A stretch of 64,000 nucleotides of DNA from contig CANDBT010000003.1 in the NCBI GenBank assembly GCA_947383005.1, forward strand, positions 62,001-126,000. The letters run 5' to 3'. This document shows positions 1-64,000 of the stretch, piece by piece. The notes under the pieces are model-generated. The model saw only the letters and a program-made list of their open reading frames with translations, was not told where the DNA came from and made no database searches. Origin of the DNA: an uncultured bacterium. Its GTDB lineage: Bacteria; Bacillota; Clostridia; Lachnospirales; Lachnospiraceae. The stretch's first letter is position 1. Every line of letters begins with the position of its first letter. The position numbers and the translations under genes are program-made.

Positions 1-368
1 AGGCAGCCCAGTTGAGCAACATTGAAATCAACCAGAACGGTATCATTTCAGCAAAACTTAAAGACACGGGCGAGATTGTTTATTTGGGTACCGTTGCCAT
101 TGCTACCTTCCAAAACCCTGAAGGTTTGACGAAGGCCGGCGAGAACTACTATACGGCAAAAGACAGTGACAATACCGGTCAATCCAGCGCCACCACGCCA
201 GGCGGTGAAACCTCCACACTGATGTGCGGCTATATCGAGGCTTCCAACGTAGACCTTGCCCAGGAGTTCTCCGAGATGATTACCACCCACAGAGGGTTCC
301 AGGCCAATTCCAAGATGATTACTGTGGCGGACGAAATGTTGTCTGACCTGGTAAACATGAAGCGTTAA
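1..368 (+). CDS. flgE: Flagellar hook protein FlgE, C-terminal part
   Basis: The reading frame is open from the left edge of the window, so the start lies upstream and only about 122 C-terminal residues are seen. The ending (GYIEASNVDLAQEFSEMI, then THRGFQANSKMI) is the conserved C-terminal helix of the hook/rod axial family, which packs in the inner core of the hook filament outside the cell. Placement directly before flbD and motA is the usual Firmicute order (flgD-flgE-flbD-motA-motB), which favours FlgE over FlgG. The region around residues 55-70 of the visible part is rich in Ser, Thr and Gly, probably a surface loop. Confidence 0.9.
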   Translation, partial: AAQLSNIEINQNGIISAKLKDTGEIVYLGTVAIATFQNPEGLTKAGENYYTAKDSDNTGQSSATTPGGETSTLMCGYIEASNVDLAQEFSEMITTHRGFQANSKMITVADEMLSDLVNMKR

Positions 369-455
369 GATCATGCATTGGTGGAAGAATAATCAAAACC
401 AAAGAATCGCCGATCGGGCCCGCAAGGCACGTAAGGAAAGGATATCCGGGGAGAG

Positions 456-480
456 AAGCCGTGAGAACGGCTTTTCTTCC
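456..480 (+). terminator. Hairpin between flgE and flbD
   Basis: The stem AAGCCGT/ACGGCTT (456-462 and 467-473) closes a GAGA tetraloop and is followed by a T/C-rich tail (TTCTTCC). It lies in the 148-base gap between flgE and flbD. It could be a partial terminator or processing site that lowers expression of the motor genes relative to the hook gene. Function is inferred from structure only. Confidence 0.35.
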
Positions 481-516
481 GAAAACGTGATAAGTCAGAA
501 AGGTGGCGGGAAAAAC

Positions 517-708
517 ATGATAAAAGTAACACGCATAAGCGGCGAGGAAATATATTTAAATGTACTTCAGATTGAATCGATGGAAACAATACCGGAGACA
601 AAGATTAAAATGATGAATGGTTATTATGTTCTTGTAAAGGAGCCTGCCGATTCTGTCTTGGGTCAAATCCGGGAGTTTATGCATAGCTGTGTCATTTTTG
701 AGGATTAA
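517..708 (+). CDS. flbD: Flagellar protein FlbD family
   Basis: A 63-residue protein starting MIKVTRISGEEIYLN, matching the small FlbD/SwrD family found between the hook gene and motA in Firmicutes. SwrD of Bacillus subtilis increases flagellar motor power, so a role in stator function is plausible here. I chose the ATG at 517, preceded by AGGTGGCGGG at 501-510, because FlbD proteins begin at this point. The same frame is open further upstream to 373, but that 48-residue basic extension is not part of the family and contains the hairpin at 456-480. Cotranscribed with motA. Confidence 0.85.
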   Translation: MIKVTRISGEEIYLNVLQIESMETIPETKIKMMNGYYVLVKEPADSVLGQIREFMHSCVIFED

Positions 709-761
709 GGGCAAATAGCATTCCCGAATTTCAGGCGGGTTTTTGGTAGGAGGAAAAAACA

Positions 762-1571
762 ATGGATTTAACAACACTTATTGGTATAGTATTGGCAATA
801 GGCTTGTGCATATGGGGGATTACTCTGGAAAAAATCGGCAATTTTATTGATGTGCAGAGCCTTGCTATTGTTTTGGGCGGTTCTGTGGCGGCGACAATTG
901 CCAGCTATCCCTTCCGCATTCTGAAAGATGTGCCAAAACATATCATGGTGTGTTTCCGAGGGGGAAAATATAATATCCCCAAGCTGGTAGACCAGTTGGT
1001 GGATTTGGCTATGCTGGCCAGGCAAAGCGGTCTTTTGGCATTAGAGGAAAAGGCCGAGGAGATAAAGGACCCGTTTTTTAAGCAGAGTGTCCTGATGATT
1101 GTAGATGCCAGTGATCCGGATAAGGTACGAGAGCATTTGGAAAAAACCATGGATGATATGATGGCCCGGCATGACGAAGCAGCCGGCCTGTATGAAAAAG
1201 CTTCCGCTTATGCGCCGGCATTTGGTATGATTGGTACGTTGGTTGGCTTGATTAACATGTTGAAGGGCATGGATTTGGACGGCGGCGGCGGAGCCAGTAC
1301 CTTGGGCCAGGATATGTCCGTGGCGTTGATTACTACTTTTTACGGCAGCGGGCTGGCAAATATTTTTTTCCAGCCTATTGCGAAAAAGCTGAGAGTCCGT
1401 CAGGCGGAGGAGGAATTATACTGCATGACGATTGTGGAGGGCCTTATGGGTATCCAGGCAGGAGAAAATCCCAAGATGCTCCGCGAACATCTTTTGGCTT
1501 GCATGAAGCAATCCCAGCAGAAGAAGCTCTTGCTTAAGGCAGAGAAGTCAGGTGGAGGTGGAGAAGGCTGA
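762..1571 (+). CDS. motA: Flagellar motor stator protein MotA
   Basis: A 269-residue integral membrane protein with four predicted membrane segments: near residues 3-20, 30-50, about 150-170 and about 180-205. It has the MotA signature around YAPAFGMIGTLVGLINMLKG and a large cytoplasmic loop between segments 2 and 3 that normally contacts FliG. MotA and MotB form the ion-driven stator that turns the flagellum. The start is supported by GGAGG at 750-754. The last base of its stop codon is the first base of motB (ATGA-type overlap at 1571), indicating translational coupling. Coupling ion, proton or sodium, cannot be fixed from sequence alone. Confidence 0.95.
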   Translation: MDLTTLIGIVLAIGLCIWGITLEKIGNFIDVQSLAIVLGGSVAATIASYPFRILKDVPKHIMVCFRGGKYNIPKLVDQLVDLAMLARQSGLLALEEKAEEIKDPFFKQSVLMIVDASDPDKVREHLEKTMDDMMARHDEAAGLYEKASAYAPAFGMIGTLVGLINMLKGMDLDGGGGASTLGQDMSVALITTFYGSGLANIFFQPIAKKLRVRQAEEELYCMTIVEGLMGIQAGENPKMLREHLLACMKQSQQKKLLLKAEKSGGGGEG

Positions 1572-2512
1572 TGAGCAGAAGGAAAAAGGGCGGCGGAGGC
1601 GAAGAGTGCGGAAGCTGGATGGATACATATGGCGACATGGTTACTCTTCTTATGTGTTTCTTCGTTATGTTGTATTCCATGTCCAGCCTTGACCAGCAGA
1701 AATGGCAGATTTTCGTAAAAAGTATTTTTCCTAATTCCAATGAAAAAGAAGAAATTGCCATTAATGAAAATATTTCCGAAGGGGTGTATGACGTTTCGGG
1801 GAATTTGCAGACAGAGCAGGAAATCGAAGATGAGACATTGGATGAATTGTGGCTGTCTCTGGTCAGCGCGCTGAACCTTAACGGAATTGACGGGGTATCC
1901 GTATCCCGTGGAGAGGGTTATACATTTGTGTCTTTTGAGAACCAGGCGTTTTTTAGCGGCGACAGTTCCGCGCTTACCAATGAAGCGACCAGGATATTGG
2001 ATATATTTTGCGATGTGTTGGCCCCGCAGACGGATTTGATTTCCCAGATTGAGATTATGGGCCATACCGCCCAGGGAGATCCCAACCGGCCGAACGATGT
2101 CCGGACAGACAGAATGTTGTCTTCCCTGCGTTCGGCAGAAGTGACGGCTTACATTCAGGCCAAAAATATTATTGACCCCAGTAAATTAGTTGGTATCAGC
2201 TATGGACAGTTCCGGCCGGTAGATACCTTTGAGACGCAGGAAGGAAGAGCAAAAAACCGAAGAGTGGAATTTTTGATTGTGGATGCCGGGGCCGATATTA
2301 AGTCCATGAATGATTATTATGATGAGTATAATGACAGGATGCAAGAGGGAGCGGTAACAATTACTGATGGGATCGGAACGGAACATCAGGATGGACATGG
2401 TTTTACGCCTGTTGACGGCAGCATGGAAGGGGCGGCCAGTATGGTTCCCGAGGTTGACGAGCCAGCACAGGGGGTGGAAGCTCCTGAGCCGGCGGCAAAT
2501 CCGCTGGAATAG
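1571..2512 (+). CDS. motB: Flagellar motor stator protein MotB
   Basis: A 313-residue protein with a short basic cytoplasmic N-terminus and one membrane helix (about residues 20-40). That helix carries the essential ion-binding aspartate (Asp22 in TYGDMVTLLM). A C-terminal OmpA-like peptidoglycan-binding domain spans roughly residues 120-240 and includes GHTAQGDPNRPNDVRTDRM. The domain anchors the stator to the cell wall. The tail after residue 265 is low complexity (Pro, Glu, Ala rich) and probably disordered. It overlaps motA by one base. No fliL follows, although that gene usually sits between motB and fliM in related operons. Confidence 0.95.
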   Translation: MSRRKKGGGGEECGSWMDTYGDMVTLLMCFFVMLYSMSSLDQQKWQIFVKSIFPNSNEKEEIAINENISEGVYDVSGNLQTEQEIEDETLDELWLSLVSALNLNGIDGVSVSRGEGYTFVSFENQAFFSGDSSALTNEATRILDIFCDVLAPQTDLISQIEIMGHTAQGDPNRPNDVRTDRMLSSLRSAEVTAYIQAKNIIDPSKLVGISYGQFRPVDTFETQEGRAKNRRVEFLIVDAGADIKSMNDYYDEYNDRMQEGAVTITDGIGTEHQDGHGFTPVDGSMEGAASMVPEVDEPAQGVEAPEPAANPLE

Positions 2513-2572
2513 ATAATGATGAGGCTAAAATAGCCTGGCGGAACAACAATTGAGAAAAGGTGGCTTTTAGAA

Positions 2573-3658
2573 ATGGCAGACGTATTATCCCAGAGTCAGA
2601 TTGACGCGCTGTTGAAGTCTATGCAGCCCGGTGGTTCAGCGGAACCGGAGGTCGATGCCAAGGCTGAGAAGAAAGCGGAGACAGAAGAGGTTAAGTACAG
2701 TAAATACGACTTTTACAGCCCCAGAAAATTCACGAAGGATAAAATGAAAATCCTGACCAGCGTTTTTGAGAATTATGCGCGGATTATCACCTCACAGGTC
2801 AACGGCGTATTCAGGGTAATGACGGATATCACCGTGATGGAGGTTCAGGAAAGACGGTATTATGAGTATGTGAACTCTCTGAACGAAAATGATACGGTTA
2901 CGTTAGTGGATACGGTTGTACAAGAACCGAACAAGGCAATAGTGCCTCTTATGATTTACACTACACCGGGTTTGGTGATTACGCTGATCGAACGTATGCT
3001 GGGCGGCGGCGAAGAAGTCGTAAAAGTAAAAGAAGGGTACCGGTATTCTGATGTGGAAACCGCGTTATACCGCAGAATAGTCTCTTACCTGGTTCAGGCC
3101 CTGAAGGATGGGTTTGCCAATTATATAAATATGGAATTCAGTATCCAGAGGATTGAAGAAAATCCCAGTATGATACAGGATGTGGGACTTGATGAGGTAG
3201 TGGCAATTATCCTTTTGAATGTGGACGTTGCGGGATTGGCGGTTGAGAAGATTCGGATATGTATTCCGGGGACTTTGCTGGAATCGATTTTCCAGGTAAT
3301 TGACACCCGCAAGCATATTGCAAGAGGTTATGCCTATGAGGATAACCGGGAGATCATCCTTGACAATATCCGGGAGACCCAGCTTCCTCTTACAGGACAG
3401 TTGGGCACGGTTTATCTGGACTTGAGCGATATTTATCACTTGAAAGTGGGGGATGTGATTGATATGAACAAGCCCAAGGACAAGGACGTGAAGCTGTTTA
3501 TCGGACGGCAGCCCTGGTTTACCGGTAAGATGGGCGTATATAAAAAGAATGTGGCCATTCGGATAAACCGAAGGCTTTATGAGGAAGAAGAAAGCGAAGA
3601 GACGAAAGAGCTGGATATTGCCTTGTCTGAGGAAGAAGGGCTGCCAGTGACCGGCTGA
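2573..3658 (+). CDS. fliM: Flagellar motor switch protein FliM
   Basis: A 361-residue switch (C-ring) protein. The N-terminal CheY-P-binding segment is present at residues 5-15 (LSQSQIDALLK), followed by a charged linker. The middle CheC-like domain (about residues 45-230) includes the FliG-contacting region with GGGEE, and the C-terminal SpoA domain spans about residues 260-330. FliM receives the CheY-P signal and sets rotation direction. It is 60 bases downstream of motB with AAAGGTGGC before the ATG. Its ligand motif is the same type that appears three times inside FliY in this operon. Confidence 0.95.
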   Translation: MADVLSQSQIDALLKSMQPGGSAEPEVDAKAEKKAETEEVKYSKYDFYSPRKFTKDKMKILTSVFENYARIITSQVNGVFRVMTDITVMEVQERRYYEYVNSLNENDTVTLVDTVVQEPNKAIVPLMIYTTPGLVITLIERMLGGGEEVVKVKEGYRYSDVETALYRRIVSYLVQALKDGFANYINMEFSIQRIEENPSMIQDVGLDEVVAIILLNVDVAGLAVEKIRICIPGTLLESIFQVIDTRKHIARGYAYEDNREIILDNIRETQLPLTGQLGTVYLDLSDIYHLKVGDVIDMNKPKDKDVKLFIGRQPWFTGKMGVYKKNVAIRINRRLYEEEESEETKELDIALSEEEGLPVTG

Positions 3659-3667
3659 CATTAACCA

Positions 3668-3696
3668 TTGCGTTTATAAAGAAAAAATGTTATAAT
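3668..3696 (+). promoter_or_regulatory. Sigma-A-type internal promoter before cheY
   Basis: TTGCGT (3668-3673) and a perfect TATAAT (3691-3696) are separated by 17 bases, in the 72-base AT-rich gap between fliM and cheY. This is a good housekeeping promoter match and would allow cheY and downstream genes to be transcribed apart from the upstream flagellar promoter. Confidence 0.55.
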
Positions 3697-3730
3697 ATTA
3701 AATTATTTCAGAAAAGAGAGGGAGAGACAA

Positions 3731-4093
3731 ATGCCTAAGATTATGCTGGTTGACGATGCCGCTTTTATGAGAATGATGGTAAAAAATGCTTTGACTAAAA
3801 GCGGGTATGATAATTTTGTAGAAGCTCAGGACGGAGCGGAAGCGGTTAAGAAATATGGTGAAGAGAAGCCGGATATGGTGATCATGGATATTACTATGCC
3901 CAATATGGATGGCCTGCAGGCATTGAAGAAGATTCGTGAAGATGATCCCAATGCGAAAGTCGTGATGTGTACGGCTATGGGGCAGGAGGGCATGGTGGTG
4001 GATGCGATTAAGTCCGGCGCCAAGGATTTTATTGTAAAGCCTTTTAATGCGGAGCGTATTGTACAGACAGTGCATACTATTTTGGGAAATTAA
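3731..4093 (+). CDS. cheY: Chemotaxis response regulator CheY
   Basis: A 120-residue single receiver domain. It has the acidic pair Asp8-Asp9, the phospho-acceptor Asp53 in IMDITMPNMDG, the conserved Thr81 and the Lys103 in VKPF, all as in functional CheY proteins. Phosphorylated CheY binds the FliM N-terminus and, in Firmicutes, the FliY ligand motif. Position after fliM and near fliY is standard. The start has AGAGAGGGAGA upstream. A candidate internal promoter at 3668-3696 lies just before it. No CheA, CheW, CheB or CheR gene is in the window, so the kinase must be elsewhere. Confidence 0.95.
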   Translation: MPKIMLVDDAAFMRMMVKNALTKSGYDNFVEAQDGAEAVKKYGEEKPDMVIMDITMPNMDGLQALKKIREDDPNAKVVMCTAMGQEGMVVDAIKSGAKDFIVKPFNAERIVQTVHTILGN

Positions 4094-4115
4094 TACCGGG
4101 CAGGAGGAACAGGAA

Positions 4116-4565
4116 ATGGCTTTTTTGAGTTCATTTGATATTAGTGCGTCCGGTTTGAGCGCTCAACGGCTCCGAATGGATATTGCTGCCGAAAATATTG
4201 CCAATATCGATACCACACGGACAGAGGGAGGCGGCGCATACAGAAGGAAAGATGTCCTTTTTGAGAGCTATGGGGCTGGTTCTTTTCGGGAAGCGCTTCG
4301 CAATGCTTCCCAGGGAAAGGGATTTTCCAGCAGGGCTGCCGGCGTCCGGGTCGCCAATATTATAGAAGATGATCGGGAAATGAAACAAGTGTATAACCCG
4401 GAGCATCCAGATGCTGATGAAAACGGTTTTGTGACTCTGCCTAATGTAGATTTGTTGAAGGAGACTGTTGACAGCATGTCGGCAACCAGATCTTATGAGG
4501 CAAATGTTACGGCTTTGAACGCAATGAAGCTGATGGCCCAAAAGGCGCTGGACATTGGGAAATAA
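4116..4565 (+). CDS. flgC: Flagellar basal-body rod protein FlgC, displaced copy
   Basis: A 149-residue rod protein. The N-terminus (FDISASGLSAQRLRMDIAAE, then NIANIDTTRT) and the C-terminus (LKETVDSMSATRSYEANVTA) carry the FlgC signatures. FlgC forms part of the proximal rod crossing the periplasm-like space. I chose the ATG at 4116 because CAGGAGGA at 4101-4108 precedes it and FlgC homology starts there; the longer frame from 4047 would overlap cheY. flgC normally sits with flgB and fliE at the head of the operon, so a copy between cheY and fliY is out of place. Whether a second copy exists upstream cannot be seen. Confidence 0.88.
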   Translation: MAFLSSFDISASGLSAQRLRMDIAAENIANIDTTRTEGGGAYRRKDVLFESYGAGSFREALRNASQGKGFSSRAAGVRVANIIEDDREMKQVYNPEHPDADENGFVTLPNVDLLKETVDSMSATRSYEANVTALNAMKLMAQKALDIGK

Positions 4566-4606
4566 TGTTTGGCCGATGAATAAATAAGGATAAAGGAGAT
4601 TGAGAA

Positions 4607-6085
4607 ATGGGCGCTAGCAGCTTTAATGAAATGGAACTGGATGCCATAGGCGAAATTATGAATATCAGTCTCGGCGCCTCAGCCACAGCGGTTTCTACTA
4701 TGCTGGGGACCAAAGTGAACATTACGACGCCTGTGGTAAGAGTGCAAACTCGTGAGGATTTCGAATTTAAGCGTTTAGAGCCGGCGATTGGTGTGGAGAT
4801 AGCCTATGTTGAGGGGCTGGAAGGCAAAAACATTGTTATGTTTCGCCGAGAGGACGTCTGTATCATCGTAGGCACAATGATGGGAGAAGACCCCGCAGAG
4901 ATAAGTAACGGAGAGCTGGATGAAATTCATATCAGCGCTATCTGTGAAGTGATGAATCAGATGATGGGGGCCTCTGCCACGGCATTGTCTGAATTTTTAG
5001 GGACAATAGTAAATATATCCACTCCTAAATCATTCGATGTCGGAGAACCGGAAGATTTTAAAGAAAAATACTTTACAGAAGCTTCCGGTATGGTAGTTGT
5101 TCGTTTCCGGTTGGAAATCGAAGAAAAGCTTAACAGTGAATTTATGAATATTATGTCTATTGATCTGGCGAAGCGGCTCCTTGAACCATTCGAGTCGTCT
5201 TTGAGCGGCGAGAGTCCTGCGGCCGAAGCAAAATCGGCGCCGGTTCCGGAGCCGCAGCCAGTACCGGAGCCAGAACCAGCGGCAGCTTCCGCGGGAGGTA
5301 CGATGTCCCAGGAGGAAATCAATGCCTTGCTGTCCGGCTCTTCGGCGCCAGAACCTGCGCCGGCAGCTTCTTCGGGGGGAACGATGTCCCAGGAGGAGAT
5401 TAACGCCATGCTGTCCGGTTCTTCAGCTTCAGAATCAACATCGTCGGCCCTCTCAGGGGGAGCCATGTCCCAGGAGGAGATTAATGCTATGTTGTCCGAT
5501 CCTTCCCAGCCAAGCGCGTCTGTTTCCGCACCGCAGCCTGCGCCAGCTGTATCCCAGCCAGCCGCTGCCCCTTCTCTGGGTGGAGTTATGCCTCAGGCAG
5601 GCGCTCAGATGCAGCAGCCTTATTACGCGTATCCGCCGGCAGGCGCCGATCCGATGATGCTTCAGCTTCTCAACCAGATGCAGCAGACACAGATGCAGAT
5701 GATGGAGATGATGAAGACGGTCAATAAGCCATCAGAATCCTCTTCCTCCAGCTCAGGCGGCGGGTCGGTCATTCGTCCTCTGTCTTCGGCTCCGGTCAGC
5801 GATGAATCCCGTGAAGGCGAGGAGGACAAGACCAACCAAGAGATGCTGATGAAAGTACCTTTGGAGATTTCGGTGGAAATCGGAAGAACCAAAAGGCTTG
5901 TCCGCGATATCCTGGAGTTTACGCAGGGTACCTTGGTGGTTTTGGATAAGATGGCAGGAGAACAGGTAGATCTTTTTGTCAACGGACAATGTATCGCCCG
6001 CGGCGATATTGTCGTTGTGGAGGATAATTTCGGCATCCGTATTACCGAGATTGTATCTAAAGAGATAAATCCGGAGATCTTGTAA
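4607..6085 (+). CDS. fliY: Flagellar motor switch phosphatase FliY with three internal CheY-binding-type motifs
   Basis: A 492-residue protein. Residues 5-200 hold two CheC-like halves, each keeping an ExxN phosphatase site (Glu16/Asn19 and Glu114/Asn117), as in FliY of Bacillus that dephosphorylates CheY-P. Residues 410-490 form a SpoA/FliN domain that joins the C-ring. The linker between them (about 205-410) is low complexity. It contains three near-identical copies of MSQEEIN(A)(L/M)L at residues 233-242, 260-269 and 287-296, each followed by a Ser/Ala/Pro spacer, then a Met/Gln-rich segment. This motif is the FliM/FliY N-terminal ligand for CheY-P, but here it is missing from the N-terminus. 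Confidence 0.93.
   Translation: MGASSFNEMELDAIGEIMNISLGASATAVSTMLGTKVNITTPVVRVQTREDFEFKRLEPAIGVEIAYVEGLEGKNIVMFRREDVCIIVGTMMGEDPAEISNGELDEIHISAICEVMNQMMGASATALSEFLGTIVNISTPKSFDVGEPEDFKEKYFTEASGMVVVRFRLEIEEKLNSEFMNIMSIDLAKRLLEPFESSLSGESPAAEAKSAPVPEPQPVPEPEPAAASAGGTMSQEEINALLSGSSAPEPAPAASSGGTMSQEEINAMLSGSSASESTSSALSGGAMSQEEINAMLSDPSQPSASVSAPQPAPAVSQPAAAPSLGGVMPQAGAQMQQPYYAYPPAGADPMMLQLLNQMQQTQMQMMEMMKTVNKPSESSSSSSGGGSVIRPLSSAPVSDESREGEEDKTNQEMLMKVPLEISVEIGRTKRLVRDILEFTQGTLVVLDKMAGEQVDLFVNGQCIARGDIVVVEDNFGIRITEIVSKEINPEIL
5303..5494 (+). repeat. In-frame 81-base repeats encoding MSQEEINALL motifs
   Basis: Three in-frame copies begin at 5303, 5384 and 5465, a spacing of exactly 81 bases. Each encodes a Gly-Gly-(Thr/Ala)-Met-Ser-Gln-Glu-Glu-Ile-Asn block followed by a variable Ser/Ala/Pro spacer. 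The DNA of the motif cores is highly similar (ATGTCCCAGGAGGA in all), consistent with recent tandem duplication inside fliY. Confidence 0.85.
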
Positions 6086-6086
6086 G

Positions 6087-6446
6087 ATGGGAGGGCTGAC
6101 GCTGTTCCGGGCGGTATTGACGGTTGCTGTTGTGTTGCTGGCTGCTTTTTGGTGCAGCCGGTTTTTGGGAAAGCAGTGGACCAGATCCTCCAGATCCGGC
6201 AACATGCAGGTGCTTGAGCAGATTCAGGTCGGACAGAGCCAGAGGATACTTTTGCTTAAGGTGGGCGTCCATAACTATCTTGTTGGGGTCAGCCAAGCCG
6301 GTATTTGTCTTCTGACAGAGGTGGAAGGTGATTTTGAAGCGGCAGGACCGTTGTTTTCAGATGCCCGGACAGAACTACCCTTCCCGGAGCTGATGGAAAA
6401 ATATTTGGCGCCTCATCGGAAAAAAGGGGAAAAGACGGATGAATGA
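6087..6446 (+). CDS. fliO: Flagellar export assembly protein FliO-like
   Basis: A 119-residue protein with one N-terminal membrane helix (about residues 5-24). A basic segment follows, then a small cytoplasmic beta domain (VLEQIQVGQSQRILLLKVG) typical of FliO/FliZ family proteins. FliO helps assemble the FliP-FliQ-FliR export gate. Sequence conservation in this family is low, so the call leans on topology and on position between fliY and fliP. It starts one base after the fliY stop and overlaps fliP by eight bases, so translation is likely coupled on both sides. Confidence 0.85.
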   Translation: MGGLTLFRAVLTVAVVLLAAFWCSRFLGKQWTRSSRSGNMQVLEQIQVGQSQRILLLKVGVHNYLVGVSQAGICLLTEVEGDFEAAGPLFSDARTELPFPELMEKYLAPHRKKGEKTDE

Positions 6447-7095
6447 CCTTCTTACACAGTTAAATGGCGGGAATGTTCCCACGCTGGAAATCCTATTTAT
6501 GCTCACCCTTGCGGCTCTGCTGCCTTCTATTGTGATAATGATGACTTCTTTTACCAGAACGATCATTATCCTGTCCTTTACCAGGAATGCCATGGGAGTC
6601 CAGCAGGCGCCGCCCAATATGGTTTTGGTGGGCATAGCTATGTTTTTGACATTATATATTATGAGCCCGGTCATTGACCGGATCAATACGGAAGCTTATC
6701 AGCCTTATCTGCGGGAGGAGATTACCCAGGAGCAGGCTTTGGAAAGGATGGTAGTTCCGCTAAAAGAATTTATGCTGAGAAATACGGAGAAAAAAACCCT
6801 GGATAATTTTGTCCGTATGTCGGGTTCGGAAATCCGGCAGGATGTAGCGGAGTATCCGCTGACCGTGGTGGTTCCATCTTTTATGACCAGCGAGCTAAAG
6901 CGGGGGTTTATGGCCGGGTTTTTGATTTATCTGCCGTTTCTTTTAGTGGATATTATTGTATCCACTACCTTGATGTCGATGGGTATGGTGATGCTGCCGC
7001 CGGCGATGATATCCCTGCCCTTTAAATTATTGCTTTTTGTGACAGTTGATGGATGGGAGTTGTTGTTTTCCAATATTGTCGCAAGTTTCCGGTAG
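6439..7095 (+). CDS. fliP: Flagellar export gate protein FliP
   Basis: A 218-residue membrane protein of the type III export gate. It shows the family signatures MTSFTRTIIILSFTRNA and FLIYLPFLLVDIIV, and VVPSFMTSELKRGF before the second helix pair. FliP forms the core ring of the export pore with FliQ and FliR. The protein is shorter than the roughly 250 residues of enteric FliP because it lacks a long cleaved signal segment; starting near the first membrane helix is common in Clostridia. It overlaps fliO and is followed by fliQ after 20 bases. Confidence 0.96.
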   Translation: MNDLLTQLNGGNVPTLEILFMLTLAALLPSIVIMMTSFTRTIIILSFTRNAMGVQQAPPNMVLVGIAMFLTLYIMSPVIDRINTEAYQPYLREEITQEQALERMVVPLKEFMLRNTEKKTLDNFVRMSGSEIRQDVAEYPLTVVVPSFMTSELKRGFMAGFLIYLPFLLVDIIVSTTLMSMGMVMLPPAMISLPFKLLLFVTVDGWELLFSNIVASFR

Positions 7096-7115
7096 TGGGA
7101 AAGGAGAAGTAAGCG

Positions 7116-7379
7116 ATGACCGATTTGCAGGTACTGGATATTTTGTATCAGACATTCCAAATGGCTGTAAGGCTTACGATGCCTTTTTTGCTGGTGAGCA
7201 TGATTGTAGGTGTAATAATCGCAATTTTCCAGGCAGCGACGCAGATTAATGAGCAGACGATGACCTTTGTCCCTAAATTTTTGGCCATATTGGCAGTCAT
7301 GGGATTTTTGGGAAGTTCGATTTTGGCTATGCTGCAGGATTTTCTCCGGAATATGGTTAGTTTAATTGCAGGAGGCTGA
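7116..7379 (+). CDS. fliQ: Flagellar export gate protein FliQ
   Basis: An 87-residue protein with two membrane helices (about residues 15-40 and 50-72). The family pattern is clear around MIVGVIIAIFQAATQINEQT and TFVPKF. FliQ subunits wrap the FliP-FliR pore of the flagellar type III export gate. Length matches the family (about 89). The ATG at 7116 has GGAAAGGAGAAG upstream. It is followed by fliR after a 6-base gap, keeping the universal fliP-fliQ-fliR order. Confidence 0.96.
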   Translation: MTDLQVLDILYQTFQMAVRLTMPFLLVSMIVGVIIAIFQAATQINEQTMTFVPKFLAILAVMGFLGSSILAMLQDFLRNMVSLIAGG

Positions 7380-7385
7380 TGCTCC

Positions 7386-8138
7386 ATGTTTATTCTGTTT
7401 TCCCTGATTTTTATGCGGATGAGCGGGGCTGTAGTGTTCAATCCTATTTTAGGGAGAACCAATCTTCCGAATGCAGCCAAAGGAATGCTGATTTTTGTGT
7501 TGTCTCTGATGATGTATATGGCTGAGGGAGGTGTTTTAGCTCATCAGCCGGATAGCATGATCGAATTTGGAGTCATGTTGGTGATGGAGCTGATGCTGGG
7601 TTTTGTCATGGGATTTTCCGTAGAGCTGGCATTTATGGTAATACGTTTTGCTTCGGCAATTGCGGATTATACGATGGGACTATCGATGGCTCAAGTCTAT
7701 GACCCTCAGTATAATACGCAGATGACAGTTACTTCCGGTGTGTTTTATGTTTTTATGGCGCTTTTGTTTTTGGCGATTGACGGCCATTTGCGCCTTATTG
7801 CGCTTTTTTTTGTCTCGGCGCGGCTGATTCCCTTTGGGGAAGTAGTGCTCCGTCCGGAGCTTTCCCAATTGATGCTGGAGATTTTCAGAGCCAATATTAC
7901 CATGGGATTGCAGTTCGCTTTCCCTCTGGTAGCTATGGAGCTGGTTACAGAGGCGGCAGTAGGGATATTGATGCGTATGATTCCCCAGATAAATGTATTT
8001 GCAGTAAATTTCCAGTTGAAAATCATTGTAGGGCTGATGATGCTTGTTTATATGTTCAGTCCCATGGCGGATCGCTTATATACTTTGATTGACAATATGT
8101 TCCTCAATATGGAGCGGCTGATGGCGTTGATGGGTTAG
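7386..8138 (+). CDS. fliR: Flagellar export gate protein FliR
   Basis: A 250-residue polytopic membrane protein with about six hydrophobic segments. It shows FliR features such as RMSGAVVFNPILGRTNLPNA near the N-terminus and the conserved MIPQINVFAVNFQLKI segment in the C-terminal half. One FliR joins the FliP pentamer at the pore base. Family length is about 255. Spacing to fliQ is 6 bases with GGAGG overlapping the end of fliQ; flhB follows after about 35 bases. Confidence 0.95.
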   Translation: MFILFSLIFMRMSGAVVFNPILGRTNLPNAAKGMLIFVLSLMMYMAEGGVLAHQPDSMIEFGVMLVMELMLGFVMGFSVELAFMVIRFASAIADYTMGLSMAQVYDPQYNTQMTVTSGVFYVFMALLFLAIDGHLRLIALFFVSARLIPFGEVVLRPELSQLMLEIFRANITMGLQFAFPLVAMELVTEAAVGILMRMIPQINVFAVNFQLKIIVGLMMLVYMFSPMADRLYTLIDNMFLNMERLMALMG

Positions 8139-8173
8139 CGGCGGTTTACAGATGACAGAAGGGAGTGTTGGAT

Positions 8174-9247
8174 TTGGCAGAGGCCAATGGGCAGGAAAAG
8201 ACCGAACAACCAACCAGTAAGCGGCGGAGGGAAGCCAGGGAAGAAGGAAATATATTCCAAAGCAGGGACGCGGTTACGGTAGTTATGCTGTTTGGCGTGT
8301 TTTATATGATTAAGCTGATGCTTCCGCTTCTGCTCGAAACCTTTCAGGCCTGTATGCGTCATTATTTTTCTGCAGTAAGCGAGGCAGATCCGTTGAGTGC
8401 CTCTCCTCATATTTATGTATATATGGTATTTGCCATTTTGAAGTGTTCGATGCCGCTTTTGCTGGCATCTGTGGCGTTGGGGATTATTGCCCATGGAACA
8501 CAAACCCGTTTTAATGTCGCTTTTAAATCCGTGCGCCCTAAATTCAGCAAGCTGAATCCCCTTAAGGGTCTGAAGGGAATGTTTGGCATAAAAAAGCTGG
8601 TAGATTTGGCGAAAAATCTGATCAAAATTTCTTTGCTTCTGGCTCTCCTTTATAATCTGTTAAAGCGGGATCTGGTCCGGGTGGCCAGAATGATTGATAT
8701 GCATTTGTTAGCTGCGGCAGGAGATACGCTTCAGCTTGTATTTGAGCTGGTTTGGAAAGTCTGTCTGGCGTTTACCGTCGTAGCGTTTTTCGATTATTTG
8801 TACCAAAGATGGGATTATGAGAGTAATCTGAAGATGACGAAACAAGAAGTAAAAGAAGAATACAAGAACACCGAGGGAAACCCTGAAATCAAGGGGAGAA
8901 TCCGGCGTATTCAGCGTCAGATGGCGATGAGCAGAATGATGCAGAAAGTGCCGGAGGCGGATGTGATTGTAAGAAACCCGACACACTTTGCTGTGGCGCT
9001 GAAATATGATCCGGATAAAAACGGAGCGCCCGTAGTGTTGGCTAAAGGCCAGGATCAGTTGGCTTTGCGCATTGTGCGTGTCGCTGAGGAAAGCGGAGTG
9101 TTTATTTTGGAAAATAAGCCTTTGGCGAGAGCTCTCTATGCTTCCTGTGAGCTGGATCAGGAGATACCGGCAGAGTTTTACGGGGCTGTAGCAGAGATCT
9201 TGGTCTACATTTATCGGGCCAGCAATCGGGAAGATATGTTCCGATAA
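8174..9247 (+). CDS. flhB: Flagellar export switch protein FlhB
   Basis: A 357-residue protein. The basic N-terminus (NGQEKTEQPTSKRRREARE) precedes four membrane helices, and the cytoplasmic autocleavage domain contains the NPTH site at about residues 268-271. Self-cleavage between Asn and Pro switches export from rod/hook to filament substrates. I favour the TTG at 8174, because GGGAG ends 8 bases before it and the family begins at this point; a GTG at 8165 would lie inside that ribosome site. A free copy of the post-cleavage C-terminal domain, FlhX, is encoded at 31500-31841. Confidence 0.93.
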   Translation: MAEANGQEKTEQPTSKRRREAREEGNIFQSRDAVTVVMLFGVFYMIKLMLPLLLETFQACMRHYFSAVSEADPLSASPHIYVYMVFAILKCSMPLLLASVALGIIAHGTQTRFNVAFKSVRPKFSKLNPLKGLKGMFGIKKLVDLAKNLIKISLLLALLYNLLKRDLVRVARMIDMHLLAAAGDTLQLVFELVWKVCLAFTVVAFFDYLYQRWDYESNLKMTKQEVKEEYKNTEGNPEIKGRIRRIQRQMAMSRMMQKVPEADVIVRNPTHFAVALKYDPDKNGAPVVLAKGQDQLALRIVRVAEESGVFILENKPLARALYASCELDQEIPAEFYGAVAEILVYIYRASNREDMFR

Positions 9248-9283
9248 ATGGAATTTGGCTATTATATAAAGGATGGAGTATTC

Positions 9284-11443
9284 ATGAGAAGGTTACTGAA
9301 CTATTCAATCGTACTTTTTGTTTTGACGATTATCCTTTTGCTGATTATACCTTTGCCGGCCGGATTGGTGGATGTGGCAATTATCATCAACATGTCTCTT
9401 TCCATGATGATATTGATTATTACCATGACCATCAGGGAAGCCTTGGAGTTTTCCATATTTCCGTCGCTTTTGTTGGTTACGACGCTGTTCCGCCTGGGGA
9501 TTAACGTGTCTACCACAAGAAATATTTTAACTTCTTCTGGTGCTTCCGGCCAGGTGATCAAAGCTTTTGGCGATTTCGTACTCAGGGGCAATGTGGTAGT
9601 CGGCCTGATTATTTATATGATCATTGTGCTGATGCAGTTCATCGTCATTACCAAAGGTGCGGAACGTGTATCCGAGGTTGCCGCCAGGTTTACTTTGGAC
9701 GCTATGCCGGGAAAGCAGATGGCCATTGACGCTGATTTGAACTCAGGCCTGATCAATGAACAGCAGGCCAAAGACCGGCGGGAAAAGATTCAGAGAGAAG
9801 CGGATTTCTATGGTTCTATGGATGGTGCGACAAAGATTGTCAAGGGCGATTCCATTATGTCCCTGATTACCACGGCCATCAACCTGATCGGCGGAAGCAT
9901 TATCGGTATAGTCCAATCAGGAGACAGCATAACGAATGTGTTAAACACTTACTCTATCGCTACGGTGGGCGACGGTCTGGTCGGGCAGATTCCTGCTCTG
10001 CTGATTTCCGTTGCCACAGGTATGATTGTTACGCGTGCGGTGTCCGAGGGAAGTCTTAACGAGGATATTTCCAAGCAGTTCATGGCCCAGCCGATTGCCA
10101 TTATGATCAGCGGTGTCGTCATTGCTGTGTTGGCTGTGATTCCCGGTATGCCGGTAGTTACGCTCCTCGTCATCTCCTTTGCTTTGGTGGGGATCGGTTT
10201 TTACCTTTCCCGTCGGATACAGGCTGAACCGGCTATGGCCGGCGTGGGCGCTTTCGGTCCGGCAGGCGCCACCAGCCTGAGAAATTTCAGCGCCGAGGGT
10301 GCAGAAGGCCTTTTGGAAGAGCAGGAGGGAGAACCTAAACAGGTCAGCGAGGAAGAGTATTTTAAAGATGTCAATAATGTATATACCTTATTATCGGTAG
10401 AAGCCATTGAGATGGAATTTGGCTATAGCCTGATTCCTATGGTAGACGAGTCTGTCGGCGGCCGGTTAATCAACAGGATTATTATTTTCCGGCGTCAATA
10501 TGCCCAGGATATGGGCTTTGTCATCCCTTCCATACGGCTTCGGGACAGTTCGGGGCTGAATACCAATCAATACTGTATTAAGATTAAAGGCGAAGAAGTG
10601 GCCCGGGGAGAGATTCTTATCGATTATTTCCTGGCTTTGGAGCCGGAGAATCCGGAGAAGCTTATTGACGGAATTGAGACGATTGAACCGGCTTACGGTA
10701 TTCCCAGCCGTTGGATTAAGCCTGAGGACAGGGAATTGGCGGAAATTTACGGTTATACCGTTATTGATCCTCTTTCCGTTTTAGTGACCCATCTGTCAGA
10801 AGTGGTTAAGCAGCATGCTCATGAATTGATTACCCGGCAGGAAGTCATCCATCTGATTGATAATGTAAAGAAGACGGCTCCTGAATTGATTGAAGAGGCA
10901 TTCCCCAATGTGATTTCCTACAGCTTGTTCCAGAAGATTTTGACCAGCTTGCTGAAAGAGGGAGTGCCGATCAAGGATTTAGTGACAATCATTGAGACGG
11001 TTTTGGGGAACATATCAGAAACCGGGCTTCCGGTTAAAGATGTGGATGGTTTGATTGAGAATATCAGGACTGCTTTAAAACGCACCATCACCCGTTTGTA
11101 CTGCGAGGACGGCACCATGAAGGTCATCACTCTTGATTCCGAGCTGGAACGTACAATGGTGGGCTGTTTGTCCAAAGGGGAAAGAGGCTATTATTTGGCG
11201 CTGAACCCGGATGTGTTGCAGAGCCTTATCGGTCAGATTACGACTCAGTTGAAAAAATTCAATAATATTTCCCAAAGCCCTGTTGTTTTGACATCCCAGG
11301 TTATGCGAGTACATTTTTACCGGCTGATTGACCAGTTTTATCCAAATATCCGAGTGCTGTCTTTTAATGAGATTTCCAATAATGTCCAGATCCAGTCAAT
11401 AGGTAGCCTGACCCTGGAAAACAGGGAGAGGAAAGGTGCATGA
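9284..11443 (+). CDS. flhA: Flagellar export protein FlhA
   Basis: A 719-residue export gate protein. About eight membrane helices lie in the first 330 residues and include the FHIPEP-region signatures LFRLGINVSTTRNIL and DAMPGKQMAIDADLNSGLI. A large cytoplasmic C-terminal half forms the nonameric ring that docks chaperone-substrate complexes such as FliS-flagellin. I prefer ATG 9284, preceded by AAGGATGGAG, over ATG 9248, which directly follows the flhB stop and has no clear ribosome site. The gene is followed by the sigma-28 gene after 25 bases; the usual flhF-flhG pair is absent. Confidence 0.95.
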   Translation: MRRLLNYSIVLFVLTIILLLIIPLPAGLVDVAIIINMSLSMMILIITMTIREALEFSIFPSLLLVTTLFRLGINVSTTRNILTSSGASGQVIKAFGDFVLRGNVVVGLIIYMIIVLMQFIVITKGAERVSEVAARFTLDAMPGKQMAIDADLNSGLINEQQAKDRREKIQREADFYGSMDGATKIVKGDSIMSLITTAINLIGGSIIGIVQSGDSITNVLNTYSIATVGDGLVGQIPALLISVATGMIVTRAVSEGSLNEDISKQFMAQPIAIMISGVVIAVLAVIPGMPVVTLLVISFALVGIGFYLSRRIQAEPAMAGVGAFGPAGATSLRNFSAEGAEGLLEEQEGEPKQVSEEEYFKDVNNVYTLLSVEAIEMEFGYSLIPMVDESVGGRLINRIIIFRRQYAQDMGFVIPSIRLRDSSGLNTNQYCIKIKGEEVARGEILIDYFLALEPENPEKLIDGIETIEPAYGIPSRWIKPEDRELAEIYGYTVIDPLSVLVTHLSEVVKQHAHELITRQEVIHLIDNVKKTAPELIEEAFPNVISYSLFQKILTSLLKEGVPIKDLVTIIETVLGNISETGLPVKDVDGLIENIRTALKRTITRLYCEDGTMKVITLDSELERTMVGCLSKGERGYYLALNPDVLQSLIGQITTQLKKFNNISQSPVVLTSQVMRVHFYRLIDQFYPNIRVLSFNEISNNVQIQSIGSLTLENRERKGA

Positions 11444-11468
11444 TTGGCCGTGAGGGAGGTGACGGAAG

Positions 11469-12239
11469 ATGGCCTGGCCGGATAAGTTAGAAGAAAAGAC
11501 AAATGAAGAGCTTCTGGCTCTGTATCGTACGAGCGGACGCCTGGAAGTAAAGCAGCAGTTAGTGCTTCGTTATCTTTATATCGTAAAAACGATTGCCTCC
11601 CAGATGAGGAATGTCTATGCAGGCACGCTTCAGATGGAAGATATTATTAATGAAGGCGTCATCGCAATCATGAAGGGGATTGACAGATACGACCCTGAGC
11701 GAGATAATAAATTTGAGACTTTTATCTCCCGACGGATACGGGGGATGATCATTGACCTTGTTCGAAAGAATGACTGGATGCCCAGGGATTTTCGCAAACA
11801 GGTCAAGATTATCGAGGATACCCAGGTTTCCTTAAACCGTTCGTTGGGGCATCCGCCCTCGGATGAGGAGGTGGCGGACAGTTTGGGGATGGACATTCGC
11901 AAATACCGGAAGCTTCAGCGGATGAGTGCAATGATGAATGTCCTTTCCCTGGATATGATTACCGATGACGAAGGCGAACACCAGTCAATGCAGCTTTCCA
12001 ACGGGGATGCAGATTCCCAGCCCGAGAAGGCTTTTTTGCGGGGCGAGTCCCGGCAGATTCTTGCAGAGGCGGTAAACAGCCTGAAAGAGAAAGAAAAGAT
12101 GGTAATTTCCCTGTATTATGTGGAAGAACTGAATATGGGCCAGATTGCCCGCATCCTTAATGTGAGCGAACCACGTATTTCCCAGATTCACAGTTCGGCC
12201 ATCCGTAAGCTGAAAACTTATATGAGCAGCTATATGTGA
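11469..12239 (+). CDS. sigD: Sigma-28 factor for motility (FliA/SigD)
   Basis: A 256-residue sigma-70 family protein of the FliA/WhiG type. Region 2 includes DPERDNKFETFISRRIRGMI and DLVRKNDWMPR. Region 3 includes LGHPPSDEEVADSLGM, and region 4 is a helix-turn-helix at about 215-250 (ELNMGQIARILNVSEPRISQ). It should direct transcription of late genes (flagellin, flgM, fliD and others) from TAAA/GCCGATAT-type promoters and be held inactive by FlgM, encoded at 29315-29614. Several matching promoters occur in the window. Translation starts at an ATG after GAGGTGACGGAAG. Confidence 0.95.
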   Translation: MAWPDKLEEKTNEELLALYRTSGRLEVKQQLVLRYLYIVKTIASQMRNVYAGTLQMEDIINEGVIAIMKGIDRYDPERDNKFETFISRRIRGMIIDLVRKNDWMPRDFRKQVKIIEDTQVSLNRSLGHPPSDEEVADSLGMDIRKYRKLQRMSAMMNVLSLDMITDDEGEHQSMQLSNGDADSQPEKAFLRGESRQILAEAVNSLKEKEKMVISLYYVEELNMGQIARILNVSEPRISQIHSSAIRKLKTYMSSYM

Positions 12240-12298
12240 GTTTTGACAGTAGGAGTTACCAGAGGGAATGTATCCCGAAAGAAAGGAGGAGATGGATA

Positions 12299-13087
12299 TT
12301 GTATCAGGGATTTTATAATCTGGCGTCCGGAATGCTTACTCAATCCAGGAATCTTAACGTAGTCAGTAATAATATGGTGAATATCCAAACGGCCGGCTAT
12401 AAGAAGGATAAGATGGTCAGCAGCACATTCCAGGAAGAGATGATGTACCGAACCGGAAAGCATTATAAAGAGGGTTCGGAAGCGTTGGCAACTACTTCCA
12501 AGATTCGGACGGCGGAGCGAACCTATGTCAATTATGAGCAGGGAGCTTTTGATCAGACAGACGGGATTTATGATTTCGCCATGGGTGACAGAGGCTTTTT
12601 CTGTATAGAGACGCCTATGGGAATACGGTATACCAGAAATGGCTCTTTCAGTGTCGATGAGGAGGGGTATCTTACCCTGAATGGTATGGGCAGAGTATTG
12701 GGCACAGACGGTCCGATTCAGATTGACAATGAGGATTTTACGGTGGACAGCAGAGGGCGTATCCGTGTGGCAGAGACAGAGGGCGGCGGCGAAGATGGGG
12801 AATCCGAGACAACCATTCGTGATTTAGGCGCTTTGAGGGTAGTGGATTTTGCTGATTATGAGCAGCTTCACAAAGAGGATTACGGCCTTTTTTCTACGAA
12901 TCAGGAAGTGCAGGAAGTAGAGTCGCCATCGATTGTGTGGAAATCCGTAGAGCGGTCTAATGTGGATATGGTGGAGGAGATGACATCCATGATGACTTCC
13001 CAAAGGGCGCTGCAGAGTGCGGCTCAGGTGCTCAAGATGTATGACCAGATTATGAGTAAATCGGCGTCAGATGTAGGAAGATTGTAA
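12299..13087 (+). CDS. Flagellar rod protein, FlgF/FlgG family (first copy)
   Basis: A 262-residue axial protein. The N-terminal rod motif (LTQSRNLNVVSNNMVNIQTA) and C-terminal motif (ERSNVDMVEEMTSMMTSQRA) identify the FlgF/FlgG hook-basal-body family. It is one of a tandem pair, like flhO-flhP of Bacillus, that forms the distal rod. The start is a TTG at 12299: AAAGGAGGA at 12282-12290 is correctly spaced and the protein then begins MYQGFYNLASGML as expected. The frame is open further 5' into the end of the sigma gene, which I regard as untranslated. Confidence 0.88.
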   Translation: MYQGFYNLASGMLTQSRNLNVVSNNMVNIQTAGYKKDKMVSSTFQEEMMYRTGKHYKEGSEALATTSKIRTAERTYVNYEQGAFDQTDGIYDFAMGDRGFFCIETPMGIRYTRNGSFSVDEEGYLTLNGMGRVLGTDGPIQIDNEDFTVDSRGRIRVAETEGGGEDGESETTIRDLGALRVVDFADYEQLHKEDYGLFSTNQEVQEVESPSIVWKSVERSNVDMVEEMTSMMTSQRALQSAAQVLKMYDQIMSKSASDVGRL

Positions 13088-13097
13088 GGGGGAACAG

Positions 13098-13883
13098 ATG
13101 AACCAGTCATTTTATACGGGTGCTCTTGGCGCCGGAATCTGTTTGGCAAAAATGAGTGTGATATCCAATAATATCGCCAATGTAAATAATAATGGTTTTA
13201 AGCCCAAAGTAGCGGCTTTTTCCGATTTGATGAATTTTAATCTTAATGATTCAGAAGACGCGGTTACGGAGCTGATGTCCGGCAATGGAGTGCGGATGCA
13301 AAGGACGTATACCACTTATGGAGTGTCGGCGGTTACTCCGACAAACCGGCAAGAGGATTATGCGATTATGCAGGATAATGCCTTTTTTATGGTTCAGGAT
13401 CCGGTTACAGGGGAAATCTCCTATACCCGCGACGGCCATTTCTACCGGGCGGAGATGGATGACGGTTATTACCTGATGACAACAAACGGAAAGCTGGTAT
13501 TGGACCAAAACGGAGAGCCGATTGTGGCAGAGACGCCGGATATAGAACGTCTGATAGCGGAGATGGAAGAGGGCTACGAGCCGGAAGAGGACGATGACGA
13601 TGAGGAGGATGACGAAGACAGCCCCAGAGTCAGCCTTTATACTTTTTCCAATCCCAGCCGCCTGATCAGTGTAGGAAACAATGAATATGTCCCGCCGGAA
13701 GGCATGGAACCTGAACTGGTGGAAAATCCCAACCTTTCTCAGGGTGTTTTGGAGACCTCCGGGACAAATCTGGCTCAGGAAATGGTCCGGATGATTGAGT
13801 GTCAGCGTGCATATACATATGCTCTAAAGATGGTGATGACATCCGATGAGGTGGAGACAACGATTAATTCCCTGAGGGGATAG
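13098..13883 (+). CDS. flgG: Flagellar rod protein, FlgG family (second copy) with acidic insertion
   Basis: A 261-residue rod protein with N-terminal MSVISNNIANVNNNGFKP and C-terminal VLETSGTNLAQEMVRMIECQ signatures of FlgG/FlgF. Between about residues 153 and 175 there is a run almost entirely of Asp and Glu (EEDDDDEEDDED at 163-174), just before the beta domain resumes. It would expose a highly negative loop on the rod surface. It lies 10 bases after its paralog, with GGGGGAACAG upstream, and should be cotranscribed with cheC-cheD-cheV. Confidence 0.88.
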   Translation: MNQSFYTGALGAGICLAKMSVISNNIANVNNNGFKPKVAAFSDLMNFNLNDSEDAVTELMSGNGVRMQRTYTTYGVSAVTPTNRQEDYAIMQDNAFFMVQDPVTGEISYTRDGHFYRAEMDDGYYLMTTNGKLVLDQNGEPIVAETPDIERLIAEMEEGYEPEEDDDDEEDDEDSPRVSLYTFSNPSRLISVGNNEYVPPEGMEPELVENPNLSQGVLETSGTNLAQEMVRMIECQRAYTYALKMVMTSDEVETTINSLRG

Positions 13884-13908
13884 CCGCAGAAGAAATGTGA
13901 GGTTAAGA

Positions 13909-14535
13909 GTGTCTATGAGATTAAAAAGCTATGAAGATATGAACCTTCAGGACTTGGATGTGATGAAAGAGATTAGCAGTATCGGTACCAGCCATGCCGC
14001 CACGGCTCTCTCCAAGCTTCTTCAAAAGGAGATTCGGATCTCAATTCCGGAAGTCAGCATATTGGGATACGAGGACACGGTGGAGCGCATTGGAGAAATT
14101 GAGGAAGTGGTGGCCGCTACTCTTGTGCAGATGTCTAACGAGGTAAATGGCCTGATGCTGTTTATTTTTAAGCTGGATTTGGCTAATGCCGTGCTAGGTA
14201 AGCTTATCGGCAGGAATTATGAGTCTTTTCAGGATATGGATGATTTGGATTACTCCGCGTTGGAAGAGATTGGCAATATTATTATCTGTTCTTATGTTAA
14301 TGCCTTCACCCAGTTGGTAGGCGTGGAGATTGATTTGTCCGTACCCAGTTCCACAGTCAATATGCTGGGGGGGATTCTGACAGTTCCTATTGCCGAATAT
14401 GGATATGTGACAGACAAGTTGATGTATATCAATGCAGAATTTATTATGGAAGGTAAGAAGCTTTCTGACGGACTGTTAATGCTTCCTGATATTGAGTCTC
14501 TTAACAGTATCTTAGAGAAACTAGGTATTTCATGA
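13909..14535 (+). CDS. cheC: CheY-P phosphatase CheC, one site altered
   Basis: A 208-residue CheC family protein with two pseudo-symmetric halves. The second half keeps the ExxN catalytic pair (Glu120 and Asn123 in LEEIGNI). The first half has Glu21 but Ser24 in place of the Asn (KEISSIG), so only one active centre is expected. CheC works with CheD to adjust receptor adaptation by removing phosphate from CheY-P. The GTG at 13909 with GAGG six bases upstream is the best start; GTG 13897 and ATG 13915 are in frame. It overlaps cheD by four bases. Confidence 0.9.
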   Translation: MSMRLKSYEDMNLQDLDVMKEISSIGTSHAATALSKLLQKEIRISIPEVSILGYEDTVERIGEIEEVVAATLVQMSNEVNGLMLFIFKLDLANAVLGKLIGRNYESFQDMDDLDYSALEEIGNIIICSYVNAFTQLVGVEIDLSVPSSTVNMLGGILTVPIAEYGYVTDKLMYINAEFIMEGKKLSDGLLMLPDIESLNSILEKLGIS

Positions 14536-15026
14536 TGGTGGAAAAGCAATTAAAAGTAGGGATCGGTGATATGAAGTTTTCCCGGGGAGATACCCAGATA
14601 ATCACATATGCTCTTGGCTCCTGCATCGGAATCACTTTTTATGATCCGTTTCTTAAACTGGGCGCTCTCCTGCATATTATGCTTCCGGCGAGGACCGATC
14701 CGAAAGATGTTAAAGTATTTAAGTATGCAGACAGTGGAATTCATGAAACCATTCGCAAGCTTACAGCCTTCGGTATGGTAAAGAACAGAACCATTGTAAA
14801 AATTGCAGGTGGGGCAAAAATGTTTGAAATGAAAAGCGGCGGCAATTCGGATTTTGGAAATATCGGACAAAGGAATGTGATGATGGTTAAAAAAATCCTT
14901 ATGGAAGAGCGGCTGCGCATTTCGGGAGAGGATACAGGTGGCGCGTATGCAAGGACGATGCTGCTGAATGTGGGCAACGGCGATGTGTTTATACGCACGG
15001 TAGGCAGGCCGGAAAAACGCCTGTAG
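14532..15026 (+). CDS. cheD: Chemoreceptor glutamine deamidase CheD
   Basis: A 164-residue protein. The deamidase triad can be placed by comparison with the known CheD structure: Cys31 (LGSCIGI), His48 (LLHIML) and Thr25. CheD deamidates receptor glutamines and is bound by CheC, so the adjacent cheC-cheD pair is the expected functional unit. It starts inside the end of cheC (ATGATGG overlap), indicating translational coupling, and cheV follows 15 bases later. Length fits the family (about 160). Confidence 0.94.
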   Translation: MMVEKQLKVGIGDMKFSRGDTQIITYALGSCIGITFYDPFLKLGALLHIMLPARTDPKDVKVFKYADSGIHETIRKLTAFGMVKNRTIVKIAGGAKMFEMKSGGNSDFGNIGQRNVMMVKKILMEERLRISGEDTGGAYARTMLLNVGNGDVFIRTVGRPEKRL

Positions 15027-15041
15027 AGAGGAGAAGATAAC

Positions 15042-15986
15042 GTGGAGAAAGAAAAGGAAGGAATCCTTTTGGAATCGGGCACCAATGAGATAGAAATAAT
15101 GAAATTTACCATTGAGAACGAATTCTATGGGATCAATGTAGCCAAAGTAAAAGAGATTATGATGGCCGAGCGGGTTAAAGCTATGCCTCATGCACATCCG
15201 GCAGTAGAAGGGATTTTTAAGCCCAGGGACGTGCTAATTACGGTGATTGATCTGGGATATTATCTGACCAATGAATATTTGGAGCATAAAGACAGGGATC
15301 TGTTTATCGTGACCAGTTTTAATAAGATGACTGTGGCGTTCCGTGTGCAGAGCATTGAAGGAATCAGCCGCATTTCCTGGAAAGATATCCAGAAACCGGA
15401 TAAGACGTTGATTCGCGGAGAAGAAGGCGTGGCTACTGGTATTGCCCAGTGCGACAATGAATTGGTGACGATTCTTGATTTCGAGGCTATCGTGGCGGAG
15501 ATTGCGCCGGATACGACGATTCAGCTTTCCGAGGTAGAACAGATGGGCGACAGGCCGATTTGTGAAAATCCTCTGGTTATTGCCGAAGATTCTATCTTGC
15601 TGCAGAAGATGATAGACGATGCTTTGCAGAGGGCGGGATTTACCGATGTCAAGAATTTCAATAATGGCCAGGAAGCCTGGGAGTATTTAAAATCTATTCG
15701 TCATGATTCCGACCTTTATGAAAAGGTGAACCTGATTATCACAGATATCGAAATGCCGGAAATGGATGGCCACCGCCTGACTAAACTGGTAAAGGATGAT
15801 CCACGCCTGAAAATGATTCCCGTTGTTATTTTCTCTTCATTGATTGATGACCAGATGCGGATTAAGGGTGAATCTTTGGGGGCTGACGAGCAGTTGACCA
15901 AACCGGAGATTGGTAATCTGGTCCATGTGATTGATCGTCTTTTGGAGCGGTTTAAGGATAGGATAGACAATTTGGAGACAGAGTAA
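15042..15986 (+). CDS. cheV: Chemotaxis coupling protein CheV
   Basis: A 314-residue protein with an N-terminal CheW-like domain (about 15-160) and a C-terminal receiver (about 175-305). The receiver has the phospho-acceptor Asp235 in LIITDIEMPEMDGHR and Lys287 in LTKPE. CheV links chemoreceptors to the CheA kinase and its phosphorylation tunes adaptation. The start is a GTG at 15042 preceded by GAGAGGAGAAG. It is the last recognised chemotaxis gene of the cluster; tandem repeats begin exactly at its stop codon. Confidence 0.93.
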   Translation: MEKEKEGILLESGTNEIEIMKFTIENEFYGINVAKVKEIMMAERVKAMPHAHPAVEGIFKPRDVLITVIDLGYYLTNEYLEHKDRDLFIVTSFNKMTVAFRVQSIEGISRISWKDIQKPDKTLIRGEEGVATGIAQCDNELVTILDFEAIVAEIAPDTTIQLSEVEQMGDRPICENPLVIAEDSILLQKMIDDALQRAGFTDVKNFNNGQEAWEYLKSIRHDSDLYEKVNLIITDIEMPEMDGHRLTKLVKDDPRLKMIPVVIFSSLIDDQMRIKGESLGADEQLTKPEIGNLVHVIDRLLERFKDRIDNLETE

Positions 15987-16130
15987 GAAAGGCGAAAGTC
16001 GGATAAAGGAAGCCGGGAGGCTGGATAAGAAAGGCGAAAAGCCGGATAAGGGAAGCCGGAGGCCGAATAGGGAAGGCGAAAAGCCGGATAAGGAAAGCCG
16101 GAGGCCGGATAGGAAGAGTGAAAGGCGGGA
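15985..16130 (+). repeat. 42-base tandem repeat, three and a half copies
   Basis: Units at 15985-16026, 16027-16068 and 16069-16110 plus a partial unit to 16130. Each has the form (AAG/AGG)(A/G)AAGGCGAAA(A)GCCGGATAAGG followed by a GCCGGAGGCC-type end. The units differ at only a few positions. The array fills the whole gap between cheV and the secreted protein gene at 16138 and carries no ribosome site of its own. Confidence 0.85.
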
Positions 16131-16137
16131 TGTATCG

Positions 16138-17085
16138 GTGAAAAGACAGATAGTTGCGGGCTGTGCTGCTTTGATGGCTGTCTTGGCAGCATTTCCGGCG
16201 ATGGCGGGTGAGTGGGAGCTGACAGAAGACGGAAAGCATTGGACTTATTGCACTTCGCCGGGAAATCCTGTGGAAGATGAATGGATTGAGGATGACGGAA
16301 AGACGTATTATGTAGATTCCAAAGGCTATATGAAAACCGGATGGGTGACCGATAAAAGCGACGGGAAGAAGTATTATATGGGCTCTGACGGCGCCATGTG
16401 CTTCAGCACATTTACCGATAAGGATCGTTATGTGGGTTTTGACGGCACAGAAGTAAAGGCTTATGATACTTATCGCAAGGCGGTAAGATCGGAGCTGAAA
16501 AAAACGGCACCCAAAAAGAAATCCAAAAAAGCGAAAAAGAATGGAAGCACGGATGCTTCTGACGATTCCCAACAGGTGCAGCAGGTATTTTTGCTAAGGG
16601 ATATCAATATGGACGGCTACCAGGATTTGATCATTGCCAATCAGTCCGAGGCAGGAGAGAATCTCGTGGAGGTAGCAGTCTGGGAACCGGAGGAAGAGAA
16701 ATTCCAGCTTTCCGCGGAATTTGATGCGCCAGATGAGGGGGAGCGTTCTGCCCTGTACCTGGACCCGGAAGGGGAGGCGGTCTGGCTGGAGATAACCCAG
16801 CGGGGTGGTGACCTGAGTCTTTTCCAGATGAGCGGCGACACAACGATGTTTCAAAGTGTGTGGGATTTCACCATGGAACTGGACGATTGGGGAGGCCCCG
16901 AGTATCAGGTGAACGGAAGCGTGGAAGAAAAAGAGGTATGGGACGCCGATATGGCTGAAGCTTTGAGGCAGCGGGGAGATATGCTTCTGGGCGGGTATAT
17001 GCCTGCTACGGAGGATGTGATTAAGGGACAGGTGGACCGTGTACTGACCGAAGAGGAAGAGCGTGATTTGTGGAGAATTGAGTAG
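16138..17085 (+). CDS. Secreted protein with cell-wall-binding-type repeats
   Basis: A 315-residue protein starting at a GTG with a typical signal peptide (MKRQIVAGCAALMAVLAAFP, cleavage near AMA-GEW). Residues 24-105 contain two or three short aromatic repeats (DGKTYYVDSKGYMKTGW, DGKKYYMGSDGAM) of the choline/cell-wall-binding type. A Lys-rich linker (about 120-135) follows, then an acidic domain of unknown fold (about 145-315) with a DINMDGYQD motif that could bind calcium as in dockerin/FG-GAP loops. It is the only clearly secreted non-flagellar protein in this operon. The immediate upstream repeat leaves no strong ribosome site, so expression level is uncertain. Confidence 0.7.
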   Translation: MKRQIVAGCAALMAVLAAFPAMAGEWELTEDGKHWTYCTSPGNPVEDEWIEDDGKTYYVDSKGYMKTGWVTDKSDGKKYYMGSDGAMCFSTFTDKDRYVGFDGTEVKAYDTYRKAVRSELKKTAPKKKSKKAKKNGSTDASDDSQQVQQVFLLRDINMDGYQDLIIANQSEAGENLVEVAVWEPEEEKFQLSAEFDAPDEGERSALYLDPEGEAVWLEITQRGGDLSLFQMSGDTTMFQSVWDFTMELDDWGGPEYQVNGSVEEKEVWDADMAEALRQRGDMLLGGYMPATEDVIKGQVDRVLTEEEERDLWRIE

Positions 17086-17190
17086 GGGGCTTTTGATAGA
17101 ATCAACTGTCCATAAAACATATCAACAAATTTTATTCTTTCAGGCAAAAATTTTGTGACAAGGGCGATCAAAAGAAATAGGAAAATATAA

Positions 17191-17235
17191 ATCGGGCAGG
17201 GTGTTGGTGTAATCCATACCTGCCCGATTATTGTT
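17191..17235. terminator. Bidirectional terminator between convergent genes
   Basis: The stem ATCGGGCAGG (17191-17200) pairs with CCTGCCCGAT (17219-17228) across an 18-base loop. On the + strand it is followed by TATTGTTTATTT, and on the - strand by TTATATTTTC. It separates the + strand gene ending at 17085 from the - strand gene ending at 17235 and should serve both. Confidence 0.8.
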
Positions 17236-17927
17236 TATTTCAGGTCGACTCTCCCATGATGGGGGTGCTCGTTGACCTTCTCACAAGCCTTCATAAACTC
17301 TGTCAGCATAAGAATTTTATATCGGTTCTTATAATAGCTCAGAATGGGGGAAAGTGAACCTTTGCTGGCCACTACGTATTTGGAGGGAAGCCTGGTCAGT
17401 GTCAAGGCACAGATATCCGCGATACACTGCTGGCATTTGCACATATCATACTGATCCAGGAAACTACCCACATCCTCGTCAAGAAGCAGTTCTTCCATAA
17501 CGTTGATAAAGCGGAATTCGCTGCTTTTTAAACCGGCGTCAATCTGGCTTTCCGGAATGACTTTTTTGATGGATTTGATGGAAGGCTCCTGATGGGTAGT
17601 GCCAGAAGCGGGCTGACCTGGGGCGGGCGCAGCAGCCTGGTTCTGAGGCGTGGGCTTCGGCTGGGAAGCCATCTCCTGGCGCATTTCTCCCTCCAGCTCT
17701 TCGGAAAGCTTGTTGAGGATATCCTGTGCAATCCGGTCATTCCTGCTGCCCTCATCGACAACGGTGACTTTGGTAGGGGTGACCGTATGGGACTGGACAT
17801 CTCCTTTTTTCTCTTGTCCTGACTGGTCGGAAGCCGCAGAGCCGTTGGCTGAAGCATTGGTTTCCTGAGAAGCGCCATTGGTCAACAGATCCATGACGTG
17901 TGATGTTTTGTTGGTTTTTTTAGCCAT
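17235..17927 (-). CDS. ParA-partner protein with C-terminal ComFB-like domain
   Basis: A 230-residue protein in three parts. A short N-terminal block MAKKTNKTSHVMDLLTNG (residues 1-18) could be a docking motif. A disordered Ser/Gln/Pro-rich linker spans about 19-115. The C-terminal domain (about 137-217) has the look of late-competence ComFB proteins: NVMEELLL, a CxCxxC zinc-type motif (Cys163, Cys165, Cys168), ALTLTRLPSKYVVASKG. ComFB-like proteins have been reported, as I recall, to bind cyclic dinucleotides; whether this one does is unknown. It overlaps the parA-like gene by eight bases, so the two are translationally coupled. Confidence 0.7.
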   Translation of the reverse strand: MAKKTNKTSHVMDLLTNGASQETNASANGSAASDQSGQEKKGDVQSHTVTPTKVTVVDEGSRNDRIAQDILNKLSEELEGEMRQEMASQPKPTPQNQAAAPAPGQPASGTTHQEPSIKSIKKVIPESQIDAGLKSSEFRFINVMEELLLDEDVGSFLDQYDMCKCQQCIADICALTLTRLPSKYVVASKGSLSPILSYYKNRYKILMLTEFMKACEKVNEHPHHGRVDLK

Positions 17928-18705
17928 TTTGTGTTTCCTCCTTTAGATGGATCGCCGGCGCAATCTCGTCAAGAAAGGCCAGATAATCCTTTACCGCTGC
18001 CGAGCGGGGATTATATGAAAATATGCTCTCGCCATGAGCCGGAGCTTCCGCGATCGCGACTCCGGAGCGGATTTTTGTATTAAATACCTGGGAATTAATT
18101 TGTTTGGCCAATTGCTGGGCCATTTCCAGCACATCGCGGGATAAAAGCGTGCGCGGATTAAATTTGGTCAATAGGATACCCAAAACATTAAGACCGGGAT
18201 TGAAACGGTCGCGGACAGACTCGATCGTCTCCTTGAGCTGAGCCAAACCTACCAAGCTTAAAATATCGGAAGCCATAGGGATAATCAGATAGTCTGAAAC
18301 CGAATAGGCATTGACTGTCAGCAGATTCAGAGCCGGCGGGGTATCGATAATGATATAATCATACTGCTCAACAACGGGCTTGATCGCATTTCTCAGGATA
18401 TATTCCCGGTTGGCGGTAATATTTTCCAATCCATTGCTGCTGAGGGTAATATCAGATACTAAAAGATCGCCGTAGTCGCTCTCTACCAAAGCTTTCTGAA
18501 TCGGGACAGAGCCTTTCATCACATCCAGGACAGTGTAAGGATTGGCCATACCGGCGCCCAGGCAAAAGCCTAAATTCCCTTGGGGATCGAGATCAATGCC
18601 CAGCACCTTCTTGCCTACAAGGGCCAGCCCGGATGCCAATGCTGCGGATGTGGTGGTTTTTCCGACGCCGCCTTTCTGGTTCGATACCGTAATTGTGATA
18701 GACAA
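17920..18705 (-). CDS. ParA/Soj family ATPase
   Basis: A 261-residue P-loop ATPase of the ParA type, with the deviant Walker A motif KGGVGKTT at residues 11-18, a second conserved motif DLDPQGNLG near residue 38, and Walker B region IIIDTPPALN. No N-terminal helix-turn-helix is present, so it is Soj-like. No parB, parS-like site or replication gene is nearby. Instead it sits between the chemotaxis genes and fliD with a ComFB-like partner. It may position a polar or mid-cell complex such as chemoreceptor arrays or flagella. GGAGGT precedes the start. Confidence 0.9.
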   Translation of the reverse strand: MSITITVSNQKGGVGKTTTSAALASGLALVGKKVLGIDLDPQGNLGFCLGAGMANPYTVLDVMKGSVPIQKALVESDYGDLLVSDITLSSNGLENITANREYILRNAIKPVVEQYDYIIIDTPPALNLLTVNAYSVSDYLIIPMASDILSLVGLAQLKETIESVRDRFNPGLNVLGILLTKFNPRTLLSRDVLEMAQQLAKQINSQVFNTKIRSGVAIAEAPAHGESIFSYNPRSAAVKDYLAFLDEIAPAIHLKEETQNG

Positions 18706-19029
18706 AATCGTACCTCCAAATGTAAAAATTAGTAACAGTCCATACTGTCACAAAAATTGTAAAAATGATTTTGCAGATATTATTTTTATTATATAACATG
18801 TCGATAAATAAGTATAGATAGAAATTAAAAATTTTCGAGGAATAGATCCCGGATAGGCTGCTGTCCACATTATAGCTAATCATTTTGCTGGTTGCTATGG
18901 GCGGACACCGCTATGGGATTAAGGTATATGCCTTATTGCCACGGGCAATTTATTATAGGCATGTGCGGTTACTGTCCGCAGGGAAGCTATGGACAGTGAC
19001 TTCTGGATAGTAGAGAAAGGAGTATAGAA
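18706..19029. promoter_or_regulatory. 324-base divergent region between parA-like gene and fliD
   Basis: AT-rich near the parA side. It contains an imperfect palindrome (18732-18751) close to the parA start, a GTCGATAA box at 18800-18807 identical to the -10 box of the second flagellin, and a small hairpin ATTGCC/GGCAAT around 18935-18949. The -35 match upstream of the GTCGATAA box is poor, so assignment as the sigma-28 promoter of fliD is weak. No open frame of note. Confidence 0.35.
18732..18751. promoter_or_regulatory. Imperfect palindrome, possible operator of the parA operon
   Basis: GTAACAG and CTGTCAC arms (one mismatch) flank a six-base centre TCCATA, lying 27 to 46 bases upstream of the parA-like start codon. 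The position would overlap its promoter. An operator role is inferred from symmetry and place only. Confidence 0.35.
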
Positions 19030-21630
19030 ATGGCAAGTTTATCATCAACCTCCAGCGTATCCAGCGCTAACAGCTTGGGGAATACATCCCTGAGAGGGTT
19101 TGGTGGAATGGCGTCAGGGATTGACCGGGATTCCATCATCGAGGCTATGACCTTGGGGACTGAGACAAAGATAGCGAACCAGCAGAAGCAATATACAAAG
19201 CTCCAGTGGAAGCAGGAAGCGTACCGGAGCATCAGCGACAAGATTATCGATTGGTCAGATAAGTATGCCAGCTATTCATCTACCAGCAATTTGTTGGACG
19301 CATTGACGTTTGCCAAGAATAAGATTACGGTTCACGGGAAGGAAGAATCCACCAAATATGTTACGGCTACAGGAAGTTCACAGTTTGTTGATAACATTTC
19401 AATTGCGGCGGTAAAGCAGTTGGCTACATCCACAGTGCTTCAGTCACAGAAATATGGTGAAAATATTGGTTTGGAGACCGGCTTGAAGAGCTTGGATCAG
19501 GAGTATGTTACATCCAATTTGGAAGGGTCGAAGCTTATCTTCGGCACACGCAGCTTTGATGAACATGGAAATTTCTCTTACGCTAACACGAAGACATTTA
19601 CCCTGCCTTCCAGCTATACTTATTATGACGAGACGCTGAAGGCAAACCGGACCAAGACGATCAATTACAACCCCACTACAGAAGCGGAATATGAAGAGCT
19701 GGCAGCAGATTTGAATAAGGCTTTGGCAGAAGAGGAGCTGGAGGTTGACGGGAAGAAAATCCATGATTTGATGGAATTTAAATATGATAGCGGCAGCGGG
19801 CAACTGCAGATTCAGCAGAAGAAGGATGAAAACGGCAATCCTGTTTCGGCAGGCGATGTAGTGATTTCCCATTATTCTTCCGCTTTAGAGGCTCTGGGCT
19901 ATAAGGCGCCGGAAGATACCAGCACTACAGAGGAAAGTAAGAAGGATAAGTCTATTTTAATCAGTGAAGTGGCAAAAAACCAGACAGGTACATTTGCAGA
20001 CACGGCAGTCAACAGAAGAACGGCCCTGCAGGGAATGACGGGGAAGAAGCTGAACTTCAATTTTGACGGAAGCAAAAAGGATATCGAGCTGATTACGGCG
20101 GATGAAGCAAAAGAGCTTCAGGAGATGGCTGTAAAACTGCAAGCGGAAGGTAAGACTTCCGATGAGATCAGCAAAGCCCAGACGGAAAAGATGGCTGAAA
20201 ACCTACAGAAGCGCCTGAATAAGGCATTCGGTAAGGGCAATGACGGCAACGGTGCGGTAAAGGTTTCTTTGGATGGCCCGGACGGTACGCTGAGATTTAC
20301 TACTCAGGAGAAAAACTCCACATTGTCCATTACTTCCACGGACAATGACCTTTTGAGGAACTTAGGGCTTGAATACGGCGCTTCGACAAAAGTAAACCTT
20401 AATGGCAAACTTACACAGTCTGCTTTAAAAGACAGTCTGGGTACGAATTATAAAAATGCAGACGGTTCACTGAATCTGGAAATTAACGGAGTGAAAATCG
20501 AAGGTTTGACTGAGGACAGTAATATCAGCGATATCCTCTCAAAGATTAATTCCACCACTGAGGCGGGAGTGAAAGCTACTTATGTAGAATCGGAAGGCCG
20601 GTTTATGCTGGTATCCAGTGAAACCGGGGCCGGCAGGGAGATTGAACTGGGAGACGGCCTGGCAAAGAATTTGTTCGGCGGCAGCGGCAGTATTTTGACA
20701 GAAGGGAAAAATGCCCAGATTGACGTCAACTATGGAAATGGGGCGACGGTTAGTCTGGAGCGGGCTTCCAATACTTTTGATTTGGAAGGATTAAGCATTA
20801 CGGTGTCCGGCACGTTTGGCGGCGAATATGTAGATAATGGAAGCGGAACTAAGGAATGGAAGCCAGATGCCACCGAGGCCGTGAGATTCAGCGCCAAAGC
20901 AGACGTAGACGGGGTTACGGAGAAAGTAAAGAGCTTCTTTGAAGATTTCAACGCTTTGGTGAAAGAGGTCAACAAGCAGGTGACTACCCGTCCGGACAAC
21001 AGCTATGAGCCGCTTACGGATGAACAGAAGGACGAGATGGATGAGACATCTATCGAGAACTGGGAGAAGAAGGCGAAAGAGGGTATTCTTTACGGTGATT
21101 CCGCCATGCGCGGCTTAAGCTCTGATATTGAGATGATCTTTTCCAAGCTGATGAGCAATGGCGCCAGCTATGAAGATTTGAAAAAGATTGGTATTACGTA
21201 TTCCGAAGATTACCTGGATGGAGGTACGCTTGTTTTCGACGAGAGCGCATTCCGTTCCGCTATGGAGTCCGATCCGGATCTGGTGTCCAATATCTTTACT
21301 GGCGGCGGCAATGTGAAAACCGGTTTGGTGCAGGTTATTGATGATACCTTTACTCCTTATGCAACCCGCTATGCTTCTAAGAATGCCGGTGATGGAGGGA
21401 GCGGTTCTTATGGTCAACTGATTGAGATAGCCGGCTCGGAAAAGAAGCCGACAACATTAATTAAAAACCAGATTTATGAGCAGCTCAAACAGATGCAGCA
21501 AACAATTGATACGTTGAAAGAGCGGCTGGAAACAGAGAGGGATCGTTATATTTCTCAGTTTACTTATATGGAAACTATGATTAATCAATTTAACAGCCAG
21601 TCCAGTTATCTTTCTCAGATTTCGGGTTAA
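19030..21630 (+). CDS. fliD: Flagellar filament cap protein FliD
   Basis: An 866-residue cap protein, long for the family (about 450-700). The N-terminus has the FliD signature SLRGFGGMASGIDRDSIIEA near residues 20-40 and the C-terminus ends in the coiled coil typical of FliD (TIDTLKERLETERDRYISQF). The middle (about 250-650) is expanded by variable domains that would face outward at the filament tip. FliD caps the growing flagellin filament. AGAAAGGAG precedes the ATG. It is followed by fliS after 44 bases. Confidence 0.93.
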   Translation: MASLSSTSSVSSANSLGNTSLRGFGGMASGIDRDSIIEAMTLGTETKIANQQKQYTKLQWKQEAYRSISDKIIDWSDKYASYSSTSNLLDALTFAKNKITVHGKEESTKYVTATGSSQFVDNISIAAVKQLATSTVLQSQKYGENIGLETGLKSLDQEYVTSNLEGSKLIFGTRSFDEHGNFSYANTKTFTLPSSYTYYDETLKANRTKTINYNPTTEAEYEELAADLNKALAEEELEVDGKKIHDLMEFKYDSGSGQLQIQQKKDENGNPVSAGDVVISHYSSALEALGYKAPEDTSTTEESKKDKSILISEVAKNQTGTFADTAVNRRTALQGMTGKKLNFNFDGSKKDIELITADEAKELQEMAVKLQAEGKTSDEISKAQTEKMAENLQKRLNKAFGKGNDGNGAVKVSLDGPDGTLRFTTQEKNSTLSITSTDNDLLRNLGLEYGASTKVNLNGKLTQSALKDSLGTNYKNADGSLNLEINGVKIEGLTEDSNISDILSKINSTTEAGVKATYVESEGRFMLVSSETGAGREIELGDGLAKNLFGGSGSILTEGKNAQIDVNYGNGATVSLERASNTFDLEGLSITVSGTFGGEYVDNGSGTKEWKPDATEAVRFSAKADVDGVTEKVKSFFEDFNALVKEVNKQVTTRPDNSYEPLTDEQKDEMDETSIENWEKKAKEGILYGDSAMRGLSSDIEMIFSKLMSNGASYEDLKKIGITYSEDYLDGGTLVFDESAFRSAMESDPDLVSNIFTGGGNVKTGLVQVIDDTFTPYATRYASKNAGDGGSGSYGQLIEIAGSEKKPTTLIKNQIYEQLKQMQQTIDTLKERLETERDRYISQFTYMETMINQFNSQSSYLSQISG

Positions 21631-21674
21631 AAGGTTGCCGGACAGCGAAATGTTTGTAAAAGGAAAGGATTCCT

Positions 21675-22079
21675 ATGAGCGGATATAGTCAATACAAAGA
21701 AAAAAGCATATATTCTATGTCTAGTGCAGAACTTCTACTGCTTTTATTTGATGAAAGCATCAAACGGCTGACCAGGGCAGAGCATTCACTGAGTGAAAAG
21801 GATTATGATGATTTTGATGATTGTTTGCAGCGGACGTCTCGGATTATCCAGTATTTAATTGATATTTTGAATATGGATTATCCGATAAGCTGGGACTTGA
21901 GGCGGATTTATAATTATCTGATTTATGATATCAGCAGAGTGAAGGCAGGAAGAGAACGACGCCAGGATGAGATTGGGCGTATCCGCCATATTCTTTCTGA
22001 ACTGAGGGAAGCTTTTGATGGAGCCAGCAGGAAAGTTGGCGAGCTACATGTAGCAAAAGAGACGGGAGTAAGGGCGTAG
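21675..22079 (+). CDS. fliS: Flagellin export chaperone FliS
   Basis: A 134-residue helical protein with the FliS pattern: YKEKSIYSMSSAELLLLLFD at the N-terminus, then SIKRLTRAEHSL and helix 3-4 region YLIDILNMDYPISWDLRRIY. FliS binds the flagellin C-terminus in the cytosol and delivers it to FlhA. AAAGGAAAGG lies upstream of the ATG. Order fliD-fliS is conserved in Firmicutes. A 222-base structured gap follows before the next gene. Confidence 0.94.
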   Translation: MSGYSQYKEKSIYSMSSAELLLLLFDESIKRLTRAEHSLSEKDYDDFDDCLQRTSRIIQYLIDILNMDYPISWDLRRIYNYLIYDISRVKAGRERRQDEIGRIRHILSELREAFDGASRKVGELHVAKETGVRA

Positions 22080-22110
22080 AGAGCCGATCGGTTGTTTTCG
22101 GCTTGGCAGG

Positions 22111-22232
22111 TCTCAAGGTCAAAAATCCTCTTGCAGGCGAGCTTGCAGCAGGTTTTCGGCCTTGAGATACTGATATATTATGTCCTTGGCAAGAATTATT
22201 AGGTTGTAAATATATTTTGAGCCGAATGGCTC
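22111..22232 (+). other. Structured intergenic segment after fliS
   Basis: In the 222-base gap, TCTCAAGG (22111-22118) pairs with CCTTGAGA (22160-22167) around a segment with a repeated CTTGCAG. A separate hairpin GAGCC-GAAT-GGCTC lies at 22219-22232. There is no T-run typical of an intrinsic terminator. It could be a processing site, a leader of the next gene or a small RNA. Confidence 0.35.
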
Positions 22233-22301
22233 CTGTTTGGTAAATGATATATGGTTTGCAGGCAGGTGATACAGATTACCGGCTGGAAGGGATAGGGACA
22301 G

Positions 22302-22706
22302 ATGGCGTTGGACATAACAAAGATTATGATTCTTCTTCAGCGAAAGTACAGTTCTATTCGGGAGATTGCCAATCTGACAAAAGAATTAGAAGGGGCATTT
22401 GCCAGAAATGACGAAGTGTCCGTTTCTATGCTTCTCCAGATGAGGGCAGATGAGATGGAAAAGATTGACCGGTGTATGGAAGAAATCTGGCAGATGGGTG
22501 AAGCGGGAATGGAGGAGAATAGAAAACTCCATGTACTGCTTGATTCTGATCCGAAGACAGCTATCTGGATGACTCCGCAGGAAAAGAAGATATATGAAAT
22601 CAGGCAAAGGATGATTGAGGATCTGGATAAGCTGCGTATGGCAGATGAAAGGCTGAACCGGAGATTTGCCAGAGAAAAGTCTTACTATTGCCAGAGCCCT
22701 GTGTGA
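22302..22706 (+). CDS. Small helical protein, candidate FliT-like export chaperone
   Basis: A 134-residue all-helical protein rich in charged residues, with likely coiled coils (about 5-65 and 90-125). No motif identifies it firmly. Its place right after fliD-fliS, its size and its helical character fit the FliT/FlgN class of flagellar export chaperones, FliT being the partner of FliD. The ATG has GGGATAGGGACAG upstream, a fair ribosome site. I would treat the function as inferred from context. Confidence 0.55.
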   Translation: MALDITKIMILLQRKYSSIREIANLTKELEGAFARNDEVSVSMLLQMRADEMEKIDRCMEEIWQMGEAGMEENRKLHVLLDSDPKTAIWMTPQEKKIYEIRQRMIEDLDKLRMADERLNRRFAREKSYYCQSPV

Positions 22707-22794
22707 CAAAATTTTTAACAGTTAGATAAGCCAGCGCATAAGCGCGCAGGCATGATTGGATTGTTACCAAAATTTAACGATTGAAGAGAGAACT

Positions 22795-23973
22795 ATGAAT
22801 CAATTATTGTTTGAAGGACGATCCTTAGTTGGGATTGTATCTTCGATTATCCGTCAGGATGATTTGCATATTCCGTTGAGCCGTCTGGACTGGGGCAGTA
22901 TGTTTCGTTTGGCGGATTATCATAATGTGGCCAATGTAGTTTATCTTGGCCTTTTGGGTTACGGCGATCAATTGCCTGAGAAATGGCGGGATCGTTTTTT
23001 TGCGCGTTATCAGGAAGCCTTATTATTTGGCGAGCATTGTAAAGAATCGGTAAATGAAGTTCTGACTTGGCTGGATATGAGGGATATTACGTGCGTACTG
23101 CTTACTTCGGAGGGGTTGCGGGAGTTTTATCACATCCCCGAAGCGGCCGCCAACAGCCCGATGGAGATTTTATTGGATGACGAAGAATATTTTCTGGCCA
23201 AAGGTTATTTAATTGATTTAGGATATGAAGCAGACCAGAATTATGTGGGGATAGGCGAGCTGTTTCGCCGGATATCCGGCGTTCCTGTGATTTTGTATCA
23301 CAATTTGCCTTACAAAGATGGCAGATATACCAAGAACCTGGCTAGAATCATGGAAACCGCATATATCAAGGAACCCTATGAGAATATCCAGATGCTTCCT
23401 CCGGAGAGCGAATTTTTGTTTCGCATGGCTGAGGCGGCTTATCGCTATGTTACAGATGAGTTGACTTTGCGCGAGGTTATCGATTTACTGCTTTTTTATC
23501 AGGTTTGGAATGAACAGATTGATATGGGGGAGATAAAAAAGAAGCTTACCAAGATTCAGATTGATGGTTTGGCTGATAAGATTCTTTGGATTGCCCACAT
23601 GTGGTTCGGGAAGCCAGGATTCAGTTATTTTGAGGATCAGCCGGAAGATATATCCGTGTATGATGTATTGGAAAATCGATTGCTGACTAAAGGGGTAGTC
23701 AATCAGGAGACAGATGAGCAGGCGATTAAGCTCCGTGCCAGAATAGAAAAAGAAGAGAATAAAGAGAGCCGGGAAGAGGCCAGGGATTTAAAAAAAGAAA
23801 AATTTAAAGAGTATCTGGATGAGATAAAAAAGAAGATGAAATGGATTTTTCCTGATTATCATTATATGTCTTCTATTTATCCCTCCTTAGAGAAAATTCC
23901 TGTTCTTCTTCCTGTGTTTTGGGTAACGCGGGGAATAAGGCTATTGTTGAGAATGTTAAAAAAGAGCGAATAA
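22795..23973 (+). CDS. Nucleotidyltransferase-fold protein, catalytic residues apparently lost
   Basis: A 392-residue protein resembling the PF14907 family of uncharacterised nucleotidyltransferases: an N-terminal helical part, then GLREFYHI...MEILLDDEEYFLAK and DLGYE. In that family the core motif is normally an R-x-gDIDLLV pattern preceded by KG. Here the acidic DxD is replaced (SPMEILL) and the KG by TSEG, so catalysis is doubtful. The C-terminal quarter is a Lys/Glu-rich helix (about 320-360) and a hydrophobic amphipathic end. I favour ATG 22795; a TTG at 22756 is in frame. Role in the flagellar operon unknown. Confidence 0.55.
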   Translation: MNQLLFEGRSLVGIVSSIIRQDDLHIPLSRLDWGSMFRLADYHNVANVVYLGLLGYGDQLPEKWRDRFFARYQEALLFGEHCKESVNEVLTWLDMRDITCVLLTSEGLREFYHIPEAAANSPMEILLDDEEYFLAKGYLIDLGYEADQNYVGIGELFRRISGVPVILYHNLPYKDGRYTKNLARIMETAYIKEPYENIQMLPPESEFLFRMAEAAYRYVTDELTLREVIDLLLFYQVWNEQIDMGEIKKKLTKIQIDGLADKILWIAHMWFGKPGFSYFEDQPEDISVYDVLENRLLTKGVVNQETDEQAIKLRARIEKEENKESREEARDLKKEKFKEYLDEIKKKMKWIFPDYHYMSSIYPSLEKIPVLLPVFWVTRGIRLLLRMLKKSE

Positions 23974-23978
23974 AAAAG

Positions 23979-24016
23979 ACCCTTCACAATATATTGCGGT
24001 AAGCATTGTGAAGGGT
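23979..24016. terminator. Strong bidirectional terminator
   Basis: A perfect 12-base stem ACCCTTCACAAT (23979-23990) and ATTGTGAAGGGT (24005-24016) with a 14-base loop. On the - strand it is followed by CTTTTTTATT, a clear T-run for the csrA operon. On the + strand the tail is TGAATTTTGC. It lies between convergent genes ending at 23973 and 24037. Confidence 0.88.
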
Positions 24017-24036
24017 TGAATTTTGCTCTTATTTGT

Positions 24037-24303
24037 TTAAATTTCTTTATTCTCATCGTCATTTTTATGAACACCATTCCTTTGGTGTAAAACAGACTGG
24101 AGCGTCCATACAGAATCCATATCAGGGACAAGGGCGGTTTTGTTGATTTTCTCAGCTTCTGAGAGCTCTTCCCTGAGAATAGAGATCTGTCTTGGTGCAT
24201 CGATTGCCAGACGCACGCCATCTGCCGCACATTCGACGATAGTGATGCGGATGTTTTCTCCAATTAAGAGACTTTCGTTTTTTTTGCGTCGAAGTATCAG
24301 CAT
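24037..24303 (-). CDS. csrA: RNA-binding translational regulator CsrA
   Basis: An 88-residue protein starting MLILRRKKNESLLIGENIRI, the classic CsrA core. GVRLAIDAPRQISILREEL carries the RNA-binding beta-5 residues. The C-terminus is about 20 residues longer than usual. In Bacillus, CsrA represses flagellin (hag) translation and is titrated by FliW; the csrA gene here overlaps fliW by seven bases. Candidate target sites (GGA in hairpin loops and an ACAGGGAAGT element) are visible in both flagellin leaders in this window. Confidence 0.96.
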   Translation of the reverse strand: MLILRRKKNESLLIGENIRITIVECAADGVRLAIDAPRQISILREELSEAEKINKTALVPDMDSVWTLQSVLHQRNGVHKNDDENKEI

Positions 24304-24779
24304 TGATTGTCACTCCTATTTTGGTCATTGATTGTGTCTGCATTGGTAAGAAAAGACCTGAGTTTATGGCGGTATCCGTAAGATGAGTTGCCCAAAATTA
24401 CCTGGATTCCCTGACGTGTCAGCGGATTAATAACCAAAGGACATTTTAAATTAACCGTATTATTCAGATAATTGCTTTGTACCACACATATTGCGTAGTA
24501 GGAAAGTTCCCCGCTGTCCTGGCTCTTCAGACAAGATAATTCTTCAGGAGTAAGGGTCGGGGCATAATCCGGATAAATAATAAAAGGGTTAATCAATGCG
24601 AAGGTAATCTGAGGATCCTCCACGGACAGCATCAGCAGCATAGAATCATCCTCTTCTTCCTCATTAACCCGCATGAACAGATATCGGGTCAGCTTGGGAA
24701 AACCAAAAAGCCCATCGGAAAAGGTAATCAGATCTTCGGCCTTGTATTCGATTGTACCATAATCGGTTTCGATTGTCAT
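24297..24779 (-). CDS. fliW: Flagellar assembly factor FliW
   Basis: A 160-residue protein with family features TDYGTIEYKAEDLITFSDGL, GLFGFPKLTRYLF and LKCPLVINPLTRQG. FliW binds flagellin in the cytoplasm and, when free, binds CsrA to relieve repression of flagellin translation. The gene order flgL-DUF6470-fliW-csrA is the same as flgL-yviE-fliW-csrA of Bacillus. A ribosome site (AGGAGTGACT on the coding strand) precedes the ATG at 24779. Confidence 0.95.
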   Translation of the reverse strand: MTIETDYGTIEYKAEDLITFSDGLFGFPKLTRYLFMRVNEEEEDDSMLLMLSVEDPQITFALINPFIIYPDYAPTLTPEELSCLKSQDSGELSYYAICVVQSNYLNNTVNLKCPLVINPLTRQGIQVILGNSSYGYRHKLRSFLTNADTINDQNRSDNQC

Positions 24780-24791
24780 GATAAGTCACTC

Positions 24792-25412
24792 CTATGTGAA
24801 TAGATTGATATTTCCGCCTGTACTGACATCGCGAGGCGGGACATAATTGAAGCCGCCCAGGTATTCTACACTGACATGAGGGCGTTGGGTAATAATCGTC
24901 ATGACCAGAGGGGGAAGATAGGTTAAATCGCCCTTTGCTACCCGCATCTCAAAAGCGCCGCGCTGCGTCGTATAAGAGGATGCAGCTTCAACGGAGATAT
25001 CCAAAGCTTCAGCCGAATAAGAAGAACCGGCAGAAGTCAGGATAGGAGCAGTATCCGCAGATGCAGCCGATGCCGTCGGATGGTTGACATGTGCCATCTG
25101 GCTGGAAGAAGCGGAAACTGCCGCTGAAGAAAAAACGGAAGCTGTCTGAGCCTGCTGAGGGGCTGTCTGAGACTGATAAGCATTGGAAACCTGTGAGTTT
25201 ACACTGCGCTGAGAAAAAGCACGGTTGATTTTTCTCAGATCATCTACAGGCATGCTTCCCTGTCCTCCGGAATGGCTGCGGCGGAAAGACATATGGCGCG
25301 CAAGAGCCTTTCTCCGTTCAATATCGACAGAACCGGAAGAGACCAGACGGGCGCCTTGGGAAAAACGGACAATCTGTATGGGTTCTGATGTGATTTTAAT
25401 AAGTGGTTGCAT
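24792..25412 (-). CDS. DUF6470 (YviE-like) protein
   Basis: A 206-residue protein placed between flgL and fliW exactly where Bacillus has yviE. The N-terminus (MQPLIKITSEPIQIVRFSQG) is a short beta segment. The middle (about 65-145) is a Ser/Ala/Gln-rich disordered stretch, and the C-terminal part ends in a beta-rich block (HVSVEYLGGFNYVPPRDV). Function of this family is unknown; conservation of position suggests a role in late flagellar assembly or in FliW-CsrA control. GGAGG lies just upstream of the ATG. Confidence 0.75.
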   Translation of the reverse strand: MQPLIKITSEPIQIVRFSQGARLVSSGSVDIERRKALARHMSFRRSHSGGQGSMPVDDLRKINRAFSQRSVNSQVSNAYQSQTAPQQAQTASVFSSAAVSASSSQMAHVNHPTASAASADTAPILTSAGSSYSAEALDISVEAASSYTTQRGAFEMRVAKGDLTYLPPLVMTIITQRPHVSVEYLGGFNYVPPRDVSTGGNINLFT

Positions 25413-25468
25413 GCAGAAGCCTCCTTTCTATAACTCATAACTGATGCAGGCGCATAGCGCCTGCCGAT

Positions 25469-26665
25469 TTATCTCATAAAATCAAAAAGAGAAGTGTTCA
25501 TCAAGTTGGAACCCACCTGGAGCGCCGCATTATAGGCGTACTGATTGTTGAACATATCCATAATCGCTTCGTAAGGGTCGGCGCCCAGGACATTGTTGTA
25601 TTGCTCCTGAAGGGAATCCTGGTTTTTCTTTAATTTGGTCTGTAAATCATCCATGAGTTTATATTTGTTGCCCAAGTCGGAATAAACAGTGCTGACGGTA
25701 TGCTCGGTGACGGTCATCCGGGTAATCGTCTGGGCAAGGACATCATGCCGCATTTTTGCGTCGGCATCCGTAGCAGTATTGGCATTTACCTTAGCCGTAT
25801 AGGAATCAATCGCATGTACGGCCTGGCCGATTAAAGCGATCGGGCTTTCATTCAGATAATCGATGACGCTTTTCCCGTTCGGATCTTTGGCTGGATCGCC
25901 GGCTCCGGCTTTTACGGCATCAGAGCTAAGGCCGGTAAGGACATTCAGCCCGCCGGTGAACGTATCGACTAGAGTAGGCTGATCGTGGATAGAACCATAG
26001 CCCAAATTCATACGTCCCTGTTCGGACATGGCGGACAGCAGCTTTTCCTTGATCTGGTTGAAACTCATGGCATTCCCCTGGGCATCCGTTCCCGACATGC
26101 TGGCGGCATCTTCTTTGAAAGACCAGGTGCCGTCAGTATTTTCCGTCAAAGTCAGGGAGATTTTCGTTGCGTTTTCATCTCCCGGGAAAGTATGACTGTA
26201 AGTCAAAGTTTTTCCGTCAGCGCTGAGGGAAAACGGACAAGTGGAAATATCATTGCCGCCATACACATAAAAATCTTCATACTGTACATTCAAATCGTTG
26301 ACAACCGTGTGCATTTTTTGAAGCAGATCGTCACGCAGGGTCTGGCGGGCGGTATCGTCCGTTGTTCCTGTCTGTGCACGCTGCACCTGGTTTTTGGCGT
26401 TGGCCAGAGTCACTTGAATATCATAAGCACCTGACTCCTGCTGATATATGCGGTTCTGGACATCTTTAAGAAGAGTGCTTTTGCTTAAAGATTCCTGGAA
26501 CTGATCGTCGATTTTCTTGCCGCGGTAGTGGGCAAGAGGGTTCTCAGCGGCGGCTTCATAAGCTTTGCCGCTGGAAATTTTATTAAAGCTTTTGATTAAA
26601 TTGGCATGAGTATTATTGGTAGAGGAAGTAAACTTCCGGTATAATGTTGAATTAACTACTCTCAT
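25469..26665 (-). CDS. flgL: Hook-filament junction protein FlgL
   Basis: A 398-residue flagellin-like junction protein. The N-terminal domain starts MRVVNSTLYRKFTSSTNNTH and has the D0/D1 helix pattern (SFNKISSGKAYEAAAENPLA). The C-terminal D0 helix ends QVGSNLMNTSLFDFMR. FlgL forms the second ring of the hook-filament junction above FlgK. The middle part is variable. It follows flgK by 94 bases in the same operon. GGAGGTACTCAC is the ribosome site on the coding strand. Confidence 0.93.
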   Translation of the reverse strand: MRVVNSTLYRKFTSSTNNTHANLIKSFNKISSGKAYEAAAENPLAHYRGKKIDDQFQESLSKSTLLKDVQNRIYQQESGAYDIQVTLANAKNQVQRAQTGTTDDTARQTLRDDLLQKMHTVVNDLNVQYEDFYVYGGNDISTCPFSLSADGKTLTYSHTFPGDENATKISLTLTENTDGTWSFKEDAASMSGTDAQGNAMSFNQIKEKLLSAMSEQGRMNLGYGSIHDQPTLVDTFTGGLNVLTGLSSDAVKAGAGDPAKDPNGKSVIDYLNESPIALIGQAVHAIDSYTAKVNANTATDADAKMRHDVLAQTITRMTVTEHTVSTVYSDLGNKYKLMDDLQTKLKKNQDSLQEQYNNVLGADPYEAIMDMFNNQYAYNAALQVGSNLMNTSLFDFMR

Positions 26666-26759
26666 GTGAGTACCTCCATGACTTTTCTAAGATTATGGAT
26701 GAAAATCTGCTCGGCAGATTGAAAAATATTCTGCGCAACAGCCCGCACGTCAGATGTAA

Positions 26760-28562
26760 TTAGCGGCCTACGGTGCCGGTGCCGGTGATCAGTGTTTCCA
26801 GAGCCTGATCTAACGTAGTCATCAGACGGGATGCGGCATTGTATGCGGACATGTACATCATCATATTGGAGGCTTCCTCATCAAGGCTGACTCCGGATAT
26901 GGCATCACGGGAATCCTGGATGCCGTTGAGTACGGTCATGCTGGTTTTAAAGACAGCCGTGTTGCTGGATGAATCGTTGGATAAAACTGCAGCAATATGA
27001 TTAATGTAATCGGCAAAAGTATTGTTTTCCAAATTGTAGTCATCACCGTTGATGGTAACTGTACTGGGAGAACCCTGGCTGGGGGTGATGGTGGTCACTT
27101 TGCCTGTATTGAAAGTGGAATCCATCGCTCTCAGCATGTTCATGATGGTATCCGTCTGGTCGCCGCCGCTTGGACAAGTGGAGATATGGACATTGCCATT
27201 GCTCCAATCCGGGTTGATACCGATATTTGCGGCGGTAATGGGATTCGATCCGTCTTTTGCGACAAAAAGATCGGCGCCGGATCCGGCGTTGGTCCCTTTG
27301 TTGTTGATTGCGTTCATAATCCCGGCAAACGAATAGGAAAATGTATTGAGCTGGTTTCGGTAATATTCGAAACCTTTAACATTTTTAATTGCGGCGCCGT
27401 CGCCGGTTTGCGTGGTGACGCCTACACGCCACAACATGTCTAAGCTGGCCTGAATCGAACCGCTTCCTTCGGCAAAACGGTTGCCCATCTCCGTGTAGGC
27501 ATCGGAGGAGTCACCTGGTTTTGTAGGCGCATGGGCGGTGGCGGCAAACACTACGCTCTGAGCGGCGCCGCCGCTGGCTGTTTGAAAACCCTGGAAGGTA
27601 AGGGCTATCTTGGTAGGATCGTCAAGGCTCCCGCCGGTGATGTCGACTTTCCCGAAATTATCATTTCCCTTGCCTACGGTACCTTCAACTAAGGTAAGGC
27701 GCTGGGGATCGCCGTTCTCATCCTGGTAGAGCATTTCCACCCGCAGATCGTCCGGCCATTCCCTTTTGCCGATGATATTGCCCTGGTCATCCCGATAATA
27801 AAGGTCGTCCTTTGCATCGGTTACGCCGTCGAAATTCACGTCTTTATAATAAGAAACTTCGATAGGGATATAGCTGGCAAGTTCATCCAGCAGTACATTG
27901 CGGTCATCCATCAGCTCCAGGCTTTCCTGGCCGAAAATCTGATTATTCTTGATTTGACGGTTTAGCTGGCCGATTTCCCGAAGGATGTCGTTGACCCGGT
28001 CTACCGAACCCTGTTCACTGCTTCCCGTCCCGTCTAACTTGGCAAATTCATCCCTTTCCATGCGGTCGATTTGGTTGGAAGCGTCATTTAGCAGGTTGGT
28101 CAGCGCCTGCATACGGGAACGCAGCTCCGTCTCAAATATCGGGTCATTGATTTTTGAGGGGTCCTGTATATTGAGCAGGGTGGAGCGGACGTCTATAACG
28201 GCCTGCCATATGCCGTCCGCGTCGGACTCGTCAAAAATCTTAGCCAGTTCATCCAGAGAGGACTGCATGGCTTCTGCATAACCGGATTTCTTGATCTGAT
28301 CGCGGTATTGGATATCCAGATAAGGATCGCGGATCTGGGTAATCTTATCCATATGCACTCCGAATCCCACGGCAAGAGACGAATTGTTCATGTAGTGGGA
28401 GATAGGATTGGTATAATTCAGGCTGGATGTCTGAAGCGCCTGCCGGGTATAGCCGGGCGTATTCATATTGGCCAGGTTCTGTCCGGTAATGTTAAGCCGT
28501 TTCTGATTGGCCTGCAGGGCGGAAAAAGCGGTCGTCATGCCGGCAAAGGTTGATCGTATCAT
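26760..28562 (-). CDS. flgK: Hook-filament junction protein FlgK
   Basis: A 600-residue axial protein beginning MIRSTFAGMTTAFSALQANQ, then LNITGQNLANMNTPGYTRQ, the FlgK signature. It ends with SLDEEASNMMMYMSAYNAAS and a terminal helix. FlgK is the first junction protein on the hook. The chosen ATG at 28562 has GGAGGATAT upstream on the coding strand; the frame continues 5' to 28646 but without homology or ribosome site. A segment around residues 235-255 has DxDxD-type acidic loops (DVNFDGVTDAKDD) suggestive of calcium binding. Confidence 0.95.
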   Translation of the reverse strand: MIRSTFAGMTTAFSALQANQKRLNITGQNLANMNTPGYTRQALQTSSLNYTNPISHYMNNSSLAVGFGVHMDKITQIRDPYLDIQYRDQIKKSGYAEAMQSSLDELAKIFDESDADGIWQAVIDVRSTLLNIQDPSKINDPIFETELRSRMQALTNLLNDASNQIDRMERDEFAKLDGTGSSEQGSVDRVNDILREIGQLNRQIKNNQIFGQESLELMDDRNVLLDELASYIPIEVSYYKDVNFDGVTDAKDDLYYRDDQGNIIGKREWPDDLRVEMLYQDENGDPQRLTLVEGTVGKGNDNFGKVDITGGSLDDPTKIALTFQGFQTASGGAAQSVVFAATAHAPTKPGDSSDAYTEMGNRFAEGSGSIQASLDMLWRVGVTTQTGDGAAIKNVKGFEYYRNQLNTFSYSFAGIMNAINNKGTNAGSGADLFVAKDGSNPITAANIGINPDWSNGNVHISTCPSGGDQTDTIMNMLRAMDSTFNTGKVTTITPSQGSPSTVTINGDDYNLENNTFADYINHIAAVLSNDSSSNTAVFKTSMTVLNGIQDSRDAISGVSLDEEASNMMMYMSAYNAASRLMTTLDQALETLITGTGTVGR

Positions 28563-28813
28563 AAAATATATCCTCCAAATGTTTAAGATGTACTCTCGGA
28601 ATCTCTCCTGCACCTGCCTTTGTGGCTGATTTTCCGTCATATGCACCTAAATTTAATCAACGTACGTTCCACGTACGCCTCATCAATTTATGCTCATCTG
28701 ACAAAAAATCATCTCACAAAATAAGGTACAGGGAGACTCCGAAAAGACATTAAGGTATCAATCAAGTTACATCATGGCAACAGTTCAGACGAAGGCATCC
28801 CTGCCCGTCTGTG
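28563..28813. other. 251-base gap between flgN and flgK
   Basis: No convincing gene. It contains a direct repeat of the palindrome CGTACG (28661-28666 and 28672-28677). An internal promoter or a processing site in the late operon is possible, but no sigma-28 or sigma-A box was recognised. Confidence 0.4.
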
Positions 28814-29296
28814 TCAGACATATCGGTCTTTCAGTTTGGCGCCGCCGGAAGGGGGTAAATTCACATTTCCCGTATTGTCGTAAGAAGAACCCTGCCGTTG
28901 GGCCATGAGCGTCTGTATCTCGTGTATCCGGACATGGATAATCCGTTCGGAATTGTTCCTGGCCTGTTCCAGCTCTTTGAGCTGTTGGTCTAAGCAATCG
29001 AAAAGGGGTCGCAGCAGTTCGCTCTGCCGCAGGGATGCCTGCTCTAAAATCTGGCGGAAGGTCAGGGATTCCCAACCCAGTTCCTTTGCCAGGTTCATCC
29101 GGTGCTGCTCCAGGCCCCGAAGTTTAAGGATATAAGCTTGTTCTTTTTGAATATAGCCGTCAAGGAGATAATGACGCTTTTCGGCGGCGGCATTGGCTTT
29201 GGCCGTTTCTACCTGGGCAATGTCACCCGCCAAAACAGTCAGTTCCCGGATGACCGCGGCAAACTGTTCCAATAATTCCTGTTTTGTCTGCTCCAT
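28814..29296 (-). CDS. flgN: FlgN family export chaperone
   Basis: A 160-residue mostly helical protein, with long coiled-coil stretches at about 1-75 and 85-130. FlgN-type features include the start EQTKQELLEQFAAVIRELTV and the segment NLAKELGWESLTFRQIL. FlgN chaperones the junction proteins FlgK and FlgL, whose genes follow downstream. The last 25 residues are Gly/Pro/Asn rich and likely disordered. It starts 18 bases after the flgM stop, with AAAGGAGC upstream on the coding strand. Confidence 0.85.
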   Translation of the reverse strand: MEQTKQELLEQFAAVIRELTVLAGDIAQVETAKANAAAEKRHYLLDGYIQKEQAYILKLRGLEQHRMNLAKELGWESLTFRQILEQASLRQSELLRPLFDCLDQQLKELEQARNNSERIIHVRIHEIQTLMAQRQGSSYDNTGNVNLPPSGGAKLKDRYV

Positions 29297-29314
29297 AATT
29301 TATCCAAGCTCCTT

Positions 29315-29614
29315 TCAGCCAAGGCCAAGCAGCCGTCCGGCGATTTTCTGGGCGTCCGGCACATAAGCGCCGTCGGCAATCCTGCGGCTAAGATCCTGGA
29401 CTTGTTCCGGGCTGGCACCATCTCTGATCTGAGAAGCAGCCTTGCGGGCCAGCATCCGGGCAAAAGCGGACTCTTCGTCCTGGGCAGTCCGGGGACTGCG
29501 GATGTTTACCGTATCGTAATCGCCTTTAGCCTTGCCGGCTTGCGCTGTGCGCTTGGGCGAGGTGAGAACTGGCGTATGGTAAGCAGCGTTCATAGAATGG
29601 AATACAACGTTCAT
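29315..29614 (-). CDS. flgM: Anti-sigma-28 factor FlgM
   Basis: A 99-residue protein. The N-terminal half is short and flexible (as in FlgM, which is exported), and the C-terminal half (ARMLARKAASQIRDG, QDLSRRIADGAYVPDAQKIA) matches the sigma-binding helices of FlgM. It should hold the sigma factor encoded at 11469-12239 inactive until hook completion. The ATG at 29614 is preceded by AAAGGAGGT on the coding strand. It is the first gene of the late operon, downstream of a GCCGATAA box. Confidence 0.9.
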   Translation of the reverse strand: MNVVFHSMNAAYHTPVLTSPKRTAQAGKAKGDYDTVNIRSPRTAQDEESAFARMLARKAASQIRDGASPEQVQDLSRRIADGAYVPDAQKIAGRLLGLG

Positions 29615-29793
29615 GGAAACCTCCTTTCCGTACCTGAGAATGCAGGAAAACGGGTTACTGTCCATAAGTATCCTGTGAACAGCAACGAAAAATCTTCCGG
29701 CCTGCATTCTGCTTTCCTGACAGAATCATACATATATCTTTGATCCTGAATAAAAGGCGCAAACTTTGCGCTGTTAATAAATCTATATGTTAA

Positions 29794-29820
29794 TTATCGG
29801 CATTTTTTGTTTGATGATAA
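29794..29820 (-). promoter_or_regulatory. Sigma-28-type promoter of flgM operon
   Basis: The - strand reads GCCGATAA (29801 to 29794), a perfect sigma-28 -10 box. The -35 region, 14-16 bases upstream, is TTAT-like, weaker than TAAA. Transcription would start about 175 bases before the flgM ATG. Confidence 0.55.
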
Positions 29821-29984
29821 GGTAAGGATAAAGATTTAACGCTGAAATTTTGGCACGAAAGCGGCAAATCTTTATGGGAATGTAAAAAAGAAGTAAAAAT
29901 AAACTTACTTTCCTATCTTGTATAAAAAGTAAAAAGATAATATAATAAAATGCAGGGAAAATACGGGAGTTGATTTGATGGCTC

Positions 29985-30012
29985 TAATATTTTGACAGAA
30001 ATGCGCCGATAT
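29985..30012 (+). promoter_or_regulatory. Sigma-28-type promoter of FliK-like/flhX operon
   Basis: TAAT (29985-29988), 16 bases, then GCCGATAT (30005-30012). The -10 box equals the Bacillus SigD consensus. It lies 68 bases before the ATG at 30080. Confidence 0.65.
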
Positions 30013-30079
30013 ATAATCGTTAAGAGTATAGATGACAAGTTTGGGCAAATATGGACGCATTGATGAAACTGGAGGATGT

Positions 30080-31513
30080 ATGCCGAATATTTTACAGGTG
30101 GGTACGCCTAATCTCAATACTGAAAACCGAAATATTTTAAATCCGCAGGACCCGCGTCAGAATGCGACGAATCCGGCGATTAACAATCCGGTAGACCCCA
30201 CCCGGGTGGTCCGTGCCGACGGGCGGGATGCGGGGCAGGATAAGAGCACGCAGGACGCCCTGTTCAGCGAGGTGAATTACGAAAGCAATTATGGCGCTTT
30301 TATTAAAGGATTAGGAGAGGGCCAGGGACTTGGCAGCGCGATAGAGAGGCTTCTGTACAGCGATATGTCTGCTTTGCGGCAGGCAGGCGATACGGAAGTC
30401 GGGGCGTTGATTGACAAGCTTTTGATGACCATGCGCATGGATTCCCCTCAGGATATTATGGATTTTTTACAGGGGCAGAGGGAACTGCAGGCCCGGTTCA
30501 GCGGCATGTTTTTTGATAAGCTCAGATCTGCCCTGGCTCAGAATCCGTCTGAGAGCCTGAGGGATGCAGCTCTGGCTTTCCTGAAAAGTTACAATGATTA
30601 TTCCTCGGGAGCGCATCTTTTGCAGCAGCTGCATTCGCTGACGGATGATATAGAGCAGCTTTTGCTCCGGTCTTACCGGGAGTCTTTCCGGGAACTGGCG
30701 GATGCAATGAACTGGGGGGCGGCAAACGGGGATACCATGCAGAATACCAATCATTTGAACAGCCGCCTGATTCCGTTTTTGGCGTCTTATATTTCCCGTA
30801 CCCATGACTACGGAGCGGTGCGGGAAGCTACCATGCACCTGATTTTTCACGCGGTCCGTTATCAGAACGGCGATATCGGCAGATTGATGAAGCTTTTTGG
30901 CAATATGGTTTCCGACCGTGATTTTGTCCGCCTTTTTGGCGAGGACGGACAGATGGCCCTCCGGCAGCTCTTGGAGGACGGTTCCCGGGAGGCCAGGCAG
31001 CCTATGGCGGATTTTGCGGACGGGCTGTCCGGGCTTCTTCTGAAAGGGGCTAACGGCCAGGCCGGTTTGGAGAATGTCCAGCAGTTTTATACCATTATGA
31101 ACGGCATGCTGATTAACGAAAGCGTATTTATGCCCCTGCTCCATTTCATTATCCCTTTCCAGTATGAGGATAAGAATGTGGTGTCGGAGATGTGGGTAGA
31201 TCCGGATTCGCAGAAAGACAGCGAGGATGAAGCCAGGAAGCTGAAGGTTTTCCTGAAATTCGATATCCAGAGCCTGGGGAAATTTGAACTGGTAATGACG
31301 CTGCAGAACCACGAGACAAAGATGCAGCTTTTTGTCCCTCCGTCATTGCTGAAAAAGGAAAAAGATATTCAGGCGGATGTAGCGGATATCCTGAAAAAGA
31401 ATAAAATCCGTTTTGGCCAACTGATGGTCCGGGAGCGCGTCCGTGACAGAAGAGTGGATGAGGTGTTTCCCGAGATACGGCAGAAGGAGAGGACGATCAA
31501 TGTCAGAATTTGA
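30080..31513 (+). CDS. FliK-like flagellar protein (YlqG-type)
   Basis: A 477-residue protein, mostly helical. An Asn/Pro-rich N-terminus (about 1-50) is followed by a long helical middle region. The C-terminal domain (about 385-455; LKVFLKFDIQSLGKFELVMT and MQLFVPPSLL) resembles the hook-length-control Flg_hook domain of FliK. FliK's C-domain acts on FlhB to switch export specificity. Here the next gene is a free FlhB C-domain, the same pairing as ylqG-ylqH in Bacillus. Start at ATG 30080 with TGGAGG upstream; a GTG/ATG further 5' is less likely. It overlaps flhX by 14 bases. Confidence 0.7.
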   Translation: MPNILQVGTPNLNTENRNILNPQDPRQNATNPAINNPVDPTRVVRADGRDAGQDKSTQDALFSEVNYESNYGAFIKGLGEGQGLGSAIERLLYSDMSALRQAGDTEVGALIDKLLMTMRMDSPQDIMDFLQGQRELQARFSGMFFDKLRSALAQNPSESLRDAALAFLKSYNDYSSGAHLLQQLHSLTDDIEQLLLRSYRESFRELADAMNWGAANGDTMQNTNHLNSRLIPFLASYISRTHDYGAVREATMHLIFHAVRYQNGDIGRLMKLFGNMVSDRDFVRLFGEDGQMALRQLLEDGSREARQPMADFADGLSGLLLKGANGQAGLENVQQFYTIMNGMLINESVFMPLLHFIIPFQYEDKNVVSEMWVDPDSQKDSEDEARKLKVFLKFDIQSLGKFELVMTLQNHETKMQLFVPPSLLKKEKDIQADVADILKKNKIRFGQLMVRERVRDRRVDEVFPEIRQKERTINVRI

Positions 31514-31841
31514 TGAGCTGATGCGGCAGAAGGCCGTGGCTTTGAAATACAATCCCGATAAGAACGGCGCGCCGGTGATTGTGGCTTCCGGTATGGGATA
31601 TTTGGCTGAGAAGATTACCGAAACCGCCATGGAGGCGGGGGTACCGGTATATGAGGATGATTCCCTGGCCACCCTTTTAACCCAGCTTAAGCTGGGCGCG
31701 CAGATTCCCGAGGAGCTGTATCAGGCTATTGTGGATATCTATATCTATTTTTTGGGATATGTGCCGACGGCGGGAAGCGAGGAAAGCCAGGAGGAAGGCG
31801 CATCGGCAGAAGGGGAGGCGCAAGCCGGAGAGATACAATGA
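31500..31841 (+). CDS. flhX: FlhX: free FlhB C-terminal domain homolog
   Basis: A 113-residue protein whose first 90 residues align with FlhB just after its cleavage site: VALKYNPDKNGAPVIVASG here against VALKYDPDKNGAPVVLAKG in FlhB of this window. It therefore looks like the released FlhB-CC fragment encoded on its own, as in YlqH/FhlX proteins of Firmicutes, and may substitute for or compete with the FlhB domain in the export gate. The last 25 residues are acidic and disordered. The ATG at 31500 has AAGGAGAGG upstream. Confidence 0.88.
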   Translation: MSEFDELMRQKAVALKYNPDKNGAPVIVASGMGYLAEKITETAMEAGVPVYEDDSLATLLTQLKLGAQIPEELYQAIVDIYIYFLGYVPTAGSEESQEEGASAEGEAQAGEIQ

Positions 31842-31864
31842 TTGTAAGCGACAGGAGGTATTTG

Positions 31865-33241
31865 ATGACTTTTAAGACGAAAAAATGGATAGCCCTGATT
31901 CTTGCGGGGCTTTGTCTGGCAGGTATGCCTTTTGAGTCATTGGCGGCTACCAAGCCAATCAACAGCGTCAATGTGAGCATAACTTCAAAACTGGAGGCCG
32001 GCAGCCGGCTGCCGGATATCCAGATCGGCAGCGGCAACCCTTCGGATGGCGGAATCATGGTGAAAAAGGACAATACCCGATATACCGTGACGGCGGCGGA
32101 GTGGGTGGATAAGAGTTCCGATGTGGTGCAGACTGCGGATGAACCGCGGATGAAAGTGACGTTGACGCCGACAGATGTGAGCGAGAATTATTTCCTGGCC
32201 AGTTATAAGGAATCCAATGTAAAAATCAGCGGCGGTTCTTTTGTGTCGGCCAGGCGGGACGGAGACGACCTGGTAGTTACTTTGCGTGTGAAGCCGGTCA
32301 AGGGTGAATTTGATCCGCCTAAGGATGCTTATTGGAATGAGGATAACCTGGGGGAAGCCAGGTGGAAGGAAGCGGACAATGATTCCGGCTGTTATGAGCT
32401 GCAGCTCTACCGGGATGATAAAAGCGTTTACAAGGTGGCGAAGACCACGGCTAAGAATTATAATTTTTATCCTTATATGACCGAGGCGGGGGATTATACC
32501 TTTAAGGTCAGGACGATCCCCAAGACGGAGCTTGAGACGAAACACGGAAAGAAAAGCGATTGGGTCGAATCGGGAGAGCTGGAGATAACGGACCGCTACG
32601 TTTCCGACGGAAAAGGGCAGCAGAAGAAAGATTCCTCTGTGGTTAAGGGAACAAAGGAAACCGTAGGATGGTTTAAAGACGGCGAACATTGGGGATACCG
32701 TTATCCGGACGGGAACGTATGCAGCGGCGGCTGGACAAATATTGACGATTTATGGTATTATTTTGACGGCAACGGGACGATGCTTACTGGTTGGCAAAAG
32801 ATTGGCGAAGAGACATTTTACCTTTATGACAACGGCCAGATGGCTTTGGGCTGGGCGAAAATCGCCGATGTCTGGTATTATTTCCTTCCGGAGCAGGAAG
32901 GAGGCTTTTCCGGCGGATCCATGGCAAGCCCCGGCTGGCGGGTGATTGGCCCGTATTATTATTATTTTAACCAGGACGGAAGCTTATATACGGGATGGCT
33001 GAAGGAAAACGGAAAAACGTATTATTTGAATACGCTGGACAACAGCCTCCAGGGCGCTATGTTTACCGGATGGATTAAGAGGGACGGCAAAACCTATTTT
33101 GCCGATACCAACGGAGAGCTGCTGGAAGGCTGGAACCAGATTGACGGTTTGTGGTATTATTTCTATCCGGACAGCGGGGAAATGGCGCAAGATACCGATA
33201 TTGACGGGATGCACGTCGGTGAGGACGGCGTGTGGAGATAG
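31865..33241 (+). CDS. Secreted protein with N-terminal beta domains and cell-wall-binding repeats
   Basis: A 458-residue protein with a signal peptide (KKWIALILAGLCLAGMPFES, cleavage near LAA). Residues 30-265 form one or two beta domains, including an FnIII-like pattern with YELQLYRDDKSVYKV. From about 275 to the end there are seven or more aromatic repeats (WYYFDGNGTMLTGWQ type) of the choline/cell-wall-binding family. ATG 31865 with AGGAGG at 31853-31858 is the best start. It shares this layout with the next gene. The DNA coding for the last residues (DGVWR) is the first unit of a degenerate repeat that continues downstream. Confidence 0.8.
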   Translation: MTFKTKKWIALILAGLCLAGMPFESLAATKPINSVNVSITSKLEAGSRLPDIQIGSGNPSDGGIMVKKDNTRYTVTAAEWVDKSSDVVQTADEPRMKVTLTPTDVSENYFLASYKESNVKISGGSFVSARRDGDDLVVTLRVKPVKGEFDPPKDAYWNEDNLGEARWKEADNDSGCYELQLYRDDKSVYKVAKTTAKNYNFYPYMTEAGDYTFKVRTIPKTELETKHGKKSDWVESGELEITDRYVSDGKGQQKKDSSVVKGTKETVGWFKDGEHWGYRYPDGNVCSGGWTNIDDLWYYFDGNGTMLTGWQKIGEETFYLYDNGQMALGWAKIADVWYYFLPEQEGGFSGGSMASPGWRVIGPYYYYFNQDGSLYTGWLKENGKTYYLNTLDNSLQGAMFTGWIKRDGKTYFADTNGELLEGWNQIDGLWYYFYPDSGEMAQDTDIDGMHVGEDGVWR

Positions 33242-33514
33242 ATGCGGGCGCCCGTGGACTGCCCGGGGAAAACGCAATATGCACTGGCGGGGACGGCGCG
33301 TGGAGACTGATACGGGTACGCACGCGGGGCTGCCGGGGAAAACGCGGTATGTACTGGCGGGGACGGCGTGTGGAGACTGATGCGGGCACACCTGCGGCTG
33401 TTGGGGAAATGTGACATACGCTGGAGGAAACGGCGTGTGGGGACAGATGCGGGCGCCGTGTGGCCTGCTGGAAATACGATATACATTAGCGGACGGTATG
33501 CAGAGACAGTGAGG
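33223..33514 (+). repeat. Degenerate 63-70-base tandem repeat covering the gene end and gap
   Basis: Units start at about 33223, 33291, 33361, 33428 and 33491. Each opens with (GG)ACGGCGTGTGGAGA and continues through TGCGGGC and GGGGAAA. Unit 1 includes the last codons and stop of the upstream gene; later units repeat that sequence with increasing decay. No frame with family features is present in the 293-base gap. Confidence 0.75.
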
Positions 33515-33534
33515 AAAGTGAGGAGCGGTAAAAC

Positions 33535-34899
33535 GTGAAAGGAAAAACAGGGAAAGGCTTCCGGGAAAGGTTAAAGCGCTTGGAGGGCTTTGGCGCTTTG
33601 GCAGTGAAAGGCGGTTTGTGCTTTTTAGCGGCGGCGGCTCTAATCTTGGGGAGGACTGAGGCTGGTTACGGCGCGGATTCCAGCGTTATCGAAAGCCTGA
33701 CGGTCACATTTAAGACCACTTATGGAGAACCGGGAGAAATACCTGATCCGGAGATTACGATAAACGGAAGCGGATGTTCCCTGGGGGATATTCAGTTCAG
33801 GACGGATTATGATAAATGGAAACCGGGGAAAAAAGTGCGTGTTGAGATTACGGTCAATGCGGAGGAGGGGAAGGTATTTCCCGTTTCCTTAAACCGTTCC
33901 AAATGTAAAGTCAGCGGCGCGGATTTTGTATCGGCAAAGGCTTTGGAGGATGATGTCCTTCAGGTGCGTGTGGATTATACGCCGGTGACGGTTCTGGAAG
34001 ATACGACGGAGGCCGGGTGGAGCAAGAATTCCCGGATGCAGGCGCTTTGGAAAAAGGTGGATTATGCTCCCGGGTATTCATTGGTGCTGTACGGAGACGG
34101 TAAGGTCATCAAGAGAATGACGGTTCAGAGCAATACGGTAAACCTGGCCGAATTTATGAAAGATGAGGATTTAACCGTTTTTTACTATGAAGTAAAAGCC
34201 ATACCCGTTACCTCCAGCGAGAAAAAGTATTTGAAGGAAGGCGAATTCGTCACTTCTACCGACCAGGAATTTGACGCGGATGACTGGGCGGAGCCCAGCT
34301 CCTCCGGCAGCTCGGGAAATGGTCCTGGTGGCTCGGGCGCTTCGGGAAATAGTTCTGGCGGCCCTGGCGCTTCCGGGAGTACAAGCGGCGGCCCTGGCGC
34401 CGGCGGAATGGGCGCGGGAGACGGCGGGGCGATTAAAGGAAATAATTATATTATGCCGGACGGTTCTATGGCGCGGGATACCTGGAAAAAAATTTCCGGC
34501 TGCTGGTATTATTTTGACCAAAACGGAAATATGTGCAGGGGATGGCAGAATATCAGAGGGTTCTGGTATTTTATGAATGCCGAAGGCATTATGCAGACCG
34601 GATGGATTAACCCGAGCGGAGATACCTGGTTTTATCTGACGGCGAACGGCGAAATGTGTACCGGCTGGATTCAGCCTGTGCCAGGCTCCTGGTATTATCT
34701 GGATAGTTCCGGATATATGCAGAGGGGCTGGCAGTTGATTAACGGGAAATGGTATTATCTGAACCAGGACGGCAGGATGAAGACGGGCTGGCTGCAGGAC
34801 GGCGGAAAAAGATATTATCTGAACAGCGACGGAAGCATGGCTGTGAATACCAGCGTGGACGGATGGACGATCGGCGCGGACGGAGCGGCTTATCAATAG
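33535..34899 (+). CDS. Secreted protein with Gly-rich linker and cell-wall-binding repeats
   Basis: A 454-residue paralog, in layout, of the preceding gene. A long basic N-terminus precedes a hydrophobic signal core (about 25-42). Two beta domains (about 50-250) follow, including SKCKVSGADFVSAKALEDD and an FnIII-like YSLVLYGDGKVIKR. A Gly/Ser-rich linker spans about 258-300, and six to seven WYYLDSSGYMQRGW-type repeats reach the C-terminus. The start is a GTG at 33535 with AGGAGCGG upstream. The Gly-rich linker is made of repeated (A/P)GxSxGGPGA units. It may bind the cell wall or teichoic acids; a flagellum-linked role is inferred only from its neighbours. Confidence 0.78.
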   Translation: MKGKTGKGFRERLKRLEGFGALAVKGGLCFLAAAALILGRTEAGYGADSSVIESLTVTFKTTYGEPGEIPDPEITINGSGCSLGDIQFRTDYDKWKPGKKVRVEITVNAEEGKVFPVSLNRSKCKVSGADFVSAKALEDDVLQVRVDYTPVTVLEDTTEAGWSKNSRMQALWKKVDYAPGYSLVLYGDGKVIKRMTVQSNTVNLAEFMKDEDLTVFYYEVKAIPVTSSEKKYLKEGEFVTSTDQEFDADDWAEPSSSGSSGNGPGGSGASGNSSGGPGASGSTSGGPGAGGMGAGDGGAIKGNNYIMPDGSMARDTWKKISGCWYYFDQNGNMCRGWQNIRGFWYFMNAEGIMQTGWINPSGDTWFYLTANGEMCTGWIQPVPGSWYYLDSSGYMQRGWQLINGKWYYLNQDGRMKTGWLQDGGKRYYLNSDGSMAVNTSVDGWTIGADGAAYQ

Positions 34900-34920
34900 A
34901 AGATGATATAAACGTAAAAA

Positions 34921-34959
34921 GGCCAGGCATTGCGCGTCTACGCGCGGATGCCTGAGGCC
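34921..34959. terminator. GC-rich hairpin after the secreted-protein genes
   Basis: GGCCAGGCAT (34921-34930) pairs with ATGCCT..GGCC (34948-34959), with an inner GCGCG-TCTA-CGCGC stem. There is no T-run on the + strand; an A5 run precedes it, so it would have a T-run only on the - strand. It may be a processing or partial attenuation site within the operon. Confidence 0.4.
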
Positions 34960-35038
34960 GCGGTGCAAAACATCGATTTTGGCGCTTTTACAGATTTACA
35001 GAAAAACATAGATAAAACAAGAGCGGAGGAAAAGAATT

Positions 35039-35923
35039 ATGGGGCTGGTAACATCAACAGCAGCTTTGGAAGGGCTGGAAGGACGCAGCGGGCAGTCATA
35101 TCAGGCGGGTAAGACGGGGAACACCAGCAGTAATTTTCGGAATGTATTCCAGGCGATGGCTCAGAATGTGCCGGAAAGCATGGATGCAATATTTGAGGAG
35201 GCCGCTTCCCGCTATGGGCTGTCGGTAAACCTGATTAAGGCAGTAGCCAAGGCCGAATCGGATTTCAATCCCAATGTAGTATCGAAGGCCGGCGCTATTG
35301 GCGTTATGCAGCTTATGCCTGCCACAGCCAAGTCTTTGGGTGTCACCGATCCTTATGATGTGCGGCAGAATATTATGGGAGGCGCCAAATACCTGAAGGA
35401 GCAACTCACCCGGTTCGGCGGCAATGTAAGCCTGGCGTTGGCGGCTTACAATGCGGGGCCCAACAGCGTGCAGAAATACGGGGGGATACCCCCGTATAAG
35501 GAGACGCAGAATTATGTAAAAAAGGTTACGCAATATATGGGCGGCGCTCCGCTGTATGCGGGGAAAATGGTGAATACCAGCCCTTCGTCAAGTACATATG
35601 GCAGCGGTTACGGTCTGGAAAGTACATATGGGAGCGCGCTGGCAAGATCTATGGGGAGTTCCCTGGGAAGTTCTTTGGGTACGGGAAGCCTGCTGGGGAC
35701 AGCCGGTTCCTATGGGAGTTCTTCGGCCCTTAGCGGGCTTTTGGGCAGTTATTACGGCACGGCGTCTACGGATACGCTGGGAATGCTGCTGGGAGCGGCT
35801 TCGGTGGATGAAGACGGAGAAACCATATCTATGGACAAAGAGAGCTTTGCCAATATGATCCAGATTCTGCGCCTGCAGATGATGATGAATGCCAGCAGGG
35901 AAGTGGGTTCAATCACGATATAG
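35039..35923 (+). CDS. Lytic transglycosylase (SLT domain) of the flagellar cluster
   Basis: A 294-residue protein with a complete SLT/lysozyme-like domain at about 45-165. The catalytic Glu73 lies in KAESDFNP; GAIGVMQLMP (85-94) and LAAYNAGP (about 134-141) follow. It cuts peptidoglycan glycan strands. No signal peptide is visible, so it may be exported through the flagellar apparatus or act during rod penetration, as FlgJ-type muramidases do. The C-terminal third is a Ser/Gly/Leu-rich low-complexity tail with repeated SSLGSSLG units. GCGGAGGAAAAG precedes the ATG. Confidence 0.88.
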   Translation: MGLVTSTAALEGLEGRSGQSYQAGKTGNTSSNFRNVFQAMAQNVPESMDAIFEEAASRYGLSVNLIKAVAKAESDFNPNVVSKAGAIGVMQLMPATAKSLGVTDPYDVRQNIMGGAKYLKEQLTRFGGNVSLALAAYNAGPNSVQKYGGIPPYKETQNYVKKVTQYMGGAPLYAGKMVNTSPSSSTYGSGYGLESTYGSALARSMGSSLGSSLGTGSLLGTAGSYGSSSALSGLLGSYYGTASTDTLGMLLGAASVDEDGETISMDKESFANMIQILRLQMMMNASREVGSITI

Positions 35924-35991
35924 CTTTTCTCCTGCAGCCGCATCAGTATCGGAATTACGGGAACGGGGGAGAAGGAGGATAAGCATAAATT

Positions 35992-36603
35992 ATGAAATTG
36001 AGGGATTGTGACAGTTGTATGGTATATGGGACCGATAACCGTCCCCTGTCAAGAGCCAGGGTGGAATTGGCCGGCAACGGCGCTATCCGGCTGTTTTTCA
36101 ACAATTTTAAGCTGTACAGCGCCAGGCTTCGGACGTTTGTGGATTTTTATGATATCCAGCAGGGGCTGGTCAGGTGCTTCTGTGAGATACTGATTCAAAA
36201 AAATACATATGCTTCCCGGATGGAGGAGCCCTGGATGGCGGACTGCCAGATTCTTGAAATATATGATGTGTACCAGCGGCAGCAGGATCTGCGGGTGAAA
36301 ACGCAATTCAGCATTGACTGCCGGACGACGGACAATGAGTTTTTTGTGGGCAGCGTCAGGAATCTCAGCGCGGGAGGACTCTATATCATTACCGGTCAGG
36401 CGATGAAAGAAGGGGATATCTTTTTCTTCAGCCACCGGTTTGATGATGTACAATGTTATCTGAAAGCGCAGGTTTTGCGGATAAAATTGGTAGGCAGCGG
36501 GTTTGGCTACGGCTGTAAATTCCTTGGGCTGTCCGGGAATGAAGAGGCGGCTGTCCGAAAGTATGTATTTGCCAAACAGATTGAAAAGAGCAGACAGGGA
36601 TAA
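35992..36603 (+). CDS. PilZ-domain protein
   Basis: A 203-residue protein with a PilZ domain in its C-terminal half: Arg96 and Arg101 (YQRQQDLRVK), then the NLSAGG motif at 124-129. PilZ domains bind cyclic di-GMP, often through RxxxR and (D/N)xSxxG. Here the first motif has four residues between arginines rather than three, so binding is uncertain. The N-terminal half (1-90) is a YcgR-N-like beta domain. Many such proteins brake the flagellar motor or regulate glycan enzymes. AGGAGGATAAGC precedes the ATG. Confidence 0.82.
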   Translation: MKLRDCDSCMVYGTDNRPLSRARVELAGNGAIRLFFNNFKLYSARLRTFVDFYDIQQGLVRCFCEILIQKNTYASRMEEPWMADCQILEIYDVYQRQQDLRVKTQFSIDCRTTDNEFFVGSVRNLSAGGLYIITGQAMKEGDIFFFSHRFDDVQCYLKAQVLRIKLVGSGFGYGCKFLGLSGNEEAAVRKYVFAKQIEKSRQG

Positions 36604-36604
36604 G

Positions 36605-37684
36605 ATGAAGATAAATCTGGTAATGATTGTAAAAAATGAAGGGCGTTCTCTGGAAAGGTGCCTGAAGGCGGCCAAACCGTTGGTAGACGAGATGATTGTG
36701 GTGGATACAGGCTCGACAGACAATACGAAAGAAATTGCCGGAAAAATGGGGGCGCGGGTCTGGGAATTTGCCTGGGTGGATGATTTTTCCGCTGCCCGCA
36801 ATTTTGCCCTCGATCATTCGGATGCGGATTGGAACCTGGTGCTGGATGGGGATGAGACATTGAGGCCCTGGGGGCGGCGGCGGCTGGAAAAGGCGCTTAA
36901 GTCCAGGGAGGGGATATGGCTGGGGGGGATTACGATATATAATTCTTTTAAGGATCAGGATGGAATTAGTATCAGTGCATCCATAAATCCCAGGATACTT
37001 CCCAGGGGCATCCGATATATGGGGGCTATCCATGAGCAGCCCGAGGGTAATTATCCCTGTTATCCAATTCTTTCGATGGAGGCGGATCATGATGGTTATT
37101 TATTTACTGATAAAGGAGAACGCAATCTGCCTTATCTGAGGCGGGCGGCGGCGGAATATCCGGAAGACGGATATTACCAGTACCAATTAGCGGTTACGCT
37201 GCGGAATTTAAAGCGGCTGGAAGAGAGCTTGGGATATTTCCGGCGATTTTATGCCCTTGCGGGGAGCGAAGACGCATACCGGGGGGACGGAGTGGTGCTT
37301 TATCTGTATACATTGCTGGATTTGGGGACGAACGGCCATCTGGACGAGGCTGCCGGAATTGTGGAAAAGGAAGAATCGACGTTGGGGGAATGGCCGGATT
37401 TTTGTTTTGTGTGCGGCCTTTTTACCATGAAGCGGGTATTGTCGGATGTGGCGCGGTATATCGGGCTGCTGCCGGATATTGAGCGGTATTATCAAAAATG
37501 CCTGGCATTGGGGGAACGGCCGGAGATGGGCGGAGTCGTAGGAACGGGGTCTTTTAAGGCGGCTTACAACCTGGGAGCGTGGTATGAGGTGTCGGGGCAG
37601 GTCGAGCTGGCGAAAAGATATTATGATATGGCGGCTGAGGAGGGTTACGGGCCGGCGGTTGGGCGGTTGAAAGAATTGAAATGA
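36605..37684 (+). CDS. GT2 glycosyltransferase with C-terminal TPR-like helices
   Basis: A 359-residue protein. The N-terminal GT-A domain (about 1-210) has MIVKNEGRSLERCL, the nucleotide-binding VVDTGSTDNT (residues 32-41) and the metal-binding DGD at 81-83. After it come helical pairs typical of TPR repeats (about 215-355). SunS/TPR-type GT2 enzymes of this shape often modify protein surfaces with sugars. Placement next to the PilZ gene and near flagellins suggests flagellin glycosylation. It is a paralog of the gene at 41123. The ATG at 36605 starts one base after the PilZ stop region. Confidence 0.85.
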   Translation: MKINLVMIVKNEGRSLERCLKAAKPLVDEMIVVDTGSTDNTKEIAGKMGARVWEFAWVDDFSAARNFALDHSDADWNLVLDGDETLRPWGRRRLEKALKSREGIWLGGITIYNSFKDQDGISISASINPRILPRGIRYMGAIHEQPEGNYPCYPILSMEADHDGYLFTDKGERNLPYLRRAAAEYPEDGYYQYQLAVTLRNLKRLEESLGYFRRFYALAGSEDAYRGDGVVLYLYTLLDLGTNGHLDEAAGIVEKEESTLGEWPDFCFVCGLFTMKRVLSDVARYIGLLPDIERYYQKCLALGERPEMGGVVGTGSFKAAYNLGAWYEVSGQVELAKRYYDMAAEEGYGPAVGRLKELK

Positions 37685-37756
37685 TCATATTTTGCTATAT
37701 GCAGTAATGCCAGATGAAGGGATTGAATTACATAAGTATCTTAAGGAGATAGCAAA

Positions 37757-37796
37757 GATTTCTTAGCTTGGCCACATGCCGTCAAGCTAAGAAATC
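37757..37796. repeat. Perfect 14-base inverted repeat
   Basis: GATTTCTTAGCTTG (37757-37770) and CAAGCTAAGAAATC (37783-37796) with a 12-base loop, in the gap between convergent genes. No T-run follows on the + strand and only a mixed TCTTTGCT on the - strand. It may act as a bidirectional terminator or be a relic of a small mobile element. Confidence 0.6.
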
Positions 37797-37879
37797 GGCT
37801 GGTGATTATGGGAATGAGTGGTGATTCATTCGGTAAAGGCGGCATAATTGTCACTTTTGTTTTTTTGGAGTGTTAGATA

Positions 37880-38812
37880 TTACTCAAATGTCATGTCGAA
37901 GGTTTTTGGCAATTCCTCTCCTCTTTTTTTAAATATTTCCCGTAGGTATTCTATTTGTTTTTTTAAATAATCATGTTGATATTCTTTTACGGGTGTCATA
38001 TAGTTGTCCCCATAACTCAGCTTGCATAATAAGTCATAGTCTTCCAATACGGGGAGAACTGTATTTTCGAAAGGAATTTCAATAACTTTGTCAAAGCAGG
38101 TTCTGGGGATTCGATAATGGGGATCGGTATACAGCCAGGGCACGTTTGTTATGATGTTTGATTCTACATCCCAATACATGGCAGCTATCCGGTCGCCAAG
38201 AAAATATAGTTGTTCTTTTATAGGGCGCTGCCGGTCAAAACGGTAGCCGCTAAGTTGTTCGATTTCTTCGAGATATTCCCATTTGCTTTTGTCTGCCCAT
38301 TGTATGTCGTTTTCAGGAATATCCCAATTGAGGCACAAGGTGTGGGCTATATGACATAGATTTACTTGGATTTTTTCATCTGCATTATTTTGAGGAATAC
38401 GATCCAGGCAAAAAATATCGATCCCGCATTTATAAGGGCAGCCGTGTGATTGGTTTAAAAAGTCATGATCTAAACGGATCTTATCGGTATTGAACAAGCA
38501 GATGAGCGTGGGCTCATGCTCTATGATTTCCCATCCATCTGGTAATTCTGTTTTCATGAGACTGTGGAAGCGTTCATAATCTTTTCGTAGCATAGCCAGA
38601 TCCAGATCGTCATCCCAAGGAATGAAGCCATGGTGGCGTACGGCGCCTAATAAGGTACCAAACCATCCGTAATAATTTATTTGATAGTGTTTGCAGATTG
38701 CGTTTATTTTCTTTAACATATCTAATTGCACAGCCCATATGCGTTTTATTAATGGCTGTATATAATACCCTTCGCGTTCTTCTCCCTGAATAAATTCCAG
38801 TTTGATTTCCAT
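37880..38812 (-). CDS. LicD family phosphotransferase
   Basis: A 310-residue protein with the LicD core GTLLGAVRHHGFIPWDDD at residues 52-69, including the metal-binding acidic triplet, and a later CGIDIFCLDRIP segment. LicD family enzymes transfer phosphocholine or related phospho-groups to glycans such as teichoic acids. Being next to flagellins and near secreted proteins with choline-binding-type repeats, it could decorate the flagellar glycan or the wall. It is transcribed opposite to its neighbours. An AAGGAAGG-type ribosome site precedes the start on the coding strand. Confidence 0.87.
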   Translation of the reverse strand: MEIKLEFIQGEEREGYYIQPLIKRIWAVQLDMLKKINAICKHYQINYYGWFGTLLGAVRHHGFIPWDDDLDLAMLRKDYERFHSLMKTELPDGWEIIEHEPTLICLFNTDKIRLDHDFLNQSHGCPYKCGIDIFCLDRIPQNNADEKIQVNLCHIAHTLCLNWDIPENDIQWADKSKWEYLEEIEQLSGYRFDRQRPIKEQLYFLGDRIAAMYWDVESNIITNVPWLYTDPHYRIPRTCFDKVIEIPFENTVLPVLEDYDLLCKLSYGDNYMTPVKEYQHDYLKKQIEYLREIFKKRGEELPKTFDMTFE

Positions 38813-38989
38813 AGCTTGTCCTTCCTTCCGGTTTATTTTATCGGATAATTTGTCATATGGGATTTATTATAACAGGCTGGCAGGAAGATTGCCACAGTTT
38901 TTGGGATTTTTTACAGATATCTTTACCTGAACAGAAAGTACTGAAGAAAGGTACTTAATGGCTGCATTTAAAAAAGCGAAAAAACTTCT

Positions 38990-39015
38990 TAACTTGCTGT
39001 TGTTTTTGCCGATAT
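38990..39015 (+). promoter_or_regulatory. Sigma-28-type promoter of first flagellin
   Basis: TAAC (38990-38993), 14 bases, then GCCGATAT (39008-39015), an exact SigD-type -10 box. Transcription would start near 39021, about 95 bases before the ATG. Confidence 0.75.
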
Positions 39016-39060
39016 AATAAACAGAAACAAGACATGGGTTAATTTTAGAAGATCCAGTCA

Positions 39061-39105
39061 TGCTAACCAAGGGATGGGTTAGCAGAGCAGAGTCACGGAA
39101 GGTGG
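39061..39105 (+). promoter_or_regulatory. Flagellin leader hairpin, candidate CsrA site
   Basis: TGCTAACC (39061-39068) and GGTTAGCA (39077-39084) form a perfect 8-base stem presenting the loop AAGGGATG, with GGA exposed as CsrA prefers. A second GGA lies in the ribosome site GGAAGGTGG (39097-39105). This two-site arrangement resembles CsrA control of hag in Bacillus. Confidence 0.5.
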
Positions 39106-39114
39106 TTGGCAGAT

Positions 39115-39963
39115 ATGATCATACGTAACAATATACCTGGTATCAATGCGAATAGGAATAAAGGAATATCACAAGGAAATCTACAAAAGAATCTGGAAAA
39201 GCTTTCTTCTGGTTACCGGATTAACCGGGCAGGAGATGATGCGGCAGGATTGGCAATTTCGGAACTGATGAGAAACCAGATCCGCGGTTTGGATCAGGCT
39301 ATGAAAAATTGCAATGATGGTATAAGTTTTACCAATACCGGCGACGGCGCACTGGCAGAGGTACATTCCATGTTGTCCAGGCTGAAGACATTGGCGGTAC
39401 AGTCGGCGAATGGTACGTATAATACGGCAGCCAGGCTGAATCTGGATGAGGAAAGACAGCAGCTTTTGGATGAGATGGATCGGATTGGGGAGACTTCACA
39501 TTTTGCGGGTATCCAGTTGTTCGGTCATGATAATAGCAACAAGCAGCCAATTCCAGGCCAAGTGCCGAATGATGATGTGGTTTTCCAGGTTGGCCCTTCG
39601 GCTCAGGAAACTTTGGCGATGGAGCGCTATTATATAGGCAGTGCAAATATGAACCTTGATACAACCAGTTTTGCCACCTTGGCGGATGCTAATGATGCCG
39701 TGCCAAAGATAGAAGAGGCGATTGAAGCAATAGCAGATGTCCGGGCGACTTTTGGCGCTGCTAGTAACCGTCTTCAGCATGCGTATAATAATCTGTATGT
39801 TACTGATGAAAATATGAATGCTGCGGAAGCTCAGATAAGGGATACGAATATGGCGGAGGAGTTCACGGATTTCGCAAAGAATAATATTCTTCTTCAATCT
39901 TCCAATGCCATGGCAGCCCAGGCAAATTCGACAGTAGAGTTGGTTCTTAACCTCCTCCAGTAA
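39115..39963 (+). CDS. Flagellin (first copy)
   Basis: A 282-residue flagellin with full D0/D1 regions: NLEKLSSGYRINRAGDDAAG near the N-terminus and MAEEFTDFAKNNILLQSSNA plus a terminal VLNLLQ. Only a short central region (about 135-190) is present, so surface domains D2/D3 are missing, as in many Clostridia. I choose ATG 39115 with GGAAGGTGG nine bases upstream; a TTG at 39106 overlaps that site. It differs from the second flagellin in its centre and has less biased codon use, so it is probably the minor filament protein. Confidence 0.93.
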   Translation: MIIRNNIPGINANRNKGISQGNLQKNLEKLSSGYRINRAGDDAAGLAISELMRNQIRGLDQAMKNCNDGISFTNTGDGALAEVHSMLSRLKTLAVQSANGTYNTAARLNLDEERQQLLDEMDRIGETSHFAGIQLFGHDNSNKQPIPGQVPNDDVVFQVGPSAQETLAMERYYIGSANMNLDTTSFATLADANDAVPKIEEAIEAIADVRATFGAASNRLQHAYNNLYVTDENMNAAEAQIRDTNMAEEFTDFAKNNILLQSSNAMAAQANSTVELVLNLLQ

Positions 39964-39995
39964 CAGGAAGTTATGGAAAAAGATAAAAAGATGCT

Positions 39996-40021
39996 TAAGT
40001 TTTATGAAAAACTGTCGATAA
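39996..40021 (+). promoter_or_regulatory. Sigma-28-type promoter of second flagellin
   Basis: TAAG (39996-39999), 14 bases, then GTCGATAA (40014-40021). This is a close match to the sigma-28 consensus, in the 172-base gap between the flagellin genes, about 115 bases before the ATG. Confidence 0.7.
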
Positions 40022-40036
40022 TCAAGAATGTAAAGC

Positions 40037-40128
40037 AAAGTTTATATAAACTTTACAGCCTTTTGGAGTGAGGCCCTCTTCAAAAGGATTAGGGGGACAG
40101 GGAAGTTCCTAAAACGAAAAATAGGAGG
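40037..40128 (+). promoter_or_regulatory. Structured flagellin leader with candidate CsrA sites
   Basis: In order: a perfect 18-base palindrome (40037-40054), a stem CCTTTTG/CAAAAGG (40059-40065, 40081-40087), ACAGGGAAGT at 40097-40106 (9 of 10 to the CsrA consensus ACARGGAUGU), and the ribosome site AGGAGG at 40123-40128, itself a GGA site. This suggests post-transcriptional control by CsrA and possibly mRNA stabilisation by the 5' hairpins. Confidence 0.55.
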
Positions 40129-40135
40129 TAACTTT

Positions 40136-40942
40136 ATGATTATTCAACACAACATAGCCGCTATCAATTCATACAGAAATTTGGGGATCAACCAAAGCGC
40201 ATTGAGCAAAAACCTTGAGAAATTGTCTTCTGGTTATCGGATTAACCGTGCAGGCGATGACGCTGCTGGTCTTGCTATTTCTGAGAGCATGAGATCCCAA
40301 ATCAATGGTTTGAATCAGGCTGCGAAGAATGCTAACGATGCTATTGGACTTATCCAGACAGCAGAAGGTGCTTTGACAGAGACTCATTCTATGTTACAGC
40401 GTCTGACTACTTTGGCGAGCCAGTCTGCAAATGGTACCTACAATAGTGTAGCTAGAGGAAATCTGCAGAAGGAAGTTAGCCGTTTGATTGAAGAGATTAA
40501 CCGTATTTCTAACGACACAGATTTCAATGGCGTTAAGCCGATCAGCGCTGGTACGATTACATTCCAGATTGGACCGACTGCTGGTGAGACGCTTGCTTTG
40601 ACTACTTGCGGTATGACAGCAGCTGATATTGGAATCGGTGGTATTAATGTTAGCACATTGTCAGGTGGTAATGCTGCTGTAACTACTATTAAGAAGGCTA
40701 TTAATAAAGTTTCTGATTATCGTGCTGACCTCGGTGCTGCTCAGAACAGATTGGAGCATACGGTTAACAACCTGAAGGTTACATCCGAGAATATCACTGC
40801 TGCTGAGAGCCGTATCCGTGATACTGATATGGCTGATGAGATTACTGCATTCACAAAGAATAATATTCTTCTGCAGGCATCTCAGTCCATGTTGGCACAG
40901 TCTAATTCTGTACCGCAGAGCATCTTGAGCCTGCTTCAGTAA
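40136..40942 (+). CDS. hag: Flagellin (major copy)
   Basis: A 268-residue flagellin starting MIIQHNIAAINSYRNLGINQ and ending QSNSVPQSILSLLQ, with complete D0 and D1 helices and only a minimal central loop (about 140-185). Its codon use is strongly biased to a small set (GCT, GGT, CGT, CTT), unlike neighbouring genes, as expected for a highly expressed filament protein. It has its own promoter, a structured leader and a perfect AGGAGG. Surface Ser/Thr residues in the central part (TISAGTITF, INVSTLSGGNAA regions) are candidates for O-glycosylation by the downstream enzymes. Confidence 0.96.
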   Translation: MIIQHNIAAINSYRNLGINQSALSKNLEKLSSGYRINRAGDDAAGLAISESMRSQINGLNQAAKNANDAIGLIQTAEGALTETHSMLQRLTTLASQSANGTYNSVARGNLQKEVSRLIEEINRISNDTDFNGVKPISAGTITFQIGPTAGETLALTTCGMTAADIGIGGINVSTLSGGNAAVTTIKKAINKVSDYRADLGAAQNRLEHTVNNLKVTSENITAAESRIRDTDMADEITAFTKNNILLQASQSMLAQSNSVPQSILSLLQ

Positions 40943-40963
40943 TATTTAGCAGGATAAGAGCAC

Positions 40964-40990
40964 AGGTTCAGCGTAAGCTGAGCCTTAATA
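40964..40990 (+). terminator. Flagellin terminator hairpin
   Basis: AGGTTCAGC (40964-40972), loop GTAA, GCTGAGCCT (40977-40985; one G-U pair), followed by TAATATAAC. It lies 22 bases after the flagellin stop. Confidence 0.6.
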
Positions 40991-41007
40991 TAACAGGGCC
41001 TTGTAAA

Positions 41008-41050
41008 CAAGAAGCCATTTCAACGGCAAAAGCTGGGAAATGGCTTCTTG
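41008..41050 (+). terminator. Second, longer hairpin after flagellin
   Basis: A perfect 14-base stem CAAGAAGCCATTTC (41008-41021) and GAAATGGCTTCTTG (41037-41050) with a 15-base loop. The tail CTGTATTAGG is only weakly T-rich. It may back up the first hairpin and limit read-through into the glycan island. Confidence 0.6.
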
Positions 41051-41122
41051 CTGTATTAGGATATAGGGTGTGGTGAAGAATGTATTTGCTGTATAAAGAT
41101 AGGGTGAGACAGGGAGATTGAT

Positions 41123-42445
41123 ATGAAAGCTGAAAAAAAGCCTCGCATTTCACAATGTATGATTGTAAAAAATGAAGAAAAGAATATCCGGAGAGCCTTA
41201 TCTTGGGGAAAGAATGTGATGTGGGAACAGATCGTGGTAGATACAGGTTCTACAGACCGGACTGTGGAGTTGGCAAAGAAGATGGGGGCAAAAGTGTTTT
41301 TTCTGGAATGGCCAGATGATTTTGCTGAAGCAAAAAACTATGCCATTGAAAAGGCAGGAGGGGATTGGATCATATTTTTGGATGCGGACGAATATATGGA
41401 AGAGAAGGATGCCAAAAAGCTTCCCGAAGTATTAGGGCAGCTTTCGAATAGAGGCTTTGACGGCATCACAGCTTTATTGCATAATCTTGATGATGCGGGG
41501 CAGATTTTTTCTTCCTGCAGCCATCTTCGTTTTTTTCGCAACGTCCCCGATATTCGTTATAGAAGACGGATTCATGAACAATTAGTATCTTTGTCAGGTA
41601 ACGAATTGCAGATTATGGATGGAACAGAGGTGTTTTCTATTTTCCATACCGGATATCAGAGCGGGGTTTCAGCAAAAAAGAGAAATAGTGGCAGGAATAA
41701 GCGGATGCTTCAAAGGGAGATAAAAGAACATCCGAAAGATTCGGAGCTTTTGGGATATATGGGAGACGAGTATTTTGATACTGGTGAGTTCCGTGAGGCG
41801 GAGCGGTGGTACTGTCTGGCAGTTGAATATATGCCTGCAGAGCTGAAGGAATATGATCAGAGGAGTGCGGTTACTTTTTCGCGGCTTTTGATGGTTCTTG
41901 CAGAAAAAGGAAATATTGCCTGGCAAGATATTTGCGATGTGTACCAGCGGGGGGTGCAGGCATTTCCCAAGGATGCAGATCTCGACTATATGGCAGGACG
42001 CTTTTTGGTGATGCACGGTTTGCCTGATAAGGCCGTCGAATTTTTAGAGATGGCTATTCGAAAGCTGGAGATTTATGGCTGTACCGGGAAGGCATTGTTT
42101 TTGGCAGGAAATTTGGGGGAGGCATATGATCTGTTGGCCAGATGCTGTTATGAGACGGAAGATCTGCAAAAGTGTATTTCCTATGCAGTGGCGCATTTGA
42201 AATATGCACATTATGAGATGAAACCATTATACTGGGTATTAAAGGCGCTGTTCCATGATGACGAAGAGGGAAAAAACCAGGAAAAAAATGAAGCAGTCAT
42301 GAATTTTCTTTCCCGGCTTTATGATTTTTTGTCTTTGAAGGATCGCCTGTTTGTACTCAGAACGGCACAAGAGGCAGGGTGCGACGGATTTGCCAGTTAT
42401 ATCATGGATCAGTATTTTACGCTGGACGAGCGGAATGTATTGTGA
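41123..42445 (+). CDS. GT2 glycosyltransferase with TPR-like C-terminal region
   Basis: A 440-residue protein. GT-A domain residues 8-230 contain CMIVKNEEKNIRRAL, VVDTGSTDRT (38-47) and the metal-binding DAD at 87-89. Beyond about 190 the sequence is a run of helical TPR-like repeats (for example LGYMGDEYFDTGEFREAERW and YMAGRFLVMHGLPDKAVEFL). First gene after the major flagellin and paralogous to 36605-37684, it is the best candidate for the enzyme that attaches the first sugar to flagellin Ser/Thr, by analogy with the GT2 next to fliC in Clostridioides difficile. ATG preceded by GACAGGGAGAT. Confidence 0.87.
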   Translation: MKAEKKPRISQCMIVKNEEKNIRRALSWGKNVMWEQIVVDTGSTDRTVELAKKMGAKVFFLEWPDDFAEAKNYAIEKAGGDWIIFLDADEYMEEKDAKKLPEVLGQLSNRGFDGITALLHNLDDAGQIFSSCSHLRFFRNVPDIRYRRRIHEQLVSLSGNELQIMDGTEVFSIFHTGYQSGVSAKKRNSGRNKRMLQREIKEHPKDSELLGYMGDEYFDTGEFREAERWYCLAVEYMPAELKEYDQRSAVTFSRLLMVLAEKGNIAWQDICDVYQRGVQAFPKDADLDYMAGRFLVMHGLPDKAVEFLEMAIRKLEIYGCTGKALFLAGNLGEAYDLLARCCYETEDLQKCISYAVAHLKYAHYEMKPLYWVLKALFHDDEEGKNQEKNEAVMNFLSRLYDFLSLKDRLFVLRTAQEAGCDGFASYIMDQYFTLDERNVL

Positions 42446-42472
42446 TCAGGATGAGAGGATGAGAGCAATAAG

Positions 42473-43633
42473 ATGAAGATTGTGTATATTGAATGGGGGG
42501 CTTTTGGAACTGAGGATATGCGAAAAGCATTTATTGCGGAAGGACATGTGCTTGCATTGTTTTTGTTTTCTGCCGCGTATGAAAGGCGCAGCCATGATCC
42601 GGAAACGGAGGAAAAATTGTGTGCTTTTCTGCATAAAGAGACACCTGATCTAGTTTTTTCTTTGAATTATTTTCCTGTAATATCCAAAATCTGCCAGCAG
42701 GAGGGGGTCCGCTATATCTCTTGGACATATGACTGCCCATGTTATCTGCTCTATTCTGCTACGATCATAAATCCTTGTAATGTTGCTTATATTTTTGATA
42801 AGGAATTATCCTTGGAATTTTACCGTGCCGGTATCCGGACAGTGCATTATATGCCGTTGGCAGCAGCCACAGAGCGATTGGATGCCCTTGTTCCCAATAC
42901 TGCCAAAAGAGAGCCTTTTCTCTATGATATTTCCTTTGTTGGTTCTTTATATATTGAAAAATATGATTATTTCTCAAAAATCGAGCCAGAATTGTCTGAT
43001 TATGCAAAGGGCTATTTGGATGCCCTTATAGGCGCTCAATTGAAGATTCAGGGTTACGATCTTGTGCAAGGTTTGCCGGAGCTTGTTATGGAAGAACTTT
43101 ATCAAGCTTGTCCAATTGAACCGGAACCGGATGGTATGGAATCCAGGGAATATTTTTATGAACAATATGTGATTAATCGCAGAATTACAGCAATCGAGCG
43201 AATAGATCTTTTGGAGACATGTGCGCGGTATCGGCTTTTGGATCTTTTTACGCGGGCGAAAGAGCTGACAATGCCAAATATCCGGAATCACGGAGAAGTA
43301 GAGTATTATGCGGAGATGCCGTTTGTATTTAAGCAAAGCAGGATTAATCTCAATGTTTCATTGCGTGGGATCAAGAGCGGCATTCCGTTGCGTGCTTATG
43401 ATATCATGGGAGCGGGAGGCTTTCTGCTCAGCAATTTTCAAGCGGATTTTTTGAATTATTTTATCCCGGGAGAGGATTTGGTGATTTATGAAAGTAAGGA
43501 AGATTTGCTGGCTAAAGTCATCTATTATCTTACCCACGAAGAAGAACGCAGGGCGATTGCCAGGAATGGCCATGACAAGGTAGCAGCGGGACATACCTAC
43601 AGGCATCGGGTGAGGGAAATGCTGGATTTCTGA
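42473..43633 (+). CDS. CgeB/DUF3880-like glycosyltransferase, array member 1
   Basis: A 386-residue GT-B-type protein. The N-terminal half (DUF3880-like) starts KIVYIEWGAFGTEDMRKAFI and includes VFSLNYFPVISKIC and INPCNVAYIFDKEL. The middle has DISFVGSLYIEK. The C-terminal half carries the GT1/CgeB signature (SGIPLRAYDIMGAGGFLLSN, then NGHDKVAAGHTYRHRVREML). It probably transfers one sugar to a growing glycan; donor unknown. It is the first of six close paralogs in tandem and ends just before the next member. ATG 28 bases after the GT2 gene; ribosome site GAGGATGAGAG. Confidence 0.85.
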   Translation: MKIVYIEWGAFGTEDMRKAFIAEGHVLALFLFSAAYERRSHDPETEEKLCAFLHKETPDLVFSLNYFPVISKICQQEGVRYISWTYDCPCYLLYSATIINPCNVAYIFDKELSLEFYRAGIRTVHYMPLAAATERLDALVPNTAKREPFLYDISFVGSLYIEKYDYFSKIEPELSDYAKGYLDALIGAQLKIQGYDLVQGLPELVMEELYQACPIEPEPDGMESREYFYEQYVINRRITAIERIDLLETCARYRLLDLFTRAKELTMPNIRNHGEVEYYAEMPFVFKQSRINLNVSLRGIKSGIPLRAYDIMGAGGFLLSNFQADFLNYFIPGEDLVIYESKEDLLAKVIYYLTHEEERRAIARNGHDKVAAGHTYRHRVREMLDF

Positions 43634-43652
43634 TATAGGAGGATAGTTTTCA

Positions 43653-44804
43653 ATGAAAGTTGTATTTATTGAATGGGAAAGCTTTGGAAAGGAAGATGTG
43701 AAAAAGGCATTTTTTGCGGAAGGGCATGATTTGGTTTTGTTTCCGGTTTCCGTTGATGAAGATTTGGACAAGCCATCAGCTCTTAAGGAAAGGCTGCCTT
43801 CCTTATTGCATCAGGAAGCGCCAGATGTTGTGTTTTCGATCAATTATTTTCCGGCAGTTTCCAGCATCTGTAATGAAGAAAGAGTACGGTATATTTCGTG
43901 GATTTATGATGCACCATATGTCCGTTTATATTCTCAGACGGTAATGAACCCCTGTAATATAGTATATGTTTTTGATAAAGAATTGTGTATGGAGTTTCGC
44001 AATGCCGGTGTAAATACGGTTCATTATCTCCCATTGGCAGTGGATACGGATCGTCTGGATACGTTGCTGGCATCCGCAGAACCATCTGGTTTTAAATATG
44101 ATATTTCTTTTGTTGGTTCATTTTATGTGGAAAAAAATGATTATTTTACTCAGATGGCAGATGCCCTGTCTGATTTTGCCAAGGGATATCTGGATGCGGT
44201 TATTTCTGCGCAGATAAAAATCCAGGGATATGATTTCGTGGAAGATGTGTTAGGCCCGGTTATTGATGATTTGTATAAAGCGTTTCCCTTGGATCCGGAT
44301 CCTAATGGTATGGAGAGCAAAGAATATCTTTATGCCCAGTATGTGATCAACCGCCGTATCACGGCATTAGAGCGGATTGATCTTTTAAATGCTATTGCAA
44401 AAAGGCATAGTGTTGATATTTTTACCTATATAAAAGATTTTACGATGCCAAATGTCTGTAACCATGGCCGGGTTGATTACTTTAGTGAGATGCCAAAGGT
44501 ATTCAGGCAAAGCCGAATTGATTTGAATATATCTCGCCGAGGTATTAAAAGCGGCATTCCGCTCAGGGCTTTTGACATTATGGGAAGCGGAGGATTTCTG
44601 CTCAGCAATTTTCAGGCGGAGCTTTTGGATTTTTTTATCCCGGATGAGGATTTTGTTTATTATGAGAGTAAAGAAGATATGCTGCAAAAGATTGATTATT
44701 ATCTTCGTCATGAAGCAGAACGGCAAGAAATTGCCAGGAATGGGCATGATAAGGTAGCGGAAAGGCATACTTACAGACATCGGATAAGGGAGATTTTTTC
44801 GTGA
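43653..44804 (+). CDS. CgeB/DUF3880-like glycosyltransferase, array member 2
   Basis: A 383-residue paralog. The start KVVFIEWESFGKEDVKKAFF and the C-terminal block SGIPLRAFDIMGSGGFLLSN match member 1 closely. The N-terminal region lacks the HDPETE-type segment, giving a slightly shorter protein. In the GGFLLSN motif region Ala is replaced by Ser (MGSGG). AGGAGGATAG lies upstream of the ATG. Its TGA overlaps the GTG of member 3, so the two are translationally coupled. Distinct acceptor or donor use among members is likely but cannot be read from sequence. Confidence 0.85.
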   Translation: MKVVFIEWESFGKEDVKKAFFAEGHDLVLFPVSVDEDLDKPSALKERLPSLLHQEAPDVVFSINYFPAVSSICNEERVRYISWIYDAPYVRLYSQTVMNPCNIVYVFDKELCMEFRNAGVNTVHYLPLAVDTDRLDTLLASAEPSGFKYDISFVGSFYVEKNDYFTQMADALSDFAKGYLDAVISAQIKIQGYDFVEDVLGPVIDDLYKAFPLDPDPNGMESKEYLYAQYVINRRITALERIDLLNAIAKRHSVDIFTYIKDFTMPNVCNHGRVDYFSEMPKVFRQSRIDLNISRRGIKSGIPLRAFDIMGSGGFLLSNFQAELLDFFIPDEDFVYYESKEDMLQKIDYYLRHEAERQEIARNGHDKVAERHTYRHRIREIFS

Positions 44805-45970
44805 AGATATTGTTCATTGAATGGGATAGCTATGGATATCAAGATATAAAAGAGGCATTTATTGAGGAAGGACATCAGTTAGTGTGTTTTCCCTTTAAAG
44901 TTTTTGGGCATCAGGGAGAAGAACTTTTGCGTGACCCGGAGACAGAAAGCAAGCTGCATGCGGCATTGCGGCGGGAAATACCGGAGTTAGTGTTTTCGGT
45001 GGATTATTTTCCGGTGATTTCCGGAGTGTGCCAAAAAGAAGGCATCCGATATATTTCTTTTAACTATGACTGCCCTCACATTTTGTTGTGTTCTAATACG
45101 ATTATTAATCCTTGTAATGTGATTTATGTTTTTGATAAACAGCTTTATTTAGAATATCATCATGCTGGTATTTCTACTGTCCGTTATCTGCCGCTGGCGG
45201 TTAATACAAAACGTTTGGATGCCATAAAGCCGGCATTGACGGATACCATGGATTCAGGATATGATGTGTCTTTTATCGGTTCGCTATATTTGGAAAAGGG
45301 AAATTATTTTGATCAGATCGAGCCGCTTCTTCCAGAGTATACGAGAGGATATCTAAAGGCATTGATTATGATGCAGTTGAAGATATCTGGTTATGATCTT
45401 GTGCAGGAGATGATTCCAGCGATCCTGGATGATTTATGTAGGGTTTATCCGGTAAAACTTATGCGGGATAGTGCGCAGCCAGCCAGTTTTTTTTATGAAC
45501 AGCATGTCATTAACCGCAGGATTACCGCTATAGAGCGTATTGATTTGTTGGAAACAGCGGCGAAAAAGTATTCTGTGGATCTTTTTACGCATATAAAGGA
45601 CTTTCCCTTGTCTGGTGTACGTGTCCATGGCGGAGTTGATTACTTTAGTGAAATGCCTTTGATTTTTAAGCAAAGCAAAATTAATTTGAATATTACTTTA
45701 CGCAGTATCAGAAGCGGGGTTCCGTTGCGTGCCTTTGATATTATGGGGGCGGGAGGTTTTTTGCTCACGAATTATCAAGCCGACATTTTGGATTTGTTTG
45801 TGCCAGATGAAGATTTTGTATATTATGAGAGTAAAGAAGATTTTTTGCGGAAAATAGGTTATTATCTGTCGCATGAAGAGGAACGAAAGGCGATTGCACA
45901 AAGCGGGCATGACAAGGTCGCCGCAAGGCATACGTACAGACATCGGGTGCGGGAGATGTTGGATTTTTGA
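44801..45970 (+). CDS. CgeB/DUF3880-like glycosyltransferase, array member 3
   Basis: A 389-residue paralog starting with GTG at 44801 inside the stop of member 2. Landmarks: KILFIEWDSYGYQDIKEAFI, VFSVDYFPVISGVCQKEG, DVSFIGSLYLEKGNYF, SGVPLRAFDIMGAGGFLLTN and the common end HTYRHRVREMLDF. The last 114 bases are about 94 percent identical to the end of member 4, much more than the sequence just before it, pointing to recombination between neighbours. The enzyme is expected in the cytoplasm. Confidence 0.85.
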   Translation: MKILFIEWDSYGYQDIKEAFIEEGHQLVCFPFKVFGHQGEELLRDPETESKLHAALRREIPELVFSVDYFPVISGVCQKEGIRYISFNYDCPHILLCSNTIINPCNVIYVFDKQLYLEYHHAGISTVRYLPLAVNTKRLDAIKPALTDTMDSGYDVSFIGSLYLEKGNYFDQIEPLLPEYTRGYLKALIMMQLKISGYDLVQEMIPAILDDLCRVYPVKLMRDSAQPASFFYEQHVINRRITAIERIDLLETAAKKYSVDLFTHIKDFPLSGVRVHGGVDYFSEMPLIFKQSKINLNITLRSIRSGVPLRAFDIMGAGGFLLTNYQADILDLFVPDEDFVYYESKEDFLRKIGYYLSHEEERKAIAQSGHDKVAARHTYRHRVREMLDF

Positions 45971-45982
45971 AGGTGGATGTTT

Positions 45983-47155
45983 ATGAAGATACTGTTTATT
46001 GATTGGATGTACTATGGAAAAGATGATATAAAAAGCGCAATGCTTGAAGAGGGACATGAAATAATTTCTTTTCCATTTGAAGTTTCAACATCTCTGGTAT
46101 GGGAACAACTGATTCATAATCCAGAAACAGAAAGAAGGCTTTGTACCGCATTACATGAAGAGATACCAGAAATAGTTTTTTCTGTGAATTATTTTCCCGT
46201 GATTGCTAGAGTGTGCCAAAAGGAAGACATTCGGTATGTTTCTTGGAGCTATGATAGCTATTATATCCTGCTTTATTCAGATACAATTCGTTATCCGTGT
46301 AATGCAATCTATGTTTTTGATAAAGAGATGTATAGGGAATATCATGAAGCAGGGATTTTTACCGTGCATTATATGCCATTGGCAGTTAATGCAAAACGAT
46401 TGGAGCGCATAGATAAAGACAGGAATCTATTAGCGGAGTTCCCGTATAAAGTTTCTTTTGTTGGTTCATTTTATCTGGAAAAAGGAAGTTTCTTTAAGCA
46501 AATTGAGGCAGCGCTTCCAGAGCGTTCCCGGGGATATTTAAAGGCATTGATCGCTATACAGTTAAAGATACAAGGATATGACGTGATTCAGGAAATGCTT
46601 TCCCCTATCTTAGATGATTTTTGTAAAGCTTATCCGTTGAAGCCACTATCATCAGGAATGGAGCCAAAAAGTTTTTTTTATGAGCATCATGTTATTAAAC
46701 CTTGGATTACAACAATAGAACGGATGGACTTATTGGAAGCTATAGCTGAAAAATATACCGTAGATTTGTTTTCGCATACAGAAGATTTTGCTGTACCTGG
46801 ATTGAATAACCATGGCCCTGTAGATTACTTCCAGGAGATGCCTTTGGTTTTTAAGCAAAGCAAGATTAATCTGAATATAACCATGCGTGGCATAAAAAGT
46901 GGAATCCCACTTCGTGCTTTTGATATAATGGGGGCAGGCGGTTTTTTACTCAGCAATTATCAGGCGGGTTTTCTGGATTATTTTGTGCCGAATGAGGATT
47001 TTGTTTTCTATGAAAATAAAAAAGATCTGTTAGCAAAGATTGGTTATTATCTGTCACATGAAGAGGAACGGAAAGCGATTGCACAAAGCGGACATGACAA
47101 GGTCGCCGCAGAGCATACGTACAGACATCGGGTGCGGGAAATGTTGGATTTTTGA
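45983..47155 (+). CDS. CgeB/DUF3880-like glycosyltransferase, array member 4
   Basis: A 390-residue paralog: KILFIDWMYYGKDDIKSAML at the start, KVSFVGSFYLEKGSFFKQIE in the middle and SGIPLRAFDIMGAGGFLLSN near the end. I take ATG 45983 with AGGTGG at 45971-45976; an in-frame ATG at 45977 overlaps that site. One conserved patch differs: where others read VINRRITAIERIDLLE, this reads VIKPWITTIERMDLLE, which may mark changed acceptor specificity. Base composition is more AT-rich than the flagellar genes. Confidence 0.85.
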   Translation: MKILFIDWMYYGKDDIKSAMLEEGHEIISFPFEVSTSLVWEQLIHNPETERRLCTALHEEIPEIVFSVNYFPVIARVCQKEDIRYVSWSYDSYYILLYSDTIRYPCNAIYVFDKEMYREYHEAGIFTVHYMPLAVNAKRLERIDKDRNLLAEFPYKVSFVGSFYLEKGSFFKQIEAALPERSRGYLKALIAIQLKIQGYDVIQEMLSPILDDFCKAYPLKPLSSGMEPKSFFYEHHVIKPWITTIERMDLLEAIAEKYTVDLFSHTEDFAVPGLNNHGPVDYFQEMPLVFKQSKINLNITMRGIKSGIPLRAFDIMGAGGFLLSNYQAGFLDYFVPNEDFVFYENKKDLLAKIGYYLSHEEERKAIAQSGHDKVAAEHTYRHRVREMLDF

Positions 47156-47176
47156 ATGTAGGAAGGAAAGGGGAAC

Positions 47177-48739
47177 ATGAGAGAGATTAGCGTAATCATC
47201 TTTTGCTATAATGCAGGTGCTTATATTGATAGATGCATGGCATCCGTCACGGCACAGATAGAATCAGGCAGTCTGGAAATTATTTGTGTGGATGACGCTT
47301 CTTCTGATGACACATGGGAACGTTTACAGAGATGGGAGCAGCGTTTCTCGGAAAATGTGCTGCTGATTTCCCTGGAAACGGAAACAGGACAGGAAGCGGC
47401 CAGGAAAATTGGATTGTCTTATGCTTCTGCGGATTGTACTGCGTTCATAAAAGCAGAGGATTGTTTGGAACCGGGACAATTTGAAGAATTATACAGAGTT
47501 GTTCGAAATCAGGGTAACAACGGAAACCAACAGCAGAATCTGCGGATTGTCCAGTTCTATTCGGGGACAGATTCTTTTAATTTCTTTACGGATCAGTTGA
47601 CAAAAGAATTGCATAGACGAGGACACGAAGTTTTTGTCTGCGATCTAGGGGATGTTTCGGGAAAAACAGAACATTCTTATGACCATTTGAATCGTTTTCT
47701 GTTAAAAAAGATAGATGCAGTGATCTGTTTTGACGGGATAGGGACCAGGGAAGAGCAGTTTATTCAGCAGTGGGATAAGCATCAGGCAGTAGTGCTGGAT
47801 ATTTTGATGGATCCGCCCTTTCGTTTTCATCCCACATTGGAGAAACATCCCCAAAATTATGTTTTGTTTTGCTGTGATCAGGAGCATGTCAGCTATGTAA
47901 CAAAATATTTCCCCCAGGAAGTCCCCAATGTAATTTTTATGCCCCACGTGGGGGCTGTGAGTGAGAAAGATGAGGTAGCTGTTCCTTATAAAGAGAGAAA
48001 ATATGATATTCTTTTTTCGGCAAGTTACTATCATCCAATGTCTCAGATGGAGAAAATAAAATGCCTGTTTCCGGATCAGCCGGACATGTGGAAATTTTAT
48101 CAGCAAATGTTTGAAAATCTAGTAGAGGATAGTTCGCTGACCATTGAGAGGGCAGTTCTTCATACATTACAGCAATTCCATTTATCTGCATCTGATGAAA
48201 TGCTGAAGATGCTTTTGAACCGTTCGCTATATGTGGATTGGGCAATCCGTATGTATCATCGGGGACGGGTTGTGGAAGCTTTGGCGGAATCAGGGTTGGA
48301 ACTTTATCTTTTGGGGCCAGGATGGGAAGACCATCCCTCGGCGGGATATCCGAATGTACATCGTTTGGGCAGCCAGGTACCATATAAACAGACTCTCGCC
48401 TTTATGGCGGATGCCAGGATCAATCTAAATGTGATGCCTTGGTTTAAATCAGGGACACATGACCGGATTTTTAATACGTTGCTGCAGCATTCGCTTCCCC
48501 TTACTGATCCAAGCAGTTGGATTACCGAGCATTTTACCGATGGCGTAGACATTGCTTTGTATGACCTGAATCATTTGGAGCAGATTCCGGATATAGCAAG
48601 GCAATTGTTAGCGGATCCTATGCGGGCGGAAATGATTATCCAGAGAGGGTATAAGAAGGTCAGCCAAAATCTGACATGGTCTAACTGTGCGGATTGGCTT
48701 TTAGAGGTGGCAAAACAGGTCAGGGGAAAGAAAATATGA
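47177..48739 (+). CDS. Hybrid protein: truncated GT2 domain fused to a CgeB-like glycosyltransferase
   Basis: A 520-residue protein. Residues 1-110 are the first half of a GT2 domain (ISVIIFCYNAGAYIDRCMAS, ICVDDASSDDTWERL), but the DxD position reads KAED (92-95) and the acceptor half is missing. From about 122 onward it is a GT-B protein of DUF3880/CgeB style (LRIVQFYSGTDSFNFFTDQL, YDILFSASYYHPMSQ, ARINLNVMPWFKSGTHDRIF) more distant from the array members. The GT2 part is probably non-catalytic. It interrupts the array between members 4 and 5; its TGA overlaps the next ATG (ATGA). Confidence 0.8.
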   Translation: MREISVIIFCYNAGAYIDRCMASVTAQIESGSLEIICVDDASSDDTWERLQRWEQRFSENVLLISLETETGQEAARKIGLSYASADCTAFIKAEDCLEPGQFEELYRVVRNQGNNGNQQQNLRIVQFYSGTDSFNFFTDQLTKELHRRGHEVFVCDLGDVSGKTEHSYDHLNRFLLKKIDAVICFDGIGTREEQFIQQWDKHQAVVLDILMDPPFRFHPTLEKHPQNYVLFCCDQEHVSYVTKYFPQEVPNVIFMPHVGAVSEKDEVAVPYKERKYDILFSASYYHPMSQMEKIKCLFPDQPDMWKFYQQMFENLVEDSSLTIERAVLHTLQQFHLSASDEMLKMLLNRSLYVDWAIRMYHRGRVVEALAESGLELYLLGPGWEDHPSAGYPNVHRLGSQVPYKQTLAFMADARINLNVMPWFKSGTHDRIFNTLLQHSLPLTDPSSWITEHFTDGVDIALYDLNHLEQIPDIARQLLADPMRAEMIIQRGYKKVSQNLTWSNCADWLLEVAKQVRGKKI

Positions 48740-49923
48740 AGATCCTATTTATCCAATGGGGCGTGTTCGGGACAATGGATATGGAAGAAGCATTTATGGC
48801 AGAGGGACATATGGTTGTCCGGTTTCCTTTTTCTAAGGATCAGGATGTAGTCTATAATTTTGAGGTAGAAAAAGAACTGACAAGCGTCCTGCATAAAGAG
48901 GTGCCGGATGTGGTGTTTTCGTTTGATTTTTTTCCCGTGATTTCCGCGGTTTGTGAAAAAGAAGATATCCGATATATTTCTTGGGTTTTTGATGATCCCT
49001 GGGTTTTTTTATATTCAGATATGGCTGCCAATCCATGTAACTGCATTTATGTTTTTGATCAAAAATTATGTAAAGATTTTCATGAAAAAGGTATCTTTAC
49101 CGTTCATTATATGCCTTTGGCGGTCAACACGGGGCGTCTGGATGCGATGAACCAGAAGATAAAGACAGGATATGCGTATGATGTCACATTTGTTGGATCG
49201 CTTTATGTGGAGCAACTTAACTTTTTTGATCGGATGTATGCTGTATTGCCAGAGTATTCCCAAGGATATATCCATGCTCTTATGGCAATTCAGATGCAGG
49301 TTCAGGGTTGTGATCTTATTGAGAATGCGTTATCACCAGTTATTGATGATCTTTGTAAAGCCTGTCCGATAGGGATAGAACCAGGGAATTCGGCAACAAG
49401 AGAATATATGTATGCCCGTTATGTGATTGACCGGAGGATTACAGCAATTGAGCGTATTGATTTGCTGGATGCGGTTGCCAAAGAGCATAGGGTGGATTTG
49501 TTTACACATTTTAAGGGATTTTCGATGCAAAATGTCTGCAACCATGGCATAGTGGGATATTATGATGAGGCGCCAAAGGTGTTCAAAAAGAGTAAAATTA
49601 ATTTGAACATTACTTTACGTAGTATCAAAAATGGGATTCCGCTGCGGGCGTTTGATATTATGGGCGCCGAAGGATTTCTTCTTAGCAATTTTCAGGCCGG
49701 ATTTTGGGATTTGTTTGTACCCGGAGAGGACTTTGTTTATTATGAGAACAAAGAGGATTTGGTGCGGAAGGTCGGTTACTACCTGAAACACGAAGATGAG
49801 AGAAAAGCGATTGCCAGGAATGGGCATGAGAAAGTCGCTGCAAGGCATACATACATACAGACACCGTGTAAGAGAGATGTTTGGTTAGAAATGAGGTATG
49901 GTAATGAGAATAGTATTTATTGA
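48736..49923 (+). CDS. CgeB/DUF3880-like glycosyltransferase, array member 5 (frameshifted C-terminus)
   Basis: A 395-residue paralog starting KILFIQWGVFGTMDMEEAFM and holding SFKKSKINLNITLRSIKNG-like and PLRAFDIMGAEGFLLSNFQA blocks. The end differs from all relatives. After AARHTY the frame reads IQTPCKRDVW... instead of RHRVREM, because the DNA has three ATAC units (49847-49858). With one unit fewer, it would read HTYRHRVREMFG and stop at 49887, ahead of the next ribosome site. As it stands the longer tail runs into the start of member 6. The catalytic core is intact. MGAEGG replaces MGAGG. Confidence 0.83.
   Translation: MKILFIQWGVFGTMDMEEAFMAEGHMVVRFPFSKDQDVVYNFEVEKELTSVLHKEVPDVVFSFDFFPVISAVCEKEDIRYISWVFDDPWVFLYSDMAANPCNCIYVFDQKLCKDFHEKGIFTVHYMPLAVNTGRLDAMNQKIKTGYAYDVTFVGSLYVEQLNFFDRMYAVLPEYSQGYIHALMAIQMQVQGCDLIENALSPVIDDLCKACPIGIEPGNSATREYMYARYVIDRRITAIERIDLLDAVAKEHRVDLFTHFKGFSMQNVCNHGIVGYYDEAPKVFKKSKINLNITLRSIKNGIPLRAFDIMGAEGFLLSNFQAGFWDLFVPGEDFVYYENKEDLVRKVGYYLKHEDERKAIARNGHEKVAARHTYIQTPCKRDVWLEMRYGNENSIY
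49847..49858 (+). repeat. ATAC tetranucleotide repeat (three units)
   Basis: Three adjacent ATAC units inside the 3' end of array member 5. Loss of one unit would restore the family's usual C-terminus and stop codon. Tetranucleotide repeats can slip during replication, although three units is short. Confidence 0.8.
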
Positions 49924-51064
49924 ATGGGGGACCTTTGGGAAAGATGATGTAAAAATGGCATTTGCGGCGGAGGGGCATAAACTGGTGACCTTTCCCTTTT
50001 CGGCTACATATGAAACAATCAGCCATGATCCGGAAGCAGAAAAAAGATTGCATATTGTGTTGCGCAAAGAAGTGCCGGATATGGTGTTCTCTTTGAATTA
50101 TCTGCCGCTGGTGTCCAGAGTGTGCCAGGAAGAGAACATAAGGTACGTTTCGTGGCTTTTTGACAGTCCTTGTTTTCAGCTTTATTCGGTTACGGCTGCA
50201 AACCCATGTAATGTGATTTATGTATTTGATAAGGAGGAATATTTGGCGTTTCGCAAGGCGGGGATTAATACCGTGCATTATATGCCATTAGCAGTGGATG
50301 TAGACAGACTGAAACCCGTTCTTGACGTTTTGCCAGAAAACAGCTTTGATTATGATGTATCTTTTGTAGGATCGTTATATATGGAGAAATTAAATTATTT
50401 CCCGGTAGTGATGTCCCGTCTTCCGGAATATGCCAAAGGATATATTGACGCATTGATTGAGGCGCAGATGAAAATCCAGGGGTATAATTTTATCCAGGAT
50501 TTGTTGGAACCAGTGATTGATGATTTGTACGAGGCATATCCTGTGGACCCAGAGCCGGACGGCACGGAACCTCGGGAGTTTTTCTATGCGGAATATGTGA
50601 TCAACCGCAGGATTACTACAATGGAAAGGATTGGGCTGTTGATGGCGGCGGCTTCAGCTTATAAAGTTGATCTTTTTACTTATAAAAAAGATTTTTCTAT
50701 ACCCAATGTATATAATCATGGGCCGATTGATTATGTCCGTGAGATGCCATTTGTTTTTCGGAAAAGCAAGATTAATCTGAACATTTCCGGCCGTTTGATT
50801 AAAAGCGGTGTCCCGCTTCGTGCTTTTGACGTGATGGGAGCCCGCGGGTTTTTGCTCAGTAATTATCAGGCGGATTTTTTGGATTTGTTTGTGCCAGGGG
50901 AAGATTTTGCGTATTATGAAAGCAAAGAAGATTTGTTGGATAAGATCGGCTATTATCTGTCTCATGAGGAAGAGCGGAAGGCTATTGCAAAGAATGGATA
51001 TGAGAAAGTGAAGGCAAAGCATACCTACAGGCATCGGGTACGTGAGATGCTCTCAATATTCTAA
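49904..51064 (+). CDS. CgeB/DUF3880-like glycosyltransferase, array member 6
   Basis: A 386-residue paralog: RIVFIEWGTFGKDDVKMAFA, VFSLNYLPLVSRVCQEEN, DVSFVGSLYMEKLNYF, and SGVPLRAFDVMGARGFLLSN with Arg where others have Gly. The ATG at 49904 has GAGG at 49893-49896; an in-frame ATG at 49898 is too close. It overlaps the frameshifted tail of member 5 by 20 bases. The end matches the family (HTYRHRVREMLSIF). It closes the array; a 142-base direct repeat follows. Confidence 0.85.
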   Translation: MRIVFIEWGTFGKDDVKMAFAAEGHKLVTFPFSATYETISHDPEAEKRLHIVLRKEVPDMVFSLNYLPLVSRVCQEENIRYVSWLFDSPCFQLYSVTAANPCNVIYVFDKEEYLAFRKAGINTVHYMPLAVDVDRLKPVLDVLPENSFDYDVSFVGSLYMEKLNYFPVVMSRLPEYAKGYIDALIEAQMKIQGYNFIQDLLEPVIDDLYEAYPVDPEPDGTEPREFFYAEYVINRRITTMERIGLLMAAASAYKVDLFTYKKDFSIPNVYNHGPIDYVREMPFVFRKSKINLNISGRLIKSGVPLRAFDVMGARGFLLSNYQADFLDLFVPGEDFAYYESKEDLLDKIGYYLSHEEERKAIAKNGYEKVKAKHTYRHRVREMLSIF

Positions 51065-51093
51065 AAAATTTAATATGAAAGCGCTGCACGGCA

Positions 51094-51386
51094 GCCATGG
51101 TGAATGCATGCTCGCATGCAATGAACCATGGATATCGTGCAGCCAAGCCAGATAGAGCCAAGTAGGCCGATAGGCCGGATTGCGAATACTGGCGGCGATT
51201 GCGGGGGCACGAAGTGCGGAGCAATCGGTTTTCATGCCATGGTGAATGCATGCTCGCATGCAATGAACCATGGATATCATGCAGCCAAGCCAGATAGAGC
51301 CAAGTAGGCCGATAGGCCGGATTGCAAATACTGGCGGCGATTGCGGGAGCACGAAGTGCGGAGCAATCGGTTTTCATGCCATGGTG
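51094..51386. repeat. 142-base direct repeat, two full copies with internal hairpins
   Basis: Copies at 51094-51235 and 51236-51377 differ at about three positions, and a third copy begins (GCCATGGTG) at 51378. Each contains a nested palindrome (CCATGGT...TGCATGC-TC-GCATGCA...ACCATGG) and a stem CGATTGC/GCAATCG. The period is not a multiple of three and no ribosome site is present, so it is non-coding. It fills most of the 377-base gap before 51442. Confidence 0.9.
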
Positions 51387-51387
51387 G

Positions 51388-51407
51388 TGCGCCGCGCCAG
51401 CGGCGCA
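51388..51407 (+). terminator. GC-rich hairpin ending the repeat region
   Basis: TGCGCCGC (51388-51395), loop GCCA, GCGGCGCA (51400-51407): a perfect 8-base stem without a following T-run. It lies between the direct repeats and the methyltransferase gene. Could be part of the repeat element family. Confidence 0.4.
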
Positions 51408-51441
51408 TGGAAGTTTACTATAGAAAAGGAGAAATAAAAAG

Positions 51442-52479
51442 ATGGAAGAAGAAAAAAAGTTAAAGGTTATTTTAATTGGTATTGGGGAGGATTGTGTCAG
51501 TATTGTGGATCAGGCGATTCATGATCTGAAAGAAAAAAACAGGATAGAAGCAGTCATTTTTGACCGTGACACGCGATATGATGAACTTTCAGATAAGTCA
51601 TACCCACAATTCATGATAGAAGATCTTCCAGGATTGACCTTTGATAAACTGCTGATTTGTTCCAGATACTGTATTATGGAAGAGAGTGTGAAGCTTTTTT
51701 GCGAAGAGTTAGGTCTTTCTCGTTCTCAATGTGGCAGTTATATCACACACAAAATTGGTCCTCATAAGATCGCTTGGGATAAAGTAACGATAATGGAAGA
51801 TCTGGTAGAACAGCTTTGTTTTTCTGATTCGCTAAATGACTTAGAGCGTTTTTTCTATGGCGGGAAGCACAGGCAGCTTAGCAAATGGCTCCATTACTTT
51901 GAGATTTATGACCGTCATTTTGCAAAATACAGAAATAAGGCTCCGGTCGTAATGGAAATAGGCGTATTTCGAGGCGGTTCTTTGCAGATGTGGAAAGAAT
52001 ATTTTGGAAAGGATGCACAGATTATCGGCGTAGATATTGATGAAAGGACGAAAGCTTTTGAGGAAGATCAGATCCATATCGAGATCGGATCGCAGGCAGA
52101 CCGGGATTTTTTAAAGCAATTAAAGTCGAAATATCCTAAAATCGATATTTTGATTGATGATGGCGGACATACAATGGAGCAGCAGATCACAACTTTTGAA
52201 GAGATGTTTTGCCATATTTCAGCAGACGGAGTTTACTTGTGTGAGGATCTGCACACCAGTTACTGGAAAGAATACGGAGGAGGATATAAATGTCCGGATT
52301 CCTATATTGAGTATAGTAAAAATTTTATCGATTATCTCCATGCTTGGTTCAGCACTGATCCTGCATTGCAGGAGAACCGGTATTCCAGAAGTATGCAAAG
52401 CCTTCACTATTATGATAGCGTGTTAGTGATTGAAAAAAGAAAAACAGGGCCGGCGCTGGATCTAATGTTGGGGTTGTAA
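51442..52479 (+). CDS. SAM-dependent methyltransferase with N-terminal extra domain
   Basis: A 345-residue protein. The C-terminal class I methyltransferase domain (about 145-330) has motif I VVMEIGVFRGGSL (169-181), IIGVDID and DILIDDGGHTMEQQ followed by VYLCEDLHTSYW. This resembles sugar O-methyltransferases of the MycE/cephalosporin hydroxylase-like group, which need a metal held by the DDGGH residues. Residues 1-130 form a separate alpha/beta region (LKVILIGIGEDCVSIVDQAI) of unknown role. It likely methylates a hydroxyl of the glycan built by the surrounding enzymes. AAAAGGAGAAAT precedes the ATG. Confidence 0.8.
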   Translation: MEEEKKLKVILIGIGEDCVSIVDQAIHDLKEKNRIEAVIFDRDTRYDELSDKSYPQFMIEDLPGLTFDKLLICSRYCIMEESVKLFCEELGLSRSQCGSYITHKIGPHKIAWDKVTIMEDLVEQLCFSDSLNDLERFFYGGKHRQLSKWLHYFEIYDRHFAKYRNKAPVVMEIGVFRGGSLQMWKEYFGKDAQIIGVDIDERTKAFEEDQIHIEIGSQADRDFLKQLKSKYPKIDILIDDGGHTMEQQITTFEEMFCHISADGVYLCEDLHTSYWKEYGGGYKCPDSYIEYSKNFIDYLHAWFSTDPALQENRYSRSMQSLHYYDSVLVIEKRKTGPALDLMLGL

Positions 52480-52519
52480 TGCGGACGGCAGCCTGATGTA
52501 CGGCAAGAAAGGGAAGAAG

Positions 52520-53605
52520 ATGAAGACAGCGAAGAAAGTCAGTGTAATTGTTCCGTGTTATAATGCAGCAAAGTATCTGGATCAATGTATAGGACAGCTT
52601 CTGAGCCAGACTATTGGTATGGACAATATGGAAATCATTCTGGTGGACGATGCGTCGACGGATAATGGAGAGACAAAAAAGCTGATCCAGAGATATGAGC
52701 ATGGTTTTCCGGAAACGATCCTGGCTGTTTTTTTAGATGAAAACAGGCGGCAGGGAGGGGCACGGAATGTAGGTGTAGCTTATGCAGAAGGAGAGTATCT
52801 GACCTTTTGTGACGCGGACGACTGGCTGTTGGAGGAGACGTTGGAACATGCATATGATGCCGCAAAAGAGTACGATGCGGATGTCGTCGCGTTTTCCAGA
52901 AAAAATGTTTATGAGCATGGAATTCGTGTACGATTGGAGAAGGGCGCAAGAGATGAACTATTTGTGTTGGAGAAGGAAGAAGACCGAAAAAAATTCCTTC
53001 TAAATGTAAAGGAAGAAGGATATAGTTCCCAGAATAAATTGTTTAAACTGTCCCTGATACGAGAAAATCATATCGCATTTGCAGAGCATTTGATCATGGA
53101 AGAGCCCTCTTTTGTATTGCCAGTGCGAATGTATGTGAAAAGATATTATTATTTGGATGAGCGGCTATATATTTGTTTTTCTTCGCCAGGGAGTACGGTG
53201 CGTGATAATGCCGCTTGGGAAAAAAGGAAGTGGGATAATCTGCAGGTATGGACAGCGTTGCTGGAAGAACTGGCATGCAGGGGGGTCTTACAAGTATACT
53301 GGCAGGAAGTGGAATATCTGTTTTTTACCTTAGGATTAGGATGGACTCTTGGTATGTTGTTTCAAAGAGGCTGTATTTTGACGAAGGATGAATGGAAGGC
53401 ATTGGTAGGAATTGCCAACAGGCTAATTCCCGCAGTCAGAGAAAATCCATATGTAATTCATGAAAGCCATCCTTTTAACCAGGCATGGAATGATGTGTTG
53501 CTGGCAGTTCTGGATATGGAATTTACAGATGCAGATGTACAGGCGGCTAATGATGCGATGACAGAAAGTGCACGGGCGTTTTCCGCATGTCCGGTATTTA
53601 TGTGA
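52520..53605 (+). CDS. GT2 family glycosyltransferase
   Basis: A 361-residue protein. The GT-A domain (about 5-220) contains VSVIVPCYNAAKYLDQCIGQ, the LVDDASTDNG loop and the metal-binding DADDW at 98-102; the remainder is helical and less conserved. Expected to use a nucleotide sugar to extend a surface glycan. ATG at 52520 preceded by AAAGGGAAGAAG; an in-frame start at 52496 is possible but adds an unconserved basic stretch. The gene ends 43 bases before the next start, with no terminator between. Confidence 0.85.
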   Translation: MKTAKKVSVIVPCYNAAKYLDQCIGQLLSQTIGMDNMEIILVDDASTDNGETKKLIQRYEHGFPETILAVFLDENRRQGGARNVGVAYAEGEYLTFCDADDWLLEETLEHAYDAAKEYDADVVAFSRKNVYEHGIRVRLEKGARDELFVLEKEEDRKKFLLNVKEEGYSSQNKLFKLSLIRENHIAFAEHLIMEEPSFVLPVRMYVKRYYYLDERLYICFSSPGSTVRDNAAWEKRKWDNLQVWTALLEELACRGVLQVYWQEVEYLFFTLGLGWTLGMLFQRGCILTKDEWKALVGIANRLIPAVRENPYVIHESHPFNQAWNDVLLAVLDMEFTDADVQAANDAMTESARAFSACPVFM

Positions 53606-53648
53606 TGAAGATGGAAATAGAGATATCAGCAAAACGCCAGGAGGTAGG

Positions 53649-54746
53649 ATGTTGGATGAAAAAAAGATAACGTTTATCACATGTGTCAATGACGAAGAAG
53701 AATATGCAGAATGCCGATATTATTTAAATCGGCTTTCTGTCCCTGAAGGTTACATGATGGATCTTATCAGTATACGGGAAGCGCCATCTATGGCGGCTGG
53801 TTATAATGCCGGGATGAAAAGTTCAGATGCGAGATATAAAATATACCTGCATCAGGATGTGTTTATCAGAAATCCTGCGTTTATTACAGATTTGCTTGCC
53901 GTGTTTGCATGTGATGAACAGATCGGGATAATTGGGGTGATTGGGAAAAGGAATCAAGGATTTTATCCTATTGAAAAGGTAATGATGTGGGATACCGGCA
54001 AGGTGGTCGATAATGAAAGAATTTGGCACTTTGACTATCCATGGAAAAAAATGACTTTTGCGGAAGCGTTAGCGGCAGACGGTCTGATGCTGGCAACACG
54101 ATACGATATTCCATGGAGGGAGGATCTTTTTACTGGCTGGGATTTTTATGATATCTCACAGTGTATGGAGTTTCGGAAAGCAGGTTTTAAAGTGGCAATA
54201 CCATGGCAGGAGACAGAATGGTGCTATCATAATACGTCCTATGTGAAGCTTACACAGTATTACGCTTACTATAAACGTTTTCTCCAGGAATATGCGGGCA
54301 TATTAGGGGATGATATTCCCGCAAAGACAGATCGGTATACGTATGAAAAAGAAGAGAATTATGCGCAAGCGATAGAGGAATTGCGGCAGGGGGTCGCAGG
54401 GCTTTTTGGCATGGGGGATCGGAAAAATCTCCGGAGCCTGCTTTTGGATTCCGACTTGAAAAAGTCGATATATTTAAGGGAGTATGCTTCTATAGTGCAG
54501 ATTGACTGGCAAGAGGAACAGACTCATTCGAAAAAATGCTTTTGGGAGCAGGGAATGTCTGCAGATCAACTGGTAGAAAAGCTGCGGAAGTTGAAATATA
54601 TGTTAAAGCGGATTGAATATACCGATGATCATTCACAGAAGGAACAGCTAAAACAAGAATATTCCCGTTATGCCGTGGCTGATGTATGCAGCCGTTATGT
54701 GCTCGATAAGGATAGGGTTTTAAGAGAAATAACGGATATTTTGTAA
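53649..54746 (+). CDS. Glycosyltransferase of the StrF-like (Glyco_tranf_2_5) type
   Basis: A 365-residue protein. The N-terminal domain (1-205) starts KITFITCVNDEEEYAECRYY, with the segment KIYLHQDVFIRNPAFITDLL, then DGLMLATRYDIPWRED and GWDFYDISQCMEF. This is the pattern of GT-A enzymes related to streptomycin-cluster StrF. The C-terminal part is helical. The same N-terminal domain recurs in the larger protein at 57262. Start at ATG 53649 with AGGAGGTAGG upstream. Acceptor and donor unknown. Confidence 0.75.
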   Translation: MLDEKKITFITCVNDEEEYAECRYYLNRLSVPEGYMMDLISIREAPSMAAGYNAGMKSSDARYKIYLHQDVFIRNPAFITDLLAVFACDEQIGIIGVIGKRNQGFYPIEKVMMWDTGKVVDNERIWHFDYPWKKMTFAEALAADGLMLATRYDIPWREDLFTGWDFYDISQCMEFRKAGFKVAIPWQETEWCYHNTSYVKLTQYYAYYKRFLQEYAGILGDDIPAKTDRYTYEKEENYAQAIEELRQGVAGLFGMGDRKNLRSLLLDSDLKKSIYLREYASIVQIDWQEEQTHSKKCFWEQGMSADQLVEKLRKLKYMLKRIEYTDDHSQKEQLKQEYSRYAVADVCSRYVLDKDRVLREITDIL

Positions 54747-54856
54747 AAAGTGCAATATTTTTCCCAAAGTAGGGGGATGGATTTTTTTGTTGTAAAGCTG
54801 ATCGAATATGGGTATTTTCGCGAGCGGAAAAGATACACATGGACAAGGAGGATGGA

Positions 54857-56113
54857 ATGTTAAAGGGTACTTATGATCAGATTGGGAAAATGCTGGATAT
54901 GGTAAATGATGCAATAGGATATGTCCAGGATTTCAGTGAGGATGAGTATGAACAATTAGCGGCCAGTTTGATAGCAGATTTGAAATGTACGATAGAAGCA
55001 GTGAATCAGGAACTCCTGGATAGTCCAAAGGTATGTTTTTGTGTTCTGGATCAGTTTACTGGAGAAATGAGTACTTGTGATGATAGAAATCAGGTGATTG
55101 ATGAATGCACGAATTGGGAAGCAAAAATGAGGGATCTCTTAGAAAGAAGGTATCATGCAGAAAATGTCTGGGACGAAAAATTTATCAAATTAATGGATTA
55201 TGTTTGTTATGTGGATTATGATGTAATTGTTGAGAAAACAAAGACTGCATTATTGAAACATGAGCTGAAAGATATAGCGCATTTATGTTTGTATTATCAG
55301 TGTTATTATGAGTTTTGGGGGACATTAGACGTCCCGAATGACCGATATGACGTGATCGAGAATCGCGTGAAAATGTTAAAAGAGCATCGAGAAGATTTTA
55401 TATGGCTCTATGGACAATTGGGAGATTGGCGTTCCCGATTGGTTCTTGTCAGTATGTTGTACAGTTGGATTACCTTTGATATGGCTTATATTACAGGGAT
55501 GAAAGAGGCAAATTATACAGATTATTTCGATTTGGATATTGTGAAATGTAGCGATGAAGAAGTGATGGTTGATCTTGGCGCATGGACTGGGGATTCGGCT
55601 TTAAACTATATTCAAACATATGGTAAATATAAGAAGATTTATTGCTATGAAATTGATAAGACTAACATGGAAAAGATGAAAAAAAATCTGAGTCCATATC
55701 CCAATATTGAATACAGAAATAAAGGAGTGGGAGAGAAAAGTGGGGAAAGTTATATAGCAATTATGGCGGGAGATTCATCGGGGAATAAGATCGTAGAGCG
55801 GAATACCGGGGAAAGGATCGAAATGGTGGCGCTTGATGATGATATTGATGAAAAGATTACCCTGCTTAAAATGGATATTGAAGGTGCAGAGCAGGCTGCA
55901 TTGTCCGGTTCTATCCGGCACATCCAGGAAGAAAAACCAAAGTTGCTGATTAGCGTGTATCATAATAATGAGGATATATGGAAGATCCCGCGCATGATTA
56001 TCGATATGGTTCCGGAATATCAGTTGTATCTTAGGAGTAATGGAGGGCAATGGGGGCCTTCAGAGATTATTTTATTTGCGATCAATAAAAAAGATATGGG
56101 AGATTTATCATGA
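54857..56113 (+). CDS. FkbM family methyltransferase with long N-terminal region
   Basis: A 418-residue protein. A helical N-terminal region (1-225) of unknown fold is followed by a class I methyltransferase domain: DLGAWTGDS (239-247), IYCYEIDKTNMEKM, then LLKMDIEGAEQAALSGS, the FkbM hallmark. FkbM enzymes O-methylate sugars or polyketides, and similar ones act in the flagellar glycan locus of Clostridioides difficile. ATG 54857 has AAGGAGG at 54845-54851. It ends convergently with the GT8 gene. Confidence 0.85.
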   Translation: MLKGTYDQIGKMLDMVNDAIGYVQDFSEDEYEQLAASLIADLKCTIEAVNQELLDSPKVCFCVLDQFTGEMSTCDDRNQVIDECTNWEAKMRDLLERRYHAENVWDEKFIKLMDYVCYVDYDVIVEKTKTALLKHELKDIAHLCLYYQCYYEFWGTLDVPNDRYDVIENRVKMLKEHREDFIWLYGQLGDWRSRLVLVSMLYSWITFDMAYITGMKEANYTDYFDLDIVKCSDEEVMVDLGAWTGDSALNYIQTYGKYKKIYCYEIDKTNMEKMKKNLSPYPNIEYRNKGVGEKSGESYIAIMAGDSSGNKIVERNTGERIEMVALDDDIDEKITLLKMDIEGAEQAALSGSIRHIQEEKPKLLISVYHNNEDIWKIPRMIIDMVPEYQLYLRSNGGQWGPSEIILFAINKKDMGDLS

Positions 56114-56136
56114 ACTATCTGAGTTTGTTGCGGGGC

Positions 56137-57138
56137 TTAATAGCCCAGCAACGACAGGATTTTATCTGTAAGGAATAAATATTCCAGCCACAAAAAGTAA
56201 TATTCTACTTGTTGTGGTTTTAGTTCGCTAAGCGACCGCAGGTCATTGCTGCTCCGTTGGAAACGTTTCGGGAAGATGGGATACTCAGCTTTCCAGGGTT
56301 TGAAGGGGACTCCTGCAAAATGGAGAATAGAGGGTTGATAATCGGGCTTTTTTTCTATATACTGATAGTATCCAATGCAGAAGTTATAGGGGTTATACCA
56401 CACATATTGGAACTGTGGATATCCGAAATATTTCAAGCGGCCAATGAATGCTGCGGAAAGAAGGCCCTGGTCGCCGAAATAGATGGGGGTTTCTTTTAAT
56501 GGTTTTTTGAGCATTTGGCGAAGCTGTTTTGTCAGATTGTTGTAATAGGAGATATCAATGGCGGATTCCCGCATTTTTTTTAAGTTGATTACATAGGAAC
56601 CGGAATTAAAGATACCTTCTAGGATAGCGGGAAGATACCCTTTTTCGGGCATGAGATCGTCAGGGTTGTACAATACAAAACGGTTTCCGTCTGGTTTGTA
56701 TTTCTGTGGGGTGACGATCAGATAATTATTATCGAAGTTACAATTGTAGTAGGGTGCGATATCTCCAACTACTAATGTATCTCCGGCATCCAGATACAGG
56801 ATACGCTCCATGGTTTCAGGCAGCAGTTGATGGGCACAGAGGGGATAGTAAGTTTCCCGGTACCATCGCCCTGCTTCAACTAGGAAATCATAGCTTTCTG
56901 GATTGGGTACGATGATTTCATGGAAGGTGATGTTTCCCAGGCCATTGCAGAGATCCGTAAGCATCTTGATAGACCTTGGAGTAACCTGGCTGTGGAGAAG
57001 GTAGAGATCAATATGGGCATGGGCTAAGTTCTTTGCTATGGTCGTGAAAGATATGGCCATCTGAGGAGTCAGGGCGTCATTGGAAGAAGTGAGAATATTG
57101 TATTGACATGGTTGGTTCCCGCTCTGTTCTGAGTTCAT
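56137..57138 (-). CDS. GT8 family glycosyltransferase
   Basis: A 333-residue protein with GT8 features: YNILTSSNDALTPQMAISFT at the N-terminus, ILYLDAGDTLVVGDI with the metal-binding DxxD-type block (117-120), then FNSGSYVINLKKMRE and FGDQGLLSAAF, ending with a HFAGVPFKPW motif (His for metal). GT8 enzymes are retaining galactosyl or glucosyl transferases. It is the only gene on the - strand in this island. The start at 57138 is preceded by GGAGGATAGAT on the coding strand. Confidence 0.88.
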   Translation of the reverse strand: MNSEQSGNQPCQYNILTSSNDALTPQMAISFTTIAKNLAHAHIDLYLLHSQVTPRSIKMLTDLCNGLGNITFHEIIVPNPESYDFLVEAGRWYRETYYPLCAHQLLPETMERILYLDAGDTLVVGDIAPYYNCNFDNNYLIVTPQKYKPDGNRFVLYNPDDLMPEKGYLPAILEGIFNSGSYVINLKKMRESAIDISYYNNLTKQLRQMLKKPLKETPIYFGDQGLLSAAFIGRLKYFGYPQFQYVWYNPYNFCIGYYQYIEKKPDYQPSILHFAGVPFKPWKAEYPIFPKRFQRSSNDLRSLSELKPQQVEYYFLWLEYLFLTDKILSLLGY

Positions 57139-57163
57139 AAATCTATCCTCCGTTTTTATTTCC

Positions 57164-57192
57164 ATTATAGTATGGTTTTGATTGTTCTTCAA
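57164..57192 (-). promoter_or_regulatory. Sigma-A-type promoter of GT8 gene
   Basis: On the - strand TTGAAG (57192-57187), 17 bases, TATAAT (57169-57164). A good housekeeping promoter 26 bases before the GT8 ATG. Confidence 0.55.
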
Positions 57193-57197
57193 TGGAT

Positions 57198-57225
57198 TTG
57201 TTTGTGTATATTGATTTATTATAAT
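57198..57225 (+). promoter_or_regulatory. Sigma-A-type promoter of the second island operon
   Basis: TTGTTT (57198-57203), 16 bases, TATAAT (57220-57225), divergent from the GT8 promoter and 36 bases before the ATG at 57262. The -35 match is modest. Confidence 0.45.
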
Positions 57226-57261
57226 AAAATAAGAAAACAAAGGTATGACGGTAATTAAAAA

Positions 57262-59235
57262 ATGGATACAAAACAAATTGTGTTTATCATATGTAAAAAT
57301 GATACATCTTGGTATGAAGAGTGTGTCCGGTATATACAGGATCTTTATATCCCGGAGGGATATACGGTTGATATTTTATCGATAGAGGATGCAGAGTCTG
57401 TATCTTTAGCTTATAATGCGGCAATGGAGGCGGGCAATGCAGAATATAAAGTATATTTGTATCAAGATACATTTATCCTGCACAGGGGGTTTATCCAGGA
57501 TATTTTGAGTATCTTTGCCGCAGATAGTTCTATTGGGATGATTGGGATGGCAGGGTATCGAAAATTCCCAGTTGATGTGGAGGGTCATCAGCATTGGGAT
57601 ATAGGGAGAGTTTGCATTGATAATGGAAGCGATGTGTATGATCTCAATCTGCAAAATAACCAAGATAAAAAAGCAGGCTATTTTTTTGTGGAGGCTATTG
57701 ATGGTTTTCTTATGGTCACGCGAGAGGATATTAAGTGGGAGGAAGGAGGTGTGGATAGGCCATCCTATGATGTATGGCAATGCCAGAAAATGTTGGATCA
57801 TGGAAAGAGGATTGTTATTCCGTGGCAAGCAGAACCATGGTGTTATCATAGACATTGGGGGAGAGATGAAATAAAAGCTTTGCGACAACAATTGACCGGG
57901 ATAGCAGAGGCAGGAGCGTACGATGTAATTTGGCCGATTATTGATGAAGTGCGTGGATTAGAGGATAGGGAAAGCCATGTGATTGCAGCTTTAGCAGAAG
58001 ATTATGCATTGGAAAAAGCGAGCTGCCAGGGATTAACCAGCGAATGGTGGATGTCACATATTTGGGGCGAGATTTATAATTATTATGAGCAGATACGTTT
58101 TGTATTGATGCGGGCTGGGTGTCAAAGAGAAGATGAACGTATACAAGAATTACAGAAAATGGTGTGGAAGGGAAGGATACATAAGGATGCCATTTTAAGT
58201 TTAGCGGGTACGATAACGCCGGTTTTAGATAGGATTTATCCGATTTTATTGAGGGAGTGTAGGGAAGAGCCGTTGGTCAGTGTGATTTTGCCCGTTTATA
58301 ATGGTGCTGTGCATGTGGGAGAGACGATAGAAAGCATCCTTGGGCAGACATACAGAAATATGGAGATTATTATAGTGGATGATGCGTCAACAGATCATAG
58401 TTTGGAGGTGATCCGGTCGTATCATGATTCCCGGATAAAGGTTATAACTTGTGAAAAAAACCGTAATATTGTCTACAGTGGAAATTTAGGATTTAAGGCT
58501 GCAAAGGGTAAGTATGTCGCATTAATAGGGCACGATGACCTTTGGAAACAGGATAAATTGGAAAAGCAGGTTGCTTTTTTGGAGGAACATTTATCCTATA
58601 GTGTTTGTTTTACCCGTATGGATGTGATCGATGAAAATTTAAGGATTTGTAAGGATTCGTTTTGTTATCGGTTATTTTCCGAAACAAATCGAACATCAAA
58701 TGCCTGGATACGGAAATTATTTATAGGCGGGAATTGTTTATGTGCGCCTAGCGCATGTATTCGAAAGGAAATGCTTGACAAGGTGGGATACTATAGATAT
58801 GCGTTGTTGCAGTTACAAGATTATGATCTTTGGTTACGGCTATTTTTAGAGGGGGAAGTGTATATCTATCCTGAAAAGCTGACCTTTTACCGGCAGTTTA
58901 ACAATAAAAAAAATCTGAGTGCAATAAATGATGAGACAGCAATCCGAAGCATACATGAAAAACAATTTATCTGTAGCCATTATATAAAAGATATGGCGAA
59001 GGAACAATTTATCGATGTTTTTTCCGGTGATATGTTGGATGTCAATGCATATGGCGAAAAAGAGATCTTATGTGAAAAGGCGCTCCTTCTTTGGCGGAAA
59101 GGTTTTTACTCCGGGCATTATGACCTTGCAGAACTTCTGGAGGATGAAGAGTGTAGGGAGATTTTGGAAATTAATTATCATATTGATCTTGCGCAATTTT
59201 ACAGATTAAATGCACAGCCAGTACATTTTGAGTGA
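57262..59235 (+). CDS. Two-domain glycosyltransferase (StrF-like plus GT2)
   Basis: A 657-residue fusion. Residues 1-205 match the domain of the protein at 53649 (QIVFIICKNDTSWYEECVRY, VYLYQDTFILHRGFIQDIL). A helical spacer (about 206-335) follows, then a GT2 domain (338 to about 600) with VSVILPVYNGAVHVGETIES, IVDDASTDHS and an HDD in place of DxD. The rest is helical. It may add two sugars in succession. No convincing ribosome site precedes the ATG, so initiation may be weak. It heads the run of sugar-nucleotide genes that follow on the same strand. Confidence 0.82.
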   Translation: MDTKQIVFIICKNDTSWYEECVRYIQDLYIPEGYTVDILSIEDAESVSLAYNAAMEAGNAEYKVYLYQDTFILHRGFIQDILSIFAADSSIGMIGMAGYRKFPVDVEGHQHWDIGRVCIDNGSDVYDLNLQNNQDKKAGYFFVEAIDGFLMVTREDIKWEEGGVDRPSYDVWQCQKMLDHGKRIVIPWQAEPWCYHRHWGRDEIKALRQQLTGIAEAGAYDVIWPIIDEVRGLEDRESHVIAALAEDYALEKASCQGLTSEWWMSHIWGEIYNYYEQIRFVLMRAGCQREDERIQELQKMVWKGRIHKDAILSLAGTITPVLDRIYPILLRECREEPLVSVILPVYNGAVHVGETIESILGQTYRNMEIIIVDDASTDHSLEVIRSYHDSRIKVITCEKNRNIVYSGNLGFKAAKGKYVALIGHDDLWKQDKLEKQVAFLEEHLSYSVCFTRMDVIDENLRICKDSFCYRLFSETNRTSNAWIRKLFIGGNCLCAPSACIRKEMLDKVGYYRYALLQLQDYDLWLRLFLEGEVYIYPEKLTFYRQFNNKKNLSAINDETAIRSIHEKQFICSHYIKDMAKEQFIDVFSGDMLDVNAYGEKEILCEKALLLWRKGFYSGHYDLAELLEDEECREILEINYHIDLAQFYRLNAQPVHFE

Positions 59236-59264
59236 CAGGATAATAGCGGAGGGAGGATGATAGG

Positions 59265-59672
59265 ATGCAGATCATAAAATATGCTTTCCAACAGCATGGA
59301 GATGACAGAGGAATGTTGGTTGCATTGGAAGAATATAAAGATATCCCTTTTGAGATCAAACGAGTGTATTATATGTATGATACGAAGGAAGGAGTGCATC
59401 GTGGGTTTCACGCCCATAAGAGTTTAGAACAGATTTTGGTTTGTATTCATGGCTCCTGCAAGATAAGATTGGATAATGGAAGAGAGAAAAAAATTATATC
59501 TTTGGAAAAACCTTACGAGGGATTATATGTGCCAAACAATATGTGGAGAGAGATGTATGATTTTTCACCAGATGCAGTACTTATGGTATTGGCATCAGAA
59601 ATATATCGAGAAGAAGATTATATACGTGACTATGACGGGTTTTTGAAATCAGTGGAAGAGGGTGGTATCTGA
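59265..59672 (+). CDS. fdtA: dTDP-4-keto-6-deoxyglucose 3,4-ketoisomerase (FdtA/QdtA-like)
   Basis: A 135-residue cupin. [20 protein letters not shown] contains the conserved histidines, and [19 protein letters not shown] and [20 protein letters not shown] complete the WxcM/FdtA pattern. These enzymes move the keto group from C4 to C3 of dTDP-4-keto-6-deoxyglucose, giving the FdtA (Fuc3N) or QdtA (Qui3N) branch; which one cannot be told. The next gene is the matching aminotransferase and overlaps it by one base. rmlA and rmlB, needed for the substrate, are not in the window. Confidence 0.88.
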
Positions 59673-60769
59673 TGTTGGTGCCTTATCTGGAATTGCAACC
59701 GATACATCAAAAGATACAGAAGGAACTGGATGGGGCATATCACATGGTGATGAATCGTCAATGGTTCATCGGTGGAAGAGCAGATGAACAATTTGAAAAA
59801 AGATTTGCCGCATATTGCGGTGCATCCAGTTGTGTTGGAACAGGGAATGGCCTAGATGCGATCCGTCTGATCTTATTGGCATATGGGATTGGCCCAGGCG
59901 ATGAAGTGATTGTTCCAGCTAACACGTTTATCGCCACCGTGTTGGCTGTTTCTTATGTAGGGGCAACTCCGGTTTTTGTTGATGGTTCCTTGGATACTTT
60001 TACAATTGATCCAGAGAGAATAGAGGAAAAGATAACAGAAAGAACAAAGGCGATCATAGCGGTGCATTTGTATGGACGCTGCGCAGCTATGGAGCTTATA
60101 TGTAAACTAGCGAAAAGATATTCTCTGAAAGTAATTGAGGATGCAGCACAAGCACACGGGGCGCAATTAAATGGAAAAAGAACGGGCGTTCTTGGAGATG
60201 CTGCCGCATTTAGTTTTTATCCGGGAAAAAATTTGGGAGCATTGGGAGATGCCGGAGCTGTGGTTACCAATGATGAAGAACTCGCTCGAATGGTACGGGC
60301 ATATGGGAATTATGGTTCATATGAAAAATATGTTCATGTGTATCAGGGATGTAATTCAAGATTAGATGAACTGCAGGCGGCGTTTTTATCGGTTAAGTTA
60401 AATTATTTGGATGAGTGGAATGAGGAACGCAGGAGGATTGCACGGGAGTATACAAAAAAGATTCAAAATCCTAAGATCATATGTCCACAGATACCGGAAA
60501 ACGAGGAGGAACATGTATTTCATATTTATCCGGTGTTAGTGGAGGAAAGGACGGATTTTGTGGAAACCCTTAAAAGACAGGGAATTATGAGCAATGTCCA
60601 TTATCCGATCGCTATCATGGAACAAGGGGCATATGCGAATTGCAGAGAGCAGGTTGTAGATTATCCGGTTACGGAAAGAATCTGCAGGCAGGAGGTTAGT
60701 CTTCCTTTATACCCGGGAATGACGGAGGAACAAATTGAGTGGGTGATTGCGTGTGTTAATAACTTTTAA
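59672..60769 (+). CDS. fdtB: DegT-family sugar aminotransferase (FdtB/QdtB-like)
   Basis: A 365-residue PLP enzyme of the DegT/DnrJ/EryC1 family. It has [33 protein letters not shown], and EDAAQAHGA for PLP-ring binding. The catalytic Lys186 lies in [15 protein letters not shown]. It should aminate C3 of the keto sugar made by the preceding ketoisomerase to give a dTDP-3-amino-3,6-dideoxyhexose. The acetyltransferase FdtC/QdtC that normally follows is absent; an ATP-grasp enzyme is there instead. The ATG overlaps the TGA of the upstream gene. Confidence 0.92.
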
Positions 60770-60796
60770 GGAAGCAAAAAAATCCAGGAGGGAAGT

Positions 60797-61867
60797 ATGA
60801 TGAAGAAAATCTTGGTGGGCGGAGCTGGCGGAGCACCATCAGAAGGGGTGATCCGGTCTCTGCAACGCAGCCCTGAGAATGAAGAAATAATTGGTATGGG
60901 GGCTGTCCCGTTTGATTTGGTTCTGTCTCATGCGAAAAAAAAATACATCGTTCCTTATGCAAATGATCCTAAATACCGAGATGAGTTATTAAAAATTTTG
61001 CAGGCGGAAAAACCAGATTTGATTCATTTTCAAAATGATATGGAGGTTTATTATGCCTCTTTGTTACGTGATGATATCATGAGTGTTGGGACCAAAGTAT
61101 TTATGCCCGAACACAGTGTAATCGAGACATGTGTGAGCAAATGGAGGTCATGGCAAGCTTTTAAAAAGGCTGGTTTGACAGTACCGGAAAATTTTTACAT
61201 TGTAGATGAAGGATCACTAAAGAAGGCGTTTCGTGAATTAGGTGATCAAGAGGGAAGAATATGGCTAAGAGCAGAATCCATGGGTGGTGGAGGTATAGGT
61301 TCTATACCTACAAATGACTTTGCAATGGCCAAAGCATGGATTGAGCGCTATAATGGATGGGGGAATTTTATAGCCGCAGAAATGCTTGGAAGCCAGACGG
61401 TGACATTTTTATCGATTTGGTATGAGGGGGAACTGGTTGTGGGACAGACCAGAAAAAGAACCGGTTGGATACATGGAAACCGTTCTGTGTCAGGAGTGAC
61501 AGGTGTTACCAAAGTAGGGACAACCTATAGTGATGATGAAGTCACCCGAATTGCTCTTAAGGCTGTCATGGCGGTAGATGGTAAACCGCATGGTATTTTT
61601 GGCGTGGATATGGCTTATGATAAAAACGGTGTTCCTAACCCTACAGAGATCAACATTTCCAGATTTTTCACTACTGTTTTGTTTTTTACAGAAGCAGGAT
61701 TAAATATGCCCGTTATTTTTAAAGATTTGGCTTTGTATGGGAAGAAACCTGTCTTGGATAAGATAATCAACCCTTTGCCGGATGGGCTGGTCTGGCTGCG
61801 GGGCATGGATATTGAACCTATGTTATCTACTGTAGAGAGGGTAATGAAAGGAGTGATTCAATTGTGA
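60797..61867 (+). CDS. ATP-grasp carboxylate-amine ligase
   Basis: A 356-residue protein. The N-terminal Rossmann-like pre-grasp domain (MKKILVGGAGGAPSEGVIRS) comes first. The ATP-grasp core follows, with WLRAESMGGGGIGSIP as the glycine-rich loop, IAAEMLGSQTVTFLSIW, then GIFGVDMAYDKNGVPNPTEI and the metal-binding NISRFF region. Such enzymes join a carboxylate to an amine via acyl phosphate, as in CarB-like families. Next to fdtA-fdtB it may acylate the sugar 3-amino group with an amino or hydroxy acid. AGGAGGGA precedes two adjacent ATGs (60797, 60800). The next gene overlaps its stop (GTGA). Confidence 0.8.
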   Translation: MMKKILVGGAGGAPSEGVIRSLQRSPENEEIIGMGAVPFDLVLSHAKKKYIVPYANDPKYRDELLKILQAEKPDLIHFQNDMEVYYASLLRDDIMSVGTKVFMPEHSVIETCVSKWRSWQAFKKAGLTVPENFYIVDEGSLKKAFRELGDQEGRIWLRAESMGGGGIGSIPTNDFAMAKAWIERYNGWGNFIAAEMLGSQTVTFLSIWYEGELVVGQTRKRTGWIHGNRSVSGVTGVTKVGTTYSDDEVTRIALKAVMAVDGKPHGIFGVDMAYDKNGVPNPTEINISRFFTTVLFFTEAGLNMPVIFKDLALYGKKPVLDKIINPLPDGLVWLRGMDIEPMLSTVERVMKGVIQL

Positions 61868-62760
61868 AGATATTGATTACTGGCGCGACAGGATTTATTG
61901 GGAGTGTGGTTGCGGCAAAACTAAGAGGTAAGTATGGTTATGAAAATATCATTGCATTGTCGTCGCGTAATATAGAAACTGTTTCTGTAATCCCTTCTCT
62001 TGGATATGGATTTGATGATACTTATTTGGTAGATAATGGATGTTCGGATGTAGAGGTGTTGTTTCATATAGGAGCTTTTACACCAAAAGCAGCATCTGAT
62101 GTGGATGATCTTACGCTGACTACAGGAAATATTATGGCGACTCAAAAAATTCTGATGTCGAAGCTGCCTGGATTAAAGCGTATCATTTTTGTTAGTACAT
62201 TGGATGTCTATGCCCATTGCTCTGGGATTTTGTCAGAATCCAGTTTGACAGTGCCTTCAACATTATATGGATGGTCGAAGTTATACTGTGAACAGATGAT
62301 TATGAAACATTGCAAAGAAAATGATTTGTCTTATGAAATTCTTCGTTTAGGGCATGTATATGGGGAAGGAGAAGAGGTCTATCGTAAAGTTATGCCTGTC
62401 ATGGTTAGAAATGCTATTGAAGGCCAGGACTTAAAAATTTATGGAGACGGAAATGCAATTCGTTCATTTATTTATATCGATGATGTGGCAAAAGCGATTG
62501 TAAATGCCATTGATGTGGAGAATTCTGAGATTATTAATGTGGCTGGCGATGAGATGGTGACGATTCGGCAACTTGCAGAATTGATTTGCACATATGAAAA
62601 AAAGCAGATTCAGATTATTCATGTAAGGTCATCAGCGCCAAATATCAATTATATATTTGATAATACAAAAATGAAGAATTTGTTGCTTAGGGATTTGACC
62701 CCGCTGCAGATAGGGCTGAAACGGGAATATGAATATATGCAGGAGAAATTGAAGAGTTGA
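61864..62760 (+). CDS. NAD-dependent epimerase/dehydratase
   Basis: A 298-residue extended SDR enzyme. It has the nucleotide-binding motif GATGFIGS near residue 7, the acid/base region FVSTLDVYAH and the YGWSK catalytic Tyr-Lys pair (around 136-140), and IYIDDVAKAIV, a typical late motif. It could make, epimerise or reduce a nucleotide sugar used by the island; substrate is unknown. The GTG start overlaps the stop of the ATP-grasp gene, and its TGA overlaps the TTG of the HAD gene, so the three are coupled. Confidence 0.88.
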   Translation: MKILITGATGFIGSVVAAKLRGKYGYENIIALSSRNIETVSVIPSLGYGFDDTYLVDNGCSDVEVLFHIGAFTPKAASDVDDLTLTTGNIMATQKILMSKLPGLKRIIFVSTLDVYAHCSGILSESSLTVPSTLYGWSKLYCEQMIMKHCKENDLSYEILRLGHVYGEGEEVYRKVMPVMVRNAIEGQDLKIYGDGNAIRSFIYIDDVAKAIVNAIDVENSEIINVAGDEMVTIRQLAELICTYEKKQIQIIHVRSSAPNINYIFDNTKMKNLLLRDLTPLQIGLKREYEYMQEKLKS

Positions 62761-63377
62761 ATATCATATTTGATTTGGATGGAACATTGATAGATTCTTC
62801 GGAGAGGATGTATCGGCTGTTTTGTGATTTGATTCCTTCCTGTGGATTAACGAAAGATGAGTATTGGGGTTATAAAAGAAATAAGGCTAACCATAAAAAA
62901 TTGATCGAGATACTTTATCCTGAAATAAAATTTGAAGAGTTTCAGAAAATATGGTTTTTAAGAATTGAGGAAAAACGATATCTTGAGATGGATTGTTTAT
63001 ACAAAGATACACAGGAAGTACTCGATAATTTATGCCAAAGCCATAAAATTTTCTTATTAACAGCCAGACAGTTAAAGTATAATCTGCTATGGGAATTGGA
63101 CAAATTAGGTCTTGGCGGGTATTTTGAGGATATTTTTGTTACAGAAGGGAAAAGAGGAAAGGATGATGTCCTGGATGAAAAATTCAGATATTTGCCTTTG
63201 CTAGCGGGAAATGCGAATTTTTTTGTTAGTGATATGGGAGAAGATATCTTGCTTGGGAAAAAAATGGGATGTAGGACAGTAGGAATAACGCATGGTTTTA
63301 TGAGTGGCAAAAGGCTCCAAAAGTATGAGCCAGATTACTTGATTGGAGAGTTGAGTGAGTTATTGCTACTCATGTAG
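62757..63377 (+). CDS. HAD family hydrolase
   Basis: A 206-residue phosphatase-like protein. Motif I is FDLDGTLIDSSERM (5-18), with catalytic Asp5 and Asp7. Motif II is FLLTARQ, the motif III lysine is near GKRGKDD, and motif IV is FVSDMGEDILLGKKMG. It probably removes phosphate from a sugar phosphate or acts on a nucleotide-sugar intermediate, as HAD enzymes in glycan loci do. The start is a TTG (62757) inside the end of the epimerase gene; no other start fits the motif I position. It is followed by a fucosyltransferase-like gene after 20 bases. Confidence 0.87.
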   Translation: MNIIFDLDGTLIDSSERMYRLFCDLIPSCGLTKDEYWGYKRNKANHKKLIEILYPEIKFEEFQKIWFLRIEEKRYLEMDCLYKDTQEVLDNLCQSHKIFLLTARQLKYNLLWELDKLGLGGYFEDIFVTEGKRGKDDVLDEKFRYLPLLAGNANFFVSDMGEDILLGKKMGCRTVGITHGFMSGKRLQKYEPDYLIGELSELLLLM

Positions 63378-63397
63378 AAGAAGGAAACTGCGTCCTA

Positions 63398-64000
63398 ATG
63401 GAAGAAAGGCCATCCCGGCAGGATAAAAAGACATATAAAGATGTATGGGAGCGATTATCTTTGAAAATTCAATTTTTAAACGGCGGCTTGGCCAATCAAG
63501 CTTTTCAATATATTTTTGCCAGATATTATGAATTATCCCATCCAGGGGATAAAATGTTCATGGATGATACATATTTTTCCATCTATACCGTGCATAACGG
63601 ATATGAGCTGGAAAAGGTGTTTGGTATCCGGCCTCATATGTTAAGCGAATGCTTTGACAAACAAGTATGGGGCTTTATTTTGGAAGAAAAAAAGGGGAAA
63701 AAGTGTCCCGCAGATTTTCCATGAAAACCAGGTGGATATACAAATGATATCAGAGACGGGGAATTATGGCCAATTCAACCCGTTTGACGGGCAGGTGTTT
63801 TCTATTCCCAGTAATGGATATTATCCAGAGATTTTGGAGGCGCCAGGGAATATATATTATCATGGATACTGGATCAATAAAGACTGGTTTGGAAAATATG
63901 CGGAGATTTTCCGGCAGGAATTTTGTTTCCCGGAAATTACGGAGGAGAGAAATTTCCGTTACCAAGAACAAATTACGACTTCCCATTCGGTTTCCATCCA
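63398..64000 (+). pseudogene. Alpha-1,2-fucosyltransferase-like (GT11) gene, frameshifted at a poly-A tract, partial
   Basis: The first 108 codons (to TGA at 63722) encode a GT11 N-terminus: IQFLNGGLANQAFQYIFARY, then MFMDDTYFSIYTVHNGYEL. The frame breaks at AAAAAAAGGGGAAAAA (63687-63702). One base fewer in that run joins the next frame, which stays open to the window end and continues the family: NGYYPEILEAPG, then IYYHGYWINKDWFGKYAEIF and EFCFPEIT. The HxRRxD region would lie beyond the edge. The break may be a true mutation, a switchable tract or a sequencing error. A TTG at 63461 is an alternative start nearer to GT11 norms. Confidence 0.8.
63687..63702 (+). repeat. A7-G4-A5 homopolymer block in fucosyltransferase-like gene
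   Basis: A run of seven A, four G and five A exactly where the two halves of the reading frame part. Homopolymers slip easily, and a change of one base restores the full frame. Confidence 0.85.

Follow-up and report, generated by a model that had tools for sequence, protein, structure and literature searches.

The flagellin locus and its array

The window analysed here is a 64,000-nucleotide stretch from an uncultured Lachnospiraceae bacterium of the gut. Downstream of two flagellin genes and one TPR-GT2 gene it carries an array of six paralogous genes, all on the + strand, encoding proteins of 386, 383, 389, 392, 395 and 388 amino acids in order (ORF listing). A sequence-only reading of the same DNA had reported six paralogues of 383–395 amino acids on one strand, placed after flagellin and a TPR-GT2 enzyme, and both points are borne out by the open reading frames, Pfam domains and genome matches. 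That reading, which gave all junctions as short or overlapping, missed a different gene (47177–48739) between copies 4 and 5, so the run is a broken one. The genes are listed below, with orthologues from L049, a distant Lachnospiraceae genome.

36503..37684, +: TPR-GT2a, upstream flagellin-linked GT2 (PF00535, E 5e-17, scanned from 36581)
37880..38812, -: LicD family gene (PF04991, E 3e-29)
39106..39963, +: flagellin 1, 285 aa (PF00669/PF00700)
40136..40942, +: flagellin 2, 268 aa (NCBIfam flagellin models, below cut-offs but with E down to 3e-85)
41123..42445, +: TPR-GT2, candidate priming flagellin glycosyltransferase (PF00535 and TPR)
42473..43633, +: array gene 1, DUF3880 and Glyco_trans_1_2 (ORF listing, Pfam; orthologue L049:10001)
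43653..44804, +: array gene 2 (ORF listing, Pfam; orthologue L049:11177)
44801..45970, +: array gene 3, GTG start (ORF listing, Pfam; orthologue L049:12325; 3' tract common with gene 4)
45977..47155, +: array gene 4 (ORF listing, Pfam; orthologue L049:13510)
47177..48739, +: GT2 and Glyco_trans_1_2 fusion, splitting the array and not among the six (PF00535, PF13524; no PF12996)
48736..49923, +: array gene 5, altered C-terminus (ORF listing, Pfam; orthologue L049:16910)
49898..51064, +: array gene 6 (ORF listing, Pfam; counterpart absent from L049)
51442..52479, +: methyltransferase-like gene, Methyltransf_24 (PF13578, E 4e-7)
52496..53605, +: GT2 glycosyltransferase (PF00535, E 3e-32; 76 per cent identical to L049)
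53568..54746, +: Glyco_tranf_2_5 glycosyltransferase (PF13712)
54839..56113, +: FkbM-type methyltransferase (PF05050, TIGR01444)
56137..57276, -: GT8 glycosyltransferase (PF01501; a 65 per cent homologue lies near the L049 locus)
57262..59235, +: Glyco_tranf_2_5 and GT2 protein (PF13712, PF00535)
59265..59672, +: FdtA-like sugar isomerase (PF05523, E 5e-52)
59672..60769, +: DegT-family sugar aminotransferase (PF01041, E 1e-116; no NCBIfam model above cut-off)
60797..61867, +: carbamoyl-phosphate-synthase-like protein (NF009402, 80 bits, below the cut-off of 218)
61864..62760, +: NAD-dependent sugar epimerase/dehydratase (PF01370)
62757..63377, +: HAD-type hydrolase (PF13419)

Array gene 5 was listed as an open reading frame from 48694, with its ATG at 48736. 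The homologues of TPR-GT2a in genus mates begin at MKINLVMIV, at about 36605 here.

All six array genes score above the Pfam gathering threshold for both PF12996 (DUF3880) and PF13524 (Glyco_trans_1_2), and their proteins share 54–66 per cent pairwise identity. Searching gene 1 against its own genome gave six matches, all within the array and the weakest at E 1.5e-137, so the array is not a chance likeness. Seventeen residues are invariant across sixty aligned family members, and each is kept in all six proteins. The motifs quoted in the sequence-only reading hold as consensus only: counted by eye from the alignment, EWxxFGxxD is exact in three of the six, SFVGSLYxEK in two and PLRAFDIMGAGGFLLSN in one. 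The C-terminus of gene 5 is changed where three CATA units occur; the other five continue into RHR at this point. Relative to their orthologues, the copies are most divergent at residues 161–320 (ratio 2.4–2.6 vs 1.6–1.7 elsewhere), and only ten of 383 alignment columns, scattered along the protein, fit a simple specificity rule (genes 1–4 tested). When genes 1, 3 and 6 were compared with NCBIfam, genes 3 and 6 went unnamed and gene 1 had one weak 13-bit match; a PDB search gave no meaningful match (lowest E-value 0.16). The CgeB label comes from the sequence-only reading, and a likeness to CgeB itself is putative; all six carry both Pfam domains of the CgeB / DUF3880 and Glyco_trans_1_2 proteins. 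The six are probably sugar-attaching enzymes, with the GT-B fold expected for their family.

The GT2 fusion encodes 520 amino acids, with PF00535 covering positions 1–114 of the 168 in the profile, and is 75 per cent identical to its counterpart in genome L038 and 77 per cent identical over 409 amino acids to that of L049. The TPR-GT2 at 41123 shows a likeness to the SunS peptide glycosyltransferase that falls well short of the cut-off (76 bits, cut-off 350). The FdtA neighbour points to an FdtB-type role for the DegT aminotransferase. A Kyte–Doolittle scan found no membrane segment in twenty-two of twenty-three genes, with an N-terminal one in GT8. None of these twenty-three genes looks like a membrane flippase, a polymerase or a priming transferase (the membrane scan ran to 63377, just short of the last island genes), and no Maf family match appeared among the window proteins scanned. 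GC content is 41 and 40 per cent in the island vs 47.6 per cent at 1–36500. Promoter-like sites are about as many as expected (39 vs 38.0), and terminator-like sites number 19 vs 10.9 expected, most of them inside genes by coordinates.

Histories of the copies and of a probable cassette

In the phylogeny of the six members, a check proposed in the sequence-only reading, copies 1–5 each pair one-to-one with an L049 orthologue (support 100/99–100), and copy 6 has no counterpart in L049. A recent, species-specific tandem expansion is rejected, as the six window copies do not form a clade (p-AU 1.1e-61). dN/dS against L049 is low for genes 1–5, a purifying pattern. Five of the six enzymes hold separate, old identities. 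The earlier reading had set its proposal against an array conserved one-to-one at fixed copy number, and on this the outcome is divided: L049 has one-to-one partners for five copies but none for the sixth, and genomes vary in how many copies they carry. One clear conversion tract, of about 120 nt, joins copies 3 and 4 at their 3' ends, where 108/120 nt are identical vs 175/240 just upstream; other short matches are weaker. These ends are closer to each other than to their own L049 orthologues, so genes 3 and 4 have exchanged sequence since the split from L049.

The surroundings of the array resemble those of genus mates. Flagellin is present in ten of twenty-three genus mates examined, and the array family (E <= 1e-30) is absent from all twenty-three. 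In seven of the nine genus mate loci examined (the seven whose right side was covered), flagellin/TPR-GT2 pass into other genes with no island. TPR-GT2a stands next to flagellin 1, as in the window, in six genus mates (68–72 per cent identical), and CheB, CheR and CheA genes like those of genus mates resume within about 4 kb beyond the window end.

Gene histories at the locus conflict with that of the genome. RpoB is 91–93 per cent identical to five genus mates vs 79 per cent to L049, and its tree holds the genus together; FlhA, at 84 per cent to L049 vs 84–86 per cent to genus mates, does not separate L049. Flagellin 1, in contrast, is 85 per cent identical to L049 vs 62–65 per cent to eight genus mates, and flagellin 2 is 95 per cent identical to L049. 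Tree tests reject a genus clade both for flagellin 1 (p-AU 1.6e-75) and for TPR-GT2 (p-AU 1.4e-49, with the nearest copies of four mates). Since these two share the same conflicting tree, the flagellins together with the transferases have the look of a single cassette that was exchanged. Cassette genes are 71–95 per cent identical to L049 vs 46–77 per cent for five genes of the same locus outside the cassette. The array set and the flagellin genes are more like those of a distant species than those of near relatives, and they were therefore probably acquired laterally and moved together; we infer the direction and mechanism of this transfer. The exchange would not be recent, because synonymous differences from L049 have reached saturation (dS 1.5–3.0 for genes 1–5; 0.88 for flagellin 2; not measurable for flagellin 1). 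Few forks of the flagellin-1 tree are well supported, and the tree carries a long-branch warning. Two further L049 genes resembling those of the island reach no more than 55 and 65 per cent identity, and the L049 locus has two LicD-related stretches, one at the place of copy 6 in the window. L038 was not taken as a second, independent case beside L049: its array copies are nearly identical to those of L049, and its FlhA is only 43 per cent identical to the window, so its contig may be misbinned.

Distribution of the family and comparison with known loci

We surveyed 397 genomes of Lachnospiraceae, one per species, counting family carriers at E <= 1e-40. Flagellin is present in 109 of 111 genomes with an array protein vs 103 of 286 without. 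Across seventy-seven named loci, a flagellin-like ORF was found in thirty-eight and a TPR-GT2-like ORF in sixty-five; among the forty-one loci of at least 20 kb, flagellin was seen in twenty-five and not in sixteen. Coupling of this particular flagellin type to the array is unsupported, as seven of twenty-one genomes with a close flagellin-2 match carry the family vs 111/397 overall. The run had been called unusual, which stands in that no run of four was seen in thirty-six sampled carriers, and gives way in that head-to-tail runs of two or three copies occur in eleven of them. Given these pairs and triples, the six-gene run is long, yet no new kind of thing. One of the thirty-six holds seven full-length copies in all.

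GT and sugar genes beside flagellin, genus-mate likeness on both flanks, poor agreement with the species tree and odd GC mark a known kind of locus, the flagellar glycosylation island, to which the array probably belongs. Geobacillus islands have a variable region of 0.9–30.4 kb with up to five distinct GTs, GT2 and GT4 (PMC5109656), and in Clostridium GT2 domains with TPR repeats are taken as possible flagellin glycosyltransferases (PMC13317340). The present locus is like both in its variable GT/sugar block at flagellin, lower GC and signs of horizontal acquisition. Unlike Geobacillus, it has a nearly continuous run of six paralogues, all from one DUF3880 family. In the Clostridioides difficile type B flagellin locus, three GTs just after flagellin, each PF00535, act in sequence (PMC5207246); ATP-grasp/carbamoyl-phosphate-synthetase-like and FdtB-like genes lie nearby, as in the window, although the consulted portion of that account mentions no DUF3880 array. 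The literature on DUF3880 is almost nil: in the collection searched, three papers use the word, once each, and by title or abstract opening none concerns flagellin. In one of four papers naming CgeB with flagellin, the word was a sequencing-centre acronym, and among the titles found on Lachnospiraceae flagellin glycosylation none names such an array.

A predicted glycan assembly line and its alternatives

We consider it likely that this is a flagellar glycosylation island with stepwise, fixed-role transferases, in a cassette shared sideways with a distant lineage. The TPR-GT2 at 41123 would probably place the first sugar on Ser/Thr of both flagellins in the cytosol; the six soluble DUF3880/Glyco_trans_1_2 enzymes and the GT2 fusion would extend it one sugar at a time before flagellin export, each array enzyme keeping to an acceptor or donor of its own. 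The chain may be decorated by the methyltransferase-like enzymes and by amino-deoxysugars from an FdtA-linked pathway. The flagellins, TPR-GT2 and genes 1–5 would form one cassette shared with the distant Lachnospiraceae lineage, with gene 6 as its variable end. Family, gene order, orthology, tree conflict and purifying pattern are direct observations; we infer activity, flagellin as substrate, order of action and one role per enzyme. The flagellin-glycan role suggested by the sequence-only reading is well supported by context (flagellin co-occurrence, the adjoining TPR-GT2 and no flippase or polymerase among the twenty-three genes). Its idea of one enzyme per linkage agrees with the finding that copies 1–5 have one-to-one orthologues in a distant genome and low dN/dS, the linkages themselves being predicted.

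The same reading had offered the copies as a recombination reservoir altering flagellar antigen. The exchange between genes 3 and 4 and the presence of copy 6 in only one of two lineages would suit this, but genes 1–5 retain separate orthologues, the clear tract falls in a conserved tail, and all six copies are full length, though the tail of copy 5 is altered. At this time scale there is no wholesale homogenising or shuffling of the copies, and since they are old and separately conserved, fixed roles are favoured; we think a reservoir very unlikely. Redundant enzymes retained for dosage are improbable: identical domains and the seventeen invariant residues in all six speak for them, but the copies differ by 34–46 per cent, and genes 1–5 predate the L049 split and are not converging as a whole.

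LicD, GT8, GT2 and sugar-nucleotide genes are also known from surface polymer loci, and their presence here would fit a capsule or wall polysaccharide with incidental flagellin adjacency. We give this very little credence, given the co-occurrence with flagellin, the failure to find a flippase, a polymerase or a membrane priming enzyme among the twenty-three genes tested, and TPR-GT2 genes that adjoin flagellin in most examined genus mates where the island is absent. It is also unlikely that the island was ancestral in a wider group and lost with a change of flagellin allele in the examined genus mates, with no lateral exchange. Genome L069, which the RpoB tree places as sister of the genus, does carry two array-family genes, one of them at its flagellin locus alongside relatives of the GT2 fusion, and saturated dS to L049 is in keeping with loss; however, the window alleles group with L049, not L069, and the same-locus genes outside the cassette are less similar to L049 than those within.

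Under the stepwise island, the DUF3880 family, almost without literature, gains a predicted job in flagellin glycosylation. Flagellins of commensal Lachnospiraceae are immune targets, and the locus suggests that these bacteria change flagellin and sugar coat together. A bolder and rather doubtful extension is that the array works as an assembly line with no polymerase, where the count of DUF3880 enzymes fixes how many residues flagellin receives, and that flagellin alleles with matched transferases travel between species as a self-contained surface-coat cassette. Because copy number differs between related arrays (five family copies in L049, six here), the glycan prediction is testable by mass.

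The array and the genes around it

Six glycosyltransferase genes of one family follow the flagellins, within this arrangement:

36503-37684, TPR-GT2a; upstream of the array it is accompanied by a PilZ protein, a LicD gene and two flagellins
41123-42445, a second TPR-GT2, between flagellin 2 and gene 1
42473-51064, + strand, the six array genes, each matching DUF3880 and Glyco_trans_1_2 above the Pfam cut-offs
47177-48739, a seventh gene inside the run, joining GT2 and Glyco_trans_1_2 regions (the GT2 fusion)
downstream of the array, methyltransferase-like, GT2, GT8, FdtA-like, DegT-like, carbamoyl-phosphate-synthase-like, epimerase and HAD genes

Genes upstream of the array are also taken to be flagellar by likeness. 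The six copies share 54-66% pairwise identity, and querying the genome with gene 1 gave six matches, all within the array. Intergenic distances from TPR-GT2 through gene 6 are -26 to +27 bases, and 377 bases separate gene 6 from the next gene. The sequence-only reading described six same-strand paralogues with short or overlapping junctions; all six are present, but the run is interrupted by the GT2 fusion, whose product has no Pfam match to DUF3880.

This fusion is 520 aa long in the window vs 758 aa in the locus of a distant Lachnospiraceae genome, L049 (L049:14697-16973); about 700 bases of the L049 gene are absent from the window copy, and the GT2 profile is covered over positions 1-114 of 168 vs 1-163. 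Another relative, L038, has a short fusion, as in the window. Near the 3' end of gene 5 (about 49840-49923) are three CATA units; with them, the tail of this copy differs from those of the other five and gene 5 runs into gene 6. The units could come from either slippage or assembly error. At 51094-51377, where window and L049 differ, a genome-dispersed repeat (32 genome matches of varied length) occurs twice in tandem (142 nt, 98%).

Over positions 1-36500 the GC content is 47.6%; the array has 41.0% and the stretch following it 40.2%. A hydropathy scan of 23 genes (36581 to 63377) found no membrane segment in twenty-two, the exception being GT8, with an N-terminal one. This argues for sugars being transferred in the cytosol, directly onto protein. 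Flagellar glycosylation islands have been described in Geobacillus (PMC5109656), Clostridium (PMC13317340) and enterobacteria (PMC4875605). In C. difficile type B, enzymes encoded after flagellin work one after another, adding GlcNAc, then two rhamnoses, then another group (PMC5207246). We file the window locus as such an island, its unusual part being the six-copy DUF3880 array.

At the window end, a fucosyltransferase family 11-like gene (weak, just under the Pfam cut-off) is apparently split over two frames, across window 63398-63724 and L156:154-732, in the DNA continuing past the window. At the far end of the island (L156:759-1238) is a short N-terminal piece resembling phosphonopyruvate decarboxylase (TIGR03297, 162 bits against a cut-off of 312.5), adjoined by a piece with a weak transposase-family match.

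Runs of the family in relatives

Of 391 genomes drawn across the class, 11 matched, and ten of these (the window's included) belong to its own taxonomic family. Named genomes were scanned as well, yielding 77 loci (the best of 125 relatives). At scores over 450, seventy-two of them carry one copy, L096 two, L051 three (on a short contig), and L038, L040 and L049 five each. Whole-genome counts (E <= 1e-40) are five in L049, six in L040 and eight in L038, a genome that may be mixed.

We also sampled 36 of the 111 Lachnospiraceae genomes bearing the family, every third on the list. Full-length copies number one in fifteen genomes, two in seven and three to seven in fourteen; the longest head-to-tail run is one in twenty-five, two in nine and three in two. 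Arrangement in runs is thus habitual in this family. The earlier view that so long a run of one family is unusual stands insofar as the window's four in a row plus two lie at the long end, but runs of two or three occur in 11 of the 36 carriers. Near their flagellin loci, both L049 (L049:3840-6320) and L040 (L161:8478-11024) encode large proteins that carry a SIR2-like domain (PF13289).

An island with a probable history of its own

Flagellin is present in 11 of the 24 own-genus genomes compared (window's included), and the family, at E <= 1e-30, in the window genome only. We examined flagellin stretches from nine of the ten flagellin-bearing mates. Eight have a clear flagellin 1 homologue (G003, G004, G005, G012, G013, G018, G019, G021); the ninth, G017, is diverged. 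TPR-GT2a adjoins this homologue in six of the eight; the G013 contig ends at that point, and G012 has other genes, including a chaperonin. To the right, the sequence can be followed in seven mates (the G005 contig ends too early): in five, chemotaxis-type genes come after one or two TPR-GT2s, G003 and G021 have other genes instead of a TPR-GT2 (RuvA in G021), and no island is seen in any of the seven. CheB, CheR and CheA genes resembling those of the mates come after the window's island, past the window end. The island thus occupies a locus that the window genome and its mates otherwise have in common.

RpoB places the window genome with its own genus (support 100/99), at 91-93% identity to five mates and 79% to L049, which groups with L040 elsewhere in the tree. 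Flagellin 1 is 85% identical to L049 and 62-65% to the eight mates, flagellin 2 is 95% identical to L049, and TPR-GT2 is 71-73% identical to L049 and L038, with mates at best 57%. The window joins L049 in the flagellin 1 and TPR-GT2 trees, where a genus clade was rejected (p-AU 1.6e-75 with eight mates and, using the nearest copies from four mates, 1.4e-49, respectively). For each of array genes 1-5, L049 has a single partner gene, and the gene order agrees; the position of gene 6 and the methyltransferase is held in L049 by a LicD-like gene. Outside the proposed cassette of flagellins, TPR-GT2 and genes 1-5, five same-locus genes in the L049 flank show 46-77% identity to their window counterparts, and two genes of island type there show 55% and 65%. 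FlhA does not discriminate, with 84% identity to L049 and 84-86% to mates. The simplest reading of these comparisons is that flagellins plus array were exchanged between lineages. Since synonymous sites are saturated between window and L049, this exchange would not be recent, and intermediates are likely.

Flagellin as the probable substrate and the possible roles of the copies

Flagellin occurs in 109/111 Lachnospiraceae genomes with the family vs 103/286 without it (n = 397; Fisher p 1.2e-34, a guide only, as related genomes are not independent). Of the 41 loci spanning 20 kb or more, 25 include a flagellin-like ORF, and in the other 16 none was seen. We infer that flagellin is the substrate of the array enzymes.

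For genes 1-5 against L049, dN/dS is 0.045-0.104, a rough range given saturated dS. A single clade of the six window copies was rejected (p-AU 1.1e-61), and the grouping of gene 6 with gene 1 is weak (81/33). One enzyme per linkage had been proposed; one role per array enzyme would fit copies that are separate, old and conserved.

We scanned for stretches where a copy is nearer to a neighbour than to its own orthologue. One clear tract was found: genes 3 and 4 share 108/120 bases at their 3' ends vs 175/240 directly upstream. The same scan gave weaker short matches between genes 2/6, 3/5 and 4/1, and a further 4/3 stretch.

Follow-up and report, generated by a model that had tools for sequence, protein, structure and literature searches.

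The locus considered here lies in a 64,000-nucleotide stretch of DNA from an uncultured Lachnospiraceae bacterium (the window) and raises the question of what a run of closely related glycosyltransferases does behind a pair of flagellin genes. A first-pass annotation had described six CgeB/DUF3880-like paralogs of 383-395 residues on a single strand, following a flagellin and a TPR-GT2 enzyme. Its observation was in part confirmed, and its interpretation in part supported. Six plus-strand open reading frames of DUF3880/CgeB type (386, 383, 389, 390, 395 and 386 aa) were indeed found within 42473-51064, behind two genes whose products carry Flagellin_N and Flagellin_C domains and then the TPR-GT2 gene. 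The run of one family is not an unbroken row, however, but is arranged as 4+2 around a hybrid gene (orthologs are those in L047/G419):

42473-43633, + strand, GT1, CgeB/DUF3880 GT-B enzyme (Pfam; model pLDDT 89; ortholog 81%)
43653-44804, + strand, GT2 of the array, CgeB/DUF3880 (Pfam; ortholog 78%)
44801-45970, + strand, GT3, CgeB/DUF3880 (GTG start; 4-nt overlap with GT2 of the array; ortholog 78%)
45983-47155, + strand, GT4, CgeB/DUF3880 (Pfam; ortholog 74%)
47177-48739, + strand, hybrid of 520 aa, truncated GT2 domain (about residues 1-120) and divergent CgeB-like GT-B domain (Pfam, alignment)
48736-49923, + strand, GT5, CgeB/DUF3880 (4-nt overlap with the hybrid; ortholog 74%)
49904-51064, + strand, GT6, CgeB/DUF3880 (Pfam; own orthogroup; without counterpart in the G419 block)

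Family, fold and frequency of the array

Each of the six proteins scored over the gathering thresholds of two Pfam families, DUF3880 (E 3.5e-22 to 7.4e-19) and Glyco_trans_1_2 (E 2.8e-31 to 7.1e-26), a domain pair that we take to be the meaning of 'CgeB-like'. NCBIfam assigned no family to any of them, and a profile built from the six had no significant hit in a PDB sequence search (best E 0.16). The predicted model of GT1 displayed the GT-B fold of CgeB/DUF3880 enzymes and matched the GT4-type GT-B enzymes PimA, BshA and PglA over its whole length; identity to these was only 8-15% in the rows compared, so that the likeness is one of fold alone and gives no substrate for GT1. On these sequence grounds, the array proteins are predicted glycosyltransferases of the CgeB/DUF3880 family.

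Pairwise identities among the six (54-66% aa, 61-71% nt) indicate that their paralogy is not due to chance, and matches to GT1 in its own genome at E<=0.001 were these six members only. The shared motif blocks reported earlier held as consensus but not as exact strings, EWxxFGxxD being read in three of the six translations, SFVGSLYxEK in two and PLRAFDIMGAGGFLLSN in one. GT5, which overlaps GT6 by 20 nt, diverges from the family in its C-terminal residues. Alignment of the hybrid with its relatives showed a longer GT2 part in the G419 counterpart, with DADD where the window reads KAED, a short one in L036, as in the window, and none in the relatives from G421.

That such a long run is unusual was upheld within our sample. 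Close CgeB copies (at least 500 bits) numbered one in 66 of 77 related loci, none in six and two or more in five (2, 3, 5, 5 and 5), all lower bounds since many loci end at contig ends. A match at E<=1e-120 occurred in 28 of 396 Lachnospiraceae genomes, a survey that scored no more than four candidates in any genome and therefore yields no array count. Within the genus, a CgeB match at 1e-20 was limited to the window's own genome (1 of 24), and flagellin matches at 1e-15 were recorded in 11 of the 24, own included. Twenty flagellin regions from the family, hand-picked and mostly from the best-ranked flagellin matches, never contained two or more CgeB matches; single ones were a 345-bit copy in one region and a 203-bit piece in another, and relatives of the hybrid were present in three (one, one and two). 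Since 17 of these regions carried a TPR-GT2-type match of at least 220 bits but no CgeB array, flagellin modification as such does not require the array.

Divergence and conservation of the paralogs

In the phylogeny, a check named beforehand, each array member clustered with its own relatives elsewhere, which gave six separate 1:1 orthogroups. GT1-GT5 and the hybrid recurred in identical order in two other genomes, and dN/dS was far below 1 for GT1-GT5 against one of these (L047/G419). Fourfold sites were near saturation, with an identity of 0.26-0.46 along the gene, and no recent tract of gene conversion was detected among the six copies of this one genome (longest exact common run 23 nt). 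Across 54 sequences of the six orthogroups, 68 positions were invariant. Judged from sequence comparison, the six copies are old and separately preserved, and their age, the absence of recent conversion and 1:1 orthology in conserved order argue for distinct retained activities and against a reservoir for recombination.

The paralogs do differ in specific patches, as had been claimed, with 27 positions fixed within orthogroups and different between them. Loop positions, defined once the group-specific list had been seen as those no more than eight residues past a beta strand in the GT1 model, made up 14 of these 27, compared with 35 among the 176 remaining variable columns (Fisher p 0.001). 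The ratio of between- to within-orthogroup divergence was highest in 147-255 (2.73), followed by the N part (2.05) and the C-terminal third (1.89). A single donor for all six, suggested by the best-conserved C-terminal third, was rejected: that third was best conserved within orthogroups too, and its ratio was barely below that of the N part.

Observed variation consisted of whole-gene gain or loss and exchange of the entire block. The case set in advance against a flagellin glycan, an array fixed one-to-one and acting in another polymer, held for one-to-one orthology but failed for copy number, GT6 being without a counterpart in the G419 block; evidence for another polymer was not found.

The island and its probable transfer between lineages

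The array is embedded in about 28 kb of low-GC DNA with a left boundary between 37684 and 37880; in congeners the corresponding site spans 5-8 kb and carries flagellins together with two TPR-GT2 genes. As in known flagellin glycosylation islands, glycosyltransferase and sugar genes adjoin flagellin genes within a variable, apparently horizontally acquired insert of unlike GC. Its further features are:

37880-38812, - strand, LicD-family gene marking the island's left edge (Pfam LicD E 2.7e-29; 65% to LicD in the G419 cassette)
39106-39963, + strand, Fla1, cassette flagellin (reading frame from TTG 39106, ATG at 39115; Flagellin_N E 6.6e-36, Flagellin_C E 1.1e-21)
40136-40942, + strand, Fla2, short flagellin of 268 aa (Flagellin_N E 1.3e-42, Flagellin_C E 8.6e-30)
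41123-42445, + strand, TPR-GT2, presumed flagellin-priming glycosyltransferase (Pfam GT2 and TPR; PDB GmaR, 22ao, E 2.6e-31, SunS E 1.5e-18)
51076-51386, + strand, Clostridiales-1 RNA element, RF01699 (Rfam match 51076-51234, 101.3 bits, E 2.9e-22)
51442-52479, + strand, Methyltransf_24 protein (Pfam)
52496-53605, + strand, GT2 glycosyltransferase (Pfam; 75% match in the G419 block)
53568-54746, + strand, Glyco_tranf_2_5 protein (Pfam)
54839-56113, + strand, FkbM-type methyltransferase (Pfam)
56137-57276, - strand, GT8 glycosyltransferase (Pfam Glyco_transf_8 E 1.7e-21)
57262-59235, + strand, two-domain protein, Glyco_tranf_2_5 and GT2 (Pfam)
59265-59672, + strand, FdtA-type dTDP-keto-sugar isomerase (Pfam FdtA E 5.2e-52; PDB 2pa7 151 bits, QdtA 125 bits)
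59672-60769, + strand, DegT-type sugar aminotransferase (PDB QdtB E 2.5e-123)
60797-61867, + strand, possible ATP-grasp (PylC-like) protein (Pfam matches below cut-off; no PDB match at 0.01)
61864-62760, + strand, NAD-dependent sugar epimerase/dehydratase (Pfam)
62757-63377, + strand, HAD-type hydrolase (Pfam)

The LicD gene had no match in the regions compared from eight congeners. Among the island proteins scanned, no Pfam match above cut-off was obtained for a flippase, polymerase or lipid-linked priming transferase, functions that a capsule locus would require; the FdtA protein gave one sub-threshold Polysacc_synt_C match (19.5 bits against a cut-off of 28.7). No complete donor pathway for six similar transferases was seen in the island. 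The RNA element, in which a 142-nt unit occurs twice in tandem, stands between the array and the next genes, and this repeat has relatives elsewhere in the genome. Promoter scans returned 18 flagellar-type matches against 17.9 expected and 59 of sigma-70 type against 53, and no promoter is assigned on this basis. Terminator-like sites numbered 29 against 15.0 expected, many of them inside genes.

The TPR-GT2 protein combines a GT2 domain followed by TPR with sequence similarity to GmaR (Listeria) and SunS (Bacillus), both GT2+TPR glycosyltransferases. It reached 76 bits on NCBIfam TIGR04195, far below the curated cut-off of 350, and is thus SunS-like rather than SunS. GmaR is longer (637 against 440 aa), and since the matched chain has 204 residues, this comparison covers the glycosyltransferase part only.

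Fla1 displayed 85% identity to G419 and L036 against 57-65% to eight congeners, and its tree grouped the window genome with these two (support 100/100); Fla2 was 95% identical to that of G419. Flagellin and backbone trees were in conflict (AU p 0.025 to 5e-10), with long rows (G423, G420) that weaken single branches in the Fla1 and Fla2 trees. The backbone tree joined the window genome to G419 and G420 (98) rather than to its own congeners, which confines the conflict to the branching order among these three. In the genome with the closest cassette, the latter was placed elsewhere within the flagellar locus. From this different placement, the tree conflict and the low-GC insert compared with the shorter congener site, we infer that flagellins and array moved between lineages as one cassette. 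Such a transfer would not be recent, since dS was near saturation in most cassette genes. The cassette TPR-GT2 was no closer to that of G419 (71%) than a TPR-GT2 outside the cassette (70%).

All seven aligned congener Fla2 (352-368 aa; four located at the window's site and three in other loci) have an outer insert of roughly 80-100 aa that is missing from Fla2 of the window. Those Fla2 relatives that share their locus with one or more close CgeB copies, eight in all, measured 268-275 aa (the window genome, G419/L047, L036, G420/L038, G421/L067, G422/L094, G423/L101 and L103). A short flagellin as partner of the array was nevertheless dropped, because flagellins of short length occur commonly in the family where there is no CgeB array, and the two sets are not independent. 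A literature search on flagellin outer domains in open-licence PubMed Central found none.

The islands for flagellin glycosylation described in Enterobacteriaceae (PMC4875605) and in Geobacillus (PMC5109656) likewise combine glycosyltransferases, sugar genes and methyl or other substituents beside flagellin, with low GC and horizontal exchange. The word CgeB is absent from both texts, where the same proteins could carry other names. Unlike these islands, the exchanged block of the window appears to include both flagellins and one GT-B family as six retained paralogs. The Clostridium flagellar hypervariable region (PMC13317340) also places flagellins and glycosylation genes at a hypervariable site, GT2+TPR proteins being proposed as flagellin glycosyltransferases, but lies between flgB and fliD, often with Maf and nonulosonic acid genes; neither 'CgeB' nor 'Lachnospir-' occurs in that text. 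Searches by title and abstract start in open-licence PubMed Central found no paper on CgeB-type enzymes in flagellin glycosylation or on Lachnospiraceae flagellin glycans. In the two papers that contain both 'CgeB' and flagellin, these letters stand for institutions.

Proposed working of the array and its alternatives

The array probably serves for chain elongation within a flagellin glycosylation island that has been exchanged horizontally. Flagellins, TPR-GT2 and array adjoin and appear to move together, with no flippase, polymerase or priming match above cut-off among the island proteins scanned, and computed support comes from the GT-B fold of GT1, the long-term conservation of the paralogs, the GmaR/SunS kinship of TPR-GT2 and the flagellin/backbone tree conflict. 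Before export, while flagellin is still in the cytoplasm, TPR-GT2 would bind it by way of the TPR part and attach the first sugar to Ser/Thr of Fla1 and Fla2. Further residues would then be added one after another by GT1-GT6 and the hybrid's CgeB-like part, every enzyme recognising an acceptor of its own. Capping and decoration of the chain would fall to the downstream GT2 and GT8 enzymes, methyltransferases, LicD enzymes and dTDP-3-amino-sugar genes. The earlier suggestion that each linkage has its own enzyme would agree with the separate conservation of six orthogroups. More tentatively, and with considerable doubt, the ordered paralogs may work on flagellin as an assembly line in the cytoplasm, with each enzyme recognising another's product and gene number setting glycan length; if so, gain or loss of one gene (GT6) or cassette transfer would change flagellar antigen and the length of the flagellar surface stepwise.

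It seems unlikely that each CgeB enzyme, or small group of them, serves a different Ser/Thr site or Fla1 versus Fla2, the array then setting coverage and not chain length. Two flagellins in the island would suit such a division, as would group-specific residues scattered through the N-terminal and middle parts with divergence peaking in 147-255, the N-terminal part of GT-B enzymes being the acceptor side; yet the six array proteins have no TPR match, whereas TPR-GT2 has one, and the variable part of the short Fla2 is small. A wall polymer (capsule, teichoic acid) whose genes merely adjoin the flagellins is very unlikely: LicD, FdtA, DegT and methyltransferases occur in such loci too and the FdtA protein gave its sub-threshold match, but flippase, polymerase and priming functions were without above-cut-off matches among the island proteins scanned, and the array stays with its flagellins in other genomes. 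Segment swapping among paralogs as a source of phase variation in flagellar antigen was not borne out and appears highly improbable, for although tandem copies of 61-71% nt identity could recombine and a tandem repeat lies directly behind them, fourfold identity showed no high tract, orthology is 1:1 in conserved order, and the repeat is the RF01699 element with relatives elsewhere. Equally improbable are partly redundant or decaying copies retained by chance after duplication, suggested by the truncated hybrid GT2 domain without the acidic motif of the G419 version, the GT5 C-terminus and the missing G419 counterpart of GT6, but opposed by low dN/dS in GT1-GT5 and the 68 invariant positions.

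Flagellins of Lachnospiraceae are prominent gut antigens. As a flagellin glycosylation island, the locus would offer a tractable case, in that a single block unites six to seven related transferases with cognate flagellins and a presumed priming enzyme; since a natural version without one member exists, the order of chain building would be directly testable.

Composition of the array and its occurrence elsewhere

The array comprised six open reading frames of 383-395 aa on the forward strand (GT1 to GT6 in order; array gene GT2 is distinct from glycosyltransferase family GT2), all six displaying DUF3880 and Glyco_trans_1_2 domains above the Pfam gathering scores. Its members shared 54-66% amino-acid identity with one another, and GT1 retrieved no match in its own genome at E<=0.001 beyond the array. 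The genome is a draft in 136 contigs (completeness 97.9%, contamination 3.1%), and its array and flagellar genes occur on the same 168-kb contig; genes of the FlgK, FliD and FHIPEP families likewise lie within the window. The first-pass annotation had described an uninterrupted run: the six members stand, but their continuity does not, since one 520-aa gene separates the fourth and fifth.

39106-39963: flagellin Fla1 (Flagellin_N and Flagellin_C), upstream of the array
40136-40942: flagellin Fla2 (Flagellin_N and Flagellin_C), upstream of the array
41123-42445: TPR-GT2, a GT2 and TPR protein, upstream of the array
42473-51064, forward strand: array, GT1 to GT6
47177-48739: hybrid gene, 520 aa, between GT4 and GT5
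51076-51386: Clostridiales-1 RNA (RF01699) and a second tandem 142-nt unit, directly behind the array

Pfam matches in the hybrid were limited to residues 5-120 for family GT2 and covered 364-509 for Glyco_trans_1_2. In alignments, its equivalent in genome G419 displayed a longer GT2 part with a DADD acidic motif (KAED in the window), that of stretch L036 was short as in the window, and relatives of the C-terminal part in genome G421 occurred without a GT2 part. Because of these alignments, the window hybrid looks like a gene whose GT2 part decayed while the CgeB-like part was retained. The C-terminus of GT5 (49850-49923) was unlike the family past RHTY and overlapped GT6 by 20 nt in a different frame. 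As for the RF01699 element, the doubled unit had 29 matches in its own genome and the single unit 26, many of them partial; the unit was also matched in 15 of 23 other congeners.

A single scan of named genomes with patterns from the six array sequences uncovered 125 relatives, the best 80 of which represented 77 loci. Among these best 77, one close CgeB gene was found in 66, none at 500 bits in 6, and at least two in 5 (2, 3, 5, 5 and 5). A flagellin match was present in the examined flank of 38 of the 77 and a TPR-GT2-type match, at a loose threshold of at least 50 bits, in 65, these flanks often ending at contig ends. None of 20 hand-picked flagellin regions of the family displayed a CgeB array, and 17 of them had a TPR-GT2-type match of at least 220 bits. 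Comparisons took in one genome per species. Another array type was observed in genome G420 (locus L038), where several CgeB genes are interspersed with GT2-family genes behind Fla2; the window's TPR-GT2 had no match in the stretch examined. In genome G423 (L189, 11084-19991, reverse strand), five consecutive long stop-to-stop frames (539-657 aa; 31-35% against the window LicD) lie downstream of the flagellins and may represent one more tandem expansion within a flagellar locus.

Age and maintenance of the paralogs

A phylogeny of the six members, which the first-pass annotation had proposed, was obtained with FastTree on 215 sequences, and placed each of them in a separate clade of 6-12 sequences devoid of a second window member. 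Clade support was 0.99 for GT1 (6 rows; 0.51 on widening), 0.97 for GT2, 0.82 for GT3 and 1.0 for each of GT4 to GT6. Two closely related loci with identical Fla1, L036 and L047 (the latter from G419), displayed Fla1, Fla2, TPR-GT2, then five CgeB genes and the hybrid in the window's order, with one counterpart each for GT1 to GT5. A GT6 counterpart was absent from this block, a LicD gene occupying its position; array copy number thus varies by whole genes.

Between the window and L047, dN was 0.11-0.16 and dS 1.55-2.82 for GT1 to GT5, and 0.15 and 1.9 for the C-terminal part of the hybrid; these dS values are near saturation, dN/dS still being far below 1. For Fla2, dS was 0.87. As judged from these substitution rates, purifying selection is acting on every array gene in the comparison, which covered GT1 to GT5 and the hybrid C-terminal part, GT6 having no ortholog there. 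Fourfold-site identity between window paralogs ran at 0.26-0.46 along the gene without any high tract and their longest common exact stretch was 23 nt, hence no recent gene conversion between copies; the earlier proposal of a reservoir for recombination is not supported.

Site of the cassette and its probable horizontal exchange

In four congeners (G018, G019, G004 and G013), Fla1 and Fla2 were followed by two TPR-GT2 genes and then by chromosomal genes whose counterparts start at position 128295 of the window's contig, 2.3 kb past the window; G018 displayed a single unmatched 365-aa ORF between the second TPR-GT2 and these genes. Upstream genes of G018, G019 and G004 were also those of the window, the G013 contig stopping at Fla1. 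From the end of the TPR-GT2 outside the cassette (Fla1, Fla2, TPR-GT2 and array) to the chromosomal genes, congener loci L160-L162 measured 5.4-7.8 kb, versus about 28 kb in the window's genome, from a LicD gene at 37880 to another ending at contig position 128285. GC content was 0.410 for 37880-64000 versus 0.477 for 1-37684. Congener loci L160, L161, L162 and L165 carried two TPR-GT2 genes in the array's place, behind a longer Fla2 (352-362 aa).

Among the compared genomes, the nearest cassette proteins were those of G419 and L036 (Fla2 95%, Fla1 85%, GT1 to GT5 74-81%), and the G419 block sits elsewhere, ahead of genes equivalent to 17235, 17920 and 19030 in the window. Median identity to G419 over 13 backbone proteins was 53%, not higher than to congeners (G018 59%, G003 59%, G005 56%). 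The backbone tree (12 genes, nine genomes) put G419 and G420 together and the grouping of the window's genome with G419 was rejected (AU p 4.8e-10), whereas the Fla1 tree grouped the window with G419 and L036 (100/100), with rejection of both window plus congeners (p 1.1e-4) and G419, L036 plus G420 (p 3.9e-5). Fla2 core columns rejected window plus congeners (p 5.1e-4) and, more weakly, G419 plus G420 (p 0.025). Because of the site, its GC content, the G419 placement and this conflict between trees, the simplest reading would be at least one horizontal event in the flagellin-array block. Against it, the backbone branch of the window's genome is long and joins G419 and G420 (98), away from the congeners, and the TPR-GT2 inside the cassette is no nearer to that of G419 than the outside one (71% and 70% identity).

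Neighbouring genes and a putative flagellin glycan

Genes 3' of the array were, in order, a methyltransferase, a GT2-family gene, Glyco_tranf_2_5, an FkbM methyltransferase, GT8 (on the opposite strand) and a two-domain GT, followed by FdtA-like, QdtB-like, possible ATP-grasp, epimerase and HAD proteins. FdtA and DegT point to a dTDP-3-amino-3,6-dideoxyhexose; the FdtA protein also had a sub-threshold Polysacc_synt_C match (E 0.0011). Flippase, polymerase and priming phosphoglycosyltransferase families had no above-cut-off Pfam match among the scanned island proteins, and there is little in favour of a capsule role of the array. Gene fragments over several frames (63359-64000 and 1-342 of L168, the stretch with the island's right end) are probably a pseudogene, which we take to be GT11-type (fucosyltransferase-like); one piece was scanned and had no Pfam match. 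At the right end itself (L168:259-738, reverse strand), an N-terminal TPP-enzyme fragment (TPP_enzyme_N), presumably resembling phosphonopyruvate decarboxylase, may be the leftover of an older island.

The top relatives of TPR-GT2 among solved structures were GmaR (22ao, E 2.6e-31) and SunS (7msn, E 1.5e-18). According to PMC9638930, the GmaR N-terminal domain puts GlcNAc on flagellin. Most likely, TPR-GT2 would prime flagellin in the cytoplasm, the GT-B enzymes would then lengthen the glycan successively and the remaining island genes would cap it. The analysis establishes kinship, fold, conservation and the conflict between trees, and from these we infer flagellin as the array's target, as well as the order of action and the number of residues; a division of sites between the enzymes is the main live rival to successive lengthening.

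Flagellin glycosylation islands traded between relatives are described for Enterobacteriaceae (PMC4875605) and Geobacillus (PMC5109656), with a Clostridium counterpart (PMC13317340). As far as literature searches, judged mostly by title and abstract, can tell, what appears to be new is the retention of six serial CgeB enzymes as separate orthogroups, and an array seemingly moving along with both flagellins.
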